A DNA stretch of 64,000 nt from Prochlorococcus marinus str. MIT 0918 (GTDB lineage Bacteria; Cyanobacteriota; Cyanobacteriia; PCC-6307; Cyanobiaceae), in NCBI RefSeq assembly GCF_027359415.1, contig NZ_CP114780.1, forward strand, positions 1-64,000, written 5' to 3'. The notes under the pieces were generated by a model that was not told where the DNA came from, did no database searches, and saw only the letters and a list, made by a program, of their open reading frames with translations. Positions 1 to 64,000 of the stretch are shown piece after piece (the stretch's first letter is position 1; every line of letters begins with the position of its first letter). The translations under genes and the position numbers were made by a program.

Positions 1-19
1 TTCTATTTCTAATTAGGAA

Positions 20-1423
20 ATGCCGGTGCTTGTACGTGAGGAATCTTGGGAAAAGATTCAGCAGTCATTGAAGCAAAATTTGAGTAAGCCGTCATACGAA
101 ACGTGGATACGTCCTACTCAGTTCTGCAGCTTTGAAAAGGGAGAGTTGACCTTGATTGCTCCTAATAGCTTCTCTAGTGCATGGCTCAGAAATAATTATT
201 TTGAAACTATCAAAGAGGCTGCTGAAGAGATTTTTGGTGAGCCAGTCACTGTAAAAGTAAAGGTTCAAGAAGACCTCTCGAAAAAAGTTGACCCCTCTAG
301 ACCGATTAGCTCTGAACTATCTCCCACTTTAGGTTCTTCTTCTGCTTCAAATAATGATAATAGAGATCCTTTGCCTCAACGAAAGAAACCCAGCCCCATT
401 TTGAATCTCAGATATGTTTTTAATAGATTTGTGGTTGGGCCAAATAGCAGGATGGCTCATGCAGCTGCCATGGCTGTCGCGGAAGCACCTGGTAGAGAAT
501 TTAACCCTCTATTTATTTGTGGTGGCGTTGGTTTAGGTAAAACACATTTAATGCAAGCAATTGGCCATTACCGATTAGAAATAGATCCTAGGGCAAAAGT
601 TTCTTATGTTTCAACAGAGACTTTTACTAATGATTTAATTCTTGCTATAAGGCAAGATAAAATGCAATCTTTTAGAGATAGGTATAGGGCAGCAGATTTG
701 ATACTTGTTGATGATATTCAGTTTATTGAGGGGAAAGAATATACACAGGAAGAGTTTTTCCATACTTTTAATGCATTACATGATGCTGGTAGTCAAATTG
801 TTCTGGCAAGTGATAGACCCCCTAGTCAAATCCCTCGTTTACAGGAGCGTTTAATGTCAAGATTTTCGATGGGGTTAATTGCTGATATTCAAGCTCCTGA
901 TTTGGAAACAAGAATGGCCATTTTGCAAAAGAAAGCTGAGCAGGAACGCGTAGGATTGCCTAGAGATTTAATTCAATTCATAGCAGGTAGGTTTACTTCA
1001 AATATTCGTGAACTGGAAGGTGCTCTCACAAGAGCAATTGCATTTGCCTCTATAACAGGTTTGCCTATGACGGTTGACTCTATTGCTCCAATGCTTGACC
1101 CTAGTGGCCAAAGTGTTGAAGTTACTCCTAAACAGGTTATGGATAAAGTTTCAGAGTTCTTTAACGTTACTACTGAGGAAATGAGAAGTGCTAGTAGACG
1201 AAGACCTGTAAGTCAGGCAAGACAAGTAGGTATGTACTTAATGCGTCAAGGGACTAATTTAAGTTTGCCTCGTATTGGAGATGCATTTGGTGGAAAAGAT
1301 CATACAACTGTAATGTATGCAATTGAACAAGTCGAAAAGAAATTGTCTAGTGATCCTCAAATGGCTAGTCAAGTTCAAAAAATAAGAGATTTATTACAAA
1401 TAGATTCCCGGAATAGAAAATAA
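20..1423 (+). CDS. dnaA: chromosomal replication initiator protein DnaA
   Basis: DnaA is the AAA+ ATPase that binds DnaA boxes and opens the replication origin. The 467-residue length is normal. An N-terminal DnaB-contact domain (about 8-75) is followed by a Ser/Asn-rich linker (about 90-120), Walker [10 protein letters not shown] near 168-176, Walker [10 protein letters not shown] near 227-235, and the domain IV DNA-binding signature [12 protein letters not shown] near 430-441. The ATG start gives a complete domain I. A convergent glutathione S-transferase gene follows. Only 19 bases precede the gene, so its promoter is not visible, and I saw no cluster of DnaA boxes beside it. Confidence 0.97.
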
Positions 1424-1447
1424 TTATTAGCTCATTATGTATATCTT

Positions 1448-2689
1448 CTAACTGGATTTAAAAAATAAAGGATTTTGATCTAGTCGATTTTTTGTAGACA
1501 ATTCAGGACCCTGACCTGTCCCGTCCATTGAGGCTGTTTTCTCAAGAGCTGTGCGGAATTTTCGGGCTGAAAGCAGAGGCATGTCTCTAGGGACTGATAC
1601 TCTATCTCTAAGGTACCTTAACCCTTTAGAACTTCCTTGTGTTGGCTTGCAAGGTTTGTTGAGGATCATAAAACTCAGTGCTGCTCGTAATGGCTGGTCA
1701 AATTGCCTTGCGCCTAATGGATTGATTTCTTTGATGATGTTCTTGTGTTTTAAAACGCGAGCTAATGCAATGGTCGCAGGCTGTTGATTGTTGAAAGGTA
1801 GGAAGGTTGTTTCATTTTCACCCATTCCTTCCCCGTTATTTATTTGATTAGAAAATTTTATTTGATTTAAATTATGATCTTGCCAACAACCTCCCATTTG
1901 AGGAGGCAGGTCATGAGAGTGAGTATGAAAATCTCCTTGTGTCCCTCTATATTCTTGAAGCATTTCAAGTGCCCGAAACCATCTATCAATATTTGGAAAT
2001 TCTTTTCTAATTTCTATTCCCTTATAATAAGCAAGAGATGCATTCATTCTTTCAACATAAGGTATAAAGATTACATCTGCACTTCCTGGGAAAGATGCTT
2101 TTGAATTACAAATAGATGGATCTATCCAAGGAGAATTTGTTTTTGATAGGCGTTCATCCATTTCATTCGCTATAAGACAAAATTGTTCTTTTTTTCTGTT
2201 AGATTGACCTTTAGTGAGTGATCGTGTGCACAACCAGATACACCATGCTCTAAATAACTTTCTTTCAAGTTTTCTTAACTCAATTATCTCAGGATGTTCT
2301 AATGACAAACCTAAAGGTCCAAAAGTATTCTCTAGTCTTATAAGAATTTCATCACTTTCTGTTATAAGTTTGTTATCGAGTTCGATTGCAGGGAAAAATC
2401 CAGATGGGACTTTTTTTAGATACCAATTTTCTTTTTCTCCATAACATCGCATAGTTACCTTCTTAACTTTGTAAGGTATTTTTTTCCATTCCAGCCAGAG
2501 CCAAATCTTTTGGCAGTATGGGCACCATGCGTGATGATCTCTATACAGAATTACCCTAATGCTGGATTCCTTTTCACCAAAGAGTCTTTCTAAGGAATAT
2601 GAGTTGTTTGGTCCATTAATTAATTCTGATTCAGGGGTGGCAAATTTTGACAGTTCGTCCCAAGTGAGAGCATCTATAGCTTCTTGCAT
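1448..2689 (-). CDS. glutathione S-transferase family protein, long form
   Basis: The protein has a thioredoxin-fold GST N-terminal domain (about residues 44-125) with a glutaredoxin-like CPYC motif at 56-59, then a helical GST C-terminal domain (about 150-250). Members of the family conjugate or reduce substrates with glutathione. At 413 residues it is about twice the usual length: residues from about 270 onward form an extra C-terminal region for which I recognise no domain. It is divergently placed next to glutathione reductase, which fits a shared role in thiol redox. The start codons of the two genes lie about 45 bp apart, so they probably share a promoter region. The substrate is unknown. 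Confidence 0.88.
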   Translation of the reverse strand: MQEAIDALTWDELSKFATPESELINGPNNSYSLERLFGEKESSIRVILYRDHHAWCPYCQKIWLWLEWKKIPYKVKKVTMRCYGEKENWYLKKVPSGFFPAIELDNKLITESDEILIRLENTFGPLGLSLEHPEIIELRKLERKLFRAWCIWLCTRSLTKGQSNRKKEQFCLIANEMDERLSKTNSPWIDPSICNSKASFPGSADVIFIPYVERMNASLAYYKGIEIRKEFPNIDRWFRALEMLQEYRGTQGDFHTHSHDLPPQMGGCWQDHNLNQIKFSNQINNGEGMGENETTFLPFNNQQPATIALARVLKHKNIIKEINPLGARQFDQPLRAALSFMILNKPCKPTQGSSKGLRYLRDRVSVPRDMPLLSARKFRTALEKTASMDGTGQGPELSTKNRLDQNPLFFKSS

Positions 2690-2731
2690 GGCTTAATAGG
2701 AGAATTAGATAAAGAATTAAAAGGAGTTTTC

Positions 2732-4087
2732 TTGGACCAAACTTTTGATCTCATTGTTTTAGGTGCTGGATCTGGTGGTTTGGCAGCTGCTAAAAGAGCG
2801 GCTAGTTATGGTGCAAGAGTTGCAATTGTAGAAGGAGATCGTGTTGGAGGTACATGTGTAATCAAAGGATGTGTTCCCAAAAAATTGATGGTATATGGCT
2901 CGCAATACCTTGAATCTTTGAAATCTGCTTCAAAATATGGGGCCCAAATAAATAATATAAGAGTAAATAAGAGTTTGTTATTAGAGAGTATTAGAGAAGA
3001 AGTTGATCGTTTAAATAAATTGCATATAGAGTTTCTTGCAAAATCAAATGTAGAACTTATAAGGGGTTGGGGAAGTTTTTCTAGCCCAAAATCAATTGTA
3101 GTTAAAAATATGAAAAATGAATCTATAGAATTATTTGCAAAAAATATATTAATAGCCGTTGGAGGAATTCCTTGTCGCCCTAATATCCCTGGAGCTTCAT
3201 TAGGATGGGTTAGCGACGATGTTTTTTTGCAAAGTAGTTTCCCTAAGGAATTGGTAATTATTGGAGGAGGGTATATTGCATGTGAATTTGCATGTATATT
3301 AAATGGTTTGGGTGTACAGATAAAACAGTTAATTAGAGGAAATCATTTATTAAGGGGTTTTGATAAAGAGGTTTCTCTATCACTTCAGGATGAGATGCTG
3401 AGTAAAGGTATAGATATAAGATTTGGGACCGAGATTATTTCTATAGATGGTTCACAAGGTGATTTGAATTTAATAGACAACAAAGAGGGCACTCATAAAT
3501 GTGGAGCTATTTTATTTGCTACTGGTAGAGAACCTTCCTTAAATCTTCTAAACTTAAATCAGATAGGAGTTGAATTGGAAGGTAAGAGTATAAAAGTAGA
3601 TAATAAAAATCTAACTAGCATATCTAATATATATGCAATTGGAGATGTTTCTAATAAGAATAATTTAACACCTGTTGCTATAGAAGAAGGAAGAGTATTT
3701 GCTGATAATCTATTTGGGAATAAAAGCAGATCTGTAAATTATAATTATATTCCTAAGGCGGTATTTAGCCAGCCTGAATTTGCGACTGTTGGCATTACTG
3801 AAGAATATGCAAATAATTTTTATGGCAAAAAAAATATAAAAATCTATAAAGCAAAATTTAGATCTATGTCCAAAGTTTTAAGTAAGAGTAAAGAAAAATG
3901 CTTTTTGAAATTGATTGTTGAAATAAATACAGATAAGATATTAGGTTGCCATATGTTAGGTGAAAATGCATCAGAAATTATACAAATGGCTTCTATAGCT
4001 ATATCAATGGGCGCTTTGAAATCAGATTTTGATAAAACAATGGCTTTGCACCCTACTATTGCAGAAGAATTTGTCACGATGACTTAG
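2732..4087 (+). CDS. gor: glutathione reductase (NADPH)
   Basis: This flavoprotein reduces oxidised glutathione with NADPH. It has the FAD dinucleotide fold LGAGSGG near the N-terminus, the redox-active disulfide GGTCVIKGCVPKK, an NADPH-binding GGGYIACEFA segment, a second FAD motif ending YAIGDV, and the C-terminal HPTIAEE with the catalytic His-Glu pair. The open frame runs back to a TTG at 2684 inside the GST gene, but a TTG at 2732 preceded by AAAGGAG at good spacing puts the FAD fold right at the start and gives 451 residues, the normal length. That start is my choice. A glutathione S-transferase gene is divergent upstream. Confidence 0.92.
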   Translation: MDQTFDLIVLGAGSGGLAAAKRAASYGARVAIVEGDRVGGTCVIKGCVPKKLMVYGSQYLESLKSASKYGAQINNIRVNKSLLLESIREEVDRLNKLHIEFLAKSNVELIRGWGSFSSPKSIVVKNMKNESIELFAKNILIAVGGIPCRPNIPGASLGWVSDDVFLQSSFPKELVIIGGGYIACEFACILNGLGVQIKQLIRGNHLLRGFDKEVSLSLQDEMLSKGIDIRFGTEIISIDGSQGDLNLIDNKEGTHKCGAILFATGREPSLNLLNLNQIGVELEGKSIKVDNKNLTSISNIYAIGDVSNKNNLTPVAIEEGRVFADNLFGNKSRSVNYNYIPKAVFSQPEFATVGITEEYANNFYGKKNIKIYKAKFRSMSKVLSKSKEKCFLKLIVEINTDKILGCHMLGENASEIIQMASIAISMGALKSDFDKTMALHPTIAEEFVTMT

Positions 4088-4100
4088 ATATAATAATTAA

Positions 4101-5189
4101 TCAGTTATTTTTAAAATTCCAATACTTGATACTTTTAAAAGTTACTATTATTACTGTGATAGGGAGTACTAAATAAAAAAACATTAAGCGAAGAATTTGC
4201 TGCATCTCTGGAAATAAATACGGTAGGATTTGATCAGTTAAATATAAAATATATAGTCCTAATAATATTCCTCCTTCTGATCTACTAATTTTACCTTTAG
4301 TCCAAAAAATTGGCATACAAGCTAGAACGGTAAGAATCATAATTGGAAAATCTTTTTGAATTAAAATGTCTTCTACAATAAGTCCTTTGTTTCCTGCGAA
4401 AATTGCACAACTGCCAAGTACTAGAAGTTGGTTCAGTAGACTACTGCCAACTACATTACCTATAGCTAGATCTGTTTTGCCACGAAGAGATGCAACTAAA
4501 GAAGTAACTAATTCGGGCAAGGATGTACCCGCAGAGACTATTGTTAGTCCTATAATTGCTTCACTCCACCCATAAGAAATTGCTAAGGTTTTGGCCCCAT
4601 TAATTAACAAATTAGAGCCAAATGCGAGAACTATTATGCCAGCAAGTATTTTGCCAAAGGCCTTTAAAGAATTAATAGAATCTCTATTGATATGAATATC
4701 TGGCTCAGCATGTTTGATTTCTTGTGGTAATTCTCTTGCAGTTCGAATTTCCCAGATTGTGTTGATACAAAGAGCTATTAATAATGCTATTCCTGACTGC
4801 CAACTTAGTTTTCCCGATGAGGCCATTCCCCATACAGCGGTAGAGATGGCAAGTAGTAAAGGTACATCTCTTCTTACTAGTCGACTTTCTACTTTTAATG
4901 GCATTACTAGAGCACTGCTACCGAGAACAACTAAAACATTAAAAATATTGCTTCCCACTACATTACTTACAGCAATAGCATCTGAGTTTCTGAAGAGTGA
5001 ACTGGCGCTAACAAAAAGTTCTGGAGCACTAGTCCCAAGTGAAACAACCGTTAAGCCAATGACAAGTTGGGGAATCCCAAGAATTAGAGCTAGTGTCGCA
5101 GCTCCTTGAACAAAAAACTCACCACCAGCAAAAAGGATTATGATTCCAAGAATAATTTCAAACGAGGCCTTTGTTAGTAGTAATGACAT
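4101..5189 (-). CDS. Na+/Ca2+ exchanger family (CaCA) membrane antiporter
   Basis: This is a polytopic inner-membrane cation antiporter of the CaCA/YrbG type. About ten hydrophobic segments are arranged as two inverted halves, each with the alpha-repeat signature: SLGTSAPELFVS in the first half and SAGTSLPELVTS in the second. These acidic motifs bind the exchanged cation. The length (362 residues) is normal. The frame extends five codons upstream to a TTG, but the ATG at 5189 directly precedes the first membrane segment and is preferred. It converges with gor, with only 13 bp between the stops. Whether it carries Ca2+/Na+ or Ca2+/H+ cannot be told from sequence. Confidence 0.9.
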   Translation of the reverse strand: MSLLLTKASFEIILGIIILFAGGEFFVQGAATLALILGIPQLVIGLTVVSLGTSAPELFVSASSLFRNSDAIAVSNVVGSNIFNVLVVLGSSALVMPLKVESRLVRRDVPLLLAISTAVWGMASSGKLSWQSGIALLIALCINTIWEIRTARELPQEIKHAEPDIHINRDSINSLKAFGKILAGIIVLAFGSNLLINGAKTLAISYGWSEAIIGLTIVSAGTSLPELVTSLVASLRGKTDLAIGNVVGSSLLNQLLVLGSCAIFAGNKGLIVEDILIQKDFPIMILTVLACMPIFWTKGKISRSEGGILLGLYILYLTDQILPYLFPEMQQILRLMFFYLVLPITVIIVTFKSIKYWNFKNN

Positions 5190-5326
5190 GAGGGGTGAAA
5201 ACAAGAGTCTTTGGCTATTGGTTAAATATTTCCCAATTTGATGAAATAGAGAGCTAGATAATTATTATTTAGGTTATTTTTAGAATAATGGTATTTAATC
5301 CATAAAGCTATTTAGGACTGACCCCT

Positions 5327-6379
5327 TTGAATTTGTCCCCAGAAAAAATTACATTGCGTCAACCTGACGATTGGCATGTACATTTGCGAGATGGAAATAT
5401 TTTAAATACTGTAGTTGTTCCTACTGCACGAATATTTAGGCGTGCTGTAGTCATGCCAAACTTGCAACCACCAATAACAACGATTCAAACTGCTATTGCC
5501 TATAAAGAAAGAATATTAAATGTAATCCCGAAGGAGTTGGATTTTACACCTCTGATGACGTTATATCTAACGGAAACTCTTTCAAGAGAGGTTATAAGAA
5601 AAGGGTTTGCAGAAGGTGTTTTTGTGGCAGCAAAGTTGTATCCAGCGAACTCTACAACTAATTCTAAAGATGGTGTTACTGATATAAGAAATATCTACTC
5701 ACTTATAGAGACAATAGAGGAGGTAGGGTTGCCATTGTTGATTCATGGTGAAGTGACTAATCAAGATGTTGATATTTTTGACCGTGAGGCTGCATTTATT
5801 GAACAAATCCTTGACCCTTTGCTTCACCGCTTTCCTGCTTTAAGAGTTGTTCTTGAACATATAACAACAGAAGATTCTGTTGAATATGTTGGAAATAGTA
5901 AATTTAATATAGCCGCAACGATTACGCCTCATCACTTGCATATTAATCGTAATGCAATGTTTGAAGGGGGTATTAGAAGTGACTTTTATTGTTTGCCAGT
6001 TGCTAAAAGAGAGTATCATCGCCTTGCTTTGCGGCGTGCTGCTACTAGTGGGAAACCTTGCTTTTTCTTAGGTACTGATTCTGCTCCTCACCTACGCGCT
6101 TTTAAAGAAACTTCTTGTGGTTGCGCTGGCATTTTTAATGCACTTAATGCAATTGAAAGTTATGCCCAGGTTTTTGAAGAAGAAGATGCGCTAGATCGAT
6201 TAGAAGCTTTTTCAAGTGAATTTGGCCCAATTTTTTATGGATTGCCTTTCAATGAAAAAAAAATAACCTTAATTAGGAAGCCTCATAGAGTTCCCTCAAG
6301 CTTGCATCTTGGGAAGACTTCTGAGCATATTGTTCCTTTTCATGCAGGGGAGATATTGAATTGGTTGTGTGAAAGATGA
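5327..6379 (+). CDS. pyrC: dihydroorotase
   Basis: This class II (E. coli-type) dihydroorotase closes N-carbamoyl-aspartate to dihydroorotate in pyrimidine synthesis. The binuclear zinc site is complete: HVHLRDG near residues 18-24, the carboxylatable lysine in AAKLYPANS, LLIHGEV, the HHLHINRNA segment and the catalytic Asp in GTDSAPH. At 350 residues it matches the family. The start is TTG at 5327, with a second in-frame TTG two codons on, so the exact start is uncertain. A tRNA-Leu gene on the opposite strand follows 11 bp after the stop. Confidence 0.95.
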   Translation: MNLSPEKITLRQPDDWHVHLRDGNILNTVVVPTARIFRRAVVMPNLQPPITTIQTAIAYKERILNVIPKELDFTPLMTLYLTETLSREVIRKGFAEGVFVAAKLYPANSTTNSKDGVTDIRNIYSLIETIEEVGLPLLIHGEVTNQDVDIFDREAAFIEQILDPLLHRFPALRVVLEHITTEDSVEYVGNSKFNIAATITPHHLHINRNAMFEGGIRSDFYCLPVAKREYHRLALRRAATSGKPCFFLGTDSAPHLRAFKETSCGCAGIFNALNAIESYAQVFEEEDALDRLEAFSSEFGPIFYGLPFNEKKITLIRKPHRVPSSLHLGKTSEHIVPFHAGEILNWLCER

Positions 6380-6390
6380 TCTAAACCTAA

Positions 6391-6476
6391 TGGGAGCAGG
6401 GGGACTTGAACCCCCACAGCCTTTTACGACCTGCGGATTTTAAGTCCGCTGCGTCTACCAATTCCGCCATGCTCCC
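6391..6476 (-). tRNA. tRNA-Leu (anticodon TAA)
   Basis: The 86-base cloverleaf has acceptor stem GGGAGCA/TGCTCCC, a D-arm, anticodon stem GCGGA/TCCGC with loop CTTAAAA (anticodon TAA), a long class II variable arm and a T-arm with GTTCAAG. The long variable arm and anticodon agree on leucine. The 3' discriminator base is A, and CCA is not encoded. Confidence 0.96.
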
Positions 6477-6698
6477 GCAATGGTTTTGATCGAATTTTTA
6501 CTTTAGCAGTATTAAGAAAAGTGCGTCTTGAAATCTAAGAAATGCTTTTATTTAATCGCTTAGAAAATCAATGGAAAAAGTTAACCGTTGTTTCTATTGG
6601 CTTTTGTTGACTTTAATTCCAAGTTCTCAAAGGCTTGCTTGATAATTTTTATTCACTAACTAATCTAATATTAGAATAAGTTAAATTAGCTTTTTAGA

Positions 6699-6950
6699 GT
6701 GCTTTTTCTTCTCACAGTAAATCAGATATTGAGTAGTCCTTTTCTAGTAGCAGGAATGTATTTATTTCTTGGAGCTCTTTATTTGGTTGTAATTCCCTTA
6801 GGATTATTCTTCTGGATGAACACTCGTTGGAATTTTATGGGTAAATATGAAAGATTATTTGTATATAGCTTTGTTTTTCTTTTCTTTCCAGGTTTGATTT
6901 TGTTTGCCCCTTTCCTCAATCTTCGTATATATGGCCAAGGGGAGCAATAG
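6699..6950 (+). CDS. ndhL: NAD(P)H-quinone oxidoreductase subunit L
   Basis: NdhL is a small membrane subunit of the cyanobacterial NDH-1 complex in thylakoids, serving respiration and cyclic electron flow. The 83-residue protein shows two or three hydrophobic helices with conserved patterns ([19 protein letters not shown], then [20 protein letters not shown]). It starts at GTG. The next gene (DUF3007) begins three bases after the stop and trpA follows that. The order ndhL, DUF3007, trpA is familiar from marine picocyanobacteria, which supports the call. Confidence 0.9.
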
Positions 6951-6953
6951 AAA

Positions 6954-7283
6954 TTGACCAAGGGAAATGTAGTTCAATTAGGAGTCATTATTCTTCTTTT
7001 AGGAGGAATTTCCTATGGTGGTCTGACTTTACTCGGATTTGAAGAAGCCAAAGCTGGGATAGCTTCACAAGCAGTTCTTATTTTCTTAGTTATTGCTTGG
7101 TTGTTTTCCTATTTCTTTAGAGTCTTTACGGGTAAAATGACTTTTATGGAACAACGTAAAAGGTATCGCAAGGAATATGATCAGATTACACAAACTGTAT
7201 TGCAAGAAAGACTGGATTCAATGTCTGATGATGAAAAGATTGCTTTAATGAAAGAGGTTAATGAGAATAATGAAAACAAATGA
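6954..7283 (+). CDS. DUF3007 family membrane protein
   Basis: A 109-residue conserved cyanobacterial protein with two membrane helices (about 7-28 and 38-56) followed by a charged cytoplasmic tail containing RKRYRKEYDQ and DSMSDDEK. The role is not known to me. It starts at TTG three bases after ndhL, so the two are probably cotranscribed and perhaps translationally coupled. Family assignment is by recognition of the FEEAKAGIASQAV and MTFMEQRKRYRKEYDQ segments. Confidence 0.82.
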   Translation: MTKGNVVQLGVIILLLGGISYGGLTLLGFEEAKAGIASQAVLIFLVIAWLFSYFFRVFTGKMTFMEQRKRYRKEYDQITQTVLQERLDSMSDDEKIALMKEVNENNENK

Positions 7284-7352
7284 AATTTGGTAATTTAATA
7301 TCAATAATTTTTTTGAATGACATTTGAAAAAGAATTTTTTTAAAATGATTTT

Positions 7353-8162
7353 ATGAAAAGCTCTTTAATCGCAAAAACTTTCACTCAAATAAAAAAAGAG
7401 GGAAGAATTGCATTAATGCCTTTTATAATGGCAGGAGATCCAGATTTGCAAACTTCTTCGGAAATTTTACTTGGACTGCAAGAAAAAGGCGCAGATATCA
7501 TTGAATTAGGTATCCCATATAGCGACCCTCTTGCGGATGGTCCAATTATTCAATTTGCTGCTTCACGTGCACTCTCTTCAGGAACTTCTCCGAAAACCGT
7601 TTTAAGAATGTTGCGAGATATAAAAGATAAGTTAACAATACCAGTGATTCTTTTTACTTATAGCAATCCATTATTGAGTTATGGTATGGATCTTTTTTGT
7701 AAAGATGCTTCTGATGCAGGAGCTGCTGGTTTGGTTGTGCCAGATTTGCCTCTTGAAGAAGCTGAAAAATTATCTTCAATTGCTTCATCGAGAGAATTAG
7801 ACTTGGTACTGTTAATTGCACCTACAACACCTGAAGAGCGTATGAAAACTATTGCTGAAAAGAGTAATGGTTTTATTTATCTAGTAAGTGTTACAGGTGT
7901 AACTGGTGAGCGGTCATTATTGCAAGATCGTGTGCAGTTGCTTGTTAAGAAAATAAAGCAATTCACTTCAAAACCTGTTGCAGTTGGTTTTGGTATTTCT
8001 GATGCTAACCATGTTCGGAAAGTTAGAAACTGGGGAGCAGATGGAGCTATTGTAGGAAGCGCTCTTGTTAAAAGAATTTCTAATGCTCCTAATAGAAAAG
8101 TCATAGAGGAAGCAACTGAATTCTGTAGAGAACTTAGTTGCGCAACTTTTGAGAATAAATAA
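7353..8162 (+). CDS. trpA: tryptophan synthase alpha subunit
   Basis: TrpA cleaves indole-3-glycerol phosphate to indole, which channels to TrpB. The (beta/alpha)8 barrel is complete at 269 residues, with the catalytic Glu/Asp region [14 protein letters not shown] near 50-63, [10 protein letters not shown] near 131-140, and the phosphate-binding VAVGFGISD near 208-216. The start is ATG, 69 bp after the DUF3007 gene. No trpB is in the window, so the trp genes are dispersed here, as is usual in cyanobacteria. Confidence 0.96.
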
Positions 8163-8314
8163 TTTTTATTTATTATTTATCAAGATAATTTTCCTATGCT
8201 TTATAAACTATATTTCTCTTAAGCTTAGCAGTTCATTATATATTTTTTTTGATAGAAATAAAAAACTTGTCTAAGTATTTAAGTCCTTAACCCTCTTCTC
8301 ATATAAGTATAAGT

Positions 8315-8645
8315 CTAATTTGTACGCCTTAGTGTGATCTCAAATTCATCAACAGTGTTTAGTTCTAGTAAGGCTGTATATGCTTTGCCAATTATAAGAT
8401 TACAATTTCCTTTTACAGTCGCTATATATAACTAAGTTTCCTTCCTACTTTTTCTAAGCTTGATACAGAATTGGCACCTAGTTTTACACCTATAGCTTCT
8501 AATAAGGCTTTGTAAAAAGAAGTGAAATTTAATCTTTCTACGCCATTCTTCTTGTTGGATACATATCCACATGCCTGAACAAGGTCTGGGTTAGTGACAT
8601 CACCTAGCTCTTTCATTATTTGAGTAATTCCCTACCTGTGAGCAT
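8315..8645 (-). pseudogene. cyAbrB-family transcription regulator, broken by two frameshifts
   Basis: Pieces of a cyanobacterial AbrB-type regulator occur in order in different frames. An ATG at 8645 opens MLTGRELLK and then stops. Another frame (8616-8422) gives MKELGDV, then DLVQACGYVSNKK, RLNFTSFYKALLEA and GRKLSYI. A third frame (about 8430-8315) gives ATVKGNCNLIIGKAYTALL and DEFEITL. The second break is a TATATATA tract, where removing one TA restores the frame. The family is normally one continuous protein of about 120-140 residues. The middle piece alone could still be translated (64 aa), but the DNA-binding fold would be incomplete, so I call it a pseudogene. Confidence 0.85.
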
Positions 8646-8751
8646 AATAGTTAAGTAATAAATTGATCTGATTAAACAAGATAGCAATTAGCATGCTAAT
8701 TGTGCAATCATTAAGGTGTAATTTTATTAGATTATTTAATCTTTAAGTGTA

Positions 8752-9021
8752 ATGGAAAGATTTGTTCTTTTTGGTACTTACTGTGAAAACGCTATTGAAA
8801 AGCGAGGACCTTTTCGAGATAAGCATTTATCTAGACTCGCTAAACTGAAAGAAGAAGGTTTTTTAATAACCTTAGGACCTACAAAATGCAATAGATATGT
8901 ATTTGGGATTTTGGAAGCACCAACTCTTGAGTTTGCAAAAAAAGTTTTAAAAGAAGATGTTTATTGGGAAAAAGGAATATGGACTTCTTTAGATGTTTAT
9001 CCATGGATCCAAGCTTTTTGA
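8752..9021 (+). CDS. YciI-like (YCII-domain) protein
   Basis: An 89-residue ferredoxin-like-fold protein of the YCII family. It has the family's opening strand (FVLFGTYCENA), the RGPFRDKHLSRLAKLKEEG helix and the EAPTLEFAKKVLKED helix near the C-terminus. Family members include a chlorinated-muconate dehalogenase and many proteins of unknown role, so no reaction can be assigned. The 3' end overlaps the convergent cytochrome c gene by 25 bp. Confidence 0.8.
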   Translation: MERFVLFGTYCENAIEKRGPFRDKHLSRLAKLKEEGFLITLGPTKCNRYVFGILEAPTLEFAKKVLKEDVYWEKGIWTSLDVYPWIQAF

Positions 9022-9401
9022 GATTGTTCCCATATCCAATTTGCAACTTTTATATCTCCATTTTCTCCTAAAAATTCTTTATAACCATTCATAGATCCTA
9101 CTCCATTATTTGCTATTTTAGCGATAGCTTCTGGATTATCTAATCCATTCCGTTTTAAGTCGTTTAGTTTTAAAGTTTTATTTCTTCTAATTATATTTCC
9201 TCCATTTATATGACATCCAGAGCAATGCTTGATAAATAAATGTTCTCCACTATATGAATCGAGAGCTAACACTTTTCCTTGAAAATTAATTAATGGTATA
9301 ATAATTAAAAAAGTAGGCAGAAGAATCATAAGTATAATTTTTTTTTGTAATTGATCCAATAGATCCCAAATTGTTTGTAAATGTTTCACTAAGGAAATCA
9401 T
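8997..9401 (-). CDS. cytochrome c6-like class I cytochrome c
   Basis: A 134-residue protein with a long N-terminal segment containing one strong hydrophobic stretch (about 25-42), either a Sec signal or an anchor, then a class I cytochrome c domain. The heme attachment motif is CSGCH (about 60-64), followed by NGGNIIRRNKTL, the likely methionine ligand in VGSMNGY and a C-terminal VANWIWEQSQKAW helix as in cytochrome c6. It would carry electrons in the thylakoid lumen or periplasm. It lacks the usual P beside the ligand Met (SMNG rather than MPAF), so it may be a variant isoform rather than the main PetJ. Confidence 0.8.
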   Translation of the reverse strand: MISLVKHLQTIWDLLDQLQKKIILMILLPTFLIIIPLINFQGKVLALDSYSGEHLFIKHCSGCHINGGNIIRRNKTLKLNDLKRNGLDNPEAIAKIANNGVGSMNGYKEFLGENGDIKVANWIWEQSQKAWIHG

Positions 9402-9413
9402 ATGAGAATTTAT

Positions 9414-9746
9414 TTAAGTATCGCAGTCTTCTTTAATTTCTTGCAAAAGTAGGTCAAGTTGTCCAAAAGGATCTTGATTCTTATGCTTTTTTATGTTTTG
9501 AGAATTATTCACAGACCAACTTTGATCAATAGCACAAAGTAAAGCCGCAAGCTTCGGTAAGCCTCCTGAGGTGTATTCTTCTTGGAAAACTTTAAGTAAA
9601 ATAGGCATTCTTTCAGAATCTGCTCCAATACTGGCTTTAAGGTCTTTTTGTGTTTTCCCTTTTTGCTTAAGCCATTCTTTAATAAGAAGTGTAATTTCTT
9701 CTTCTATTTCTTGTGTCCATTTAGCCATTTCTAAAGAGGAAACCAT
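9414..9746 (-). CDS. conserved hypothetical protein
   Basis: A 110-residue soluble protein, mostly helical, with an EIEEEITLLIKEWLKQKGKTQKDL helix pair that resembles a small helix-turn-helix fold. I do not recognise a named family. The ATG at 9746 overlaps the 3' end of the upstream DUF1232 gene by 16 bp, and an alternative ATG six codons later (9728) would leave a 2-bp gap. Either way it is the second gene of a two-gene operon. Function unknown. Confidence 0.65.
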   Translation of the reverse strand: MVSSLEMAKWTQEIEEEITLLIKEWLKQKGKTQKDLKASIGADSERMPILLKVFQEEYTSGGLPKLAALLCAIDQSWSVNNSQNIKKHKNQDPFGQLDLLLQEIKEDCDT

Positions 9747-10096
9747 TTATCAAGCTTCATCCGAGCCCTATTGCGTATCTCTGGGTTCATATGTTGGCTC
9801 CAAAGACTTATTACTGCAGTTATAGCAACAAGATCATCGCTAAACCCTGCTATAGGAATAAAGTCTGGCATTAAATCTATAGGCATTATCAAATATGTAA
9901 GTGCTGCAAGCAAAGATACCCTTGCTTGTGGAGGCGTTGAGGGGTCGACAACCATTTCAAAAGCTTCCAAAGCTGGCTTCGCAATAGTTCTTCCGGCTTT
10001 TTTTAATACTCTTCTGAAAACACCTTCATCTATAACAGAACTATCTATAACCTCTGCATCGAGAACTTGCTGATCTTTTTTGTTGGCTTCAGGCAT
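9731..10096 (-). CDS. DUF1232 (YkvA-like) membrane protein
   Basis: A 121-residue protein with the DUF1232 core LAALTYLIMPIDLMPDFIP (about 65-83), which places a hairpin of hydrophobic residues around the PxDxxPD signature, followed by a second hydrophobic segment GFSDDLVAITAVISLW. The family is common in bacteria and of unknown function. It overlaps the next gene downstream, suggesting cotranscription. Confidence 0.82.
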   Translation of the reverse strand: MPEANKKDQQVLDAEVIDSSVIDEGVFRRVLKKAGRTIAKPALEAFEMVVDPSTPPQARVSLLAALTYLIMPIDLMPDFIPIAGFSDDLVAITAVISLWSQHMNPEIRNRARMKLDKWFPL

Positions 10097-10146
10097 GTTT
10101 CTAAAGTCCTTGAATATGTTGCATTGAGGCTTTTAAGAACATTAAG

Positions 10147-11079
10147 TTATTGATCTTGGATAACTCCTTCAACTAGACCTGATTCGATACCTGTTCTTCG
10201 TAATTTTCTAAGTGCTCTTTGTACAACTTGCCTGCAATACTCTCTACTGCAGTTCATATGTTTGGCAACTTCTGCAAGTGTTCTCCATTCATTAGTTCCA
10301 TCAAGTCCAAATCTAAGACTAACAATAGTTCTTTCTTTAGGGGTGAGATTCGCTTTGTTGAGTAAAGACCAGGCGGAAGCATTTCGTTCGGCAAGCTCTG
10401 CAAGTTCCATTGGCGGTGTTTCCTCACTAGGTAAAACATCGCCTAGCTCAGAGGGGTCAGATTTAGATTGCACTACTCCTTGAAGACTGACAGTAATGCT
10501 GCGAAGTTCACATTCTAAGAGCTCCTCTACTTCTTCTTTAGTGATCTTTAATTTTTCCCCTAGTTGTTGAGAAGAAGCAATTGTCCCATTTTCTTGCATT
10601 AATTGAGATTTAGCAGCTCTTAGCTTTGTAAGCTTTTCATTGATATTTACAGGGATCCTTATAGTTCTGCTTTGTGTAGATAAAGCTCTGTTTAGACCTT
10701 GTCTAATCCACCAGTATGCATATGTAGAAAAACGGTGCCCTCTCTTGGGATCGTATTTCTCCACTGCTCTTGTTAGCCCTAATGTCCCTTCCTGAATTAA
10801 ATCTAAAAGGTCAAGACCTTTCCCTTGATACCTTTTAGCTAAATTAACTACGAGCCTGAGATTGGCAGTGATCATGAGGTTTTTAGCCTTTTCCCCTGTC
10901 TTAATTGTTGTTTTTTCTGCAGTTGTAAAGTTGCATTTTGGCCCTTGATTACCAGCGAGATTACAGCGTTCTGTAAGAGCTATCATTTCTTGAACTTTTC
11001 TTCCCATGGTAAGTTCTTCCTCTGGTGTTAAGAGAGGATGGCGTCCTATTTCCCCAAGGAAATCACTTAGCGAACTCAC
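10147..11079 (-). CDS. RpoD-family group 2 sigma factor
   Basis: A 310-residue sigma-70 protein without the N-terminal region 1.1, typical of cyanobacterial group 2 sigma factors. Region 1.2 is at about 3-30 (DFLGEIGRHPLLTPEEE), region 2 at about 70-140 with the promoter-melting and -10 recognition segments (GLDLLDLIQEGTLGL, FSTYAYWWIRQGLNRAL), region 3 follows, and region 4.2 ends with the -35 helix-turn-helix TLAEVAKHMNCSREYCRQVV. The start is GTG. It directs RNA polymerase to an alternative promoter set. A 17-bp inverted repeat lies about 110-160 bp upstream of its start. Confidence 0.93.
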   Translation of the reverse strand: MSSLSDFLGEIGRHPLLTPEEELTMGRKVQEMIALTERCNLAGNQGPKCNFTTAEKTTIKTGEKAKNLMITANLRLVVNLAKRYQGKGLDLLDLIQEGTLGLTRAVEKYDPKRGHRFSTYAYWWIRQGLNRALSTQSRTIRIPVNINEKLTKLRAAKSQLMQENGTIASSQQLGEKLKITKEEVEELLECELRSITVSLQGVVQSKSDPSELGDVLPSEETPPMELAELAERNASAWSLLNKANLTPKERTIVSLRFGLDGTNEWRTLAEVAKHMNCSREYCRQVVQRALRKLRRTGIESGLVEGVIQDQ

Positions 11080-11190
11080 AATTTAAAACTCCTTAATACT
11101 TAAAATCTAGGTCGAAAGTATTAACTTTCTTAAGTCGTAATGAATAGTTTCTAATTCATTTTGTTTTTAGAAGGTTTCTTTATTTTGAAT

Positions 11191-11237
11191 ATTCCTGTAA
11201 TAACTAGCCACTTTTGTTTGCTAGTTATTACAGGAAT
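11191..11237. repeat. perfect 17-bp inverted repeat between divergent genes
   Basis: ATTCCTGTAATAACTAG at 11191-11207 is repeated exactly in inverse orientation at 11221-11237, with a 13-base loop. It lies between the divergent sigma factor gene (start 11079) and the DUF2214 gene (start 11271). It could be a transcript hairpin or a dimeric operator. There is no T-run directly after either arm, so a simple terminator is less likely. Confidence 0.75.
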
Positions 11238-11270
11238 GACATCTTTTCGCTTAGATTTTTAAGTCATTAC

Positions 11271-11762
11271 ATGACTCCTATGCCTTTTGGTTTTGTTTTT
11301 GAGCTCAAAGCTCTCAATAGTGCATTAGTTGCATATGTTCATTACTTAAGCATCCTTTTATGTTTTGGAGCTTTAATTTTTGAAAGGCTTTCCTTAAAAG
11401 TCGAATTGAGTAGGAAAGAAGCAATCTCAATAATTGTTGCCGATGTTATCTATGGCTTGGCTGGGGTCATGTTAATAATTACTGGAATCATGAGGGTTAG
11501 ATATTTTGGACAAGGAGCAGAATTTTACGTCCACAACCCCTTGTTTTGGCTGAAAGTAGCTCTATATATAGCTGTTGGGCTTTTATCACTATATCCAACT
11601 ATTACATATATATTATGGGCTATACCCATAAGTAAAAATAATCTTCCTAATTTAACTTTAGAATTGGTAAAAAGATTTCGTATGATTTTAAATATTGAGC
11701 TTCTTGGTTTTTCATTAATACCTTTACTAGCTACTATTATGGCTAGAGGGATTGGACTATAA
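11271..11762 (+). CDS. DUF2214 family membrane protein
   Basis: A 163-residue membrane protein with four predicted helices. Motifs include YVHYLSILLCFGALIFER in the first helix, DVIYGLAGVMLIITGIMRVRYFGQG in the second and FWLKVALYIAVGLLSLYPT in the third, as in DUF2214 proteins. The conserved His and Arg residues facing the membrane suggest heme or quinone handling, but that is inference. The frame is open back to 11214, inside the inverted repeat. The ATG at 11271 is chosen because the upstream residues are not family-like. Confidence 0.75.
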   Translation: MTPMPFGFVFELKALNSALVAYVHYLSILLCFGALIFERLSLKVELSRKEAISIIVADVIYGLAGVMLIITGIMRVRYFGQGAEFYVHNPLFWLKVALYIAVGLLSLYPTITYILWAIPISKNNLPNLTLELVKRFRMILNIELLGFSLIPLLATIMARGIGL

Positions 11763-11835
11763 ATTACTTAATTATATCTAGAGTTTAGTTTGAACAAAAT
11801 AGATAAACTTTTGTACTCAACTTTGCTTTCGAATT

Positions 11836-12498
11836 CTAATTTTTCCTTCTTTGGGCAAGGACTTCTAATACATCTCTCCAATTAACTTGGTTATAGCTAA
11901 GAGCTACTTGTATATGAAAAATCAAATCAGCAGCTTCATTTGCAATTGACAATTTATCTTTGTCTTTGCATGCCATGACAAATTCAGAACCTTCTTCTCC
12001 AATTTTTTTTAGGATTTTATTATCACCGCCATTTAAAAGACTATTTGTGTAACTTTGTTTTTTAGGGTTTATAGATCTGTCTTGGATGATATTGAATAAT
12101 TCACTACATGCATCTGCAGGAGGCAAAAGGAAGTCGAGCTTGTTTTCATTAATAGAATTCTGCTCAGGATCATTATAAAAGCAACTTCTTGCCCCTGTAT
12201 GACAGGCTTTTGAGCCAATTTGCTTAATTGAGATGACTATTGCATCTGAATCACAATCAAACCTGATTCCTTTCAATGTTTGAGTATTGCCACTGGTTTC
12301 TCCTTTGCGCCAAAGTTTATTTCTTGATCTACTCCAATAGTGAACTTCGCCTGTCTTAAGAGTTTCTTTTAAAGAAGTTTCATTCATCCAAGCCATCATA
12401 AGGATTGCTCCATCAAGCCAATCTTGGGCAATAACTGGTATCAGGCCTTTTTCATTAAAACGAAGTTGTTTGATGAAATCTTGTCTGAATTGCGTCAT
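11836..12498 (-). CDS. hisIE: bifunctional phosphoribosyl-AMP cyclohydrolase / phosphoribosyl-ATP pyrophosphatase
   Basis: A fused HisI-HisE enzyme for the second and third steps of histidine synthesis. The N-terminal HisI domain (about 1-115) has WMNETSLKETLKTGEVHYWS, the metal-binding CDSDA and CHTGARSCFY motifs. The C-terminal HisE domain (about 125-220) has SYTNSLLNGG and the pyrophosphatase motif KILKKIGEEGSEFVMA with metal-binding glutamates. The 220-residue length is normal. It stands alone, convergent with the DUF2214 gene. Confidence 0.96.
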   Translation of the reverse strand: MTQFRQDFIKQLRFNEKGLIPVIAQDWLDGAILMMAWMNETSLKETLKTGEVHYWSRSRNKLWRKGETSGNTQTLKGIRFDCDSDAIVISIKQIGSKACHTGARSCFYNDPEQNSINENKLDFLLPPADACSELFNIIQDRSINPKKQSYTNSLLNGGDNKILKKIGEEGSEFVMACKDKDKLSIANEAADLIFHIQVALSYNQVNWRDVLEVLAQRRKN

Positions 12499-12574
12499 AT
12501 TCTTAGATTAATAAAAGAGAGCTTTTGGCGATGGGGCAATGATTCTCTTAGTGAGTTTTACAAGTAATTATTAG

Positions 12575-13063
12575 ATGCCTAATCAAATTACTGGATTTAC
12601 GTGTAGCAAGCATTTTGAAGGCTACCCTTGTTGTCATAGACAATGGAAACATCCTGGCCATTGTAGTTTTGTCCATGGATATAGTAGAAGCTTTACTTTT
12701 TGGTTTAGATCAAACAGATTAGACGAGTTTGGATTTGTTGTTGATTTTTCTAGTCTTCATTCATTAGAAAGAAAATTGAAAGAATATTTTGACCATACAT
12801 TTTTAGTAAATGAAGATGATCCTCTTCTAACAAAATGGCAACAACTTCATTCAGAAAAAGCTTTGGATTTAAGGATTATGAAAAATGTTGGAATGGAATC
12901 TACTGCACAATTGATTTGGGAATGGGCAAATGCGATATTGATGGAGAGAGATGCTGGCAGAACTTGTTGTTGGCGAGCCGAAGCAAAAGAAAATGATTTG
13001 AATTCAGCTTGTTTTGAATCAACTCCTGATTGGTTTGACGTTGTAGAAATTAATTCTTTATAA
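12575..13063 (+). CDS. 6-pyruvoyl-tetrahydropterin synthase / QueD family protein
   Basis: A 162-residue T-fold protein. The family converts dihydroneopterin triphosphate to 6-pyruvoyl-tetrahydropterin or 6-carboxytetrahydropterin. The zinc and catalytic region is present but unusual: a His in SKHFEGY, a Cys in HCSFVHGYSRSF and the single HGY where the family normally has HGH, so one canonical zinc histidine is Tyr. The later FVVDFSSLHSLE and DHTFL segments match the family. It diverges from hisIE across about 75 bp. No other queuosine gene is in the window. Confidence 0.8.
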   Translation: MPNQITGFTCSKHFEGYPCCHRQWKHPGHCSFVHGYSRSFTFWFRSNRLDEFGFVVDFSSLHSLERKLKEYFDHTFLVNEDDPLLTKWQQLHSEKALDLRIMKNVGMESTAQLIWEWANAILMERDAGRTCCWRAEAKENDLNSACFESTPDWFDVVEINSL

Positions 13064-13441
13064 GATGGTCTATAGAGGAGAAAAACTTTATAAAATTTAT
13101 TCCAAAGTTTATTAAAGCAATCATGTAGAAGAATTATTTTTCTTAAGTCTTCTTAGTCTTGATCTCTATTCTTTCCTTTCTTCTCTCAGAAGAATATCAC
13201 CATCCATGGGGAAGCTAAATTGCAAATCTAAATTTTTTTTTGTATTTCATGGCTTGTCTCACCCAATATTTGATGTCAATCATTGTTTCTTTCCTTGAAA
13301 CGGTTTTCTGGATTCCTTTCTCATCAACACTTCTACTTATTCCTCTAGGATTGAAAATCGTTTGTCTATGAGTTTTCTAAGTTTATTTTTTGTGACTTTT
13401 GAACTGAATACGGGTTTTATTTTTTAGGCATGGGTTTGTGA
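13064..13441. other. intergenic stretch with a possible gene remnant
   Basis: About 380 bases between the QueD-like gene and crtH. On the minus strand, a frame open from about 13378 to a stop at 13215 reads protein-like (for example RKETMIDIKYWVRQAMKYKK) but has only a late ATG and no ribosome binding site that I can see. It may be a decayed gene. Nothing else is recognised here. Confidence 0.35.
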
Positions 13442-14995
13442 TTATTTTGGTAGGGCCCATGAATTAATTCCTAATTCTGAACCTATCTTATGAGCACATG
13501 CAAATCCACTAAAAGCAACAGCATTTAGACCTTGCCCTGGGAAACATGAATCGCCAACACAATAAAAACTTTTAATGGCTGTGCTATTAAAAGGCATTGT
13601 TAATAAGCCAGGTAGAGGTATTGATGGAATAGGTCCATAACTCCCTTGGTATCTCCCAAGGAATCTACGGTGACTTTTTGGGGTTCCAATTTCTTTATGG
13701 TCAATATTCTCTTGTAAATTTGGAAATAACTTTTCTATTTTTGATATAAGACGATTACCATCCAATTCTTTCTTTTTTGCATAGTTTGACGGACTTAATG
13801 AATTCCATTCTTTTATTGATGATGGTGTAAATGCATGAATGATGTGATGTCCTGACGGAGCGAGAGATTTGTCTAGAAGTGTTGGGATTGAGATAAAAAT
13901 GACTCCTTGCTCATCTTCCATTCTCTGCCAATTGTCAACAATTAAGTGATGGCAATGGCTATCTTGAGGGATGCAATGATCTTTCACGCCAAGATGAATG
14001 GACAAGAAAGAAGGAGAAGCTTTATATCGATTGTTCCATTTTTTTTCGGCAGTTGGCACATCTTTTGAAGGGATTAAAGGTTCTTTTATTCCATCTCCTC
14101 CAAAAGTATTCCAGCGTGTTGCATTGGAAATAATTGTTTTGGCATAAAGCTTTTCTCCATTTGCAAGCTTAACTCCAATGGCACGTTTATCTTTTAAAAG
14201 AACATTGGTGACTCTTGATTTATATAAGATTCTTCCACCTTTTTTTTCTAAACCCTTAACTAACTTTTGAGCTATCATCCCTACTCCGCCTTTTGGATAG
14301 TTAATCCCTCCATAATGTCGATCTGAGAAAACCATCCCAGCATTAATCATTGGTGTTTGAGCTGCTGGCATTACAGACCAGCAGAAGCATTCGATGTCTA
14401 TAAAACGCAATAAACTTTCATCCTTTATATATTTACGAGCTATATCTCCAACGTTAAAAGGAAGCCAGCGTGCGAGCCCTAGGCAAGCTAAAGGTGCTTT
14501 AAAGAAAACCTTTGCTAGATATTTAGGATCTTCTATAGAAAGCAAAGGCATTGAGTTGAGGCAATTAAATACATTCCAGCAGACTTTATAGAAGGATTGG
14601 ATACCTTTCTTTTCATGAGGGAACAGAATAGTTAAGTTAGAAATGAAACTTCTAAAATCTCTATCTACAACTACTGTGTCTCCTTCTGGTAGGTGATAAA
14701 CAAGTTGAACAGGGTCTGGTATGGTCTCACATGCTTCTCCGGCATCTAAGAGTGCTCTGGTTAACAGATTAGTGTAACCTTGATTTCCAAAACCAAAGAT
14801 CATTGAAGCTCCTACATCAAAGGTATATCCATTTCTGTGAAAAGCACCACTGCTTCCTCCAGGGATTGTGTAGCTTTCTAGGACAAGAACTTTAGCTCCT
14901 TTGGCAGATAATTGTGTAGCAGTAACAAGTCCCCCAATCCCTGACCCAATAACAATTGCATCCCAAAGCTTTTCTTTGTTTTTAGTATTAATCAT
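13442..14995 (-). CDS. crtH: carotenoid (prolycopene) isomerase CrtH
   Basis: A 517-residue FAD-dependent isomerase of the phytoene desaturase superfamily. CrtISO/CrtH converts tetra-cis-lycopene to all-trans-lycopene in carotenoid synthesis at the membrane. The dinucleotide fold IVIGSGIGGLVTATQL is at about 15-30, the family's second motif SSGAFHRNGYTFDVGASMIFGFG follows, and the C-terminal FAD segment is FYCVGDSCFPGQGLNAVAFSG. The length and the Ser-Met-Ile-Phe pattern favour CrtH over CrtP or CrtQ. trmFO lies three bases upstream in the same orientation. Confidence 0.92.
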   Translation of the reverse strand: MINTKNKEKLWDAIVIGSGIGGLVTATQLSAKGAKVLVLESYTIPGGSSGAFHRNGYTFDVGASMIFGFGNQGYTNLLTRALLDAGEACETIPDPVQLVYHLPEGDTVVVDRDFRSFISNLTILFPHEKKGIQSFYKVCWNVFNCLNSMPLLSIEDPKYLAKVFFKAPLACLGLARWLPFNVGDIARKYIKDESLLRFIDIECFCWSVMPAAQTPMINAGMVFSDRHYGGINYPKGGVGMIAQKLVKGLEKKGGRILYKSRVTNVLLKDKRAIGVKLANGEKLYAKTIISNATRWNTFGGDGIKEPLIPSKDVPTAEKKWNNRYKASPSFLSIHLGVKDHCIPQDSHCHHLIVDNWQRMEDEQGVIFISIPTLLDKSLAPSGHHIIHAFTPSSIKEWNSLSPSNYAKKKELDGNRLISKIEKLFPNLQENIDHKEIGTPKSHRRFLGRYQGSYGPIPSIPLPGLLTMPFNSTAIKSFYCVGDSCFPGQGLNAVAFSGFACAHKIGSELGINSWALPK

Positions 14996-14998
14996 TGT

Positions 14999-16384
14999 TT
15001 AATCAAAGTTAATGTAAGTTTTTTTGAAAGTTTTGATGTCATTTAGTGCTCTGTCACGATAAGCACCATACCGAAGACGCTTTTCGCGTATTCGAATTGT
15101 TAACTCTGGTAGCAGACCAAAATTCGGTGGCATTGGTTGGAATTGGCTTTTTTGAATTGGCTTCTGAATTGTTTTGGTGGAGCTTATGAAATCAGTTAGA
15201 GCTCCAATCATTGTTGTTTTGGGAAGTGTTATGGGACTTTTGCCCATTGCTAATAATGCTGCATTTGTTCCTGCTAACCACCCTCCTGCTATTGCAGCTG
15301 AATAGCCTTCAGTTCCTGTAATTTGTCCAGCGGCAAAAAGGGTTGGTCTGTCTTTAAATTGTAAAGTTGGGTTTAACAACTTTGGAGACTCAAGGAATGT
15401 ATTTCTATGCATAACCCCAAAACGAATGAAACTTACATTTGCTAAACCAGGAATCATTTGGATAATTCTTTTTTGTTCTCCCCATTTGAGATTTGTTTGA
15501 AATCCAACTAAGTTCCACAGACGGCCATTTTTGTCTTCTTTTCGCAATTGAACTACGGCATAAGCTCGTTTCCTCTTTCTTAATTCTTTATCAAATAAAT
15601 CACCCCATCGTTTATCCCAAAGGCCTATTGGTTTTAATGGGCCATATCTCATCGTTTCTTCGCCTCTGCGAGCTAGTTCTTCTATGGGTAAGCATCCTTC
15701 GAAAAAATTCGCATCGTTTTTATCAAAATCTTTAAGTTCTGCTTGTTCCGCATTTATTAACTCATCTCTAAACGATTTGTATTCCTCTTCATTCATTGGA
15801 CAATTAATATAGTCAGCATCTCCTTTGTCATATCTGCTGGCTCGAAAAGCAATAGAGAAATCTATACCTTCTCCCTCAATAATTGGACTCGCTGCATCAA
15901 AAAAATGGCAATTTTCAATACCGGTAAAGTTTTTTAGATCTTTAGTTAAGCTTTCACTAGTTAGTGGCCCTGTCGCGATAACACTAATAGCATTTTTAAA
16001 AGGAAGTTTTTTTAGTTCTTTTCTTTCAATTGTTATTAGTGGATGAGCAGATAAGGTTTTTGTTATGTAATGACTAAATTCTGATCTGTCAACAGCAAGG
16101 GCTCCTCCTGCTGGAATGGAATGATTATCTGCTGTTTTTATAACGAAAGAATTTAGTTCTCTTAATTCTTGGTGAAGTAAACCAGCAGCTCTGTCACTAC
16201 TAAGAGCTCCAAAACTGTTACTGCAAACTAGTTCTGCAAAATTATTTGAATGATGCGCTGGAGATTTATGAACTGGCCTCATCTCAATTAATTTAACCTG
16301 CAGACCAGCTTTTGCAATTTGCCATGCAGCTTCAGCTCCTGCCAATCCTGCTCCAATAACTATTAATGGGGAGGACTGAGGCAA
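14999..16384 (-). CDS. trmFO: methylenetetrahydrofolate-tRNA-(uracil-5-)-methyltransferase TrmFO
   Basis: The folate- and FAD-dependent enzyme that makes ribothymidine at position 54 of tRNA. The N-terminal FAD motif [16 protein letters not shown] is at about 9-24, followed by the family signature [22 protein letters not shown] with the cysteine used in flavin chemistry, and [11 protein letters not shown]. The C-terminal [22 protein letters not shown] closes the FAD site. The 461-residue length is normal. crtH follows three bases later, so the two are likely one transcript. Confidence 0.95.
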
Positions 16385-16432
16385 AAGAAAAGCATAGAGA
16401 GACTATTTTATTTTTAGCCTCTATCAGTGGTC

Positions 16433-16558
16433 TTAGAAAGCATTGTTTTGGTCGTCAAACTGACGAGACCATTGCTCTCTTGCAGGCTTCTGAATATTAA
16501 ATACTACCCAGGTGACTGCTGCGAGGATTGGGAGGGCAACGACTAGGAGATTAAGCAT
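16433..16558 (-). CDS. psbY: probable photosystem II protein Y
   Basis: A 41-residue single-helix protein reading [20 protein letters not shown] and then [10 protein letters not shown]. The pattern of a hydrophobic [10 protein letters not shown] helix, a conserved Trp and a following F-N-I with a charged C-terminal tail matches small PsbY proteins, which sit at the edge of photosystem II near cytochrome b559. The call rests on pattern recognition over a very short sequence. It lies 48 bp upstream of trmFO in the same orientation. Confidence 0.62.
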
Positions 16559-16708
16559 GATTGCATTTGATTTCGTGTGATCCTACAGAAAAGAGGTGGA
16601 AAATTGTCATTTGTAATTGAATTAATTTAATCAAATACGTTTTCTGATCGTTTTTAAACAAAATTGTAAGATGACAACTTGCGAATGTACCTTTAAGGTT
16701 CACTATGG

Positions 16709-16780
16709 GGGTCGCTAGCTCAGCGGTAGAGCATCCGGCTTTTAACCGGCTGGTCCTGAGTTCGAATCTCAGGCGACCCA
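16709..16780 (+). tRNA. tRNA-Lys (anticodon TTT)
   Basis: The 72-base cloverleaf has acceptor stem GGGTCGC/GCGACCC, D-stem GCTC/GAGC, anticodon loop CTTTTAA (anticodon TTT), a five-base variable loop and T-arm CTGAG-TTCGAAT-CTCAG. The discriminator is A and CCA is not encoded. Confidence 0.96.
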
Positions 16781-16808
16781 TTAATTTATTCCAAATACAT
16801 TGCTTGTA

Positions 16809-17165
16809 ATGAGATATCGCCTAACCAGGCTTGCTCAACTTACTTATATTTTCTTTTTGTTGAATATAGATTTTGTTTATGGTGGATTAAATCATTTTAC
16901 TGAGAAGGATATTTATAAGGAATGGATAATTGAACAAAAATTCGATTCTGAAAAAAACCAAGTTTTTTGTAGGGCTTCAATTAAAGGATATGGAACGTGG
17001 TTTGGACAAAGAATTAGACTTGATAGAAAAGGTAAGCTTGTTTATCCATCTGGGATTTCGAGTAAAAGTCCTCTTAGGGAAAATGATCTTAAATATGTAA
17101 GAAAACTTCTTGAGAAGTGTCGCTCAAGTTTGCTTTATATCCCTGAAGACATCAAAGCTCAATAA
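16809..17165 (+). CDS. secreted conserved hypothetical protein
   Basis: About 118 residues with an N-terminal signal peptide (positively charged start, hydrophobic YIFFLLNIDFVYG, likely cleavage after the Gly). The mature part contains a patterned KGYGTWFGQRIRLDRKGKLVYP segment and a C-terminal acidic/basic helix. I do not recognise a family. The frame also allows a TTG at 16800, and the ATG at 16809 is preferred. It starts 28 bp after tRNA-Lys. Confidence 0.65.
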   Translation: MRYRLTRLAQLTYIFFLLNIDFVYGGLNHFTEKDIYKEWIIEQKFDSEKNQVFCRASIKGYGTWFGQRIRLDRKGKLVYPSGISSKSPLRENDLKYVRKLLEKCRSSLLYIPEDIKAQ

Positions 17166-17249
17166 AAATAGTGTGAGGAAAACCTTACAAAAACTCGATT
17201 AATCCAAGATTTGGGTGCTGGATAGGAATGGTTTTACTCAAATATTTAG

Positions 17250-17333
17250 ATGAAATTCTTTGCAGTTGGAATTGCTATTGCAGCTAATGTTTCTTTCTAT
17301 TTCTGGATGCTGCTTAATATCCAGTTACCTTGA
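17250..17333 (+). CDS. very small single-helix membrane protein
   Basis: A 27-residue reading frame, starting MKFFAVGIAIAANVSFYFWM, is a single membrane helix with almost no soluble part. Size and shape match the tiny photosynthetic or NDH-1 membrane subunits common in picocyanobacteria, but I cannot match it to a named one. The start is ATG. Low certainty because of length. Confidence 0.4.
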   Translation: MKFFAVGIAIAANVSFYFWMLLNIQLP

Positions 17334-17523
17334 TTAAGCAAAATAGTTTGTCTACTGAGTGAATCGCCAGAAGATTTTTCTTTTAATTCAAGCTTTTTAT
17401 GAATTCAACTTTTTTCTCAGTTCATATTAAGTATTAATAAAGGAAATTTCAGAGAGCAACTTTTTGGTCTTCTACGGCCTTTTAGGACTCATCCTGTTAG
17501 AGATGCATATATAAATAGATCAA

Positions 17524-17841
17524 ATGCCTAAGAAAAGTTCCATTGTCTCAAAATCAAGTCGTCCTTGGTTATTGCGATGGGCTGAGCCTGAAAGTGTCTT
17601 GGCTGTAATTCCTAAATCAAAAACCCAACGTTTGTCCAAGCAAGCTCAATTGGCAAATATTGATGCAGAGAGAGCAGTTAACCGAGCATTTCAACAAGAG
17701 CTTTTAAGAGCACAAGCAATAAGTGAAGCAATGTTTAAATCAGGAAAGGCTGTTAGATATAGCTTTGCAAGTTCTGGTAGAGAGCTCCTTTTACGTGTTA
17801 CAGCAATTCAAAAAAAAATAAAAAGATGGCTTAGCCCGTGA
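17524..17841 (+). CDS. conserved hypothetical basic protein
   Basis: A 105-residue basic protein with a Ser/Lys-rich start (MPKKSSIVSKSSRPWLLRW), a helical middle rich in Ala, Arg and Glu (AQLANIDAERAVNRAFQQEL) and a basic C-terminus (IQKKIKRWLSP). No membrane segment. Family not recognised. The start is ATG and the gene stands alone between short intergenic gaps. Confidence 0.65.
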   Translation: MPKKSSIVSKSSRPWLLRWAEPESVLAVIPKSKTQRLSKQAQLANIDAERAVNRAFQQELLRAQAISEAMFKSGKAVRYSFASSGRELLLRVTAIQKKIKRWLSP

Positions 17842-17950
17842 TCTCTTAACGTCAAATAAAGGTTTAATTTGGAATATATAGTTTTATCTGCTTAAAAATA
17901 GATTTATGTATATTCTTTAGAAGTAAATCATTTGATATTTTTTTATAACA

Positions 17951-18262
17951 ATGCAACTTTATGTTGTTACGTGGAAGTTTCAATCTCCCGAAGATCAATC
18001 ATTTGCTGCGGATGCTTTGATTGATTATGTTGAAAGTGGTCAAGCAGAGTCTATGCCAGAAGGCTATGAAAGACTTGCTTGGGTTCATACTCCTCAAGAT
18101 GGGACTGGAATAGTACTATGTAAAGCTAAAAGTGCATCTGTTCTATACAAAGTTTTTGGCCCTTGGCAGAAGAATTTTGGTATGATATGCGATTACAAAC
18201 CTGCTCTTACGACAGAAGAGTTTATTAATTTATCCAAGGATATAAATTCGAATAATAACTAA
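17951..18262 (+). CDS. DUF3303 family protein
   Basis: A 103-residue ferredoxin-like small protein beginning MQLYVVTWKFQSPEDQSFAA, with HTPQDGTGIVLCKAKSASVL and a C-terminal FGMICDYKPALTTEE. The same architecture is found at 39527-39799, so the window holds two DUF3303 paralogs. Such proteins are widespread in marine picocyanobacteria and have no known reaction. The start is ATG. Confidence 0.75.
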   Translation: MQLYVVTWKFQSPEDQSFAADALIDYVESGQAESMPEGYERLAWVHTPQDGTGIVLCKAKSASVLYKVFGPWQKNFGMICDYKPALTTEEFINLSKDINSNNN

Positions 18263-18345
18263 GTTTTAGATTATTTAATATTTAGAGAAATATATTAAAT
18301 AAATTTTGTCAAGATAATTATTTAATATTAATTTTGTTGATAGTT

Positions 18346-18525
18346 TTACCTGCGACGCTTTGTTCTGTTTTTTAGTCTTTGCTTCCTTTTGTATTTTTCA
18401 ACAGGAGTTTCGTGATGACGTATCCTCTTTAATTCATTAAAGATGCCAGCTTTTGACACTTCTCGTTTAAATCGACGAAGAGCTGATTCAATACCTTCGT
18501 TTTCACCAACCGTTACCTGAGTCAA
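18346..18525 (-). CDS. rpsU: 30S ribosomal protein S21
   Basis: S21 is the small basic protein of the 30S platform. The sequence [18 protein letters not shown], then [15 protein letters not shown] and the [12 protein letters not shown] tail are diagnostic. The frame continues upstream to an ATG at 18549, but cyanobacterial S21 begins at TQV, so a TTG at 18525 giving 59 residues is preferred. Confidence 0.92.
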
Positions 18526-18743
18526 AAGAATCACATTAATGAATAACATACCTTAACAGGCATGGTTTACAGAAGACAATGGTTTTGTTTTTTTTTTGAA
18601 GTTAAAGGACAGTGTGATTTTTTTAATGATTGACCTATATTCGTCGACTTCTCAATGAGCGACAGGTTTTAAAACTATTCTGAACTTATCACCATAAAAA
18701 TATTTGATTTGGTTTCATGAGCACTTGAGAAATTGATTTAAAG

Positions 18744-18799
18744 AATAGCAATACAAAAAGGAGGAGCCTATACAGGCTCCTCCTTTTTGTATTGCTATT
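18744..18799. terminator. perfect 26-bp hairpin, likely bidirectional terminator
   Basis: AATAGCAATACAAAAAGGAG and the next six bases (18744-18769) pair perfectly with 18774-18799 across a four-base ATAC loop. The inner stem is GGAGGAGCCT/AGGCTCCTCC flanked by A5 and T5, the layout of a Rho-independent terminator working on both strands. No annotated gene ends beside it, which suggests an unannotated transcript on one side. The arms also include a Shine-Dalgarno-like AGGAGGAG. Confidence 0.75.
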
Positions 18800-18909
18800 T
18801 CAAGAAGAGATTATTTAAGAAAATAACAAATTGATTAAGAGGTTCGAAGCTTCTGGTTAGTGGCACGCCTGGGGCCAAAATTCTAGTTTTAAGGCTTTAT
18901 CTCCTGAAA

Positions 18910-19082
18910 GGGCACCTAAACGATGCAGAAGGAGTATCGACTGAATTGACGCACCTAAATCATTGATCCTTGTCGCTTCAGACGAGAGCCCACTATTTAA
19001 TTGAGACTGTTGGAGCAGGGGCCAGAAGTCAGTCTGCTTCTATTAAATACTCAGGTGGAGTGTCTACCATAATTAGGTGCCT
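18910..19082. ncRNA. candidate structured RNA of about 175 nt (possibly 6S-like)
   Basis: GGCACCTAA at 18911-18919 pairs exactly with TTAGGTGCC at 19073-19081, enclosing about 150 bases with internal short hairpins such as AGAAG/CTTCT near 19024-19040, and no good reading frame. A second copy, GCACCTAA at 18951-18958, could pair with the same 3' arm, giving two alternative folds. Base composition is richer in GC than the flanks. The size and single long closing stem recall 6S RNA, but I see no specific signature, and the strand is undecided. Confidence 0.45.
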
Positions 19083-19292
19083 CTGAGTTCGATATAAACA
19101 TCATTACTTTGTTGGCCTATCAAAGCAATCAGCTTTTATACGCATTGCTTTTCATGGAAAAATAACCGAAAATATAAAATTGTGCATTTTAATAAACAAT
19201 CTTAAATTAATTTTTTAAATCTTGCATAGAACTCAATGAAAAAGCTTGTAATTACAATGCTATTGAATGGCTTTTAGTTTAAAAAAAATAAA

Positions 19293-19328
19293 AACATAAG
19301 GATCTAATGGAAATTAGATCCTTATGTT
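19293..19328 (-). terminator. Rho-independent terminator on the minus strand
   Basis: A perfect 16-bp stem (AACATAAGGATCTAAT with its complement) around a GGAA loop. An A-rich run lies at 19281-19294 on the plus strand, which becomes a U-run for transcripts moving leftward. It would end the small gene at 19423-19602. Confidence 0.75.
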
Positions 19329-19422
19329 AGATATAATTTTATGAAACTTTTCGGGTCAAATATAGTAATTAAGACTTTGGATTGATTTTTGAGTATGAAA
19401 AATGTTTAGAGAAGAACTGAAA

Positions 19423-19602
19423 TCAGTCTTTGACAACATAAAAATCTTTTGCATAGAAGCTGGTATAACCATCTTTAGCTCTCCAACGGAAGAGAACAAT
19501 ATGAAATGGTATTACGAACAAAGCATGGAAAAAGGTTAAGAGGAAGAAATCCATAGGAATCCCTGGTTGCCCATACATTGCGAAAAGAGGAGCTAGGTTC
19601 AT
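19423..19602 (-). CDS. small membrane protein, unknown function
   Basis: A 59-residue protein starting MNLAPLFAMYGQPGIPMDFF, with one membrane helix (FFLLTFFHALFVIPFHIVLFRW) and a soluble C-terminal tail rich in Tyr and Lys. A His in the helix could bind a cofactor, but that is a guess. A strong terminator follows the stop at about 95 bp, supporting a real transcript. Family not recognised. Confidence 0.6.
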   Translation of the reverse strand: MNLAPLFAMYGQPGIPMDFFLLTFFHALFVIPFHIVLFRWRAKDGYTSFYAKDFYVVKD

Positions 19603-19880
19603 TGCTTAATAGAATTGGTCTTTTAATGATTTTGGATCCTAATGTTGGTTTTTGTATGGGATTGCTAAAAAAAATTAATGCCTTTTAAGAAAATAACAAC
19701 TTTAGAAGGGTTTAGACTTACTAGAGAATCTGTACCTAAACTCAAGTTATGACTAGTGGTGTTAAGCAATAAGGCTAAGATCCTTGTTTAGTTGCTATAG
19801 ATATTGAGAATGAAAATCTAAGATTAATTTTTATGTGTGACTTCATTTATTACCCTCAATTGGCTTTGAGTGTACATTGC

Positions 19881-20261
19881 TTATATTAATTGTGGAGGAA
19901 TACCTTTTAAAATAAGGGCTGCTCTCCTTGCTATTAGAAGGAAAGGAAATATAATTTTTGTTCTTTGTTTAGATGAAAAAGTTAGAGAAAGAACTTTTAA
20001 TAATGAATCTGAAGGGCTTGATATTTGAGAACAGATATAATGAATAGCACTTGCTCCATGCAGAATATTTTTACCGTTAAGAAGAATTGCTCCTTTATTT
20101 AGGTCATAGCCCTTCACATATAAATCATTTAGCTTGTTAAGGTTTTCCCTTCCATTTAGAATAGAAATATTAGGCAAAGAACTTTTTAATTCAATTAATT
20201 CTGCAAAATGATTGCAAAAAGGACATTCGCCATCATAAATAAATAAAAGTCTTGATTCCAT
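19881..20261 (-). CDS. DUF393 / DCC-family thiol-disulfide oxidoreductase-like protein
   Basis: A 126-residue protein of the DCC family, recognised by the N-terminal IYDGECPFCNHF: a thioredoxin-like strand followed by a CxxC pair at about 14-17. GAILLNGKNILHGASAIHYI matches the second family block, and the C-terminal part has a hydrophobic helix. The family is thought to act in disulfide exchange, but substrates are unknown. The start is ATG. Confidence 0.85.
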   Translation of the reverse strand: MESRLLFIYDGECPFCNHFAELIELKSSLPNISILNGRENLNKLNDLYVKGYDLNKGAILLNGKNILHGASAIHYICSQISSPSDSLLKVLSLTFSSKQRTKIIFPFLLIARRAALILKGIPPQLI

Positions 20262-20442
20262 TCTTAAATAAATACGATTGAAATAACTGTATTCCTAGTA
20301 TTAGGATACAATTTTTTTATAATTATATATTAATCCTTCCGCTTAGTTTGTATGAATATATTATTTTTTTATAATCAAGACAAATATTTTTTATAGATAT
20401 ATAATCATTGATTCACCTAGCTATATTTTACTTTCTAATAAA

Positions 20443-20793
20443 GTGAAGTCGCAAATCAATCATATAGGAATAAGGCAGGCTAGAGAGCAAGGCTTTAGAT
20501 ATAAGCGCCTTATATTCTCTGGAATTTTTCAAGCTAATAATACAACAAAGAAAAATATTGATTGCGAAGGAACTTTTTATCAATGGACTAATGAGACTGC
20601 TATAAAATGGATTCATGCCAGGGTTAAGGAACAAAAAGAAGGAAGGAAAGTTCACATCGTTTGTAATTGCTGTGACTTTAGAGATATTGAACTTACTAAA
20701 ATACACAAAATCAAAACGAATGATGATTGCTTAAGAGTTAATCCATCTTGTTATGGTGATGAAATTGTCGAATTAATTAAATCTCTAGCTTGA
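20443..20793 (+). CDS. conserved hypothetical protein
   Basis: A 116-residue soluble protein with two adjacent cysteines in VHIVCNCCDFRDIE (about 72-85) and others near the C-terminus (DDCLRVNPSCYGDE), which could bind a metal. Another feature is FSGIFQANNTTKKN. The start is GTG. I recognise no family and the flanking genes give no clue. Confidence 0.6.
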   Translation: MKSQINHIGIRQAREQGFRYKRLIFSGIFQANNTTKKNIDCEGTFYQWTNETAIKWIHARVKEQKEGRKVHIVCNCCDFRDIELTKIHKIKTNDDCLRVNPSCYGDEIVELIKSLA

Positions 20794-21096
20794 ATTTTTA
20801 TTAGTTCCAAAAAAACTAATTAGGGTTTTTAAACTTCTTATGTTTGATACTAAAGAACTATAGGTGTGATTTTTTTACATCCATTTATAAGACGTTTATT
20901 TTATCTGAAAGTGTGCTTATTTTAATTAAGACCATAGAGATTTTTTTGCTTTTTTTAAATGCAAGACTTATCTAGCATTAGCTAGTACTTGGTTAGCTAA
21001 TATGATTAGCAAAAATTTAAGAATATTAGTAAGTAATGCGCATGGCAATTATTTATCGATTTGATAGATTAATAGTATGAACTTGGGTCAATTGCC
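20794..21096. other. intergenic stretch, nothing recognised
   Basis: About 300 AT-rich bases with no convincing frame, hairpin or RNA gene. The end of it presumably carries the promoter for the small gene at 21097. Confidence 0.5.
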
Positions 21097-21249
21097 ATGA
21101 ATACAACCCTTAATCAAATTAGCTCTCTAGAGAATAGGGAAGCTATTGACGAGTATTTTGAATGTACAACTTATTGTTCACTCACTGAAAAAGAACAAGA
21201 CTGTAAGACAATTTGTATGGAGAGACATCTTAAGGGAAATTATTTTTAA
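21097..21249 (+). CDS. small twin-CX3C protein
   Basis: A 50-residue protein starting MNTTLNQISSLENREAIDEY. Its cysteines form two CX3C pairs, CTTYC and CKTIC, separated by eight residues, a helical-hairpin layout that could hold two disulfides or a metal. The start is ATG, and a terminator-like hairpin lies 67 bp after the stop. No function is known to me. Confidence 0.65.
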   Translation: MNTTLNQISSLENREAIDEYFECTTYCSLTEKEQDCKTICMERHLKGNYF

Positions 21250-21315
21250 AATCATTAATTTCAAGAATTATTGAAAATCAAAGTTAAGACAATAGTAAGT
21301 CTAAAGCAAATACTC

Positions 21316-21350
21316 AAAATAAGCTGCTAAATTTATTAGCGGCTTATTTT
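21316..21350 (+). terminator. terminator-like hairpin
   Basis: AAAATAAGCTGCTAA pairs with TTAGCGGCTTATTTT (one G-T wobble) around a five-base loop, then a T-rich run. It fits the end of the small gene at 21097-21249, and it may act in both directions because the minus-strand gene at 21416 also points here. Confidence 0.65.
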
Positions 21351-21415
21351 GATTTTATTTATTCATTATAAATTTTGATCATTTTCCCTGATTGGTAAAA
21401 CTCTTTAATGTTTAT

Positions 21416-21730
21416 TTATTCAGCATTTTCAAATTGCTTGGCAAGTTTAAAAGCTTTACGAATAATTAAAACGAATCCATAAATCCCAGCAACTGTAGGA
21501 ACAATGATTAAAGGATTGGGACTGTAGTCCGCATAGTTCTTAACTCCTTCAACATATTCAACCCCTGAGCATTGAAGATATCCAAAACTTGTAAGAACTA
21601 TTCCCCATCCAATAAGTGAGAGGAATCCAGCTTTTTTATCGCCTTCGTAGAAACGATCTAGCCCTAAGCCCCATCCCAGGGAAAGAAATATTAATCTAAG
21701 AAAAGCATTTTTTTCTTGTTTACGAAGCAT
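21416..21730 (-). CDS. TM2-domain-like membrane protein
   Basis: A 104-residue protein with a TM2-type motif (GWGLGLDRFYEGDKKAGFLS, about 19-38) linking two hydrophobic helices, and a third hydrophobic helix near the C-terminus (IIVPTVAGIYGFVLII). TM2 proteins are small membrane proteins of unclear role. The start is ATG. The gene stands alone. Confidence 0.72.
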   Translation of the reverse strand: MLRKQEKNAFLRLIFLSLGWGLGLDRFYEGDKKAGFLSLIGWGIVLTSFGYLQCSGVEYVEGVKNYADYSPNPLIIVPTVAGIYGFVLIIRKAFKLAKQFENAE

Positions 21731-22229
21731 TAGATCAAAAGATAACTTTTAATATATTAAAAGATTTTTTTTAATTTGTAGTGCAAAGAACTTTCAGATC
21801 TCCTCATATTAGTTTGAGAGGTTCTTGAAAACTAAGTTTAAAGAGTATGAAGAATTAGGGTTGATGTAGTTTTTATGGGGCTCATAGAGTGAAAAAAGCT
21901 AATTTTGTTTCGGATTAGATTTAGTGATATTCTTTAGACTTTCAATAAAAAATGGCAGAAAGGTTCCGTACATTATTTGGAATGAAATTTCAGATTGAGA
22001 TGATTTAAAGCCTATAACTATGATTAGATGATTAGTTTTAAAAGGGTTTAAGCCTTTTTATAACTGCTTGTGACTTGTTCATCTGTAATTTGTTTTCTTT
22101 GAACTCAGTGAGTTTTAAGGCTTATAAAGTTTTTCGTTTACAGTTGGTTTTGAGATGGGTGGGGTGGTCGCGATTTGAATTGAAAGACTTTTTTATTTCA
22201 TCTAATCTATTACTAAATAATTGTAGTCA
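21731..22229. other. intergenic stretch, weak hairpin only
   Basis: About 500 bases without a convincing gene. A weak terminator-like hairpin (AAAAGGG... CCTTTTT) lies near 22037-22056. Nothing else is recognised on either strand. Confidence 0.45.
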
Positions 22230-22415
22230 ATGACAGGTCTTTTCTTTTTACTATTCAAGCCAGTATTGTTTTTGATTTTAAAAAAGTTTTTTAAGAAGCA
22301 AATGAAAGCATGGATTGTTTCTGCTTTAGAATGGCTTGCCCTTCAAACAGATAATGAAATTGATGATGCAATAGTCAAAAAGGTGAAAGGTGCTATGAAG
22401 TTAGGCGTTGTTTGA
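22230..22415 (+). CDS. small membrane-anchored hypothetical protein
   Basis: A 61-residue protein with one hydrophobic helix at the N-terminus (GLFFLLFKPVLFLILKK) followed by a basic turn and an amphipathic, mildly acidic tail. The start is ATG. A weak hairpin (GCGACC/GGTCGC) lies about 20 bp after the stop. Function unknown. Confidence 0.55.
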   Translation: MTGLFFLLFKPVLFLILKKFFKKQMKAWIVSALEWLALQTDNEIDDAIVKKVKGAMKLGVV

Positions 22416-22430
22416 TTCTTCCTTAGAATG

Positions 22431-22939
22431 AAAAAGCGACCCTGTGCAGAAAGGTCGCCTTATGTTTCCTATTTCATATAAGCACTTCTATTAGTTATAG
22501 GCCTCGTAACTAATACTCAAAATAAGCTATGACTTTTCACGATTGTTCTCCTTCATAAATTAATTTGGTTGTTGCTGAGAGATTTGTAGAGAGCACTTAT
22601 CCCTTAGTACTACTAAATGGTTAACAATAAATTTCATAGAAACCTCGGCTTCTAATCATGTTTAATGAATTTATTTGAAAACCCCGACAGTGAAGATATC
22701 TACGACTTTGTTTTAACCATTTTATTGAGCTCTTAGTAGGTTCTTGCTATTAAAGTGTTTCTCTTGAACTGTATTCGATTATCTTCCTGAAGATTACTTT
22801 TTAATAGGCAATTTATTCGAGACCTTTTACTATGAGCATATCTCCCTGCTTTAGGTACAGTTTTTCTAAGGAATCAGAAGAAATCAATGAATGATCATAT
22901 GTCTAGAGATAGCAACTGTTATAAAATAAGAAATTTCCT
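22431..22939. other. weak terminator then intergenic stretch
   Basis: GCGACC at 22436-22441 pairs with GGTCGC at 22453-22458, a possible terminator for the preceding small gene. The remaining 480 bases have only tiny protein-like frames (for example 23 codons from the ATG at 22665), which I do not call as genes. Confidence 0.4.
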
Positions 22940-23578
22940 TTAAAACAAACTTGTTTGAGAAGTTTGTTGTTTAATGATTTGTTCGGATTTCCATGGTTTT
23001 GGATTCCAACCACACAACATAGATTGTAGTGTTTTAAGTTCAAGCCCATTTTTAAATGAATCTAGCCAATAGTCTTCTAATCCATTTGGGATGATAACTG
23101 GCATTCGACTATGTAAGGGTTTTATTAATTTGTTTGGTTCAGTAGTTAAAACGCAACAACTTTCAATTTCACTCCCATCAGGTGACATCCACCTATTCCA
23201 AATGCCTCCTAACCAAAAAGTTTGTTTATCTATTCTGCATATGCGGTGACCTTTTTCAAAGAATCCACTCGCAGGGATGAGACATCTTTTGTTTTTCCAG
23301 CTTCCTTTAAATAATTTTTTCTCACCAACAGTTTCAGCCCTTGCATTAAAAGGTTTAGCTATCCCCTTATGGAAAGGGTCTTTAGCCCATTCAGCGATAA
23401 AACTCCAAAGCATTATTGAAGTACTTACTTTGATTTCTTTTTTTAGTACAAGGACATGGTCCGTAGGTCTGATTAACTTTTGTGGTGTGTAGTTTTCTTC
23501 GAAACCTTTAGGGAGGCTTTGCTTTAAAAGCGACGGTAGGTTTGAGAATGTAGTTGTTAGTTCATACCTACTACACAT
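22940..23578 (-). CDS. SOS response-associated peptidase (SRAP, YedK/HMCES-like)
   Basis: SRAP proteins crosslink to abasic sites in single-stranded DNA through Cys2 and so protect them. The start MCSRYELTT places the catalytic Cys at position 2 after Met removal. Other hallmarks are the RAETVGEK segment, CLIPASGFFEKG with the catalytic Glu, and HSRMPVII with the active-site His. The length (212 residues) is normal. It stands alone, and I could not find a convincing LexA site upstream. Confidence 0.93.
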   Translation of the reverse strand: MCSRYELTTTFSNLPSLLKQSLPKGFEENYTPQKLIRPTDHVLVLKKEIKVSTSIMLWSFIAEWAKDPFHKGIAKPFNARAETVGEKKLFKGSWKNKRCLIPASGFFEKGHRICRIDKQTFWLGGIWNRWMSPDGSEIESCCVLTTEPNKLIKPLHSRMPVIIPNGLEDYWLDSFKNGLELKTLQSMLCGWNPKPWKSEQIIKQQTSQTSLF

Positions 23579-23965
23579 AATTCAGCTGGGGTAAACAATT
23601 GGTTATGACGAGCAATTAACACTAGAACTTATGGTAAGAATTAAACTGATAATAATACAAGTCATGAGTAGGAAAATAGTTGTTGGTTTCTTTAGCTCCT
23701 TCAGAAGAAAACATTAGAAAAAGCTTCGTCACTATTATTTCGTAGTAATTAAGAGGATCCTGAGGAATAAGGAGGTTTTGCCTAGAGCTTACTCACTGAT
23801 TTTTAGGATTGTTTTTTAACTCGTCGCCTTCAGTATCAAGATTCATACGAAGAAAGGTTTTAGGTTTTGATCAACTTTTATTTAGCTTTATTTGGCCTAG
23901 TTATGGAAGTATGGTTGTAAAATTAATGTATATAAAGAGACTAATGATTTAAGAAAAGATTTGGT
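23579..23965. other. intergenic stretch, nothing recognised
   Basis: About 390 bases. Only very short frames (17 codons or fewer) are present. It presumably contains the SRAP promoter at its left end. Confidence 0.45.
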
Positions 23966-24100
23966 GTGAAAAAGAAGTCTTTCATTGTTGGAATATTTCT
24001 TGCATTAGTTTTTGCAGGAGGATTAGTTATTTATTATAAAAATTACCCTTCAACAGAAATAAGACAGAAGATATCTGTCGAGGGGATGTTCTTAGATTAA
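23966..24100 (+). CDS. small secreted or membrane-anchored protein
   Basis: A 44-residue protein with a basic start (MKKK), one hydrophobic helix (FIVGIFLALVFAGGLVIYY) and a short polar tail ending in EGMFLD. The start is GTG. It resembles other tiny single-helix proteins of the window. No function can be given. Confidence 0.45.
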   Translation: MKKKSFIVGIFLALVFAGGLVIYYKNYPSTEIRQKISVEGMFLD

Positions 24101-24319
24101 GTAAATGTTTTTTGATTTTGATGAAATAGAAAAGTAGATAAAACGAGTTTCAGCCTATAAAAGAAAAATAAATACCCAAAATAATTCAAATAAACTTTTT
24201 GTTTTATTGAAAGAGGTTGCGTATTGGGCAAGACTTTAGATCATTTCTGAGGTATGTATATAAAACATTTTTCTAAATCACTTTCTTCTATGAATTTAGC
24301 CAAGAAGTGCTCATTAAAA

Positions 24320-24340
24320 AGCCACTCTAAAAGAGTGGCT
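24320..24340 (-). terminator. Rho-independent terminator for the histone-like gene
   Basis: AGCCACTCT pairs with AGAGTGGCT around a three-base loop. The plus strand has an A5 run at 24316-24320, giving a U-run on the minus transcript. It lies 38 bp after the stop of the minus-strand gene that ends at 24378. Confidence 0.8.
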
Positions 24341-24377
24341 AGAGATAATTTTAAGTTGGGTGTCAAAAAGAGCGATT

Positions 24378-24857
24378 TTAAGCAAGTTTAGCTGCGGCCT
24401 TAGCAGGTGCTCTTTTAGCACGTCTAGCTTTCCTTGGCTTAACTGTTGCCGCTGGAGTAGCTTTTTTAGCCACAGCTTTCTTAGCAGCAGGCTTATTAGA
24501 AGCTTTTTTATTTGCAGTTGTTTTTTTAACAGCAGGCTTCTTTGGAGTAGATTTCTTAGCTGTAGAACCTTTGCGTGTGCGGTGTGCTAGAAGCATTGCC
24601 CACTCTTCAGCAGAAACATTGGCAGGCTTATTGCCATGGGCCTCTGATTGTTTAGCAGCTTTCTCGATATCTTTGATCAGATTCTTCCAGGAAGAGGCAT
24701 AACGCTTGTCAGATTGAGATTTCGCACCACTTTCTACAAGCGATTCAACTACACCTTGCGGGGTAATTTTTTTACGTCTGCGGTTAAAGATTTCTTTTTG
24801 GAGGGTTGCAATCATAGCTTCTGCCTTCGCTGAAATCTTGATGGTTAGTTGAGACAT
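24378..24857 (-). CDS. histone H1-like Lys/Ala-rich tail protein (copy 1)
   Basis: A 159-residue protein in two parts. Residues 1-100 form a conserved domain (LTIKISAKAEAMIATLQKEI, SWKNLIKDIEKAAKQ, SAEEWAMLLAHRTRKG). Residues 100-159 are a Lys/Ala/Pro-rich tail of KKxxxKK repeats like a bacterial histone H1-type tail, ending RRAKRAP. Its near-identical paralog is at 38665-39153. The tail predicts DNA or RNA binding, and the N-terminal domain is unknown to me. The start is ATG and a terminator follows. Confidence 0.8.
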   Translation of the reverse strand: MSQLTIKISAKAEAMIATLQKEIFNRRRKKITPQGVVESLVESGAKSQSDKRYASSWKNLIKDIEKAAKQSEAHGNKPANVSAEEWAMLLAHRTRKGSTAKKSTPKKPAVKKTTANKKASNKPAAKKAVAKKATPAATVKPRKARRAKRAPAKAAAKLA

Positions 24858-24956
24858 GTAAGGTAGTTAACTCTTATTTCTAACCTCTACTACATTGAGG
24901 GGTTATTTATCAAATCGTTTACAGTATCTTTGTTATGTATTAAAGAAGACCTATTC

Positions 24957-25103
24957 ATGAGTGCTGATAGTAATTGCGCAGTAAACAATTGTTCCAAAAA
25001 ACAATGCAATTGCTATTATCCTTGCGATTTATTTAAAGATTTACTTGCTCCTAGCTTAGATCATAACCCCGTACCTACTAGCGATCCCAGCTATATCTTC
25101 TAA
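24957..25103 (+). CDS. small cysteine-rich protein
   Basis: A 48-residue frame starting MSADSNCAVNNCSKKQCNCY with six cysteines in the first 24 residues, then a Pro-rich tail. The Cys spacing could hold a metal or disulfides. Its last 48 bases overlap a minus-strand frame (25056-25232), so at most one of the overlapping ends may be right. The start is ATG, and I see no clear ribosome binding site. Confidence 0.45.
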   Translation: MSADSNCAVNNCSKKQCNCYYPCDLFKDLLAPSLDHNPVPTSDPSYIF

Positions 25104-25232
25104 TGAAAGATCTTCAAAGTAACTCCTTAAACATTTGTATGTATTGAAATAGGAATTAATTGTCTCCTTGCGAGTTTCATCGTGTCTATGCATTGCTAAG
25201 GAGATCTTGAGAGCGAGTTGATCTTTGGTCAT
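25056..25232 (-). CDS. small hypothetical protein
   Basis: A 58-residue soluble frame starting MTKDQLALKISLAMHRHDET, helical throughout, with a C-terminal DLSLEDIAGIASRYGV. The composition is normal for a protein and the ATG start is followed by charged residues. It is too short to place in a family. It converges with and overlaps the Cys-rich frame on the other strand. Confidence 0.5.
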   Translation of the reverse strand: MTKDQLALKISLAMHRHDETRKETINSYFNTYKCLRSYFEDLSLEDIAGIASRYGVMI

Positions 25233-25396
25233 TTGTTAAGAAGCTTTGGGATAGACATCAAGGATTTTTCCTGGTTTTTATATTTTTGAAAAAATTTATT
25301 CCTTAGATGAGTGATCTGTAAATAAGAGGTTGATGAGTAAGAGAAATTAGAAGTGTGTGGCAATTTTTATCGCGTTAATACAAAAATGTATGCAAT

Positions 25397-25582
25397 TTAT
25401 GCAAACGCAAGCTGAACATGATGCTTTGATAGATTCGCAGATTTAGATTGCTGAAAAACTTTTTTTACGTAGATTCTTTTTGGTCGAATTCTTAGATAAT
25501 CTTTTGGGGCAATAGGTTGATCAAACACGTAATTCAAGTCAGAGGCCCGAAAAATAGCGTAGGGTGAAGAAGTTGGTCCCAT
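25397..25582 (-). CDS. small hypothetical protein
   Basis: A 61-residue basic protein starting MGPTSSPYAIFRASDLNYVF, with PIAPKDYLRIRPKRIYVKK in the middle. An AAGGAAAATT stretch just before the ATG is a plausible ribosome binding site. No family recognised. Confidence 0.5.
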   Translation of the reverse strand: MGPTSSPYAIFRASDLNYVFDQPIAPKDYLRIRPKRIYVKKVFQQSKSANLSKHHVQLAFA

Positions 25583-25767
25583 AATTTTCCTTGATAGTAC
25601 ATTTATACTAATCTACAGATCTGACGGATGTCAACACTCTTTTAGATGCAGGCTATGAATTAATATCATTGAATCTCGGATGAGATTAAGCTAGGGGTAG
25701 GACTCTCAAGCAGAATTGATATTGGTAACCCAAGTCATTAACAAACCAAGCATTTAGAAAAACTTCT

Positions 25768-25905
25768 ATGACAAAAACACAATTAAATACCGAGTATTCC
25801 AAGGCGATGAAAGAAGCTGCACAAGCTTTGGGTAGAAGAGAAACTATAGAGCTTTACAAGAAAGCTAATGCCATTAAGAAGCGTCTATATAGGCCCGAGC
25901 CTTAA
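25768..25905 (+). CDS. small helical protein with a decayed paralog in the window
   Basis: A 45-residue basic, helical protein starting MTKTQLNTEYSKAMKEAAQA and containing LGRRETIELYKKANAIKKRLY. The minus-strand remnant at 37933-38054 encodes a related sequence (QEAEQASGRKKTIDLYK), which supports that this is a genuine family. Start is ATG. Function unknown. Confidence 0.65.
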   Translation: MTKTQLNTEYSKAMKEAAQALGRRETIELYKKANAIKKRLYRPEP

Positions 25906-25949
25906 ATCTCGCCCATAATGGATGAATAGATTTTATTAAAGGAGTGGCC

Positions 25950-26042
25950 TTGCTTAAAATTATTACCCTCTCATTACTTCTTGGTTCGGCTATCTATTTT
26001 GTAGTAAGAGATTTTCTAGAGCCAGCTTGGTACTTGCGCTAA
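25950..26042 (+). CDS. very small membrane protein
   Basis: A 30-residue single-helix frame (KIITLSLLLGSAIYFVVRDF) ending in EPAWYLR. An AAAGGAG site lies five bases before the TTG, a good ribosome binding site and the reason for this start. It follows the small helical gene by about 45 bp. Function unknown. Confidence 0.5.
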   Translation: MLKIITLSLLLGSAIYFVVRDFLEPAWYLR

Positions 26043-26413
26043 TCATTTATGTTATTAGCTAAGGCTAGATCCTTGAATATGTAATTCATTTAGGGTGCGG
26101 ATTTGTGTAGATGAATTAAACAGTAGTTTTCCCTTGCTTAGGAGAGGCTTGAGTCTGTTAAGAAGACTTAAGGTTATATAGATCGAGTCGAAGGTAAACG
26201 ATCAATCAAAAATGATGCATAAAATGGATTTTTATTTTTTATCTTTAAAGATGATTTACTTCTAAAAGGGATCTTTCAAAGATAAATGACCAGGAAGAAT
26301 CTGTTTATTTGTTGGACGGTGAAATAAAACTTTCACGCCATAAATCAGAAAGCCCACGATTTAAGGAAAAATGCTTTACATTTTGCAATATTCAACATAC
26401 TTAATCTTAGAAA
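26043..26413. other. intergenic stretch, nothing recognised
   Basis: About 370 AT-rich bases upstream of the NmrA-like gene. Only frames shorter than 15 codons and no clear hairpin were seen. Confidence 0.45.
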
Positions 26414-27475
26414 TTGAACTCTTCTAGCCAGGAAATACTTTTTAAAAGGAATGCAAGTTGTTCTAGGAACTTTGCTTTGCAAAGCTCAAAGCCTGTTATT
26501 GCAGTCACTATGGCCACGAGCCGACAGGGCTCAGCAGTAGTAAATCATTTGTCTAAGACTGACAATTTTCATATTCGTGCAATTACTCGATCCCCTGCGT
26601 CTAAGCGTTCAGAAGCTTTGTCAAAGTTGCCTAATGTTGAAATTGTAAGAGGAGATCTTCTTGAACCTGAAAGTTTAGAGAGGTGCTTTTCAGGGGTTTA
26701 TGGAGTATTTGGTAATACTACTCCTACTAAGGGTTGGGCTTTGGGCCGCGGAAGTATGGTTCGTGATTATGAGATGGAGCAAGGTAGAAATTTAGTAGAC
26801 GTAGTGAATAAATTGGCCAATTTTGGGAGCTTAAAACACTTTGTTTTTAGCTCAGTTTGCAAACCTAAAGACCCTTTGAAAAATGAACCTGCTCCTGGAC
26901 ATTTTTCTAGTAAATGGAGCATTGAAGAATATATTTTTCTAAATGGATTAAAGAACATCTCGACAATTATTCGACCTGTTAGCTATTTCGAAAATTTTAA
27001 TAGCAATCTTCCTGGCGTAAAGATATCAGAGAGAGTTTTCCCTGGAGTGGTTCATAGAGACAAGGTATGGCAAACTATTGCAGTTGATGATGTAGGACTT
27101 TGGACAAAGGCTGTTTTTGAAAACCCAAATAAATTTTTGGGTGATGCAATTAATATTGCTGGAGATGAGATGACTGGTAACGAAATGGCCGCTTTGTGGC
27201 AAAAAATACGAGGCCAACAATCTGGATCGGTTCGTTATTTAATGGTTCCACGCAAACTTATGAATTTTATTGAGCATGATATTGGGATAATGGCTAACTG
27301 GATTGAGCGAGCAGGCTATGGAGCAGACTTGAAAGAGCTGAAGCTTCTTGCACATGAACTTGACATAACAATAACTCCATTTGCAAAATGGCTTAGAGAA
27401 AAGACTTTACTAAGAACTACTCCCACAGAAATAAGAAAGCTTAGCTTGATGAAAAGATTTACACCTGCAACTTAG
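26414..27475 (+). CDS. NmrA-like NAD(P)-binding protein
   Basis: A 353-residue Rossmann-fold protein of the atypical short-chain dehydrogenase group (NmrA/HSCARG type). The dinucleotide motif is degenerate: VTMATSRQGSAVVNHL near 34-49, where the family has GATGxQG. Further hallmarks are VRGDLLEPESL, FVFSSV and IIRPVSYFENF. Typical members sense NAD(P)H or reduce small substrates. The first 28 residues precede the fold, and the TTG start could be too early. It stands alone. Confidence 0.78.
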   Translation: MNSSSQEILFKRNASCSRNFALQSSKPVIAVTMATSRQGSAVVNHLSKTDNFHIRAITRSPASKRSEALSKLPNVEIVRGDLLEPESLERCFSGVYGVFGNTTPTKGWALGRGSMVRDYEMEQGRNLVDVVNKLANFGSLKHFVFSSVCKPKDPLKNEPAPGHFSSKWSIEEYIFLNGLKNISTIIRPVSYFENFNSNLPGVKISERVFPGVVHRDKVWQTIAVDDVGLWTKAVFENPNKFLGDAINIAGDEMTGNEMAALWQKIRGQQSGSVRYLMVPRKLMNFIEHDIGIMANWIERAGYGADLKELKLLAHELDITITPFAKWLREKTLLRTTPTEIRKLSLMKRFTPAT

Positions 27476-27519
27476 TCCCCACAAATGCAATTTATTATCT
27501 TTTTTGGCATTATGGGTAT

Positions 27520-27654
27520 ATGGCAAGGGTCAAACTAAATCCAGTTACTGAGGAGGTTGGCAAGACTTTTAAGGTAATTGCAATTTCTTTAACAGTTGTA
27601 TGCAATCTTAGTGTCTTTACGTGGTTTTTTTTCTTCTCAGGATTATATAAATGA
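27520..27654 (+). CDS. small membrane protein, first of a coupled pair
   Basis: A 44-residue protein with a short soluble start (MARVKLNPVTEEVGKTFKVI) and one membrane helix rich in Phe. Its stop overlaps the start of the next small membrane protein in ATGA, so the two are translationally coupled and may form a complex. Confidence 0.6.
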   Translation: MARVKLNPVTEEVGKTFKVIAISLTVVCNLSVFTWFFFFSGLYK

Positions 27655-27839
27655 ACTTTGCTGATAATTGGTCAAGGGTATTTGTTGTTATTACTTTTCT
27701 AATTATTGGAGAAGAACACTTCATTGGTCGAATATTGCCTAATCTAATTGCTTTTGGAATGTTCCTTTTTTCTATTGGTTACTTTGCATTTACTGGCAAA
27801 ATGGCTGAGATGTTTGGATTAAGAAAATTCTCTAAATGA
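27651..27839 (+). CDS. small membrane protein, second of a coupled pair
   Basis: A 62-residue protein with two hydrophobic segments (VFVVITFLIIG, then LIAFGMFLFSIGYFAF) and a basic C-terminus (LRKFSK). It overlaps the preceding gene by four bases. A Glu-Glu-His between the helices could face a membrane surface. Function unknown. Confidence 0.65.
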   Translation: MNFADNWSRVFVVITFLIIGEEHFIGRILPNLIAFGMFLFSIGYFAFTGKMAEMFGLRKFSK

Positions 27840-28029
27840 AATATCTTTGATTAAATGAGAGCAAATTTTCTTTTAAAGAATCGGCTTTTTAGTTATTCAT
27901 ATGAACTTTTTCGGAAGCTCTGATTAAACTTAAGAGTACATAAATCAGTAAATGTAGAAAAAAGGTAATACTAGTTATTCTGATACCGCTAAAACTCTTT
28001 TTGAGAAAAGCTATGGAAAGAGCTTAAGT

Positions 28030-28470
28030 CTATTTGTTTATAGGAATAGTGAATTGCTGTCCTTCAACACCTGCATATGTTACAAAAACAACTGCAGGCT
28101 CATCACCAATACTTTCGCAGTAATGAGGTGTTTCACCAGAGGTGGTCGCAAAGCTATCTCCAGCAGAAAAAACCTTTGTATTGTCTGCAGTTACTACGCA
28201 TTCCAACTTCCCTTTGGATAGGTAGGCGACACCAGGTTGTGGATGTGTATGTACTGGCGTTCTGAATCCTACTGGAGCTGTGATCTTCAAAAGAATTATT
28301 TGTGCTTGTCCTTCAGGATATGAATAACGGTCTCCGTTCCATGATTCAGTTGCACTGACAAGTGTTTCGATAACAGGCTTGGTGTTCTTAGAAACTTCCT
28401 TTTGAAGGTTACAGCCAACAGTTGGTAATAGCATACCCATCCCAAGGGTTAAGAATAAAAAGCGACGCAA
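28030..28470 (-). CDS. cupin-domain lipoprotein
   Basis: A 146-residue protein with a lipoprotein signal (MRRFLFLTLGMGMLLPTVGC, lipobox TVGC) followed by a single cupin beta-barrel (about 55-140). Metal-binding histidines are present in PVHTHPQPGVAY and PHYCE, with the classic HxH spacing and a later His. Cupins bind or transform small molecules, and the substrate here is unknown. The gene is five bases downstream of the DUF3764-like gene, so they are cotranscribed. Confidence 0.8.
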   Translation of the reverse strand: MRRFLFLTLGMGMLLPTVGCNLQKEVSKNTKPVIETLVSATESWNGDRYSYPEGQAQIILLKITAPVGFRTPVHTHPQPGVAYLSKGKLECVVTADNTKVFSAGDSFATTSGETPHYCESIGDEPAVVFVTYAGVEGQQFTIPINK

Positions 28471-28474
28471 TGAA

Positions 28475-28747
28475 TTATTCCCCTTTCCAAGCTGATTGTT
28501 CCAAGCTGTTCATATCTACATTGTGAGTTGAAATCCAATCGCTATTACCGATAAGAAATTTTTCAAGCATCCCTTCTTCATGCTGGTGGATAACGATTAC
28601 TTTTTGAGGATCATCTTTGCTTTGACCTCTGAAAAGTGGCTTGATTTTATATTCAGCATGTCTTTTATTGGCTTCATCACTATCAAAAATTGCCACCCAT
28701 TCAGCGAAACTACCATTGACCTTAAAGGTTACTACTGTTGTTTCCAT
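28475..28747 (-). CDS. DUF3764-like small protein
   Basis: A 90-residue ferredoxin-like protein starting METTVVTFKVNGSFAEWVAI, with IKPLFRGQSKDDPQKVIVIH and a C-terminal NVDMNSLE. The strand-helix-strand pattern recalls dimeric alpha-beta-barrel proteins. It is the first gene of a pair with the cupin lipoprotein. The DUF3764 label is from memory of the pattern. Confidence 0.6.
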   Translation of the reverse strand: METTVVTFKVNGSFAEWVAIFDSDEANKRHAEYKIKPLFRGQSKDDPQKVIVIHQHEEGMLEKFLIGNSDWISTHNVDMNSLEQSAWKGE

Positions 28748-29016
28748 CTTTAAGAGGTTTTAATGAGATTTATTAAACCAGTAAATATAGGAGATTAAGC
28801 ATTTTGTTGTCGATACCAATATATGCAGAAATAAAAAAGCGTAAATATTATTTTGGAGTTGAGTTGGCCTAACTCTTCATGATCATGCTTTAGGCTTTTT
28901 GAGTTTGTTTTATCGATATATTTTAAATCTTGGATGCTTTAGCAGTTGTCAATAAAACTAATTGCTTATTGCTCAAACTTTTTAAGTAGCTAGAAGTATT
29001 TTAATTGCAAATTCAC

Positions 29017-29181
29017 ATGACTCAAATGCCTTCTTCACATTTGCCCAATGGATCTATCGAAATGAAGATTGTTGAAAGAGAATGGGGAATAGAAAGGTGT
29101 TATCTTTCTCCGAATGGGGAAGAAATATGCTCACCTATACCTCTAACTGCTTACACTTGGCCTTTCCCCTCTAAGCCTTAA
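29017..29181 (+). CDS. small hypothetical protein
   Basis: A 54-residue soluble frame starting MTQMPSSHLPNGSIEMKIVE, ending in a Pro-rich segment. No membrane helix. It overlaps no other frame and the start is ATG. Family unknown. Confidence 0.5.
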   Translation: MTQMPSSHLPNGSIEMKIVEREWGIERCYLSPNGEEICSPIPLTAYTWPFPSKP

Positions 29182-29217
29182 CATGGTTTGATTCTTAGGA
29201 AATTGACAAACACATAG

Positions 29218-29346
29218 TTAATAGTGAGGGGGTTTTGACTCTTCAAGAGGAAAGTATGGTTCATCTTCTGTACCAAGATTTTCCTCTTTCCAATATTCTT
29301 CCGAATGAGCTACTGCATCATTATCAGGAATTGTTTTTTTATTCAT
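29218..29346 (-). CDS. small acidic hypothetical protein, coupled to upstream gene
   Basis: A 42-residue hydrophilic, acidic frame starting MNKKTIPDNDAVAHSEEYWK and ending ESKPPHY. Its ATG overlaps the stop of the upstream membrane protein (29343-29456) in ATGA, so translation is coupled. It could be a soluble partner of that protein. Confidence 0.5.
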   Translation of the reverse strand: MNKKTIPDNDAVAHSEEYWKEENLGTEDEPYFPLEESKPPHY

Positions 29347-29456
29347 AGCATTGAAGAGATCAAAAGTAGGGCAGTCCCAATGACTATAAATAGAGCAATG
29401 CCGATAAGGAAATAGAAAAAATATTTTTGAACAGTGGCGGCAAAGTCATTCTCCAT
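29343..29456 (-). CDS. very small membrane protein
   Basis: A 37-residue single-helix protein starting MENDFAATVQKYFFYFLIGI, strongly hydrophobic. It overlaps the next small gene by four bases. Size and composition recall small thylakoid subunits, but I do not recognise it. Confidence 0.55.
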   Translation of the reverse strand: MENDFAATVQKYFFYFLIGIALFIVIGTALLLISSML

Positions 29457-29675
29457 TAAGTCATCATTCCTATTTTTATTGATATTCTAGTTCAGGCAAT
29501 TATAGGTAGTTTCAAGGGGTGATTCGGCCTAAGCTCATTGCGTTTGGGATAAGATTTCGATTAAAAAAATTTATATAATAATTTTTAATCATAGTCAAAT
29601 GTACTTGAGCCTCAATAATTGCCACGTATTAAAAAGCTTTAAATCGCTCAGGCTTCTATATCTACTTATAGTGCT

Positions 29676-29849
29676 CTAGTCCTTTCTTGTGTGGATCTTG
29701 CCGAATGTCTTCAAAGCCCATTGGTGAAGATAAAACTTTTGGGTTCGATTAAAAATCAATGGCTCATTTCTTTTGTTACGAATCACTTGCAGCAACAAAT
29801 ATGCTTGCAACCCTAAAAAAGTAAATAGGAGTAAAGGAAGGCCAATCAT
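29676..29849 (-). CDS. small membrane protein, second of a coupled pair
   Basis: A 57-residue protein with one N-terminal helix (IGLPLLLFTFLGLQAYLLL) and a basic soluble tail (VIRNKRNEPLIFNRTQKFYL). The start overlaps the stop of the upstream gene (29846-29995) in ATGA. Function unknown. Confidence 0.6.
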   Translation of the reverse strand: MIGLPLLLFTFLGLQAYLLLQVIRNKRNEPLIFNRTQKFYLHQWALKTFGKIHTRKD

Positions 29850-29995
29850 TTTTCTTCTTCTTCTTCTTTTTCTCTTTCAATATGGAACTCAACTCTCATA
29901 TTCATCCCTAAGAAAAGGATGATCATGCCAAGTACAGGCCCCCAAATTGATACCTGTCTTACTTGTTCAGGTGATTGAAAGATATCTGGAATCAT
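29846..29995 (-). CDS. small membrane protein, first of a coupled pair
   Basis: A 49-residue protein starting MIPDIFQSPEQVRQVSIWGP, with one helix (GPVLGMIILFLGMNMRV) and a very acidic/basic tail of alternating Glu and Lys. It overlaps the following gene by four bases. Function unknown. Confidence 0.6.
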   Translation of the reverse strand: MIPDIFQSPEQVRQVSIWGPVLGMIILFLGMNMRVEFHIEREKEEEEEK

Positions 29996-30273
29996 GTTTG
30001 TATCATATGACCAACCTGTTAGATCAAAAAGTAGGGATTCCTTTAGGAAGTATTATTTGGCACCTAGTTTTTTAACAAAATCTAAGGATTAATATAATAA
30101 AAAAGGTTTTTTAAATTAAGAGAGTTAAAAAAACAGTAGATCCCTTTAGAGATCTTCTCCTTACGCTGAGAGTTTTCGAAGTTAAGACAAGGAGAAAGAG
30201 CTAAAACCTATGACCAGCAACTCTAAAACAAATTAATTAATCTAAAATAAATATCAATAAGTAATTCTTCTAG

Positions 30274-30612
30274 ATGGCTTGTAATTTAAAGATTTCTAAA
30301 TCTGCTATTACTGAGTTAATAAGACAATCTGCATTTGGAGGAACTCCTGGTGAAATGCATATTGATTTATTGCCCGATAGTTTTGAGGAAGGCTGGTTGT
30401 ATATTCGATTGAGATGTGGTCAACAATCTGGAGTTCCTATAGCAAGAACAGATGGCATTACTTTATTTGCTCCGTCAAAGCAACTTGGTTTATTGCAAGG
30501 TTTAAAACTCGATTATTTTGGAGATTTGACTGGTGGAGGCTTTTTGATTAGTACTCCAGAAGGTGCACAAGCAAGTGGATGTGGCACAGGTTTTAAAATG
30601 ATGAGTAATTGA
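30274..30612 (+). CDS. HesB/IscA-like Fe-S assembly protein, atypical
   Basis: A 112-residue protein resembling A-type iron-sulfur carriers over its C-terminal half: LDYFGDLTGGGFLISTPEGA followed by QASGCGTGF, where canonical members end CGCGxSF. Only one of the two C-terminal cysteines is kept, and the first cysteine is in LRCGQQSGVP. A canonical cluster site is therefore incomplete, and the protein may bind a metal differently or act as a regulator. The start is ATG. It stands alone. Confidence 0.68.
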   Translation: MACNLKISKSAITELIRQSAFGGTPGEMHIDLLPDSFEEGWLYIRLRCGQQSGVPIARTDGITLFAPSKQLGLLQGLKLDYFGDLTGGGFLISTPEGAQASGCGTGFKMMSN

Positions 30613-30700
30613 ATAGTGATTTTTAATTTTTACCATTTCCTCAAAAAAAAATAAAAGATAAAGACGGCTTGTTTGATGTATGAGATTTTAGAAACACTAC

Positions 30701-31108
30701 TTGTTTAATAAATTGACTTCAGATTCTCAGCAGATAGAAGCCCTCATCAGAGGTTTTGCAAATAGAGCTGAAAACAAGTCTTTCTTGCTCTCTAATGTCA
30801 CAGATCACTTCTTAGCGGTTAGACCAAGTGGCAACCCTATTACGGCAGAAGGTCTTGTTGGAATGTATAACAATGCAGACTTGATTGTTGAGCTATCTGA
30901 ATTAATAAAGATTCATCGATTAGAAGCAAATTTAGATTGGGGCTTTGCAGCTTTTACCTTGAAAGAAGAATTTAGCTATAAAGGTGAGAAAAATAGTGAC
31001 TTATCAAGTTATTCAATGATTTTTAAGAAAATAGATGAAATTTGGATGATTTTTTGGATGCAAAGATCATCAGGAACTACAGATCTTTCTACTTGGAACC
31101 AAGTATAA
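30701..31108 (+). CDS. SnoaL-like / DUF3804-type protein
   Basis: A 135-residue protein with an NTF2-like alpha+beta cone fold pattern: an N-terminal helix (QQIEALIRGFANRAENKSF), TDHFLAVRPSGNP and the C-terminal strand SMIFKKIDEIWMIFWMQRSS. Such folds act as small enzymes or binding proteins. The specific family label is by pattern. The start is TTG at 30701, and no better start is visible. Confidence 0.55.
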   Translation: MFNKLTSDSQQIEALIRGFANRAENKSFLLSNVTDHFLAVRPSGNPITAEGLVGMYNNADLIVELSELIKIHRLEANLDWGFAAFTLKEEFSYKGEKNSDLSSYSMIFKKIDEIWMIFWMQRSSGTTDLSTWNQV

Positions 31109-31496
31109 AACTCATATCACTATTAATAAATAATTTAGTTAGTTTTGCTGTTGAACCTAGATATGAAAGGGTTTTTAGTTGATTTTTTATTTTAATATAT
31201 TTATTCCTTTTGAATGTCTCAGAATCAGTGATATCCCCAATTTACTCTCTTTTAGATTAGATGTATTGATATTTAGAAAACCTTTTTGTTGGAGCTCTAA
31301 ATTATATTAATTATACTTTGCTTTATCCAACTAGATAATCTTTGGGCGAGTAATTATTCTTAGTCGCTTTAGTCAAATTATAAATAAAATTTATTAGGAT
31401 AGTTGGCTTGTAAGAGGCCTATCTTTTAGCGATGAGTTCTTGTAATCGACTAATTGGAATAGCTTTTGTTCTTTAAAATGAATAAAAGGGTGCTAT
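31109..31496. other. intergenic stretch, nothing recognised
   Basis: About 390 AT-rich bases between convergent genes. No clear frame, RNA gene or strong hairpin. It separates the backbone from the zinc locus. Confidence 0.45.
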
Positions 31497-32522
31497 TTAA
31501 CCTTCCTTAGTTGCATTGCTCAATGAAATACATGCTTCAAGTTGCTCCTGTAGCTTGTTGTGGTCCAGTTCTTTCCCTATCAGTACAATTTTATTTTCTC
31601 TTTTACGATCTCTTTCTGTATCATCTAGAGTGAAACGTTTCCCTGATAAATGGAATATATGAGTCAGCTCACTTTCTTCAAAACATAATAAACCTTTTGC
31701 TCTATATACATTAGATGGTAATTGATTGTCCAAAAAGTTTTGGAATTTTCTTAGTGAAAAAGGAAATTTGGATTGAAATGAAAATGATGTAAATCCTTCA
31801 ATCGATAATTCCTCATGGTCATGGTCATGGTCATGGTCATGGTCATGGTCATGGTCATGGTGATCTTTCCTATTATTTGTTGTTATTAAATCTGATTGGA
31901 ATAATCCAACACTTAGGAAAAGCCCCAGAGGAACATTACCTTTGATGCCTTTGAGAATTCTTGGATCATTTTTTATTTCTGAAATTTTACTTTCAACATA
32001 AGATATTCTTTCTTCATTGACGAGATCACATTTGTTGATTAATAAAATGTCCCCATATATTATTTGAGATCTTGCTATCTGACTAGAAAGTGTGTCATCA
32101 TTAAAATTTTCAGCATCAATTAAAGTAATTATAGAGTCCAACCTTAATTCTTCTCTCGCACTATTAATTGTCATTGCAACTGGCAAAGGATCTGCTAACC
32201 CGGTGGTTTCAACTATTAAATATTCGATGTTTTTATTATGTCCTAATATCTTATGTATAGCATCGAGTAATTCCCCGTTAATTGTGCAACATATGCACCC
32301 ATTTGTTAGTTCAATAATATCATCGTCCGTCTTCACAATTAAATCATTGTCAATACCTATCTCTCCAAATTCATTGACTAGAACTGCAGTTTTTAGATCT
32401 CCTTGGTTAGTTAAAATATGATTTAAAAGTGTTGTTTTGCCTGACCCGAGAAATCCTGTGATAATTGTCACTGGAACACTCGTTTTTTTATTTTTGGCTA
32501 TAGGATTATTCGCTTTTGACAT
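31497..32522 (-). CDS. CobW/COG0523 GTPase with His-Asp metal loop
   Basis: A 341-residue G3E-family GTPase, probably a zinc metallochaperone. Walker A GFLGSGKTTLLNHIL is at about 23-37, the metal-binding GCICCTI near 75-81, ETTGLADP near 105-112 and the guanine motif NKCD near 163-166. A loop of eight His-Asp pairs (about 221-236) precedes the CobW C-terminal domain. It is the last gene of the minus-strand set behind znuA, 46 bp after the truncated CobW gene. Zinc specificity is inferred from context. Confidence 0.88.
   Translation of the reverse strand: MSKANNPIAKNKKTSVPVTIITGFLGSGKTTLLNHILTNQGDLKTAVLVNEFGEIGIDNDLIVKTDDDIIELTNGCICCTINGELLDAIHKILGHNKNIEYLIVETTGLADPLPVAMTINSAREELRLDSIITLIDAENFNDDTLSSQIARSQIIYGDILLINKCDLVNEERISYVESKISEIKNDPRILKGIKGNVPLGLFLSVGLFQSDLITTNNRKDHHDHDHDHDHDHDHDHEELSIEGFTSFSFQSKFPFSLRKFQNFLDNQLPSNVYRAKGLLCFEESELTHIFHLSGKRFTLDDTERDRKRENKIVLIGKELDHNKLQEQLEACISLSNATKEG
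31813..31860 (-). repeat. TCATGG hexamer repeat coding for (His-Asp)8
   Basis: Eight exact copies of TCATGG on the plus strand, read on the minus strand as alternating His-Asp. A perfect 6-bp microsatellite in frame can change length in whole units without breaking the gene. Confidence 0.9.
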
Positions 32523-32568
32523 TGAATTATTTGAGAAGTTTCTTTAGAAAAAATATATCATGTGAACC

Positions 32569-32955
32569 CTAGAGGAGAGTTTGTAGTGCGTATTTTAAAA
32601 TTCCAAAGAGTGATCCTTCCTTAAAAAATGTCTGAGCAACAGGTCCAGGATCAGCAAGTCCTGTTGTCTCAACTAACACATAGTCGAATTTATCTCGTCG
32701 CTTCATGAGGTTGCCTAATACGCGAATTAGGTCTCCACGAACGGTGCAGCAAATGCAACCGTTGGACATTTCAAAGACTTCTTCGTCAGCATTAATGACC
32801 AGACCCTGATCAATACCAACTTCACCATATTCATTTTCGATTACAGCGATTCGTTTACCGTGTTCTTCACTCAGAATCCGATTAAGGAGAGTGGTTTTCC
32901 CAGAGCCGAGGAAGCCCGTAAGGATGGTGACAGGTACTTTTTGTTCGATAGTCAT
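32569..32955 (-). CDS. CobW/COG0523 GTPase, C-terminally truncated
   Basis: A 128-residue protein holding only the N-terminal half of a CobW GTPase: Walker A GFLGSGKTTLLNRIL, the metal motif GCICCTV and ETTGLADP. After VAQTFF it leaves the family sequence and stops 18 residues later. The guanine-specificity motif and the C-terminal domain are missing, and only about 47 bp separate it from the next gene, so they are deleted rather than frameshifted. It may be a decaying duplicate of the neighbouring gene or a working metal-binding fragment. It starts 11 bp after the small gene upstream. Confidence 0.82.
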   Translation of the reverse strand: MTIEQKVPVTILTGFLGSGKTTLLNRILSEEHGKRIAVIENEYGEVGIDQGLVINADEEVFEMSNGCICCTVRGDLIRVLGNLMKRRDKFDYVLVETTGLADPGPVAQTFFKEGSLFGILKYALQTLL

Positions 32956-32966
32956 TTTGTTGTTCT

Positions 32967-33284
32967 TCAGTATTTAGTACAATTAGAATTGGTGAAGCTC
33001 ATATCGATTAAGTAATTCTTGTCGATACCCAAGAGCTCGATAGCCTTTCCTTCAAAATCATCAAGCTCAGAGTAGTTGTAGGGAACTTTTAAGCGTAAAG
33101 TTAATTGCCCACCTTCTCTGACAAGAGAGTGATTAGAAAATTTAAGTTCTTCAATATTTTTTTCAAAATCATTTGAGAAAGTTAACTTTAAGATCTTTTG
33201 TTGGTTCCATGGTGATTGATCCATGAAACTTGCTTGATCTTCCCAGTATTTTTTGTAAGTTTCTAAACCTTTAATTTTAGACAT
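32967..33284 (-). CDS. small protein of the zinc locus
   Basis: A 105-residue soluble protein with a Lys/Trp-rich N-terminus (YKKYWEDQASFMDQSPWNQQ), SLVREGGQLTLRLKVPYNY and a C-terminal Cys. Family not recognised. It is 50 bp behind znuA and 11 bp before the truncated CobW gene, so it is presumably under the same zinc control and may act in zinc handling. That role is an inference from position only. Confidence 0.6.
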   Translation of the reverse strand: MSKIKGLETYKKYWEDQASFMDQSPWNQQKILKLTFSNDFEKNIEELKFSNHSLVREGGQLTLRLKVPYNYSELDDFEGKAIELLGIDKNYLIDMSFTNSNCTKY

Positions 33285-33334
33285 TTTACTTACAATTGAA
33301 TGTGCAACTTGAACAGAAGATTAGGATTTTTAAA

Positions 33335-34939
33335 TTAACGTTTAGTTAATGAATCCCATCTATTTTCTAGTTGATTACCTGCTTTTTTATTGCAGGAACC
33401 ACCCAAAGAATTAACGATGGTACATGTGTTATGAACAGCGACAGAAATAGTATTTCCTGTAGGCATTAAACCATCAACAAAAATTTGTTGTTTTGCTATA
33501 GGGGTAGAAGTTTGTCTACTTAAGTTTTTCAATAGCTTTGAAGAAGGTTTTTGCTCTGGAAATATAACTTGTACATTCTCTTCTCTAAGCTCTGTTATTA
33601 CTTTGGAAATGGTCTGAGGCCTAAGGCTCGCTGAATGACCAAGAAAATCTAATAAGCTAATGGTTTTCAAACCAAAAGCATCCCCGTAGTATTCCATAGC
33701 TTTGTGCTTAGAAACTATCGTTCTTTGATTAGAAGGAATTGTGGCTACTTGTCTTTGAATCCATTGATCTAAATCTTCTAAAATAGAATTAACCGCTTGA
33801 GTTCTTTCTTTTAAAACTTTTTTAGTTTCTCTATCAAAGAATGAGATTTTCTTGTTGAGACTTTTAGAAATGACATTCCCCATCTTGATGATGTTATGAG
33901 GATCATGCCAAACATGGGGATCTAGTCCACCATGATCATGATGATGATGATCACCGCCTTCATCTGGAACTTGAGCTATCGGTTCAATATCATCGCCTGA
34001 AACATCTTTAAAGAAATGTTCATCGGCTTCAAACTCAAAAGGCATATGCTCAGTAAAGAATGCATATCTACCAGCTTTTTTGATTTCTACATTGAATGTT
34101 GTGATGTCTTTTCTCTTATTAAATGTAAGAAGATAGGCTTTTTCCTGTGCAACAAGTTTGTCATTATTGCGTTTAACTTCTGAATTTTTGGACTCTAATA
34201 ATTCTTCAGCAAGCTCTTCTGATGCTTCAATATCCCCAGTTTTAAGAATGACCATTTTCATTACAGGATCCGCATAGTCTCCATCGACTTTTGCAAAAGA
34301 CCATTTGTATGTTCCTCGTGAAAGTTCAAAAACACCAGCCCATTCAAAGGCTTCATCTCCATGATCATCGTGGTCATCATGTTTAGCAGATGAATGATCG
34401 TCATGATCATCATGGTCGTCATGATCATCGTGGTCGTCATGCTTCGCAGATGAGTGATCGTCATGATCATCATGGTCGTCATGATCATCGTGGTCGTCAT
34501 GCTTCGCAGATGAGTGATCATCATGGTCGTCATGATCGTCAATTTCTATTGCACTTACACCGACAACAACCGTTATTGGATTACCCAGCCATTTTTTCAT
34601 TGCGGGAGTCATCTCTTGCCCAAGAGTAAAGACTTGACTTGCATTATTTAAAGCTTGGGCCTGCCTCGGAGAAATTTTCACATCATGTACATCTTGTTTT
34701 CTATTAATCAAACAAGTGACGGGGGATGAAGGTACCGCAATTGCAGAAACCAAATCACAAACCAATGGTTCAACAGCAACGATTGATTTAGGTTTAGCTT
34801 GCACACTCTGATTAAGTCCAGAAAAAACAATTGCTCCAACCAATAGAGAATTTCTGAAAATTGATTTATGAATTGTTGCGCCCCTTTCGGCTGATTGATC
34901 TAATAATCCCAACACTAGAGATTCAATGATTAACTGCAT
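33335..34939 (-). CDS. znuA: zinc ABC transporter substrate-binding protein ZnuA, extended
   Basis: A 534-residue periplasmic zinc-binding protein, far longer than the usual 300-330. The N-terminal part has a hydrophobic signal (LLVGAIVFSGLNQSVQA) and VEPLVCDLVSAIA. Residues about 134-195 are Asp/His repeats, followed by an extra domain (about 197-330, with ELSRGTYKWSFAKVDGDYAD) not part of ordinary ZnuA, a second His cluster DHHHHDHGGLDPHVWHDP carrying zinc ligands, and the canonical C-terminal lobe. It is divergent from znuC across 67 bp containing a Zur-like site. The start may lie at a later codon near the signal peptide. Confidence 0.92.
   Translation of the reverse strand: MQLIIESLVLGLLDQSAERGATIHKSIFRNSLLVGAIVFSGLNQSVQAKPKSIVAVEPLVCDLVSAIAVPSSPVTCLINRKQDVHDVKISPRQAQALNNASQVFTLGQEMTPAMKKWLGNPITVVVGVSAIEIDDHDDHDDHSSAKHDDHDDHDDHDDHDDHSSAKHDDHDDHDDHDDHDDHSSAKHDDHDDHGDEAFEWAGVFELSRGTYKWSFAKVDGDYADPVMKMVILKTGDIEASEELAEELLESKNSEVKRNNDKLVAQEKAYLLTFNKRKDITTFNVEIKKAGRYAFFTEHMPFEFEADEHFFKDVSGDDIEPIAQVPDEGGDHHHHDHGGLDPHVWHDPHNIIKMGNVISKSLNKKISFFDRETKKVLKERTQAVNSILEDLDQWIQRQVATIPSNQRTIVSKHKAMEYYGDAFGLKTISLLDFLGHSASLRPQTISKVITELREENVQVIFPEQKPSSKLLKNLSRQTSTPIAKQQIFVDGLMPTGNTISVAVHNTCTIVNSLGGSCNKKAGNQLENRWDSLTKR
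34381..34545 (-). repeat. 60-bp tandem repeat in znuA encoding an Asp/His array
   Basis: Two almost identical 60-bp units (34381-34440, 34441-34500) and a partial third (from 34501) encode the 20-residue unit DDHSSAKHDDHDDHDDHDDH. High similarity between units indicates recent duplication, and the array could vary between strains. Confidence 0.9.
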
Positions 34940-34942
34940 TAA

Positions 34943-34957
34943 TGATAATGGTTTTCA
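34943..34957. promoter_or_regulatory. Zur-box-like palindrome between znuA and znuC
   Basis: TGATAATGGTTTTCA is an inverted repeat (TGAtAA/TTtTCA) matching the general Fur/Zur site shape. It is four bases upstream of the znuA start and 50 bp upstream of znuC, so one dimer could repress both. Zinc-replete repression by the nearby Fur-family protein is the expected logic. Confidence 0.65.
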
Positions 34958-35006
34958 TTTTCATTCGTCAATCATGCACTATCCTTTTGTTATAGAGCTC
35001 TGATTT

Positions 35007-35708
35007 ATGACCAGCTTGATTGCTGAAAATTTGACATTTTCCTATTCAGTGCATAGTCAGGCTGTTTTGCATAATGTTTCTATTGAACTTAACCCGGGAA
35101 CTTTAACTGCACTTGTTGGCCCAAATGGTGCTGGAAAATCTTCGTTGTTACGTCTACTTCAAGGTCAAAGTAAGCCAAGTAAAGGCTATATCAGTATCGG
35201 TGGTAAACCGTTAATTGAGGCAAGAGAACAAATTGCTTTGATGCCTCAAAGAAGTTCTATTAACTGGAACTTTCCAATGACCGTTGAAGGATTAGTTTCT
35301 TTAGGAAAAGTGAATCATTTAAAGTCAACATGCTGTGAATTAGAAGCTGCGCTACAACGAGTTGGAATATCTGATTTAGCAAATAGAAGACTTGATTCAT
35401 TATCTGGGGGTCAACAGCAAAGAGCATTGCTTGCGAAAACATTAATAACACCAGCAAAAATATTTCTTCTTGATGAACCTTGCTCAGCCTTAGATCCATT
35501 TGCAAGAAAAAAATTTTTGAGGATTATTCGTCAGTTAGCTGATACTGGAGCAACACTTTTTGTTAGCAGTCATGATTGGGGCAAATCCTTAAATGCTTAT
35601 GATAAAGTTGTAGCCCTTGATAAGACTGTCTTAGCTTTTGGTACCCCTCAAGAAGTAGAAGAAAAACTCGATTCGTTTACCTCTATGGGCAACCATTGCT
35701 GCGGATAA
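35007..35708 (+). CDS. znuC: zinc ABC transporter ATP-binding protein ZnuC
   Basis: A 233-residue ABC ATPase with Walker A GPNGAGKSSLLRLL (about 38-51), Q-loop in MPQRSSINWNFPMT, signature LSGGQQQRALLAKTL, Walker B IFLLDEPCSAL and H-loop SHDWG. The family length and its position opposite znuA give the zinc call over manganese or iron. It starts at ATG. The zur gene converges with it, 16 bp apart. Confidence 0.93.
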   Translation: MTSLIAENLTFSYSVHSQAVLHNVSIELNPGTLTALVGPNGAGKSSLLRLLQGQSKPSKGYISIGGKPLIEAREQIALMPQRSSINWNFPMTVEGLVSLGKVNHLKSTCCELEAALQRVGISDLANRRLDSLSGGQQQRALLAKTLITPAKIFLLDEPCSALDPFARKKFLRIIRQLADTGATLFVSSHDWGKSLNAYDKVVALDKTVLAFGTPQEVEEKLDSFTSMGNHCCG

Positions 35709-35724
35709 TTTTCATCAAATTGTA

Positions 35725-36126
35725 TTAAGCATTATCTGGCTTAATACAATTCTGACAAAGACCAAAGAACTCAAGAGTATGAAACAGGAGTTCAAAATCT
35801 TTAGATTTTTTATTGGGTAAATTGATTGGCTTTACTGGGCAACTATTCAAACGCGTGGTTTCTCCACAATTAACACAAGTTAAATGATGGATATCTCTTT
35901 CTACAGGGGCATAGAGAACTTCGCCTGTTGGAAGATGTCTAGAACGAACCAATCCTTGCTTTACAAGTACTTGCAAATTTCTGTATACGGTGGTTAAGCC
36001 CATGGCATTATCACTTTTGTACAATTGTCTATGTAAATCTTGACCGCTCAATTCGTCGTCACATTTTTTTAGCTCTTCAAGCAACCGTTGTTGACGTTTG
36101 GTAATTTCAGAGTGGAATTTATTCAT
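35725..36126 (-). CDS. zur: Fur-family zinc regulator (Zur)
   Basis: A 133-residue Fur-family repressor with the winged helix in AMGLTTVYRNLQVLVKQGLV, the regulatory metal site HHLTCVNC and a structural zinc pair CQNC near the C-terminus. Position among znu genes indicates Zur rather than Fur or PerR. The frame has an upstream TTG two codons earlier, and the ATG at 36126 is preferred. It is divergent from znuB (54 bp), so it may also see a shared regulatory region. Confidence 0.9.
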   Translation of the reverse strand: MNKFHSEITKRQQRLLEELKKCDDELSGQDLHRQLYKSDNAMGLTTVYRNLQVLVKQGLVRSRHLPTGEVLYAPVERDIHHLTCVNCGETTRLNSCPVKPINLPNKKSKDFELLFHTLEFFGLCQNCIKPDNA

Positions 36127-36180
36127 TGTCAAGATCTTTAATTTGATCTCTTTTAACGACCATACTGAATCATTTGCTTG

Positions 36181-36966
36181 ATGTCTTTTATAAATACAAA
36201 TTGGTGGATAATTCCCCTTTTGATAACAATCTTCTCTGGGGTGCTTTGCCCCGCTATGGGCACTGTCTTAATTACTCATAAGCGTCTTCTACAAGTCAAT
36301 CTAATTTCTCATTGTGTACTGCCAGGATTGGCTTTGGCACTATCTCTTGGCGTTGATCCTTCTATTGGAGGAGTCATAAGTGGTCTGATAGGAGCTCTTA
36401 TTGCAGAAAGCTTGACCAATAAAAAAAATCAAAATTATGAAGCAGTAATGAATACAATTCTTGCAGGATCACTTGGGCTTGGTGTTCTTCTTATTCCTTT
36501 ACTTGGTATCAGAATTGATTTAGAAGCTGTTTTGTTTGGCGATTTACTTACTTCAAACTTTGGAGATTTATTAAGAAACCTTATTGCAGCTTCGATATTT
36601 AGTTGCCTGATGATTTTTGGTTACGACAAACTTGTTCATGTTGGATTAGACCCTGAAGGCGCCGCTGCTAATGGTATAAATGTGTCTTTTTTGAATTTAG
36701 CTCTTGGTGCTACAACTGCTCTTGTCATAGTTAGTTCAATGGCCGCAGTTGGGGTCATTCTTGTAATTGCTTTATTATCTACTCCAACTTTATTGGGATT
36801 ACAGCAAGCTCCAGCACTATGGATTGCCATGGTTCGTTCTTCAATGATTGGACTTTTAATATCACTTTTAGGCTTTTTGCTAGCGATTGTTTTGAATGTG
36901 TCTCCAGGACCTCTGATAAGCGTTATTTGTGTTTTCTCCTTATTCTTTCTACAAAATAAAAAATAG
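36181..36966 (+). CDS. znuB: zinc ABC transporter permease ZnuB
   Basis: A 261-residue permease of the ABC-3 family with about eight hydrophobic helices. Family motifs are SGVLCPAMGTVLITHKRLL near 18-36, ISHCVLPGLALAL and the C-terminal VILVIALLSTPTLLGLQ. It completes the ZnuABC importer but is split from znuC by zur on the other strand. The TTG one codon earlier could also start it, and ATG is preferred. Confidence 0.92.
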   Translation: MSFINTNWWIIPLLITIFSGVLCPAMGTVLITHKRLLQVNLISHCVLPGLALALSLGVDPSIGGVISGLIGALIAESLTNKKNQNYEAVMNTILAGSLGLGVLLIPLLGIRIDLEAVLFGDLLTSNFGDLLRNLIAASIFSCLMIFGYDKLVHVGLDPEGAAANGINVSFLNLALGATTALVIVSSMAAVGVILVIALLSTPTLLGLQQAPALWIAMVRSSMIGLLISLLGFLLAIVLNVSPGPLISVICVFSLFFLQNKK

Positions 36967-37357
36967 TTTTGAAAGAACTAAAGCTATTAAGGCTTAATGA
37001 TGATAAAAATATTCTTGGGGGTGTTTTTTACGAGTTAGGCTTCTCAGTTGTAAAGTTACCTGTAGATCATTGAGAGGCCTTATTAAGTCCTGTCTTTATC
37101 ATTTAGCTGGATAAAGCTAACCAACGTTATTACCCCATATATTTCATCTTCAGATCTAATTGCTTAGTTGCCATTGCAGGTCGTGCTAGAGCTAGGCCTA
37201 ATTAGTAATTGTTGTTTACCATTCTGGAACAATAGTTATCTTTTCTAGTCGCTGGGTTGATAGATAAGGCAATAGCTTTTTATTTAAAATTGTCGGCCAA
37301 TTATTTTTTAATAATTACTTAAGGCAATAAAACTTTTAAACGGGTAGCACTTATGAA
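36967..37357. other. intergenic stretch, imperfect hairpin only
   Basis: About 390 bases after znuB. An imperfect pairing (AGGCTTCTCA with TGAGAGGCCT, about 37036-37081) could be a terminator or a small RNA. No convincing gene. Confidence 0.4.
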
Positions 37358-37522
37358 ATGATTAATCTCACTTACATTTTAAACAGGTCTAAGGAAGTGG
37401 CAAAAGCGACAAAAGAAAAAAACCAGAAGAAATACTCTTCAGTTGAACTCAAGTATGACACTTCTGAAGCCTTGCGGATCAGTATGAAGTTGGCTGAGGA
37501 AGCAAAGAAGAACTGGCTTTGA
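37358..37522 (+). CDS. small basic hypothetical protein
   Basis: A 54-residue frame from an ATG. A GTG 13 codons later gives a 41-residue Lys-rich helical protein (ATKEKNQKKYSSVELKYDTS, then EALRISMKLAEEAKK) with an AAGG stretch before it. The real start is uncertain. It ends five bases before the zinc-ribbon gene, so they form a pair. Confidence 0.5.
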   Translation: MINLTYILNRSKEVAKATKEKNQKKYSSVELKYDTSEALRISMKLAEEAKKNWL

Positions 37523-37526
37523 ACCA

Positions 37527-37670
37527 ATGGAAAAGGTTCAAAAGATCTATTGTCAACTTTGCAGGAAAGACATCATGAGTACCTTTTGGTCTAAGAAGGG
37601 TATGACTTTGTGCCTTGACTGCAAAAGGAAACTAGATGAGTCGGTGTTGAAAGAACCTATTGCTAGTTAA
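37527..37670 (+). CDS. small zinc-ribbon protein
   Basis: A 47-residue protein starting MEKVQKIYCQLCRKDIMSTF, with two CxxC knuckles (CQLC and CLDC) 19 residues apart, a classic zinc ribbon. It is the second gene of a pair with the basic protein before it. Its place 560 bp after znuB may be a coincidence. Likely binds zinc and nucleic acid or protein. Confidence 0.6.
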   Translation: MEKVQKIYCQLCRKDIMSTFWSKKGMTLCLDCKRKLDESVLKEPIAS

Positions 37671-37932
37671 TTTTGGTCGTGATACTTAAAACCCCTAATC
37701 AATTAATAGTTCTACCAGATTGTCTAAATTAATTCTTCTCAGACAGTTTTTGTATAAAGTTCCCAGATCAAGGCACCCTTATATAGGGCCCTTAATTTTT
37801 GAAATAATTAATTAGATACTTTCTCAGTCCAATTTCCTTCTTCCTCTATTGAGCTTGGGGCAGGGTTAATTCCTTAGTCTCTACATTATTGTTTGACATT
37901 GGAGCTTCTATTATTTTTTAAGGCAGATCCAA

Positions 37933-38054
37933 TTAACATTTATCGATTAGATGATATTTGAACCTCGTTTTATAGAGATGCTTTTTAATCGAATTAGCCT
38001 TTTATAAAGATCAATAGTTTTTTTTCTTCCAGAAGCTTGCTCGGCTTCTTGCAT
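37933..38054 (-). pseudogene. decayed paralog of the 45-residue protein at 25768
   Basis: From an ATG at 38054 the minus strand reads QEAEQASGRKKTIDLYK, matching KEAAQALGRRETIELYKK of the intact gene. Then the frame slips by one base near 38000, after which KANSIKKHLY and more follows in another frame. Upstream, the expected Ser codon is TAA. Both faults show a broken copy. Confidence 0.65.
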
Positions 38055-38160
38055 GATCTTTTAATATGCCGCCGCCTGTAATTTTAAATTGATTTATAGC
38101 TCCTATAAAGATAGAAGATGTTTTTTAGCTCGATGCGTTGACAGCTGCCAAAGCTTTTAT

Positions 38161-38176
38161 TAGTATACTTGTACTA
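38161..38176. promoter_or_regulatory. LexA-box-like palindrome overlapping a -10 region
   Basis: TAGTATACTTGTACTA is close to the cyanobacterial SOS-box pattern RGTACNNNDGTWCB, with one mismatch. A TTGACA lies upstream and TATACT is inside the site, so a bound LexA would block the promoter. The first gene downstream is at 38209 or 38330. Inference only. Confidence 0.35.
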
Positions 38177-38208
38177 CAGAACTAAATGTGTCTCGCTTGA
38201 TCTACAAG

Positions 38209-38355
38209 ATGATAACTCTCGTTTCGTCTATGCCCTTCAAACGTTTTCTCTTACACCCAAGGTTTAAAAGAAAATCGTCATCTCACCAGGCTTGGCTTTC
38301 TTATTCCAAAAGATTTTCCTTAAAGAAAGATGATTCCAGAAGGATGGTTAATTGA
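38209..38355 (+). CDS. possible small basic protein overlapping the next gene
   Basis: A 48-residue very basic frame starting MITLVSSMPFKRFLLHPRFK, which overlaps the start of the DUF1651 gene by 26 bases in another frame. It might be a leader peptide or a chance frame. Weak. Confidence 0.25.
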   Translation: MITLVSSMPFKRFLLHPRFKRKSSSHQAWLSYSKRFSLKKDDSRRMVN

Positions 38356-38575
38356 CCCAAAAAGGAAATGGTTATTGCTGTTTCGTAAAGATCCAGCTAG
38401 CTTGCAGCGTTTACCAAAAGTCTTTATGGACAAATGGGAATCAACGTCATTAGGGTCACCGTCTACGTTCAAGAATCGAAGAAAAGTTGATTTGACCCCA
38501 GCAATAGAAACGTGGAATGAGTTAATTGATAATGGTTGGATTCAAGTTGAATTTAATGATGATTTAGTAGCTTAG
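38330..38575 (+). CDS. DUF1651 family protein
   Basis: An 81-residue protein with the DUF1651 pattern GWLIDPKRKWLLLFRKDP, a central helix and AIETWNELIDNGWIQVEF at the end. The family is restricted to marine picocyanobacteria and has no known role. The start is ATG, with a possible LexA-like site about 150 bp upstream. Confidence 0.78.
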   Translation: MIPEGWLIDPKRKWLLLFRKDPASLQRLPKVFMDKWESTSLGSPSTFKNRRKVDLTPAIETWNELIDNGWIQVEFNDDLVA

Positions 38576-38664
38576 TTATATTAGATATGGCCTTGATTTT
38601 GTCTTCGATTTGATATATACCTCTTCTTTATGGTAGATATAAAGATTCGGAATTAACTACCTAA

Positions 38665-39153
38665 ATGTCTCAACTAACTATCAAAGTATCCCCGAAGGCG
38701 GAGGCCATGATTGCAACTTTGCAGAAAGAGATCTTTAACCGTAGACGCAAGAAAATCACTGCTCAAGGAGTAGTTGAAAGTCTTGTAGAAAGCGGTGCAA
38801 AGTCTCAATCTGACAAGCGCTATGCCTCTTCTTGGAAGAACCTAATCAAGGACATCGAGAAGGCTGCTAAACAAACAGAAGTACATGGCAATAAGCCAGC
38901 CAATATTTCTGCTGAAGAATGGGCAATGCTTCTTGCACATCGTACGCGCAAAGGTTCAACTGCAAAAAAAGCTGCGCCTAAGAAGCGTGTTACTAAAAAG
39001 GCAGTCGCTAACAAAGCAACTCCTAACAAAGCAACTCCTAAGAAGGCAGCAGCAAAGAAAGTTGTAGCTAAGAAAGTTGCAACTGCAACAGCGGCTAAGC
39101 CAAGAAAGGCTAGACGTGCTAAGAGAACATCCGCTTCAGCTAAGCTTGCTTAA
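38665..39153 (+). CDS. histone H1-like Lys/Ala-rich tail protein (copy 2)
   Basis: A 162-residue paralog of the protein at 24378-24857. The first 96 residues are nearly identical (only about ten differences), while the KKA-type tail differs in repeat number and order, ending RRAKRTSASAKLA. Both copies have their own terminator. The tail should bind nucleic acid, with sequence-independent contacts. The gene is on the opposite strand from copy 1, 14 kb away. Confidence 0.8.
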   Translation: MSQLTIKVSPKAEAMIATLQKEIFNRRRKKITAQGVVESLVESGAKSQSDKRYASSWKNLIKDIEKAAKQTEVHGNKPANISAEEWAMLLAHRTRKGSTAKKAAPKKRVTKKAVANKATPNKATPKKAAAKKVVAKKVATATAAKPRKARRAKRTSASAKLA

Positions 39154-39237
39154 GGATTGTTTTTGTAGTAATTAAAGACCTTTTGAGCATTTTCATCGCT
39201 CAGACAGCTAATCCTTGAGGTTGCTGGTATATCCAAT

Positions 39238-39275
39238 AAAACGCAGATGGCAATTATATCCTCTGCGTTTTTTTG
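39238..39275 (+). terminator. Rho-independent terminator
   Basis: AAAACGCAGA pairs with TCTGCGTTTT around a 14-base loop, followed by T7. It lies 85 bp after the stop of the histone-like gene. Confidence 0.75.
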
Positions 39276-39526
39276 TAATCGCTTTGATAGCTCCAGTACT
39301 CTTAGTGATTTACTCATAGTCAGAATGGTTAGCTTTGTTTGTAAGCTCTTTCAAAAACTTTATATATTTTTTATTTTGTACAATTTAGCTTTTTCAAATT
39401 GGTTGCCAAGGGTTAATACAGGGAAAATCTATTAAATGTATTTTTCTTGGGTTGATCATCAAATTTCTATACATAAAGTATTTGATAGTTAATTGTGATT
39501 AAATTTTTAGAAGCCTAATTTGATTC

Positions 39527-39799
39527 ATGCTTTACATTCAACACTGGAAATTTAAGACTGGATATCACGAGAAAGCTGCAAAAAAGTTTCTCTCTACTCA
39601 AGCTCCATACCCTAGGGCAAATATGTTGGGTCGTTATCATGGGCCTGGATCTTTAGAAGGTTGGATATTAGTGGAAACTGACGATCCAACAGCTTTGTAT
39701 GAGCATGTAGCTGATTGGGGTGAATTTATGGAGTGGAAGACAACTCCGGTATTTACAGATGAACAAGCTGGACCTCTTGTAGCAAAAGTCTATGGCTAG
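39527..39799 (+). CDS. DUF3303 family protein
   Basis: A 90-residue protein starting MLYIQHWKFKTGYHEKAAKK, with RANMLGRYHGPGSLEGWILV and a C-terminal EHVADWGEFMEWKTTPVF. It is a second DUF3303 family member beside the one at 17951-18262, with low identity. The family folds like a dimeric ferredoxin-type barrel. Function unknown. Confidence 0.8.
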   Translation: MLYIQHWKFKTGYHEKAAKKFLSTQAPYPRANMLGRYHGPGSLEGWILVETDDPTALYEHVADWGEFMEWKTTPVFTDEQAGPLVAKVYG

Positions 39800-40106
39800 G
39801 GTCTAAGTCTTTGGTTTAAAGATTTCTATTCAATTAAACTGCACAAGATGCGAGCCGTGATTAGAAAAAGTTGAAAGATTTAACTCTGAGCCAAAGGATT
39901 TAAAACATAGGATCTAGAAAAGCCAAGTGGGTATAGGCGATGTTTTAGCAATAACTTCTTCTTTCAAAAAAGAGGTGCAAAGAAAACAATCTTTGCCATT
40001 TTCTCTCTTTAAGGAATTAGTAAATCCATTCGAGTGTGTGGAGTTAAAACTCCTACCTATTGCTCCCAAGATCTTTGCTGATTTAGGTTAATTGCCCCAG
40101 TAAGGG
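39800..40106. other. intergenic stretch, nothing recognised
   Basis: About 310 bases between convergent genes. No gene, RNA or strong hairpin was seen. Confidence 0.45.
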
Positions 40107-40391
40107 CTATTTAATTGAATACTCCTTTATTAAATTAGATAGTTTATTTACTCGAGGTTCATCTAAAGGCCTTGTAGCGTCAAGTACAGCAGCACAACAT
40201 AAAGACCAACTTGCCCCATTTTCTAAGTTCAGACTTTCAGAAATGTTGGAAGGAGCAATAGAGAGAGTAGTTATTTCTCTGATGTGCTGAAAAGTGTCCC
40301 ATAGCTCAGCTTCTAAGAAATCGAGTTCGACTTTTGAAAGAAGCTGTGTTGCTACAAAATCTTTTACTAAGTCTGTTAGTTCAAGAGTCAT
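40107..40391 (-). CDS. conserved hypothetical protein
   Basis: A 94-residue helical, acidic protein starting MTLELTDLVKDFVATQLLSK, with SWSLCCAAVLDATRPLDEPR in the C-terminal half, including a Cys-Cys pair. Family not recognised. It is 36 bp downstream of the secreted protein gene, in the same orientation. Confidence 0.6.
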   Translation of the reverse strand: MTLELTDLVKDFVATQLLSKVELDFLEAELWDTFQHIREITTLSIAPSNISESLNLENGASWSLCCAAVLDATRPLDEPRVNKLSNLIKEYSIK

Positions 40392-40427
40392 ATCTTCATT
40401 ATGGCTCTCATTTGTTATGGATGGTTT

Positions 40428-40844
40428 TTATTGAGAAGGTTTTTGTCTAGTAGGTGGAAGTTGCAATCCGTTAGAGGATTTGCTTGGGACTTTATTTGCT
40501 AATTGAGACAGATAAGTATTAAGTTCTTCTTTTGTACCTCCAAGCTCGTTGCCGCATTCTTCAAAAATATTTTGGGATAGAGATGCTGCTAAATCTTCTT
40601 TTGAAGCAGACATTATTTCTGTCATGAGTGGAGAGAACAATAAGCCTTTTGATAGTTGCGTAGCAGCAGTCTCCCCAGCTTTTTCAGGAGTCATTCCAAC
40701 TCCAATAGATGTGCAAAATTTCTGAGAAAAATTCTTAGATAGGGCTGTAATTTTAGGTGATAAATCTGTTGTGGAGGCAAATGCAGCAAAAGGAGCTAGC
40801 GAAAATGTTATTGCTATAAGACAAGCAATTAGTAAGTGTTTCAT
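40428..40844 (-). CDS. secreted hypothetical protein
   Basis: A 138-residue protein with a clear signal peptide (MKHLLIACLIAITFSLAPFA, cleavage near AFA-S), two cysteines (FCTSIGVGM and EECGNELG) that could form a disulfide, and a Pro/Gln-rich end. The frame extends upstream but the ATG at 40844 starts the signal. A TCTAG dyad (40906-40919) lies about 60-75 bp upstream. Confidence 0.7.
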   Translation of the reverse strand: MKHLLIACLIAITFSLAPFAAFASTTDLSPKITALSKNFSQKFCTSIGVGMTPEKAGETAATQLSKGLLFSPLMTEIMSASKEDLAASLSQNIFEECGNELGGTKEELNTYLSQLANKVPSKSSNGLQLPPTRQKPSQ

Positions 40845-40905
40845 GCACTCATAACGGTTTTGTAACAGGCCTAAAGCCTCAATCATACTAATCAAAAAGA
40901 CATGC

Positions 40906-40919
40906 TCTAGATTGTCTAG
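40906..40919. promoter_or_regulatory. TCTAG-N4-TCTAG motif
   Basis: TCTAGATTGTCTAG: two TCTAG units 9 bp apart, about 62-75 bp upstream of the secreted protein gene and just after the FemAB-like gene. One of a set of such sites in this region. Confidence 0.6.
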
Positions 40920-40965
40920 ATAAAAAACTTACTGGCTAGGTAATCTATTAAGCAAGGGATACTTG

Positions 40966-41958
40966 TTATGAAAGAGTTTTATTTGGGTATTCAATAGAAT
41001 AATACGGAACTAAAGATCCTCCAAAACTAAGTTTAAACCAACCTCTTTTTGGACTATTAACTCCCTCTAAGTCAACTTCTTTTATACCTTGCCTTGCCAA
41101 ATCATAGAAACCATCCCATAAGACGGCAGTCCCTCCAGTAACTAATTTTAATTCAGGATTACTTGCTCCATATAAGTAATGAGCTCTAAGTTTATCTATT
41201 CCAAAAATTGCAATACTACTTGGCTCTCCCAAAGTATTACTCGATAAATACATCTTTGCCTTATTATTAGACATAAGACGATCTATTAGAGTAGCTAAAT
41301 TAGTGTAGAATGAAGGATCTAAAATTACAGACTGTCTAGTTAAGTTAGATCTATAGAAATCAATGAACATTTCAATATCATTATAAATCTTTGTTTTGAT
41401 TTTATCCCGAATGGCATATCTTATCTGTTGCCTTCTGCTATTAGATGAATTCTTATAAGTATTTATAGAATCTAAAGAATTTGTATCTTTCATGTCAGAT
41501 ATATTTACATATGAAGTGTATCTAACATCTATTAAACATCTGTTAGAACTCATCCCATAATTATGCCATTGAAAAGGTCTTATGTCTTTTACACTTGGCG
41601 AAAGCCGAAATTTAAATGAATCATATATATTAGCCAATTCTTTTATTATGAATACAGTTATCTCATGCCTTTCAGATAATTGCTGAGAGCGTGTTTGATT
41701 ATTTGTTGGAGGACCAAAGCAAATTCCACTGTAAATAAGATAATCATTTAATATTGCATTCTTGCTATTTTCATCCTCAACTAGAATAACTACAGCTCTT
41801 AATTCCTTGCCTTTATAGCATGCATAAAGACCTAGTTTCTCTTTAATATTTTCTAAAAATATTTTATTGCTATATATAGATAAATCTGGTGAAGAGTTTA
41901 TATAATCATCCCATTTATCATCTAGTTCGCATGGCAATAAGCTTAGAGTCTTTGCCAC
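40966..41958 (-). CDS. FemAB-like / GNAT-fold acyltransferase
   Basis: A 330-residue protein with two GNAT-like halves as in FemAB/FmhB-type aminoacyl or acyl transferases: SNKIFLENIKEKLGLYACYK with a strand in the first half and DLARQGIKEVDLEGVNSPKRGW in the second. SSNSRRQQIRYAIRD and SSIAIFGIDKLRAHYLYGAS are typical second-half elements. Such proteins in polysaccharide clusters acylate sugars or peptides. The compound modified is unknown. Confidence 0.72.
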   Translation of the reverse strand: MAKTLSLLPCELDDKWDDYINSSPDLSIYSNKIFLENIKEKLGLYACYKGKELRAVVILVEDENSKNAILNDYLIYSGICFGPPTNNQTRSQQLSERHEITVFIIKELANIYDSFKFRLSPSVKDIRPFQWHNYGMSSNRCLIDVRYTSYVNISDMKDTNSLDSINTYKNSSNSRRQQIRYAIRDKIKTKIYNDIEMFIDFYRSNLTRQSVILDPSFYTNLATLIDRLMSNNKAKMYLSSNTLGEPSSIAIFGIDKLRAHYLYGASNPELKLVTGGTAVLWDGFYDLARQGIKEVDLEGVNSPKRGWFKLSFGGSLVPYYSIEYPNKTLS

Positions 41959-41997
41959 GATTCAAACCTGGCTGTGATAAATAGCAACCTTACTAAA

Positions 41998-42045
41998 TCT
42001 AGCCTAGATAATCTAGTTTCTATAGACTCTTTTTAGGCTGTCTAG
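41998..42045. promoter_or_regulatory. cluster of TCTAG-type repeats upstream of the FemAB-like gene
   Basis: TCTAG at 41998, CCTAG at 42003, TCTAG at 42012 (CCTAGATAATCTAG, 9-bp period), and TTTAGGCTGTCTAG at 42032-42045 (9-bp period). They lie 40-90 bp upstream of the gene start at 41958. Confidence 0.55.
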
Positions 42046-42241
42046 GTCACCTGCCTTGTTGAAGTATGATTTCAAGCTAATTTCATTAGATTTCTTCTCA
42101 AAGAAGGAATGCAAATATGTTAGTGGAAACACTATAAGAAAATTTACTTTTTAGCCTTAATCATGGTAAGACTTAAGATATAATTAAAAATATCTTGAAA
42201 TTCGTTCAAGATATAAAGATGATCAATCTAGTAAAGTTATA

Positions 42242-43579
42242 TCAACCCAACTCTTTATCTATACTCATTAACATTTCTTTTCTAGAGAACTTAAAAGGGA
42301 ACATCACTAGCTTTTCTCCATATTTATTTTTAATATTATTTTTGATTACTTTTAGGCTTTTAAAATAACCCTTCAAAGGTATTCTATAGCATTTTGGAAT
42401 AGTAAATGATTTAACCTCATAAAAATCAAGATGCTTAGAATTATTAGTTATTTGATTTGAAATTTCACTAATCTCGTCCTTACACATATTTATTACCTTA
42501 TCAAGACTATTATTGTTTTTGGCATAAACCTCTGAACATAAGACTGTCTTCATAGGATTATTAATAGAATAATTAAGATCTGAAATTCTAGAAGTGATAT
42601 GGTTTAAATCATAATCAAAAATATAATTTAGGTTTCCAATTGCACCTTTATTTGTTTCCATATAAATAAAATGCTGAGGTATATAGTTTGTTTGTTTTTC
42701 TAGTTGATTTGTCCCTAGCAAAATTCTTTCAGCATATCTTTCATCTAACCCTAAATAAATCTTGTCAAAAGGAATATCATTAATACTCGTTTGATTAGAT
42801 TCTATATAATAATAATTATTAGCTTCATTTTTAATTGACTTTACAATAGTTTCTTTAAGTATTTTAACTCCTTCTTTAGTTAGATTACTTTCAATGGTTT
42901 CAAACATGTTACTATAACCATATTTTGGATATAAATTATATACAAGATTCTCAGAATCTGATCTTGGAGCGGCTAAAGTATCATCAAATATATTTAGAGC
43001 TTTTTTCAACTCTTTAGAAGTTTTTCCTTCAAATAAAGCTTGGCGATTAGATACGAATGGGATTATTTCATTAGCTTTATAATTAATATCAGATGTTGTA
43101 ATTCCATAAAATTTATAGCAAATCTTATCCATGTATGATTTTAAAGTATTCCCAGCAGTTCTATAAAGGTATTCCGAAAGAGATAATTCTTCGTTAAAAA
43201 TCTCATTGTTATTTAACAATAAAATAGACCTTTCTAATAGAATTTCAAGACGAGTCTCAAGATTAAGAAAATTCTGCCAATTAGGAAGAGCCATATTCTC
43301 TTGAGAAACCTTCCCCCCAATAAAGTTTGAATAATTGAATGTCAAGTCTATAAGTTCAGCTCCTTTCCCAAAGGATTCAATAAACTCTCGATCGGCGTTT
43401 GTAAAATTATTTAGATATTGTGGTCCTACGTCCAAATTTCGATCAAAAGCCTTTACCCCTTTAAGAAAACCGCCTAGGGACTTGTCAGCACAAAATAGAT
43501 AAACGTTGTTCCCTTTGTTAAGAAGCCTCTTTGCAATCATGCATGAGCGAAAATCACCACCTATTACTGCAACATGCAT
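42242..43579 (-). CDS. FAD-dependent amine-oxidase/UGM-like oxidoreductase
   Basis: A 445-residue protein with an N-terminal FAD-binding fold (HVAVIGGDFRSCMIAKRLL, slightly degenerate from GxGxxG), then NVYLFCADKSLGGF, a middle substrate domain and C-terminal residues suited to a second FAD contact. It resembles protoporphyrinogen oxidase-like or UDP-galactopyranose mutase-like proteins, common in surface-polysaccharide clusters, but the catalytic pattern of UGM is not obvious. The ATG at 43579 puts the fold at the start. It diverges from a methyltransferase gene with a TCTAG site between. Confidence 0.65.
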   Translation of the reverse strand: MHVAVIGGDFRSCMIAKRLLNKGNNVYLFCADKSLGGFLKGVKAFDRNLDVGPQYLNNFTNADREFIESFGKGAELIDLTFNYSNFIGGKVSQENMALPNWQNFLNLETRLEILLERSILLLNNNEIFNEELSLSEYLYRTAGNTLKSYMDKICYKFYGITTSDINYKANEIIPFVSNRQALFEGKTSKELKKALNIFDDTLAAPRSDSENLVYNLYPKYGYSNMFETIESNLTKEGVKILKETIVKSIKNEANNYYYIESNQTSINDIPFDKIYLGLDERYAERILLGTNQLEKQTNYIPQHFIYMETNKGAIGNLNYIFDYDLNHITSRISDLNYSINNPMKTVLCSEVYAKNNNSLDKVINMCKDEISEISNQITNNSKHLDFYEVKSFTIPKCYRIPLKGYFKSLKVIKNNIKNKYGEKLVMFPFKFSRKEMLMSIDKELG

Positions 43580-43619
43580 AAACTTTAAATAAAGCATTCC
43601 TTCCTATAGTATAGATGCA

Positions 43620-43634
43620 TCTAGTTTTATCTAG
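43620..43634. promoter_or_regulatory. TCTAG-N5-TCTAG motif between divergent genes
   Basis: TCTAGTTTTATCTAG: two TCTAG units 10 bp apart, about 41-55 bp upstream of the FAD oxidoreductase and 62-76 bp upstream of the methyltransferase, so it could control both. Confidence 0.5.
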
Positions 43635-43695
43635 ATATTTCTGATCCATCCTAAAATTTTTTAGGAATAGACTGTTTTCTTGCTATCAATCATCA

Positions 43696-44394
43696 ATGGT
43701 TCCTTCAGAAAAAGAACATAAAAGTATCGATCCGATATGGGAAGAGAAGTATAGTTCCAATTTAGATATTAATCGTTATCCATGGGACTCAATTGTTAGT
43801 TGGATATTTAGGAATGTAGATAAAACTAAATTAAAAGAATTAAATATTTTAGAAGTTGGATGTGGCACTGCGAATAATTTATGGTTTGCAGCACGAGAAG
43901 GATTCAACGTATACGGTATAGATGGTAGTGAATCTGCAATTAATTATGCAAAGAAAAGATTTTCAGCAGAAGACTTGCAAGGAGAGTTAATTGTTGGAGA
44001 TATCACAATATTACCGTTTAAAACAAATTTCTTTGACTTAGTTATAGATAGAGCTGCTATTACATGTCTAAGTGAAGATAATGCAAAGAAATGTTTCTCA
44101 GAAATTCACCGTGTAAGTAAATTAAATGGCAAGTTCTTTTTTAACCCATATAGTGACCATAACAGTTCTATGTCATCAGGTATTAGAACAAATAATGATT
44201 TGGTAGATGACATCAAATCCGGAAGTGTTTTTGGAGCTGGAAAGATACGTTTTTACAGTAAAAAAGATATTCTTTCACATTTTGAACAAGGCTGGTTGAT
44301 AGAAAAACTTCATCATTGTGTGGTAACAGATATGAAATCACAATTATCAGATATACAGGCAGAATGGAGGGTATCTTTGAAGAAGATATCATAA
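43696..44394 (+). CDS. SAM-dependent methyltransferase
   Basis: A 232-residue class I methyltransferase. Motif I is ILEVGCGTANNLWFAA (about 50-65), the acidic end of strand 2 is VYGIDGSESAI and motif II/III is DLVIDRAAITCLSED. In a surface-carbohydrate region it may methylate a sugar or lipid. It diverges from the FAD oxidoreductase and converges with the GT-like gene. Confidence 0.85.
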   Translation: MVPSEKEHKSIDPIWEEKYSSNLDINRYPWDSIVSWIFRNVDKTKLKELNILEVGCGTANNLWFAAREGFNVYGIDGSESAINYAKKRFSAEDLQGELIVGDITILPFKTNFFDLVIDRAAITCLSEDNAKKCFSEIHRVSKLNGKFFFNPYSDHNSSMSSGIRTNNDLVDDIKSGSVFGAGKIRFYSKKDILSHFEQGWLIEKLHHCVVTDMKSQLSDIQAEWRVSLKKIS

Positions 44395-44473
44395 ATTATT
44401 AGAATAAACTGGATTTGGATAACTTATTGATCCTAATTATTAATACCTAAGATGTAAAAAATTAAGAAATAGA

Positions 44474-45784
44474 TTAAAAATCATTCAATGAAGATTTAAA
44501 AGATTTAATAGGATCATGGTAATAAATATTCTCATCTATATGTTCACTTTCAAATCTTTTCAAAATAGTTGCTATTTTTAAATCAATATTAGCTATTTCA
44601 GATAAAACAAGAGTTTCATCATAATTAAATGGTAATGAATTGCTTTTTGGAAAGGAACTGTTATTTGAAAAAGAATTAATACTATTTGACTGTATGAAAA
44701 CTATATAATGACCTGCTAACTTTGCTTCATATAATAATGAAGAGTTTAGCCCAAAAAATATACACCTTTCCTGATTAAGAAGTTCCAATTTTGAAGAGAT
44801 ATCTACGATCGCTTTTTTGCCAAGTGAATTAAGACTGTTTTTTAATTGAGGGGTTTTGGATTCGTTTGGGTGAGGGCGGTAGAATAAATTTAAGGCTGGA
44901 TATTTTTCTAAGCTGAGAGATATTAAAGAATATAATTTAATGATTCTAGGGAAATAATCGAATTGATCTACTGAATTACCACACCAGCCACTACCAATCA
45001 AGTATATTTTTTTTAGTTGTGAGTTCTTATATGCAGAAGCATAATAAGATAATCCAATTGATGAATAATTAATTTTAGGATTAAATTGTTGAAGTTGTTT
45101 CCCTTGTTGATTGTTCCATACCATATTGTTAATTGTATAAGAACCTGTTGGAGGTATTTTCAGAGTTGTAGATGCCATCTCTATTAATCCATGTTGAATA
45201 CAAATAACTCTTAATGAAGGAATATTTAAAAGAGATAGGCAGCTAAGGAATGTACCCATGGGTTGTGTGTCTTCCCATATAAATATTTTACGTTCCTGGT
45301 TCATTAGTGATTTGGACCATCTATAAATATGGAATTTTAAAAAGAAATCAATATTCAAGTATTGATAAGCCTGTACTGCAAATACTTCAGCCAACATTGA
45401 TACAGTACATATATCAGGAAAACGAGAAGTATGAATAAAACCATTTGTATTACATAGACCTTGTTTTTCACGCTCTATAAGAATACAAATTTGATTCGAT
45501 GGAAAGGCATCAAAATAACTCGAATTTCTTAAACCTTGAAATATATACTTCTTGTTAAATAAATTCCTATTAGAATGAATAAATAAACCTAAGAAAGCTA
45601 TTATCAGGATCTTCATTTTTCTAATTATTGAAATATTTCCACTATTATTTGTTCTTAGACGCATTCTTTTAAATTTTCTACTCCAATCAATTCGAATTTC
45701 TTTTATTCTTTTACAAGTAGCATCATTATATTCGTCACTCCCTGAACACAAATAACCTATTAAATCACTAAGACTTTGGATCAT
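44474..45784 (-). CDS. surface-polysaccharide GT-B-like protein (copy 1)
   Basis: A 436-residue protein with the shared core RNSSYFDAFPSNQICILIER, the phosphate-binding IQHGLIEMAST segment, PTGSYTINNMVWNNQQGKQL, an LFYRPHPNES motif and a C-terminal FGLNSSLLYEAKLAG. HG plus RPHPNE plus GxxSSLLYEA is the layout of GT-B fold sialyl/polysialyl or glycerophosphate transferases of capsule clusters. It is paralogous to 52212-53465, with a TCTAG dyad upstream. The sugar is unknown. Confidence 0.65.
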   Translation of the reverse strand: MIQSLSDLIGYLCSGSDEYNDATCKRIKEIRIDWSRKFKRMRLRTNNSGNISIIRKMKILIIAFLGLFIHSNRNLFNKKYIFQGLRNSSYFDAFPSNQICILIEREKQGLCNTNGFIHTSRFPDICTVSMLAEVFAVQAYQYLNIDFFLKFHIYRWSKSLMNQERKIFIWEDTQPMGTFLSCLSLLNIPSLRVICIQHGLIEMASTTLKIPPTGSYTINNMVWNNQQGKQLQQFNPKINYSSIGLSYYASAYKNSQLKKIYLIGSGWCGNSVDQFDYFPRIIKLYSLISLSLEKYPALNLFYRPHPNESKTPQLKNSLNSLGKKAIVDISSKLELLNQERCIFFGLNSSLLYEAKLAGHYIVFIQSNSINSFSNNSSFPKSNSLPFNYDETLVLSEIANIDLKIATILKRFESEHIDENIYYHDPIKSFKSSLNDF

Positions 45785-45829
45785 AATGGAAATTTAACCT
45801 TTACCAGCCTAATCAGATTTACACGATAG

Positions 45830-45843
45830 TCTAGATCATCTAG
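45830..45843. promoter_or_regulatory. TCTAG-N4-TCTAG motif
   Basis: TCTAGATCATCTAG: two TCTAG units 9 bp apart, 46-59 bp upstream of the GT-like gene starting at 45784. Confidence 0.6.
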
Positions 45844-46029
45844 GCCGCTGAGCAAGGAAGATTGTCTCTTCATGGCCCTAGGCAAGGGATCCCCAAGATT
45901 ACTTTCGTTGTAGATTTTAAAGATTTAATTGCTTGGGCTTTGGAAATTTTTTCTGCCCCTTAAGCAGTACTTTTTATAAGAGCAATTTAAAACTAATCAC
46001 AGAATCAGGTATAGGTTTGTTTAGGGACA

Positions 46030-46233
46030 TTAGGAGGATCGGAACAAGTTAAAGAGAATCGAAAAAAGCAAACTAATAGCAATGCAACTAACTATTGGAA
46101 AATAAAAAGTTGAGTTTTCTCCCTTCAGAATTATGTCGCCTGGCAGTTGTCCTAAACCTAATTGCCTTAAATAAGGGTAGAGAAAACCTATAGCGGCAAT
46201 TCCAAGCCCGAGAATGATTAGCAGCTTTTGCAT
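46030..46233 (-). CDS. DUF2905 family membrane protein
   Basis: A 67-residue protein with two membrane helices. The DUF2905 pattern GLGQLPGDIILKGENSTFYFP sits between the first (LLIILGLGIAAIGFL) and second (IVSCIAISLLFSIL) helix. The start ATG overlaps the upstream gene's stop (TAATG). Family of unknown function, common in bacteria. Confidence 0.85.
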   Translation of the reverse strand: MQKLLIILGLGIAAIGFLYPYLRQLGLGQLPGDIILKGENSTFYFPIVSCIAISLLFSILFNLFRSS

Positions 46234-46358
46234 TATTTATTTCCAAAAAATCTTTTGAACTGCCATGCCAAATAGGCAGAGGTTCCAATGAACAAAATCA
46301 GTCCAATAGTTCCAACTGCTCTATTTGCTGCTTCTACTGTTGGCATCTCACCCATCAT
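46233..46358 (-). CDS. small single-helix membrane protein
   Basis: A 41-residue protein starting MMGEMPTVEAANRAVGTIGL, with helix LILFIGTSAYLAW and a basic end QFKRFFGNK. Its stop overlaps the DUF2905 start. It resembles the protein at 46748-46840 (xYLxWxFxKFF). An AGGAGAAA stretch precedes the start. Confidence 0.6.
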   Translation of the reverse strand: MMGEMPTVEAANRAVGTIGLILFIGTSAYLAWQFKRFFGNK

Positions 46359-46372
46359 TTTCTCCTTTACTT

Positions 46373-46672
46373 TTAGTGAGTTACTGAGCCATCCATAATC
46401 GTGATATTGGTATCACTAGAGTTAGCCCAGCGTAATTTACTTAACTCTTGATAGTCGGCTCTGTTGTAAGCCTCTGAAGCTACTTCTTTAGATGGAAATT
46501 CAATAATCACAGCAAGGTGACCGCCTTTACCTTCAACAGTTTTTGCATCTAGATCTTTAGCAACAACCTTGCCACCAATTGATTCAATCCAGGTAGCAAA
46601 GCCTTGTACATATTCTCCAAACCCTTCTGGATTAGTGACTGTTGTTGTAACGATCCAATACCCCTTAGACAT
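46373..46672 (-). CDS. DUF1330 family protein
   Basis: A 99-residue ferredoxin-like dimeric barrel protein: GYWIVTTTVTNPEGFGEYVQ at the start, GGKVVAKDLDAKTVEGKGGH in the middle and FPSKEVASEAYNRADYQEL near the end match DUF1330. Function unknown. It is 14 bp upstream of the small membrane gene, so they are likely cotranscribed. Confidence 0.88.
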   Translation of the reverse strand: MSKGYWIVTTTVTNPEGFGEYVQGFATWIESIGGKVVAKDLDAKTVEGKGGHLAVIIEFPSKEVASEAYNRADYQELSKLRWANSSDTNITIMDGSVTH

Positions 46673-46747
46673 GAAAATTTTCTATAAGAATAACGAGCAT
46701 CTCATATTTGACCCGTCAAAGGGCAACACTTCAGGCAGTTTTAAAAG

Positions 46748-46840
46748 CTATGAATCTTTTTTCTTGAAAAACTTTTGGAACATCCACACCAAGTAAATGG
46801 TTGAACCAACTAGTAACAGCATTGGGAAGAGTGTATCCAT
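46748..46840 (-). CDS. very small membrane protein
   Basis: A 30-residue frame starting MDTLFPMLLLVGSTIYLVWM, with a basic end FQKFFKKKDS. It matches the pattern of the 41-residue protein at 46233-46358, suggesting paralogs. Start is ATG. Confidence 0.5.
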   Translation of the reverse strand: MDTLFPMLLLVGSTIYLVWMFQKFFKKKDS

Positions 46841-46906
46841 AAGGCGTATAAATCCTTTTTAAGCCTTCCTAGGATACAGACCAAAAACTCAATCCTTAAA
46901 AAAACT

Positions 46907-46953
46907 AGTCGGGGCGACAGGATTCGAACCTGCGACCTAGTGCTCCCAAAGCA
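46907..46953 (-). repeat. duplicated 3' half of tRNA-Pro (attachment-site-like)
   Basis: 47 bases identical to 48853-48899, covering the tRNA-Pro anticodon loop to 3' end. The next 13 bases are partly similar, and then similarity is lost, so this is not a whole tRNA gene. Such copies are left by integration of an element at a tRNA 3' end. Confidence 0.85.
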
Positions 46954-47135
46954 TCAGCACTAACAAGGCTATAACTGAGACTTATGTTGCTATTAGTACT
47001 TTTAGAGAAAAAATTTAGCCTAATTCTGACTAATATGTTGGGATTTGCGTGAGTTTTGCGTGAATTTTAATTCGATAATCGATCTATAAAGTATGGTTAA
47101 TAAAAAGCTAATTGATTAATTGCGAAAACTATATT

Positions 47136-48242
47136 ATGAATAAAATCAAAAAAACAGACTTTGAAATAAGGCCATTTCTTAAAAGAAGTAATTTCAGAGC
47201 TTATTATCAAATAACAGTTACGATTCTTCCAATTATTGCTTTTTGGTTAATAGTATCTCAGATAATAAGCACTAATATTCCTCCTGTTACAAAGGGGTTT
47301 TTACTTACTCCCAATCTCTTTATTTTAACGCTTTTATCTTCTAGAATATTTTCATTAATGCATGATTGTGGACATAATTCCTTGTTTGAGCAACGTTCAT
47401 TAAATAACATATTTGGTTTTTTTCTTGGTTTATTTAATGGCATCCCACAAAAACCTTGGTCAAATGACCATGCATTCCATCATAGAAATAATGGTAATTG
47501 GGAAATTTATAAAGGTCCAATAGATATTTTAAGCTTAGAAGATTATAGAGCTCTAAACCTAAGTGAAAGATTTTTTTATAAGATAAGTCGCCATTGGATA
47601 ATGCTTTTCCCCGGAGGGTTTTTCTATTTAGTTATTAAGCCTCGTTTGGGACTTGTTTTAATTATTTTTAATTTTATAAAATCTTTAGTTCAAGAGAGTT
47701 TGCTGAAGATTAAGGATGGAAAATTTTATGAACTTCTAGTTGTTAAAACAAGAATAAAACCTCCTTTCTCTGATTATGGAGACAATTTTGATGAATTATT
47801 TGATCTAATAGCGAACAATATACTTGTTCTTAGTGGATGGATATTTATGTGCAAATGGCTAGGTGCTTTTTTCTTTCTAACCTTTTATTCATTGATATCA
47901 ACCTTATCAGCTGCAATATTTATATGTATCTTTTTTATACAACATAATTTTGAGAATGCATATGCAAGTAGTACAAAAAATTGGGACATTGTTGATGGAG
48001 CTATTGCTGGTAGTAGTAATTTAGATATACCAAACTGGCTTAATTGGTTTTTAGCTGATATCTCATTTCATAGTATTCATCACCTATCAGAAAGAATTCC
48101 TAATTACAATTTAAGAGCTTGCCATAAAGCAAATATCCATTTACTTCATAATGCAAAGGTCCTCAGACTTATAGATATACCAAAATGTTTTATATATATT
48201 CTTTGGGATAGTAAAAAAGAAAATCTTATTCCAATAAATTAG
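47136..48242 (+). CDS. membrane fatty acid desaturase-like protein
   Basis: A 368-residue membrane di-iron protein with the three histidine boxes: HDCGHNSLF (near 81-89), HAFHHRNNGNW (near 117-127) and HSIHHLSERIP (near 311-321). It has four or more hydrophobic segments. Such enzymes insert double bonds, ketones or hydroxyls into acyl chains or carotenoids. The frame begins at a TTG (47112), and an ATG at 47136 is preferred. It is the only intact gene between the tRNA-Pro repeats, a sign of transfer. Confidence 0.82.
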   Translation: MNKIKKTDFEIRPFLKRSNFRAYYQITVTILPIIAFWLIVSQIISTNIPPVTKGFLLTPNLFILTLLSSRIFSLMHDCGHNSLFEQRSLNNIFGFFLGLFNGIPQKPWSNDHAFHHRNNGNWEIYKGPIDILSLEDYRALNLSERFFYKISRHWIMLFPGGFFYLVIKPRLGLVLIIFNFIKSLVQESLLKIKDGKFYELLVVKTRIKPPFSDYGDNFDELFDLIANNILVLSGWIFMCKWLGAFFFLTFYSLISTLSAAIFICIFFIQHNFENAYASSTKNWDIVDGAIAGSSNLDIPNWLNWFLADISFHSIHHLSERIPNYNLRACHKANIHLLHNAKVLRLIDIPKCFIYILWDSKKENLIPIN

Positions 48243-48470
48243 AATTTAGCTTAGGCTCCTTTTCATTTCCTTTTAATTGAATTAACACACTGAGCACTTT
48301 TGTTTAGAAAAAAATAAATAAAACAAATTCATAAAGTCCTTTTATTGCAAGTGTGTTGATTCTGTTAGAGGAAGTATCGATGGATTCCATGGGGCGTAAA
48401 TAAGAGGCTTCTTGGTAAAGGATGGCCAGACAAGAGAACATTCATTGGAGTAAGAAGGGTCCCTCAGTTC

Positions 48471-48629
48471 ATGAAACGGTCTACGCCTATAAAGTCTGGT
48501 TTTAATATCAAATGTCCTTGGATAGAACCAGAAGTTGGTAGAAATAATTCATATCAAAATGGATTCTCTGAAGAAGAGATTCGCAAATCGAACCCCCCAA
48601 TTGGAATGGACCCTCACGGGAAAGATTAA
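48471..48629 (+). CDS. short hypothetical frame, possibly a gene fragment
   Basis: A 52-residue basic frame starting MKRSTPIKSGFNIKCPWIEP. In the same frame the reading continues upstream without a start codon for about 40 more codons (including VNKRLLGKGWPDKRTFIGV) to a stop, so this may be the end of a truncated gene. It lies inside the tRNA-Pro-flanked segment and its codon use looks different from neighbours. Confidence 0.4.
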   Translation: MKRSTPIKSGFNIKCPWIEPEVGRNNSYQNGFSEEEIRKSNPPIGMDPHGKD

Positions 48630-48854
48630 AGAGATCAATCTTTGTTCTTTTAATTTATTTATTGCCTTAGGAAAAAAAGATACCACTCATTTGCAAGAGC
48701 GGCTGTAATATTAATCCGAACATCGGCTGTCAACCAAAACAAGCTTAAACATCAGACTCCCTAAGGTGTTTCTAGAGAACAAACTCTTAAATCTACTAAA
48801 ATTTTTTGGCACCTATTTGGAACCCACCCCATTTATTACTCCTTGAGATCCCAG

Positions 48855-48928
48855 TCGGGGCGACAGGATTCGAACCTGCGACCTAGTGCTCCCAAAGCAC
48901 CCGCGCTACCAAACTGCGCCACGCCCCG
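48855..48928 (-). tRNA. tRNA-Pro (anticodon TGG)
   Basis: The 74-base cloverleaf has acceptor CGGGGCG/CGCCCCG, a D-arm, anticodon loop TTTGGGA (anticodon TGG), T-arm GCAGG-TTCGAAT-CCTGT and discriminator A. Its 3' half is repeated at 46907-46953, marking it as an integration target. Confidence 0.95.
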
Positions 48929-49126
48929 TATCCAATCATTGTAGTGCCTAAGAGGTATGTACGCCTTTTGTTTTTGTAGAAAAGTTCAAGCCAAGGGGCT
49001 GGTATTAATTAGTGATAATGCAATGTACTTTCTAGGAGGCCTAGATTTTTAAGAACCATTTGTTACATTTTATTTGCTGAGCTAATAGCTATTTAGAACA
49101 GCTTATTTTAAGTGAGGATTTAAAAA

Positions 49127-50512
49127 ATGAAGCTTTTCCAGCAATTGCTGGTAGCCCCTGCTGCTTTGGGTCTTTTGGCTCCTTTAGCTGCTAATGCAGC
49201 TGAAGTCAACATCAATGATGTTGCTAATTATTCAACTAAAGTTGCAGAGGTGACAACATCTCAATACTCCGACGTTGTTCCTGGAGATTGGGCTTATACA
49301 GCTCTACAAAATTTAAGTGATAGCTATGGCTGTGTAGACAATGCCTACACACAAAATCTTAAGAGTGGTCAAGCTCTAACTCGTTATGAGGCTGCTGCAC
49401 TTATTAATGCATGTTTAGAAGGTGGGTTGACTTCTGTTGACTTCGATTCTGATGCAGTTCGTCTTTCCAATGAGTTTGGCACTGAAATGGCCATCCTTAA
49501 AGGACGTGTTGATGGACTTGAGTACAAAGTTAAAGAACTTAGTGCTGGACAGTTCTCTCCTACAACCAAAATGCATGGAGGAGCTGTATTCACAACTGGT
49601 TTCGTTGATGGACCGAGCTCCAAAGATGATAATAAGCTAACAACTGAGTATTCATATATGTTGATGACTCATACAAGCTTCTCAGGGAAAGACCATTTAT
49701 TTGCAAGCATAGATCAAGGGAATCATAATGATTTAATTATGGATAGTGCTATGGATATGACTATGAGTAGCTTGACTGTTAGTTCATTGTTTTATCAATT
49801 CCCAGTAGACGATTTCCAAGTAACAGCTGGTCCTCTAGTTGACCAAGATGATGTTATCTCTGCTACAACCTCTATTTACTCTGATGCTTTCAGATTAAGT
49901 AGCATGCGTTTTAGTGCATCAGGTGGGATGAATGAAACAGGCCCTGGTGTTGCTGTTGCTTACGCTAATGACAGTGGTTTCAACGGTTCAGTAAGCTACA
50001 TCGCTAATAATGGTGAAGTAGGAACTAAGGGTATGTTCACTAAAGAAGGTGATGACATATTGACTGCATCACTTGGTTATGACGCAGACAACTTCGGTGG
50101 CGGAATTCTTTATAAGAATGCCGATAACAATGGTGCCATCAATGGTGAAAAGACATTCGGTGTAGGTGCATACTTTGCTCCTGAGAATCTACCTACTATT
50201 AGTGTTGCTTATGACACTAAGGATCCAGAAACAGTTAGTACAACAACTAACCCAACGGGTAAAAATTCCTCTTCATTAATGATTGGATTGGATTATGAAG
50301 TAGGTCCTGGTACTGCAAGCTTTGCTTGGGAAAGTTATGAAGATGCTTCTATTTCATCTTATAAGACCCAAACCCTTTCTAATTATGAGCTTTACTATAA
50401 TTATCCTGTATCAGATGGCATTGCTGTTCAGGGCGGTATGTTTTATGAAGAAAGCAACGGTCGTCAAGCTGACACAGTTGGATATGTAGTTGAAACTTTC
50501 TTTAGCTTCTAA
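49127..50512 (+). CDS. SLH-domain outer-membrane porin (SomA/OprB-like)
   Basis: A 461-residue outer-membrane protein with a signal peptide (FQQLLVAPAALGLLAPLAAN, cut near ANA-A), an SLH domain (about 45-105, including YSDVVPGDWAYTALQNLSD and ALTRYEAAALINACLEGGL) that ties to peptidoglycan, a short coiled region and a C-terminal beta-barrel ending in a terminal aromatic VVETFFSF. It forms a general or anion/iron pore. A strong terminator follows 35 bp after the stop. Codon use looks highly expressed. Confidence 0.92.
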   Translation: MKLFQQLLVAPAALGLLAPLAANAAEVNINDVANYSTKVAEVTTSQYSDVVPGDWAYTALQNLSDSYGCVDNAYTQNLKSGQALTRYEAAALINACLEGGLTSVDFDSDAVRLSNEFGTEMAILKGRVDGLEYKVKELSAGQFSPTTKMHGGAVFTTGFVDGPSSKDDNKLTTEYSYMLMTHTSFSGKDHLFASIDQGNHNDLIMDSAMDMTMSSLTVSSLFYQFPVDDFQVTAGPLVDQDDVISATTSIYSDAFRLSSMRFSASGGMNETGPGVAVAYANDSGFNGSVSYIANNGEVGTKGMFTKEGDDILTASLGYDADNFGGGILYKNADNNGAINGEKTFGVGAYFAPENLPTISVAYDTKDPETVSTTTNPTGKNSSSLMIGLDYEVGPGTASFAWESYEDASISSYKTQTLSNYELYYNYPVSDGIAVQGGMFYEESNGRQADTVGYVVETFFSF

Positions 50513-50546
50513 ATCAGTAAGCTACTTAGATAACTTCAATTACTAT

Positions 50547-50578
50547 AAAAGGCTCTCACATTAGGTGAGAGCCTTTTT
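50547..50578 (+). terminator. Rho-independent terminator of the porin gene
   Basis: AAAAGGCTCTCAC pairs with GTGAGAGCCTTTT around a five-base loop, followed by T's. Confidence 0.9.
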
Positions 50579-50867
50579 CATTTTGCCTACAATTGGCTAC
50601 AATTTTTAGATAATATTTATCTTTCTTTCTTAGGCTTGACTTTGTAATTTTATTCTTGATGAATAGTTTTTAAGAGGAGCTTTCATTCCAATTGTTGGTA
50701 ATACAAGTGAAAGATTATTTTACAAAGCTGCTTATATTGCTAAAAGAATAAGAATAATAGATTAAAAACAATATAATAGTTGCAATATTTTTAATATAGA
50801 TTAAATTTAAATTAGAGATAAAAACAAACTAAGTTGAACACTAAAAGAGTAACACTTCTGTTTTTTT

Positions 50868-51083
50868 TTGAGCCCAATTTTTTTAATTGGGTGTTCAAGT
50901 TATAATAAAGAAAATAAAATTCCTGCTGTTTTTAATACCAAAACAGAAGCTGAAAATGCTGCTAAACAATTCGGTTGTGAAGGTGCCCATAGAATGGGTA
51001 ATATGTGGATGCCATGTAAGACTCATGAGAGCCATGGAAAACACAAAAAAATAGAGCATCATAGTCATCCGCATGTTCATTAA
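50868..51083 (+). CDS. DUF3721 lipoprotein, start disturbed by a T9 tract
   Basis: A 71-residue protein with lipobox LIGC, the DUF3721 core FNTKTEAENAAKQFGCEGAH and RMGNMWMPC, and a His-rich tail (HHSHPHVH). The TTG at 50868 gives only a short hydrophobic start. In another frame, a TTG at 50834 reads NTKRVTLLFF, a good signal n-region and core, and would join at a run of nine T's if that run were one base shorter. The native protein may therefore be 82 residues. DUF3721 is repeated in the next gene's C-terminus. Confidence 0.65.
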   Translation: MSPIFLIGCSSYNKENKIPAVFNTKTEAENAAKQFGCEGAHRMGNMWMPCKTHESHGKHKKIEHHSHPHVH

Positions 51084-51103
51084 CTAATTAATGAAAATAA
51101 ATC

Positions 51104-51532
51104 ATGGATAGATCTAAAGAAGAACAAAACTCTGAGCATTGTGGTGGCAAACCTAAAAAAATTGCAATTGGCATAGCTCCACTTGGTTTTATATCCATTG
51201 GGGTAGTACCAATGGGAATTATTACTATTGGGATAGTACCAATGGGAGTTGTATCAGTTGGGATAGTAGCTATGGGAGTTGTGAATGCTTCAATAGTTGG
51301 AATGGGAATTTTCTCTGTAGGTGTAACAACTATGGGGATAATGGGGTGGTCGCCAGATTCAAGTGCTATTCAAAGAATTTCAGAGGAGTCAGGAGATACC
51401 TCTTTACCGAATTATTATGCTTTTCCAACAAGAATTGAAGCAAAAAGAGAAGCTAAAAAAATTGGATGTTTAGGTGTTCATAAGATGGGAAAACTTTGGA
51501 TGCCATGTGCATCCCATAACCTTGTGAAATAA
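51104..51532 (+). CDS. decapeptide-repeat protein with C-terminal DUF3721 domain
   Basis: A 142-residue protein. Residues 16-80 are six to seven repeats of about ten residues of the form [IV]-[IV]-x-M-G-[IV]-[IV]-x-[IV]-G (such as IVPMGVVSVG), likely a small hydrophobic solenoid or membrane hairpin. Residues 105-138 form a DUF3721 domain (TRIEAKREAKKIGCLGVHKM, then WMPC). The repeat recurs at 51612-51809. Function unknown. It follows the DUF3721 lipoprotein by 20 bp, so they are one operon. Confidence 0.7.
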   Translation: MDRSKEEQNSEHCGGKPKKIAIGIAPLGFISIGVVPMGIITIGIVPMGVVSVGIVAMGVVNASIVGMGIFSVGVTTMGIMGWSPDSSAIQRISEESGDTSLPNYYAFPTRIEAKREAKKIGCLGVHKMGKLWMPCASHNLVK

Positions 51533-51611
51533 TCTTTTTAACTCTCGTTCATTAATTTGGCGTTAAATTCCAAACCTCATATAACATCTAAATTATGTAC
51601 TTGTTGATGAC

Positions 51612-51809
51612 ATGCCCAAAGTAATTGCCATTGGGATCGCACCTCGAGGAATTATTGCTATTGGATTAGTTCCTATGGGAATTATTGCTATTGGGGGGGT
51701 ATCAATGGGAATCTTTACTATAAGTGCTGTTGGCATGGGACTGGTAAATATTTGTCTAGTTGGATGTGGTCTAATTGCTTATGGAGTAAAAGTAATGGGA
51801 CTTATTTAA
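51612..51809 (+). CDS. short decapeptide-repeat protein
   Basis: A 65-residue protein made almost entirely of the same ten-residue repeat as the previous gene (VIAIG, APRGIIAIG, VPMGIIAIG, VSMGIFTIS), starting MPKVIAIG. It has no DUF3721 part. The two look like a fusion and its free-standing relative. Confidence 0.65.
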   Translation: MPKVIAIGIAPRGIIAIGLVPMGIIAIGGVSMGIFTISAVGMGLVNICLVGCGLIAYGVKVMGLI

Positions 51810-51984
51810 AGCGTCCTTTAAATAGTGAAATGTTTCCTTGCGAGGCTGAAAATGTTGTTGTTAAACTATTGGTTGATATTTAGTTAGGTAAAGCAATATA
51901 GAAATAAAAATGGAATAAAGGGTTAATGCACTCTTCATAGAATATTCATAATATTGCTTTTATTATGCGACCTGTTCCTTTAAT

Positions 51985-52101
51985 TTATTGTCCCCACATG
52001 ATCATATTGCTTGATCCTATTTGTGTTAAGACAAATAAAAATAGTTTTGAAAGCAACCAACCTATTCCTAGACAAATTACTACAGTCTTTAGAAGATCCA
52101 T
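51985..52101 (-). CDS. very small membrane protein
   Basis: A 38-residue frame starting MDLLKTVVICLGIGWLLSKL, one membrane helix, ending MIMWGQ. ATG start. On the plus strand an overlapping frame (51965-52129) is less protein-like and was not preferred. Confidence 0.45.
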   Translation of the reverse strand: MDLLKTVVICLGIGWLLSKLFLFVLTQIGSSNMIMWGQ

Positions 52102-52211
52102 TTTGATCGAGCACCTACTTTCATTATGAAAGGTTTGCCAAGGTTGTCTTAATAAAGAAATCTTTTTATAACTTTAAAAATGTCACTAGATAGAAAAGCC
52201 TAAAAAAGGAT

Positions 52212-53465
52212 CTAAAATTTCTCAAGAGCAGATAAGAATACTTCTATAGGTTTGTGATAAGACTCACTTTTTGATAATAAATTTAAATTAAAATTATTAA
52301 TCATTGTCTTGACCTCATTATTTATAGAACTAATTTCATCTATTGCTAAAGTGTAGTCGCATTTAAAACGAAAAGATCTACTCTCTTTAACTAAAACATT
52401 AACTGAAAAATGGTTTGCTATTTGAGCTTCGTATAAAAGAGAAGTATCTGAACCTATAAATATAGATCTATGAGAAGTTAATAATATTTTTTTATCTGTT
52501 TTATCAACCATGCATTTAGCTTTAAGAGATTTTAAACATATATCAATAATATTATTGATAATCTCATTTGGGTGGGGTCTATAATAAATTGGTGCTTCTA
52601 TATAATTAGATATTATAGGAATAATCATTGAATAGAAATATAGAATTTTATTGAACTTATCAAGATTGTAATTGTATAAACCACTACCCAATAAATAGAT
52701 TTTTGGTTTTTTTTCTCTTAGATTTGCACTAGCTACATAATCTAAACCAATAGGTATACATTTAGATAGCGGGTTTGATTCCTGAATTATTTTTCCTTGC
52801 TGATTATTCCATACCATATTGTTTAAAGTAAATGCACCAGTTGGTTTCATGGAAAGCCCCCAAAGGAAGCCATGTTGAATGCAAATAACACAAATATATT
52901 TATTTTTTAAACGTGATAATGATGAGATGAAAATCCCTAGTGGTTGAGAATCTTCATATATAAAAAAAGTTCGTTTATGATTACAAAATAGAGTATCCCA
53001 TTTGTAAAGTTGAAATTCCAAAAAGAACCTTAGACCCCAATATTGATAGGCCTTTACAGCTGATACGACAGCTAGCATAGAGATTGTTCTTAATTCAGGG
53101 TAATCAGATATTCTAGTTAATCCATGCCTATTACTATAAACTGTGTTTGTACCTTCTGTAAGAATGCAAATCTGAGAAAAACTAAAAGCATCAAAATAAG
53201 CAGAATTTCTTAGACCTTGAAAAAAATATTTTCTTTCTAATGATTTCTTAGAGGTGCAATTAAAAAGACCTAATACCGATCTAATTAATACTAATATACT
53301 CTTACCTGCTATTTGTCTGGCCTCAATTGCTTTTGGTTGAGATTTAATAGCTTCTTTCTCAAAACTTATTCTATCATTTATAATTTCTTCGCAAATTAAT
53401 CTGTATTTATCATCTTGATTCCTTTTAGCGAAGAAGGTTGCCAATAAGATAAGATTCGTAAGCAT
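52212..53465 (-). CDS. surface-polysaccharide GT-B-like protein (copy 2)
   Basis: A 417-residue paralog of 44474-45784: LRNSAYFDAFSFSQICILTE, CIQHGFLWGLS, PTGAFTLNNMVWNNQQGKII, YYRPHPNE and IGSDTSLLYEAQIANH are shared blocks. An N-terminal hydrophobic segment may anchor it. The C-terminal half carries the nucleotide-sugar type signature. It probably adds a sugar or phosphoglycerol unit. A degenerate TCTAG-like repeat (53490-53503) lies upstream. Confidence 0.65.
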   Translation of the reverse strand: MLTNLILLATFFAKRNQDDKYRLICEEIINDRISFEKEAIKSQPKAIEARQIAGKSILVLIRSVLGLFNCTSKKSLERKYFFQGLRNSAYFDAFSFSQICILTEGTNTVYSNRHGLTRISDYPELRTISMLAVVSAVKAYQYWGLRFFLEFQLYKWDTLFCNHKRTFFIYEDSQPLGIFISSLSRLKNKYICVICIQHGFLWGLSMKPTGAFTLNNMVWNNQQGKIIQESNPLSKCIPIGLDYVASANLREKKPKIYLLGSGLYNYNLDKFNKILYFYSMIIPIISNYIEAPIYYRPHPNEIINNIIDICLKSLKAKCMVDKTDKKILLTSHRSIFIGSDTSLLYEAQIANHFSVNVLVKESRSFRFKCDYTLAIDEISSINNEVKTMINNFNLNLLSKSESYHKPIEVFLSALEKF

Positions 53466-53568
53466 ATAAACAGTAAATATTGTCCTTATTCTAACTAGTA
53501 TAGAAAGAGGTGTTTTATTAAGATTAGAGTAATGGTAGAAATATTTAACACTTAATAGAGTTTATTCG

Positions 53569-54420
53569 TTATTGCTTTGTTAATGAATGAATAGCTGAAT
53601 AATCAGATTTACTTAAATCCAACTCATTTGCTTTGTCTAATAAAAGACTAAGGCTTTTTAAAACACTTATATCAATACCCAATTTAGTAGATTCATTGAT
53701 AAATAAATTTAGATCTTTAGAAAGATTTGAAATATTAAAGTTTGGTCCTTCATAATTTTCTGATATCATACGTTCTTTCTTTTTATCAAATGTTTGGCAA
53801 AATAATGCTGATTTACTTAAGATACATAGGAATTTATTGATATCAACATCTGTATGTTGAATATACCTTAATGAAATTGAGAAACCATGAGTTAGGGAAG
53901 CAATTAATTGATTCAGAGATAGCTTGCAGGCAGATGCTTTAGAAACACCACCTAGATAGTAATAGTCTTTTGATAGAAGCTTGAATAGATATTCATACTC
54001 TGAAAATTTATTTGGATTACCACCAATCATAATTAGAAGTTCTCCCTTTAATGCCTCTGGCACACTTCCTAAAACAGGGGCTTCTAAATAAAAGCCTCCA
54101 AGCGATGAGACTTTTTTATCTATTTTTAAACTTTCTTCAGAGCCAATAGTCCCCATTTGTATTATTACCTTTCCTTCCAATGAACCTATTTGACTAATTA
54201 CTGACCATGTGACTGGTCCATCATTGAGAACTGAAATTATTATTTTGTTGTTTTGAAAGTCTTTGCTTAAGTCATAAGCAAGATTAGCCCCTATTTTTTG
54301 AAGATGATTACACTTACTAATAGTTCTATTCCATACTATTAATGAATTGCCTTTACTTATTAATCGCTCGGCAATAGATGTACCTAGCAACCCAGTACCA
54401 AGAAGTGCTATCTGTTCCAT
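53569..54420 (-). CDS. beta-hydroxyacid dehydrogenase (HIBADH/GLYR family)
   Basis: A 283-residue NAD(P)-dependent dehydrogenase of the 6-phosphogluconate/3-hydroxyisobutyrate type. The Rossmann motif LLGTGLLGTSIAERLI is at about 5-20, WNRT follows, the substrate segment is APVLGSVPEALKGEL, and the active-site Lys is in SKASACKLSLNQ. The family oxidises or reduces small 3-hydroxy acids. It is divergent from the ACP/LuxE/LuxC operon, and may supply or remove a short-chain acid for it. Confidence 0.85.
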   Translation of the reverse strand: MEQIALLGTGLLGTSIAERLISKGNSLIVWNRTISKCNHLQKIGANLAYDLSKDFQNNKIIISVLNDGPVTWSVISQIGSLEGKVIIQMGTIGSEESLKIDKKVSSLGGFYLEAPVLGSVPEALKGELLIMIGGNPNKFSEYEYLFKLLSKDYYYLGGVSKASACKLSLNQLIASLTHGFSISLRYIQHTDVDINKFLCILSKSALFCQTFDKKKERMISENYEGPNFNISNLSKDLNLFINESTKLGIDISVLKSLSLLLDKANELDLSKSDYSAIHSLTKQ

Positions 54421-54614
54421 ACTGTTAAGTCAATTTTATTAATTCTATATCAAAATATGATTATAAGGAGATTTGACTTATAATCTATTATTCTAGATAT
54501 TTAGATGATATAAAATATAGAATTATTTATTTCTTTATATATATATGTATATATTAAAATTCTTCTTAATAGATATTTTTCAGGATAAATAAGGACACCT
54601 TAACTGCAACAGTA

Positions 54615-54655
54615 TCTAGTTAATCTAGATATTATAGATAATCTATTTAATCTAG
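54615..54655. promoter_or_regulatory. array of five 9-bp TCTAG-type units (iterons)
   Basis: Successive units start at 54615, 54624, 54633, 54642 and 54651: TCTAG TTAA, TCTAG ATAT, TATAG ATAA, TCTAT TTAA, TCTAG ATAT. The exact 9-bp period places each unit on nearly the same helical phase plus a step. It lies 78-118 bp upstream of the ACP start and heads the long operon. Confidence 0.7.
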
Positions 54656-54732
54656 ATATTGTTTAGTTGTGCTAAAATTATAAGTTGGCAATATATTTAA
54701 TTTGCCTAGAACATTTAATAATCCTAAAAACA

Positions 54733-54969
54733 ATGAATCCAATTGAAAGGTATAAGAAAGTCTTTATAGATAGTTTTGAAATTACTGAAAGCAGCTTAGA
54801 GGACCTCAAGTATCAAGACATCCCTCAATGGGATTCTCTAGGACATATGTCAATGATTGGGGCTCTAGAGGATGAATTTGAAATTATGTTTGAAATGGAT
54901 GACATTATTGATTTTAGTTCTTATAAAAAAGGGATAGAAACTTTAACAAAGTATGGCATTGAATTTTAA
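54733..54969 (+). CDS. acyl carrier protein
   Basis: A 78-residue ACP with the phosphopantetheine attachment site WDSLGHM at about 34-40, acidic helices and the usual D/E-rich surface (EDEFEIMFEMDDIIDF). It carries an acyl group as a thioester. The open frame extends upstream to 54685, but the ATG at 54733 starts a normal-length ACP. It heads the operon and is six bases upstream of the acyl ligase. It is not the housekeeping FAS ACP, judging by sequence and place. Confidence 0.92.
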   Translation: MNPIERYKKVFIDSFEITESSLEDLKYQDIPQWDSLGHMSMIGALEDEFEIMFEMDDIIDFSSYKKGIETLTKYGIEF

Positions 54970-54975
54970 TTATAT

Positions 54976-56400
54976 ATGATTAATTTTCTTTCAGAATATC
55001 AATCAAGTGATAAAATAGCATTAATCAATGAAGACAGTAAACTTTCTTATGGCACTTTAAATTCTAAAATAGATCAATTATTAGAGAAATTTAAACCAAA
55101 AACAATAGTTATATTAGTTTGCGATAATTCAATAGAATCAATTATTCTATATTTAGCTTTATTAAAGGTAGAAGCAATACCTTTGTTGTTAAACTCTGCC
55201 CTCAATCAAAGTGAAATATTATATTATTCGGATGCTTATTGTGCAGAAAAAATCATTTCACCTTTTAAAATTGATTCTCTAAATATAGAAAGTATTGAAT
55301 GTTATAGCCATTTCTCTATTTCTCAAGTCAAAGGATTTAAATTAGTTGATAATTATAATCAACTTGCTTTATTATTAACCACATCTGGAAGCACTGGGAG
55401 CCCAAAGCTTGTAAGAATAAGTAAAGATAATATAATTTCCAATACAGAATCTATTATTAATTCTTTATCTATTACGGGGAAGGAAAGACAAATAACAACT
55501 TTACCTATGAACTATACTTATGGACTATCATGTATTAACACATTACTGTTTTCTGGTGGATCAATTATTGTTAATAAGCATTCGCTTGTAGAAAGAAGTT
55601 TTTGGGACCTTGTTGCAAAGTATTCCCCTACAACATTAGCTGGTGTCCCTTATACATATGAGATGCTTTATAGAATTGGGTTAAATAAATTATCGACTAC
55701 TACCATAAATAAATTTACGCAAGCTGGAGGTCAACTTAATAATGATATCTTGCATCAGTTTGCATTATTCTGCCAAGAAAATAATTCTCAGTTTTTTGTG
55801 ATGTATGGACAGACAGAAGCTACAGCTAGAATGTCTTGTCTTCCAGCAAATAAATTATTAAAAAAAATTGGAAGCATAGGAGTTGCGATTCCTGGAGGTG
55901 AATTTTCAATTAATAAAAACCCTATAGTATCTGAGCAACCCTTTAATTATGGAATAGAAGGTAAAGTTGTTGGAGAATTAGTATATAACGGAAGTAATGT
56001 TAGCCTTGGCTATGCAGAGTCTTTTGATGAACTAGATAATAAAAATACATTTAATTTTACTCTACATACTGGCGATTTGGCTTGGAAAGATAATGAGAAT
56101 TATGTTTACATTGTTGGTCGCCTAAATAGATTTGCTAAAATTAATGGGATAAGAATATCATTATACGACATAGAAGTAATTCTAAAGAATCTAGGTTATA
56201 TAGCAGCAGTTATAAGTAATGATAAAAAAATAACTATTTTCATTGAAACCAAATTAAAACAATCTGACTCTCTCTCTATAAAAGAAAAGTTAATAAAAAA
56301 GACAACTATTCCTCCAACCGCTCTACTCATTAAGTTTATTGATGTATTTCCACGAAATATTAATGGGAAAATTGATTATTATAGGTTGGCTAGTATATGA
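54976..56400 (+). CDS. AMP-forming acyl ligase (acyl-ACP synthetase type)
   Basis: A 474-residue ANL-superfamily enzyme: P-loop LLTTSGSTGSPKLVRI, MYGQTEATARM, the Asp motif HTGDLAWKDN and the hinge RLNRFAKINGIRIS, ending with a likely catalytic Lys in NGKIDYYRL. It should activate a carboxylate as acyl-AMP and load it on the adjacent ACP. The acid is not predictable. Its stop overlaps the LuxE start in ATGA. Confidence 0.88.
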   Translation: MINFLSEYQSSDKIALINEDSKLSYGTLNSKIDQLLEKFKPKTIVILVCDNSIESIILYLALLKVEAIPLLLNSALNQSEILYYSDAYCAEKIISPFKIDSLNIESIECYSHFSISQVKGFKLVDNYNQLALLLTTSGSTGSPKLVRISKDNIISNTESIINSLSITGKERQITTLPMNYTYGLSCINTLLFSGGSIIVNKHSLVERSFWDLVAKYSPTTLAGVPYTYEMLYRIGLNKLSTTTINKFTQAGGQLNNDILHQFALFCQENNSQFFVMYGQTEATARMSCLPANKLLKKIGSIGVAIPGGEFSINKNPIVSEQPFNYGIEGKVVGELVYNGSNVSLGYAESFDELDNKNTFNFTLHTGDLAWKDNENYVYIVGRLNRFAKINGIRISLYDIEVILKNLGYIAAVISNDKKITIFIETKLKQSDSLSIKEKLIKKTTIPPTALLIKFIDVFPRNINGKIDYYRLASI

Positions 56401-57494
56401 ACATCAACGACATTAGCACTTCATATTTAGATAACTATGAAAATTTTCTAATACATGATAACTTTAAAGTAGATCTTCTTAGACAAGTTAATTATCTTAC
56501 AAGTCATCATTACATTAAATGTAGACCTTATAGATCTTTTGTTAATAAAATTTTTCCAGATTATTCTACCGATATTGGATCTTTGCATTTAGAAGAGATT
56601 CCATACTTGCCAGTAAATATGTTTAAAGAGTTTAAGTTAAGTTCAATTACGGAAGAAAATATATTTAAGGTTTTACAATCCTCTGGTACTACTTCTCAAT
56701 TAAAATCTAAGATCTATTTAGATAAGGATACTGCCAAAAATCAATCTGTAGGTTTATCTAAGATATTTACCGACTTCACTGGATTGAAACGTCCAAGAAT
56801 ATTAATAATTGATAGCCCTGATTTAATTAAAAGAAGCAGTGCTTTTTCAGCCAGAAAAGCAGGAATTATAGGCTTTAGTGCATTATGCAGAAAGCCACTA
56901 TTTGCATTAAATAGCGATATGTCTATTAATCTGGAAAATATATATAAAGCATTTGAAAATGATAACGAATATGTATTATTATATGGCTTTACTTATATTA
57001 TATGGTCACATTTGCTACATACAAAGTTACCTGATGACTTAAGAAAAAAATTAAGTACGAATTCAATACTTCTTCATGGTGGTGGATGGAAAAAACTTAA
57101 CCATCTTCAAATTACCAAAGAGGACTTTAATAATAAATCCCAGTCTTTTCTTGGAGTTCAGAGAGTAATTAATTATTATGGAATGGTCGAGCAAACGGGT
57201 AGTATTTTTATGGAATGTGAAAATGGATACCTGCATTCCAACCCCCTTTGTGATGTATTGCCACGATCTGTAGAAAATATACAAGTAATTGATCAAAATA
57301 ACGTTTCTTTAGCTCAAGTGATATCAGCTTTACCTACTAGTTATCCTGGACATAGCCTTTTAACAGATGATTTAATTAAAATCCATAATAAGGATAAATG
57401 CAGATGCAATCGCAAGGGCACTGTTTTCGAAGTTATTGGTAGAATTCAAAGATCAGAACCAAGAGGATGTAGTGATACATATGAATATAGATAA
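56397..57494 (+). CDS. LuxE-like acyl-protein synthetase
   Basis: A 365-residue protein with LuxE-type motifs: LQSSGTTSQLKSKIYLD, a hinge region and HGGGWKKLN. In luminous bacteria, LuxE activates fatty acids with ATP and passes the acyl group to LuxC. LuxE and LuxC here are adjacent and overlapping. Starts overlap the upstream ligase. No luxAB is present, so the role is not luminescence. Confidence 0.85.
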   Translation: MNINDISTSYLDNYENFLIHDNFKVDLLRQVNYLTSHHYIKCRPYRSFVNKIFPDYSTDIGSLHLEEIPYLPVNMFKEFKLSSITEENIFKVLQSSGTTSQLKSKIYLDKDTAKNQSVGLSKIFTDFTGLKRPRILIIDSPDLIKRSSAFSARKAGIIGFSALCRKPLFALNSDMSINLENIYKAFENDNEYVLLYGFTYIIWSHLLHTKLPDDLRKKLSTNSILLHGGGWKKLNHLQITKEDFNNKSQSFLGVQRVINYYGMVEQTGSIFMECENGYLHSNPLCDVLPRSVENIQVIDQNNVSLAQVISALPTSYPGHSLLTDDLIKIHNKDKCRCNRKGTVFEVIGRIQRSEPRGCSDTYEYR

Positions 57495-58719
57495 AGCAGA
57501 TATAGAATGCTTAGCTGGATCTAAACCAGAGAACATAATTAATGAGAAACCATTTCAAATCTATGATTTAAAAACCATAGATTTTTTATCAAAACTATCT
57601 AGTGAAATCTTAGCTCTTTCTAAAAAAGATGATAAATACAGGATCTTCTTATATTTTGCTCTTTGGTCTAGAAAATCTAATTTATTACGACTTAGTCAAA
57701 ATAGAAATGACTTGGAATATAGATTTGGCAGAGGTTTTGCATTCCATATTGCTCCTAGTAATGTCGTTACTAATATTTTATTTACAATGGCTTTTGGACT
57801 TTTATCTGGCTGCCCTTCCTTAATAAGAATTTCAAATAAAAGTAAACCTAACATCATAGAAATAATTCACCTTATAAATACAATATTACACAATGATGAA
57901 TTCTTATCAATTAAGAAAAAAATATCTTTAATTTCTTATTCCCATAATGAATCTATTTCCCAGAGTCTTTCCATTAATTCATCTATTAGAGTCATATGGG
58001 GAGGTGATAGCACTATAAACTATTTTAAAAGATTTAATACTCAAGCAAAATGTATTGATTTAGTATTTCCAAATAGAACTTCATCAGCTCTTATCTCAGG
58101 TGATTGGTTAATTAATTCATCAGAAGATGATCAAAAAATAATAGCTACTTCTTTTGCTAATGATATAGCATTATTTGCTCAGAAGGCTTGCTCTTCTCCT
58201 ACAAAGTTATATGTTCTTGATGATGGTCTGAAAACAGAGAGAGTTGCTTATTCCCTGAAGAAGTTTTTTATGTATTGTGATCAGGCTATAAATAATATAA
58301 GAGATGTAGATACCGATCACTCTTTTAATAATTTTAAGTCTGCTAGTCTTCTCTCTTTAGAAATGAGACAAGATATCAATAGCTTCAGAGGTAAGAATAT
58401 TTTTGTCTTATATTATTTAGATAATGCTAAAGATCTCGATATAGATTTTACTTGTGAAAATAGTTGTTTATTAGCATATAAGATTTCAGATCTTATTAAG
58501 ATAAAAGATCTATTGCATTATAATAATCAGACGATAGTAGCAATAGGTTTTGATAAGTATCAACTAGAAAGCCTGAAATCGATAGTTGCCCCATTAGGAA
58601 CAGATAGGATAGTACGTGCTGGGATGGCTTTAAATATGGATATAAACTGGGATGGATATGATATAGTTAGCTATATGACAAGATTAATTCAAGTAAGTAA
58701 TGGTAGGAAAATCATTTAG
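57481..58719 (+). CDS. LuxC-like acyl reductase
   Basis: A 412-residue protein of the LuxC/aldehyde-dehydrogenase-like family, with catalytic Cys in FAQKACSSPTKLYVL and the family region FGRGFAFHIAPSNVVTN that binds NAD(P)H. It would reduce an acyl thioester or acyl-enzyme to an aldehyde. The frame runs upstream, but the ATG at 57481 overlaps LuxE by 14 bases and is preferred. The stop overlaps the next gene. Confidence 0.85.
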   Translation: MNIDKADIECLAGSKPENIINEKPFQIYDLKTIDFLSKLSSEILALSKKDDKYRIFLYFALWSRKSNLLRLSQNRNDLEYRFGRGFAFHIAPSNVVTNILFTMAFGLLSGCPSLIRISNKSKPNIIEIIHLINTILHNDEFLSIKKKISLISYSHNESISQSLSINSSIRVIWGGDSTINYFKRFNTQAKCIDLVFPNRTSSALISGDWLINSSEDDQKIIATSFANDIALFAQKACSSPTKLYVLDDGLKTERVAYSLKKFFMYCDQAINNIRDVDTDHSFNNFKSASLLSLEMRQDINSFRGKNIFVLYYLDNAKDLDIDFTCENSCLLAYKISDLIKIKDLLHYNNQTIVAIGFDKYQLESLKSIVAPLGTDRIVRAGMALNMDINWDGYDIVSYMTRLIQVSNGRKII

Positions 58720-59176
58720 CCTTAGTGCTAACGAATTGCAGTTATATCAGCCAAATAGATATCCTTTTCTAATGATAGATAGAGTTACTGATGTAATGCC
58801 TGGTAAATATGCAATAGGATTTAAAAATTTAACCAATAATGAATGGTATTTCCCTAAGCATTTTGAGAATCATCCAAATATGCCAGGAGCATTACAATTA
58901 GAAGCTATGGCTCAAATGCTTACTGTTGCTATAACAACAATTGATGGTTTAAAAGGAAAAATAACACATGCTCTAGAACACACAGTTAGATTTAAGAAAG
59001 AAGTTCTTCCTGGAGATAGATTAGATATAAAAGCTGAGCTTATAAGTTGGAAAAGAGGTATTGGAAAAGGTAGAGGAATTTGTACAGTCGAAGGAGTTGA
59101 GGTTTCATCGGCAGATATGACAATTACAATTCCTGAAATCTTGGAAAGATATCTACCCAATAATGGAAAAATTTGA
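58700..59176 (+). CDS. FabZ-like 3-hydroxyacyl dehydratase (hotdog fold)
   Basis: A 158-residue hotdog protein with the FabZ active region YPFLMIDRVTDVMPGKYAIG, catalytic His in HFENHPNMPGALQLEAMAQ and the Glu in LEAMAQ. It removes water from a 3-hydroxyacyl-ACP. It overlaps both neighbours by 20 and 14 bases, showing one operon. A working partner of the local ACP is likely. Confidence 0.88.
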   Translation: MVGKSFSLSANELQLYQPNRYPFLMIDRVTDVMPGKYAIGFKNLTNNEWYFPKHFENHPNMPGALQLEAMAQMLTVAITTIDGLKGKITHALEHTVRFKKEVLPGDRLDIKAELISWKRGIGKGRGICTVEGVEVSSADMTITIPEILERYLPNNGKI

Positions 59177-60761
59177 CATAGTAATAATTGGTGCCGGAGC
59201 TTCTGGATTAGCTTCTTCATGGTATTTAACAGATAAAGGCTATAAGGTTGCATGTTTTGAACAAGGAGATTTTTTACGAGAAGATTCACTTATTGATCTA
59301 AATCAAGGTGGTGAAATACAAAAATATGGATGTTTATCACCTGATCCTAATTTAAGAAGGTCTAAGGCTGATTATCTTATTGACTCCAGTAGATCTCCTA
59401 TACATATTGCTAATTACAATGGAGTGGGAGGAGCTACTATTTTATTTTCTGCACAATATCCAAGGCTTACTCCTAATGATTTTAAGGTATTTAGTAATGA
59501 TAAAGTTGGTAAAAATTGGCCAATAGATTATAAAGAAATAATCCCTTTTTATGATTTAAATGATAAAATTACTGGGCTTTCAGGATTGTCAGGTGATAAT
59601 AAAGAGCCTTTTGCTAAACCATCCATGCCCCCCGTCCCTTTTGGATCTATGGGGAGAAAATTAATAGAAGGCTTTGAAAAGTTGAATTGGCATTGGTGGC
59701 CTGCTTATAGCTCAATAAATACACTACCTTATGATAATAGGCCAGCTGATAATTATTTAAGGCCTTCTAACCTTGCAGGGGGATTAGATGGATCTAAAGG
59801 TTCTACTAATAATACTTATTTGCCAAAGGCAATGACCCATGGCTTGATATTAAAAAGAAATTCTAGAGTTGTTAAACTAATTAAGGACCCAGCTAATAAT
59901 TTGATCGAAAAAATAAAATATTTAAATGAAATAGGTCAAGAATGTTTTGCTAAAGCAAAAGTATTTATCTTAGCTGCTAGTGGAATCGGCACCCCAAGGT
60001 TATTATTATCATCAAATAATGGTATTAATTCAAGAGGAATTGCAAATAGCTCAGATATGGTTGGGAGAAATTTGATGTTGCATCCATTAGGATATATAGA
60101 AGGGCATTTTTTGGATAATCTTGATTCAAATATTGGTCCTCAAGGATGTTGCCTCTTGTCACAAGAGTTTTACGAAACAAATCCAGATAGAGATTTTAAA
60201 AGAGGATATACTTTCCAAGTCATTAGAGGACCTTTACCAATCGAATTAGCATTAAATTTAACTAGTCGGAAATTATTAAAATTTGGAGAAAACTTTTTTA
60301 GGGATTTTAATTCAATTTATAATCATACTGCTCATATGACAGTTATTACTGAAGATTTGCCAGATAAAGAAAATAGAGTGACTATAAAAAAATCTTTTGA
60401 AGATACGAATAATCCATCTGTTCAAATAGACTATACTTTATCTGATAATACAAAAAGAATGTTAATTCATGGAATAAATAATGGTAGAAAGCTCATGAAA
60501 GCTTCAGGTGCAAAGAAAAGTTATGCATTTGGACCTGTAAGGAATACTGGTTGGCATACACTAGGAACCTGTTGTATGGGTAATAATCCTAAAGAATCTG
60601 TTGTAAATAAGTATGGGAAAACCCATGATATTGATAACTTATTTATCGTTGATGGTTCTATATTTACAACCTCAGGAGGTGTTAATCCAGCTTCAACAAT
60701 TCAGGCTTTATCACTTTATGTATCTAGTAAGATAGATACAGTTTATAAGCATTTATTCTAA
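59163..60761 (+). CDS. GMC-family FAD oxidoreductase
   Basis: A 532-residue glucose-methanol-choline oxidoreductase: FAD motif IVIIGAGASGLASSWYL at about 5-21, GVGGATILFSAQYPRL, and C-terminal catalytic His in TGWHTLGTCCMG followed by VDGSIFTTSGGVNPAST. It oxidises an alcohol or sugar hydroxyl. A small protein follows directly, as small subunits do for related gluconate and sorbitol dehydrogenases. Confidence 0.88.
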   Translation: MEKFDIVIIGAGASGLASSWYLTDKGYKVACFEQGDFLREDSLIDLNQGGEIQKYGCLSPDPNLRRSKADYLIDSSRSPIHIANYNGVGGATILFSAQYPRLTPNDFKVFSNDKVGKNWPIDYKEIIPFYDLNDKITGLSGLSGDNKEPFAKPSMPPVPFGSMGRKLIEGFEKLNWHWWPAYSSINTLPYDNRPADNYLRPSNLAGGLDGSKGSTNNTYLPKAMTHGLILKRNSRVVKLIKDPANNLIEKIKYLNEIGQECFAKAKVFILAASGIGTPRLLLSSNNGINSRGIANSSDMVGRNLMLHPLGYIEGHFLDNLDSNIGPQGCCLLSQEFYETNPDRDFKRGYTFQVIRGPLPIELALNLTSRKLLKFGENFFRDFNSIYNHTAHMTVITEDLPDKENRVTIKKSFEDTNNPSVQIDYTLSDNTKRMLIHGINNGRKLMKASGAKKSYAFGPVRNTGWHTLGTCCMGNNPKESVVNKYGKTHDIDNLFIVDGSIFTTSGGVNPASTIQALSLYVSSKIDTVYKHLF

Positions 60762-60764
60762 TAG

Positions 60765-61184
60765 ATGAAATATAATAAATTAAGAAAAAGTCTTTACTTT
60801 ATATCTAATTTGGCCATACCCCCTAATGATAAAATCAATCAAGGACTTGGTACATTGTTAGACTCTTACGAAAATAAATTTAATAATGACCTAGCTCTTG
60901 AATTAATTAAAAATCATATTAGACACTTTCATTTCTTAGAGACTCTTATGGATTTAAATTTGGATAGCTATGAAGAAGTTTGTAATAAGATTAATGATCA
61001 ATTTAGTTTAGAAGAAAATAGAATATTTTACGATGAATTTAGGATTTATGCTGTCAAGACCTATTTTTCGCATCCATTAGTTTTGACTGAATTGGATTTA
61101 CTATATAATGGATGTGATTTAAATAAGGTTATGAGAACTCATGAGGATAGAATGATTTTAGATTCTATTATAGAAAATGACTAG
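60765..61184 (+). CDS. small partner of the GMC oxidoreductase
   Basis: A 139-residue helical protein (LRKSLYFISNLAIPPNDKIN, ELIKNHIRHFHFLETLMDL), lacking an obvious domain. Position right behind a GMC oxidoreductase matches the gluconate 2-dehydrogenase small-subunit (subunit 3) layout, but there is no twin-arginine signal visible. Overlaps the SDR gene by eight bases. Confidence 0.55.
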   Translation: MKYNKLRKSLYFISNLAIPPNDKINQGLGTLLDSYENKFNNDLALELIKNHIRHFHFLETLMDLNLDSYEEVCNKINDQFSLEENRIFYDEFRIYAVKTYFSHPLVLTELDLLYNGCDLNKVMRTHEDRMILDSIIEND

Positions 61185-61920
61185 AATAGATAAAATAGCT
61201 ATAGTCACTGGTGCAGGGGGAGGGATTGGCTTTTCCATAGTTAAAAACTTAATTCATAGTGGATACTTAGTTGAGGCCTGTACAAAGAGGAATATAGATC
61301 AATTGCTTTCCTTTAAGGAAAATATTGATAAAGAATTAAAAGAGAATTTAAAAATTAGAACGTTTGATATAAATAATTTTAATAATGTTAAGGAGAATAT
61401 ATTATCAATATATAAAACTAAAAAGAGGATAGATATTTTAATAAATTGTGCAGGAATTCCGCACGGAGGATTATTCAATTTAACTAATATTGAAGATGCT
61501 AAGCAGATATTTGATACGAATTTCTTTTCACAATTATACTTAACCCAATTAGTATCAAGATTAATGGGTAGAAATAAACAAGGAGTTATTATTAATATTT
61601 CTTCAGTTACAGCTTTTAGGAATGACCCTGGAACATTAACATATGGATCATCAAAAGCAGCCTTGAACTATGCAACCAAAATTCTTGCTAAGGAACTTTC
61701 TTCAACTGGTATTAGAGTTAATGCTATAGCACCAGGCATTACAAACACGCCTATGCTAAGCCTTATGGACGAAAAAGCTTTAACTAGTCAACTATCAGAC
61801 AGTTCCAATAAAAGCATTGCAGAACCTAGTCAAATAGCTTCGCTTGTGTCTTTTTTATGCTCAGATGAGTCATCTCATATTAATGGTCAGATAATAAAAA
61901 TTGATGGTGGACAAGGCTAA
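61177..61920 (+). CDS. short-chain dehydrogenase/reductase
   Basis: A 247-residue SDR with NAD(P)-binding TGAGGGIGFSIV (about 11-22), NCAG, the catalytic Ser in NISSVTAF, YGSSKAALN as YxxxK, and a C-terminal INGQIIKIDGGQG, typical of 3-oxoacyl-ACP reductase-like enzymes. It may reduce a keto group on the acyl chain or sugar. Its stop overlaps the transketolase start (TAATG). Confidence 0.9.
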   Translation: MTRIDKIAIVTGAGGGIGFSIVKNLIHSGYLVEACTKRNIDQLLSFKENIDKELKENLKIRTFDINNFNNVKENILSIYKTKKRIDILINCAGIPHGGLFNLTNIEDAKQIFDTNFFSQLYLTQLVSRLMGRNKQGVIINISSVTAFRNDPGTLTYGSSKAALNYATKILAKELSSTGIRVNAIAPGITNTPMLSLMDEKALTSQLSDSSNKSIAEPSQIASLVSFLCSDESSHINGQIIKIDGGQG

Positions 61921-62747
61921 TGAACTATAAAGAATTTAATTACAACCAATTAAAAGAGGATGCTTATTCTGTTAGAAAAAAAATATTAGAGCTTTCTTAT
62001 AAATCAGGTGGTGGACAGCATATAGGTGGAGGTCTTTCAATGGTTGAAATAATGTGTTACTTATATGGATATAGATTAAATATTAGTCCAGATAATCTTA
62101 CAGAAATAGATAGAGACCGCTTTATATTGTCCAAGGGACATGGAGTGCTAGGTTTTTATCCAATCCTTAATCATTATGGAATAATTAATGATGAAACTTT
62201 AAATACATATAAACAACAAGATTCTGAACTAATTTCTCACCCGATAAAAAATTATAATCTTGGAATTGAATCTTCTAATGGAAGTCTTGGTCATGGTTTA
62301 TCATATGGTTTAGGAATAGCTCATGGCTTAAAGTTAAAAGAAATTAATTCTAAGGTATTTATTTTAATGGGTGATGGTGAATGTAACGAAGGATCAGTTT
62401 GGGAAGCTGCAATGTCAGCTAGCACTTTAAAAATAGACAATTTAATATTAATAATTGATTTTAATAAGTATCAGAGTGATGGGAAAACACAAGAAATTAT
62501 CAATCAAGATCAATTAGCTGCAAGGTGGTCTTCATTTGGTTGGAATGTTATAGAAGTAAATGGACATGATTTTTTATCAATAGATAATGCCTTTCAGAAT
62601 AAAATGTTAATTGGATCTCCCAATCTCATATTAGCCCATACAATTAAAGGTAAAGGGGTTGATTTTATGGAGAACAACAATTCTTGGCATCATGGAAGAC
62701 TTACCGAAAATTTGTTTAATGAAGCAATAAATATTCTAAAAAGATGA
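61920..62747 (+). CDS. transketolase-like protein, N-terminal (TPP-binding) subunit
   Basis: A 275-residue protein matching the first half of transketolase: SGGGQHIGGGLSMVEIMC, SKGHGVLGFYPILNHYG, and the TPP motif GDGECNEGSVWEAAMSAS. It is split from the C-terminal half, as in two-gene transketolases of secondary-metabolite and O-antigen clusters. Overlaps the next gene in ATGATG. Confidence 0.92.
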   Translation: MNYKEFNYNQLKEDAYSVRKKILELSYKSGGGQHIGGGLSMVEIMCYLYGYRLNISPDNLTEIDRDRFILSKGHGVLGFYPILNHYGIINDETLNTYKQQDSELISHPIKNYNLGIESSNGSLGHGLSYGLGIAHGLKLKEINSKVFILMGDGECNEGSVWEAAMSASTLKIDNLILIIDFNKYQSDGKTQEIINQDQLAARWSSFGWNVIEVNGHDFLSIDNAFQNKMLIGSPNLILAHTIKGKGVDFMENNNSWHHGRLTENLFNEAINILKR

Positions 62748-63730
62748 TGCCAATTTTAAATAAGAATTTATCTAGACAGTGGTCAAGAATAGGTCAAAGA
62801 GGAATTTATGGCCAAAGTCTTTTATCTTTGGCAAATGACAATACCAATATATTTGCAATCTCAGCAGATTTGGGTAATTCTTCTGGTTTAGATAGATTCA
62901 AACAAAGTTTTCCAGAAAGGTTTATTAATATAGGTATTGCTGAACAAAATATGATTGGTTTCTCATCTGGATTATCCACTCTAGGTTATAACGTTTTTGT
63001 TTCTAGTTTTGCTCCATTTATTACTATGAGAGCGTGCGAACAAGTAAGAATGAATCTTGGATATATGCAGTCTAACGTCAAAATAGTTGCTATAGGAAGT
63101 GGTCTTTCGATGGGGTTTTTAGGTAATTCACATTTTGGTATAGAAGATATATCTATTGTTAGGTCAATTCCTAATATCCCTATTATTTGCCCATGTGATT
63201 GTTTTGAAGTTTATAAATCCCTAGAAGCATTATCTAATTACCAAGGCCCTGCCTTTTTAAGATTAACCGGAGGTTCTCCAGCTTCATCAATATATAAAGA
63301 AGACTATGAATTTGAAATTGGTAAATCAATTACCCTTAAGGAGGGTAAAGACATTTTGATTTTATCTCATGGAAGTATTCTTTCTAATGTTATTAAAGCT
63401 TCAGAGAAATTGGAAGATAATTACTCTATCTCCTGTCATATAGAAAATGTTCATACATTAAATCCTATCGATGATAAAATATTTTCTATTATAAAACAAT
63501 ATCAAACTATAATTACTATCGAGGAACACTCTATCATTGGGGGATTAAGTTCAATTATTTCTGATTCATTACTTTCGTTTAAAAATGATGTTAGTAACCA
63601 TATAAAAATAAATTTACCAGATAGCTTTCTTAAATCTGGTACATATGAGCAATTGTTAGAAAAATACTCACTCAGTAGTGATAAAATCTATTCTAGAATT
63701 GTTCATGAATATATAGAGACTAATAATTGA
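62744..63730 (+). CDS. transketolase-like protein, C-terminal (pyrimidine-binding) subunit
   Basis: A 328-residue second half of a transketolase/DXS-like enzyme: ISADLGNSSGLDRFKQSFPE, catalytic Glu in NIGIAEQNMIGFSSGLST and a C-terminal transketolase domain (KDILILSHGSILSNVIKA). With the previous gene it makes a full thiamine-dependent ketol-transfer enzyme. Confidence 0.92.
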   Translation: MMPILNKNLSRQWSRIGQRGIYGQSLLSLANDNTNIFAISADLGNSSGLDRFKQSFPERFINIGIAEQNMIGFSSGLSTLGYNVFVSSFAPFITMRACEQVRMNLGYMQSNVKIVAIGSGLSMGFLGNSHFGIEDISIVRSIPNIPIICPCDCFEVYKSLEALSNYQGPAFLRLTGGSPASSIYKEDYEFEIGKSITLKEGKDILILSHGSILSNVIKASEKLEDNYSISCHIENVHTLNPIDDKIFSIIKQYQTIITIEEHSIIGGLSSIISDSLLSFKNDVSNHIKINLPDSFLKSGTYEQLLEKYSLSSDKIYSRIVHEYIETNN

Positions 63731-63739
63731 TATTATTAA

Positions 63740-64000
63740 ATGGAAAATAAACGATTTAAAGCATTAGTTGTTCGACGAAGTATAGAAAAAGATTATAGTT
63801 TTAAATTAGAAGATAAAAACTTATCTGAGTTGCCTGATAAAGAACTTCTTGTTAGAGTCTATTATTCTTCTATAAACTATAAGGATGGAATGTCATGCTT
63901 AGGTAATCCCTCAATAACAAGAAGATACCCTCATACCCCAGGAGTTGATGCAGTAGGGGTTGTTGAAGAAAGTAATAATTCCGAATATAAAATAGGAGAT
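63740..64000 (+). CDS. MDR-family quinone/acrylyl-CoA reductase-like, cut by window end
   Basis: The first 87 residues of a medium-chain reductase of the YhdH/AcuI type: RVYYSSINYKDGMSCLGNPS, YPHTPGVDAVGVVEES. These enzymes reduce C=C bonds of enoyl thioesters or enones with NADPH. It is nine bases after the transketolase gene, so the operon continues beyond the window. Confidence 0.75.
   Translation, partial: MENKRFKALVVRRSIEKDYSFKLEDKNLSELPDKELLVRVYYSSINYKDGMSCLGNPSITRRYPHTPGVDAVGVVEESNNSEYKIGD

Follow-up and report, generated by a model that had tools for sequence, protein, structure and literature searches.

A LuxE/LuxC and split-transketolase gene cassette in Prochlorococcus marinus MIT 0918 that may build an acyl decoration for surface-glycan amino sugars

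What does a densely packed block of genes for an acyl carrier protein (ACP), LuxE and LuxC relatives, a dehydratase, a flavoprotein and a two-part transketolase (TK) make in Prochlorococcus marinus str. MIT 0918? The block lies at the end of the window, i.e. the whole 64,000-nucleotide stretch of contig NZ_CP114780.1 analysed here. ORF reading and Pfam searches show the ten genes named in an earlier sequence-only reading to be intact and in the order it gave (54733-63730), with overlaps of -1 to -20 nt at seven of the nine internal junctions and spacings of 6 and 3 nt at the other two, which bears out its observation. Its start at 54615 falls slightly upstream of the ACP gene, for which ATG 54733 is the likely start. 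The operon runs 2.1 kb beyond the window end and comprises 13 genes, with gaps of 9, 2 and 22 nt before the last three. The Pfam families matched in the ten-gene set are given below, with the genes in operon order (FabA-like, GMC, Transketolase_N and so on), followed by a divergent neighbour.

54733..54969, plus strand: ACP, stand-alone acyl carrier protein (weak PP-binding match, 17.9 bits, below the 20.8 cut-off; DSL(G/I)HM serine motif)
54976..56400, plus strand: LIG, AMP-forming acid ligase, probably acid:ACP (AMP-binding, 8e-41)
56397..57494, plus strand: LuxE-family acyl-protein synthetase (LuxE, 3e-45)
57481..58719, plus strand: LuxC-family acyl reductase (LuxC, 3e-25; inferred start within ORF 57436-58719)
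58700..59176, plus strand: FabZ-like dehydratase 1 (FabA-like, 4.6e-24)
59163..60761, plus strand: GMC flavoprotein dehydrogenase (GMC_oxred_C, 4e-25)
60765..61184, plus strand: 139-aa ORF, probable Gluconate_2-dh3-like small subunit of the GMC dehydrogenase (position-matched Duganella protein)
61177..61920, plus strand: SDR reductase, TK-linked subfamily (adh_short, 4e-47; SDR tree)
61920..62747, plus strand: TKN, ThDP-binding half of the split TK (Transketolase_N, 1e-38)
62744..63730, plus strand: TKC, pyrimidine-binding and C-terminal half of the split TK (Transket_pyr, 4e-30; Transketolase_C, 2e-18)
63740-64744, plus strand: MDR/zinc-ADH-like (enoyl-reductase-type) oxidoreductase, 334 aa (63740..64000 in the window)
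64747-65208, operon continuation past the window: FabZ-like protein 2
65231-66115, last operon gene: AAC(3)-like N-acyltransferase
53569..54420, minus strand: divergent 3-hydroxyisobutyrate-dehydrogenase-like neighbour, a possible pathway member (NAD_binding_2, 7e-28; NAD_binding_11)

Two familiar pathway types are ruled out by gene content. A bioluminescence operon would carry a luciferase, and no luxA or luxB homologue occurs among the proteins scanned, including the 13 operon products, in agreement with the sequence-only reading. A fatty-acid synthase or polyketide cluster is likewise ruled out by the lack of a ketosynthase among the 13 genes.

Several motifs are conserved in the proteins: the ACP serine motif in five relatives, the ANL motifs of LIG across ten homologues (invariant), the adenylation motifs and an invariant C-terminal Cys358 in LuxE, the cysteine motif ACSSP in LuxC, and the catalytic His and Glu motifs in the first FabZ-like protein (NCBIfam FabZ 116 bits; cut-off 113). 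The only solved relative of LuxE is the LuxE structure 7xc6_E. LIG has as its closest stand-alone solved relatives oxalate-, malonyl-, succinylbenzoate- and D-alanine ligases; kinship to oxalate and malonate ligases leaves its specificity unfixed, and another acid could be its substrate. TKN best matches the N-terminal component of the split-chain transketolase 6yak (2e-57), and the transketolase motifs are divided between complementary halves, with ThDP motif GDG...N in TKN and the catalytic Glu of GIAEQN in TKC. The GMC protein, on which no signal peptide was seen by eye, is nearest to the fructose dehydrogenase large subunit and FAD-glucose dehydrogenase (8xcm_A, 1.8e-43; 6a2u_B, 4e-42). 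The 139-aa ORF has no Pfam match of its own, a low-confidence AlphaFold model (pLDDT 69) and no meaningful Foldseek match; the Duganella protein at the same position passes Gluconate_2-dh3 (28.0 bits; cut-off 23.4), and through this orthologue alone the ORF is probably the GMC small subunit.

Relatives were located by an alignment-based LuxE scan of genome contigs; a single LuxE protein as query gave no matches. The stand-alone ACP, AMP-ligase, LuxE and LuxC that form the module core of the operon occur together in most of about 80 loci read. The ten-gene order is repeated at an unrelated place in another Prochlorococcus genome (G011), where the proteins measured (LIG, LuxE and SDR) are 47-54% identical to those of the window, and the ten-gene set also occurs in Duganella, in Rhizobium plasmids and in a proteobacterial MAG. 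Because the same genes recur in this way, chance grouping is excluded; the sequence-only reading had suggested a search for this gene order in other genomes. In G011, the set is flanked by a PglD-type gene on one side and DegT/WbpM-type genes on the other, within an O-antigen cluster whose NeuB-family gene is about 17 kb from TKC. Lysinibacillus fusiformis (L078) and Kurthia (L085) have a simpler version with the SDR-TKN-TKC trio, GNAT-ACP-SDR-TKN-TKC-LIG-LuxE-LuxC, inside a pseudaminic-acid flagellin operon: PseB lies on one side of it, PseF/PseG/PseI/PseC on the other, and flagellin and fliD are neighbours. Published annotation places a simpler version in Dickeya flagellin islands too. The unstudied loci of Rhizobium beringeri pRlX5 and Duganella fentianensis resemble the window in having all ten genes, including GMC, small ORF and FabZ, but carry a PglD-type acyltransferase where the window operon has the AAC(3)-like class; in R. 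beringeri the gene order also differs and the annotation shows GMC interrupted. This placement in O-antigen, nonulosonate and flagellin-glycosylation clusters agrees with the "sugar-linked" product foreseen from the sequence.

What is observed is the gene content, its conservation, the borders of the modules and their glycan context; from these we infer a substrate, each chemical step and a product. On balance, and by a modest margin over even, the genes are best read as a mobile cassette that would assemble a short polyhydroxylated acyl chain on its own carrier protein, for transfer to the amino group of a nonulosonic acid or 4-amino sugar in a surface glycan. The starting acid would be small and malate-like (C4), probably with two carboxyls: LIG would attach one of them to ACP, and LuxE would convert the other into an acyl-enzyme, which LuxC would reduce to an aldehyde. 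This need for two carboxyl activations corresponds to the adenylation motifs kept in both LIG and LuxE. The split TK would add a two-carbon ketol to the aldehyde, giving a six-carbon 4,6-dihydroxy-5-oxo chain, and the TK-type SDR would reduce the ketone. In the GMC subtype, a fructose-dehydrogenase-like flavoprotein (GMC plus small subunit) might re-oxidise one hydroxyl, after which FabZ proteins could remove water and the MDR reductase saturate the double bond, leading to a deoxygenated variant. Finally, the AAC(3)-like transferase, or elsewhere a PglD-type or GNAT transferase, would move the acyl group from ACP to the amino sugar. Both the sequence of these steps and the parts assigned to FabZ, GMC and MDR are guesswork. 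Acid activation, ACP loading, LuxE/LuxC aldehyde formation and C2 ketol addition had been proposed in the sequence-only reading; they remain the best fit to the comparative data, as predicted chemistry. The same reading had allowed for an ordinary sugar pathway past 64000; none was found there, and the genes present add an N-acyltransferase.

Module comparisons support this route. The LuxE of L. fusiformis and Kurthia nests among TK-less Bacillaceae in the LuxE tree, and their SDR groups with TK-linked SDRs in the SDR tree. The no-TK label requires 3 changes on the SDR tree, against 17.6 when labels are shuffled, and none of 500 shuffles came as low. The SDR thus appears to have been replaced by a different subfamily where TK is present, which supports the proposed route. 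In ten TK-less FabZ loci an acetolactate-synthase-like ThDP enzyme, a possible substitute carboligase, lies 3' of FabZ. FabZ and an oxidase occur together in nine TK loci, with FabZ alone in none, the oxidase alone in one and neither in 11 (p=3e-5), the oxidase being GMC or radical SAM and never both. An N-acyltransferase gene (PglD, GNAT or AAC(3)) adjoins about 14 of 22 TK modules.

Known systems cover parts of the cassette. Vibrio cholerae O1 makes an N-linked tetronate (2,4-dihydroxybutanoate) from malate via wbe genes, including the ligase WbeL (PMC3441752, PMC10746206). Its O-antigen cluster genes (VC0248-VC0252, wbeK-wbeO) are likened to the cassette by description: the acid ligase is 471 aa (LIG, 474 aa), and a malate-derived small acid, a product known to be C4, is placed on an amino sugar. 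Morona and colleagues are said to have described in 1995 an ACP, a LuxC/LuxE-like reductase and a hexapeptide transferase in the same set. To our knowledge it has no transketolase, FabZ or GMC, and presumably an iron alcohol dehydrogenase stands where the window cassette has the SDR. The sequence-only reading could not recall this gene combination, but it is not unique: besides the recurrences above, the TK-LuxE core is already listed in Dickeya flagellin islands, with no mechanism beyond "liposugar" (PMC4522980, PMC7575072). All of the Dickeya cassette list (PMC7575072) is found in the window, i.e. tktA, tktB, luxE, luxC, ligase, ACP and FabG-type SDR. The Dickeya islands also hold a hexapeptide acyltransferase and an aminotransferase for a 4-amino sugar, and they adjoin fliC, unlike the window cassette; GMC, the small subunit, FabZ and the AAC(3)-like gene are not reported there (PMC4522980, PMC7575072). 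Group II flagellin glycosylation islands of Aeromonas carry ACP, a 3-oxoacyl-ACP reductase-type SDR, an AMP synthetase, LuxE and LuxC beside pse genes but, unlike the window, no transketolase (PMC7874193).

Published glycan masses fit such acyl groups. Dihydroxybutanoyl (102.032) on a nonulosonate residue with one N-acetyl group (274.116) gives a computed 376.148, and Aeromonas AH-3, which carries a TK-less module, has a glycan with a 376.14 sugar and an unexplained 102 Da moiety (PMC7874193); this sugar may be independent of the LuxE/LuxC genes. Adding C2H4O2 and O-methyl gives 450.185, and the flagellin glycan of Treponema denticola, compared by mass alone, is 450.2 Da (PMC9481697), agreements found after the fact that isomeric acyl groups fit equally.

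Three other readings account for part of the same evidence. In luminescence the substrates of LuxE and LuxC are C14 fatty acids, FabZ and SDR are similar to enzymes of fatty-acid synthesis, and a "liposugar" was put forward in the Aeromonas, Enterobacteriaceae and Dickeya papers. All of this would suit a pathway in which a medium- or long-chain fatty acid is the substrate of LIG/ACP and LuxE/LuxC and TK adds its ketol to the fatty aldehyde, giving a 1,3-dihydroxy-2-ketone (sphingoid-like) head group for glycosylation. This is unlikely: the operon lacks a ketosynthase, the modules are adjoined by N-acyltransferases rather than lipid enzymes, and the GMC partner has sugar dehydrogenases as its closest relatives. 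The "lipid-like" product of the sequence-only reading is probably wrong for two further reasons, the nearness of the AMP-ligase to small polar-acid ligases and the four-carbon acyl made by the known core analogue (PMC3441752, PMC10746206).

A higher-carbon sugar is rather improbable as the product. LuxE/LuxC would reduce C6 of a nucleotide-sugar uronic acid to an aldehyde, TK would extend it to an octose and GMC/FabZ/SDR would deoxygenate it; the cassettes do lie among nucleotide-sugar genes, and sugars are natural substrates of TK and of fructose-dehydrogenase-like GMC enzymes, but ACP, LIG and the adjoining N-acyltransferases would be left unexplained, and the recurrent set has no UDP-sugar 6-dehydrogenase or glycosyltransferase. 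Very improbable is a glycolyl-ACP route, with TK moving C2 from a ketose phosphate to ACP and LIG/LuxE/LuxC acting on a separate substrate. The split ThDP enzyme does share an operon with an ACP, and C2 transfer to ACP has been proposed for NapB/NapD-type two-part enzymes of antibiotic pathways; however, TKN and TKC are ordinary transketolase halves, the operon has no lipoyl-type domain, and the SDR swap ties TK to the step after LuxC.

In the Prochlorococcus genome, the cassette lies within a low-GC variable region that is absent from the SS120-like genome G001. The window holds only possible glycan-type neighbours of the cassette; its relatives sit in surface-glycan or flagellin-glycan clusters. 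No flagellin gene was seen among ORFs at 40-82 kb. The host genome has PseB, PseC, PseI and a Cj1295-type gene, but the pseudaminic genes lie about 580 kb from the cassette and PseG was not recognised, two points that weigh against the amino-sugar reading. A DUF4910/DUF2172 (aminopeptidase-like) gene lies beside PseC/PseI, and in another genome (G032) such a gene neighbours an AAC(3) gene that is itself next to a LuxE-TK module. We take Cj1295 of Campylobacter jejuni to be of the DUF4910 type. This aminopeptidase-like gene, which adjoins an N-acetyltransferase gene, is required for the di-O-methylglyceroyl N-acyl group on pseudaminic acid (PMC3068675). Cj1295 and Cj1296/7 differ from the window in their acyl-building genes, and the two parts are about 580 kb apart in the host genome.

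The short-acyl cassette may exemplify a wider strategy, a proposal rated slightly below even: ketosynthase-free modular acyl building, in which an ACP-held acid would become a LuxE/LuxC aldehyde and the substrate of a ThDP carboligase (split TK for a C2 ketol, or acetolactate-synthase-like), be tailored by an interchangeable GMC pair or radical SAM oxidase with FabZ, and be exported to decorate surface amino sugars as an N-acyl group; several phyla would use it, non-motile picocyanobacteria among them. If true, it would explain why LuxE/LuxC genes turn up in the glycan islands of many phyla, where current papers speak of a "liposugar", give likely structures for unexplained glycan masses, reveal transketolase in acyl-chain extension and yield sharp mass predictions for strains differing solely in the SDR-TK trio. 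In Prochlorococcus, the product would be a variable surface decoration, on which selection by phage and grazers could plausibly act.

The sequence-only reading had described an operon of at least ten genes with the makeup ACP-LuxE-LuxC-FabZ-GMC-SDR-split transketolase. Ten same-strand genes lie at 54733-63730 with mostly overlapping ends, and Pfam confirmed their families. Reading past 64000 revealed three further operon genes (for an MDR reductase, another FabZ-like protein and an N-acyltransferase of AAC(3)-like type), after which unrelated genes start, so the operon is extended to 13 genes at 54733-66115. The host genome is a single contig (C1) of 1,789,313 bases, and the window covers the first 64 kb of it; its Prochlorococcus-type features include dnaA at the start (by eye) and Pcb-type antenna genes near 114-119 kb.

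The host is collinear around the operon with G001, a same-genus relative lacking the cassette (51.1 kb corresponds to 1375.1 kb, 68.7 to 1366.5 and 70.5 to 1356.2), and 52.2-66.1 kb has no counterpart in the matching stretch of G001. Island GC is 29.8%, versus 35.0% over the first 40 kb. LuxE is present in 2/14 genomes of the genus, in 5/300 sampled genomes of the family and, under a stricter limit, in 1/390 of the class sample. The operon segment is rare and was probably acquired horizontally. Other features of the contig are the following.

33335-34939: metal-binding protein of ABC substrate type that carries long Asp-His repeats (DDHDDHDDH); its neighbours are CobW-type GTPases, an ABC transporter and a Fur/Zur-like regulator (by eye)
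44474-45784 (-) and 52212-53465 (-): two proteins that look like paralogues (436 and 417 aa, no Pfam match), the second lying a short way upstream of the operon; they may be glycan-related transferases
49127-50512: porin-like protein (by eye), with a second copy at C1:576052 (86% identical) and a third relative at C1:654259
51104-51809: small repeat proteins of GIAPxGIIAIGxVPMG-like units at the island edge, conserved in G001
C1:83573-87943 (L003:1573-5943), ~17 kb past the operon: another cluster resembling surface-glycan genes, where an FkbH-like HAD protein (598 aa) and a MaoC-like hydratase are encoded together with an SDR and DegT aminotransferases (by eye)

Genome contigs scanned with an alignment of LuxE proteins yielded 436 relatives, and the gene content of the best 80 shows a modular system. 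In these 80, the core is ACP, ligase (LIG), LuxE and LuxC; most loci without transketolase (TK) add one SDR, and the split TK (TKN, TKC) occurs in 21 loci, usually behind an SDR. Duganella fentianensis (L048) and a proteobacterial MAG (L057) have GMC together with FabZ. The loci L021 and L042, from Selenomonas bovis and a Lachnospiraceae MAG, each have two split-TK pairs, plus radical SAM and FabZ genes.

Gene orders in selected relatives
Lysinibacillus fusiformis (L078) and Kurthia (L085), TK module inside a pseudaminic-acid operon: flagellin, MptE-like protein, PseB-like, GNAT, ACP, SDR, TKN, TKC, LIG, LuxE, LuxC, CMP-transferase, PseG, PseI, aminotransferase, FliD; in L078 only, an FkbM methyltransferase between PseB-like and GNAT; PseG and PseI confirmed in L078
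Rhizobium beringeri plasmid pRlX5: TKN, TKC, PglD-like transferase, ACP, ligase, GT2, LuxE, LuxC, SDR, small ORF, GMC (interrupted in that record), FabZ
Ten TK-less FabZ loci in Rhizobium, Novosphingobium, Chromobacterium and others (L043, L047, L050, L052, L063, L070, L072, L080, L081, L086; e.g. L052:12954-14741): (LIG-)LuxE-LuxC-ACP-FabZ, then directly a full-length acetolactate-synthase-like ThDP enzyme, then a NeuB-family protein

The same gene order was also sought in other genomes: Prochlorococcus AG-363-B11 holds all ten genes, order unchanged, inside an O-antigen cluster; a PglD-type gene lies on one side and DegT/WbpM genes on the other, and genes for sugar nucleotides, glycosyltransferases and CMP-sugars are close by. 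Three further family members carry a related set with a radical SAM/SPASM protein in place of GMC and adjoining NeuB-family, NeuA-like or AAC(3) genes. A PglD-, GNAT- or AAC(3)-type gene directly adjoins ~14/22 TK modules. Aeromonas group II islands have the core without TK, adjoining pse genes (PMC7874193). In the host genome, PseB, PseC and PseI score above their cut-offs and a PseH-like GNAT below its own; a DUF4910/DUF2172 gene is present, and an AAC(3)+DUF4910 pair adjoins the module of G032, a relative. The C. jejuni aminopeptidase-like protein Cj1295 is presumably of this DUF4910/DUF2172 type. It is required there for the di-O-methylglyceroyl N-acyl group on pseudaminic acid (PMC3068675). 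From the pse, flagellin and O-antigen settings, the adjoining N-acyltransferases and the host Pse genes, we infer that the module makes an acyl group on ACP and hands it to an amino sugar. Of the "lipid-like or sugar-linked compound" suggested earlier, the second description is supported and the first is unlikely.

On the LuxE tree, TK presence requires 14 changes, and L078 and L085 nest among TK-less Bacillaceae; on the SDR tree, their SDRs join the TK-linked ones, and 3 changes suffice for the TK-less label, versus a shuffled mean of 17.6 (0/500 shuffles as low). The differing placements indicate that the SDR was swapped along with TK, a pattern to be expected were the LuxC aldehyde the substrate of one SDR and the TK ketol that of the other. 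The acetolactate-synthase-like protein is, judged by its sequence, a second ThDP carboligase linked to the same LuxE/LuxC/ACP core, and its loci possibly represent a sister pathway in which the extension unit derives from pyruvate. Adenylation motifs are kept in LIG as well as LuxE, which would be sensible if a diacid has both carboxyls handled, one held and one reduced; the nearest relatives of LIG, oxalate-, malonyl- and succinylbenzoate-type ligases, hint at such a substrate. The route proposed earlier (acid activation, ACP, LuxE/LuxC aldehyde, TK C2 ketol) is plausible and has comparative evidence behind it, its chemistry being predicted. In TK loci, FabZ is always accompanied by just one oxidase, either GMC or radical SAM (FabZ with oxidase 9, FabZ alone 0, oxidase alone 1, neither 11; Fisher p=3e-5, for loci not fully independent). 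The GMC protein is closest to large subunits of fructose dehydrogenase and FAD-glucose dehydrogenase, and the small ORF beside it is probably the matching small subunit. Two FabZ-like proteins, the MDR reductase and GMC suggest that the Prochlorococcus chain, once extended, would probably be oxidised, dehydrated and saturated.

The tetronate reductase of V. cholerae O1 is said to be LuxC/LuxE-like. The organism offers a documented precedent, its tetronate (2,4-dihydroxybutanoate) coming from malate and being carried on perosamine (PMC3441752, PMC10746206). The computed mass of a mono-N-acetyl nonulosonate residue is 274.116; with di-O-methylglyceroyl added it becomes 390.164, and this agreement with the C. 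jejuni 389-390 Da sugar checks the arithmetic. Adding dihydroxybutanoyl instead gives 376.148, a match, found after the fact, to the 376.14 Da sugar that Aeromonas AH-3 carries with an unexplained 102 Da unit. The T. denticola glycan is reportedly pseudaminic acid with a 2-methoxy-4,5,6-trihydroxyhexanoyl group, which malate semialdehyde plus C2, then reduction and methylation, would yield. For the dihydroxybutanoyl sugar, a C2 ketol and hydrogen bring the computed mass to 436.169 and O-methyl to 450.185, likewise matched after the fact by the 450.2 Da T. denticola flagellin glycan (PMC9481697).

TK-LuxE gene sets have been listed previously in Dickeya flagellin islands (PMC4522980, PMC7575072), without explanation; the literature searched gave no instance of the GMC/FabZ subtype or of the cassette in picocyanobacteria. 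The cassette is probably a variant of the known modules that build hydroxyacyl groups on a carrier for the amino sugars of glycans.
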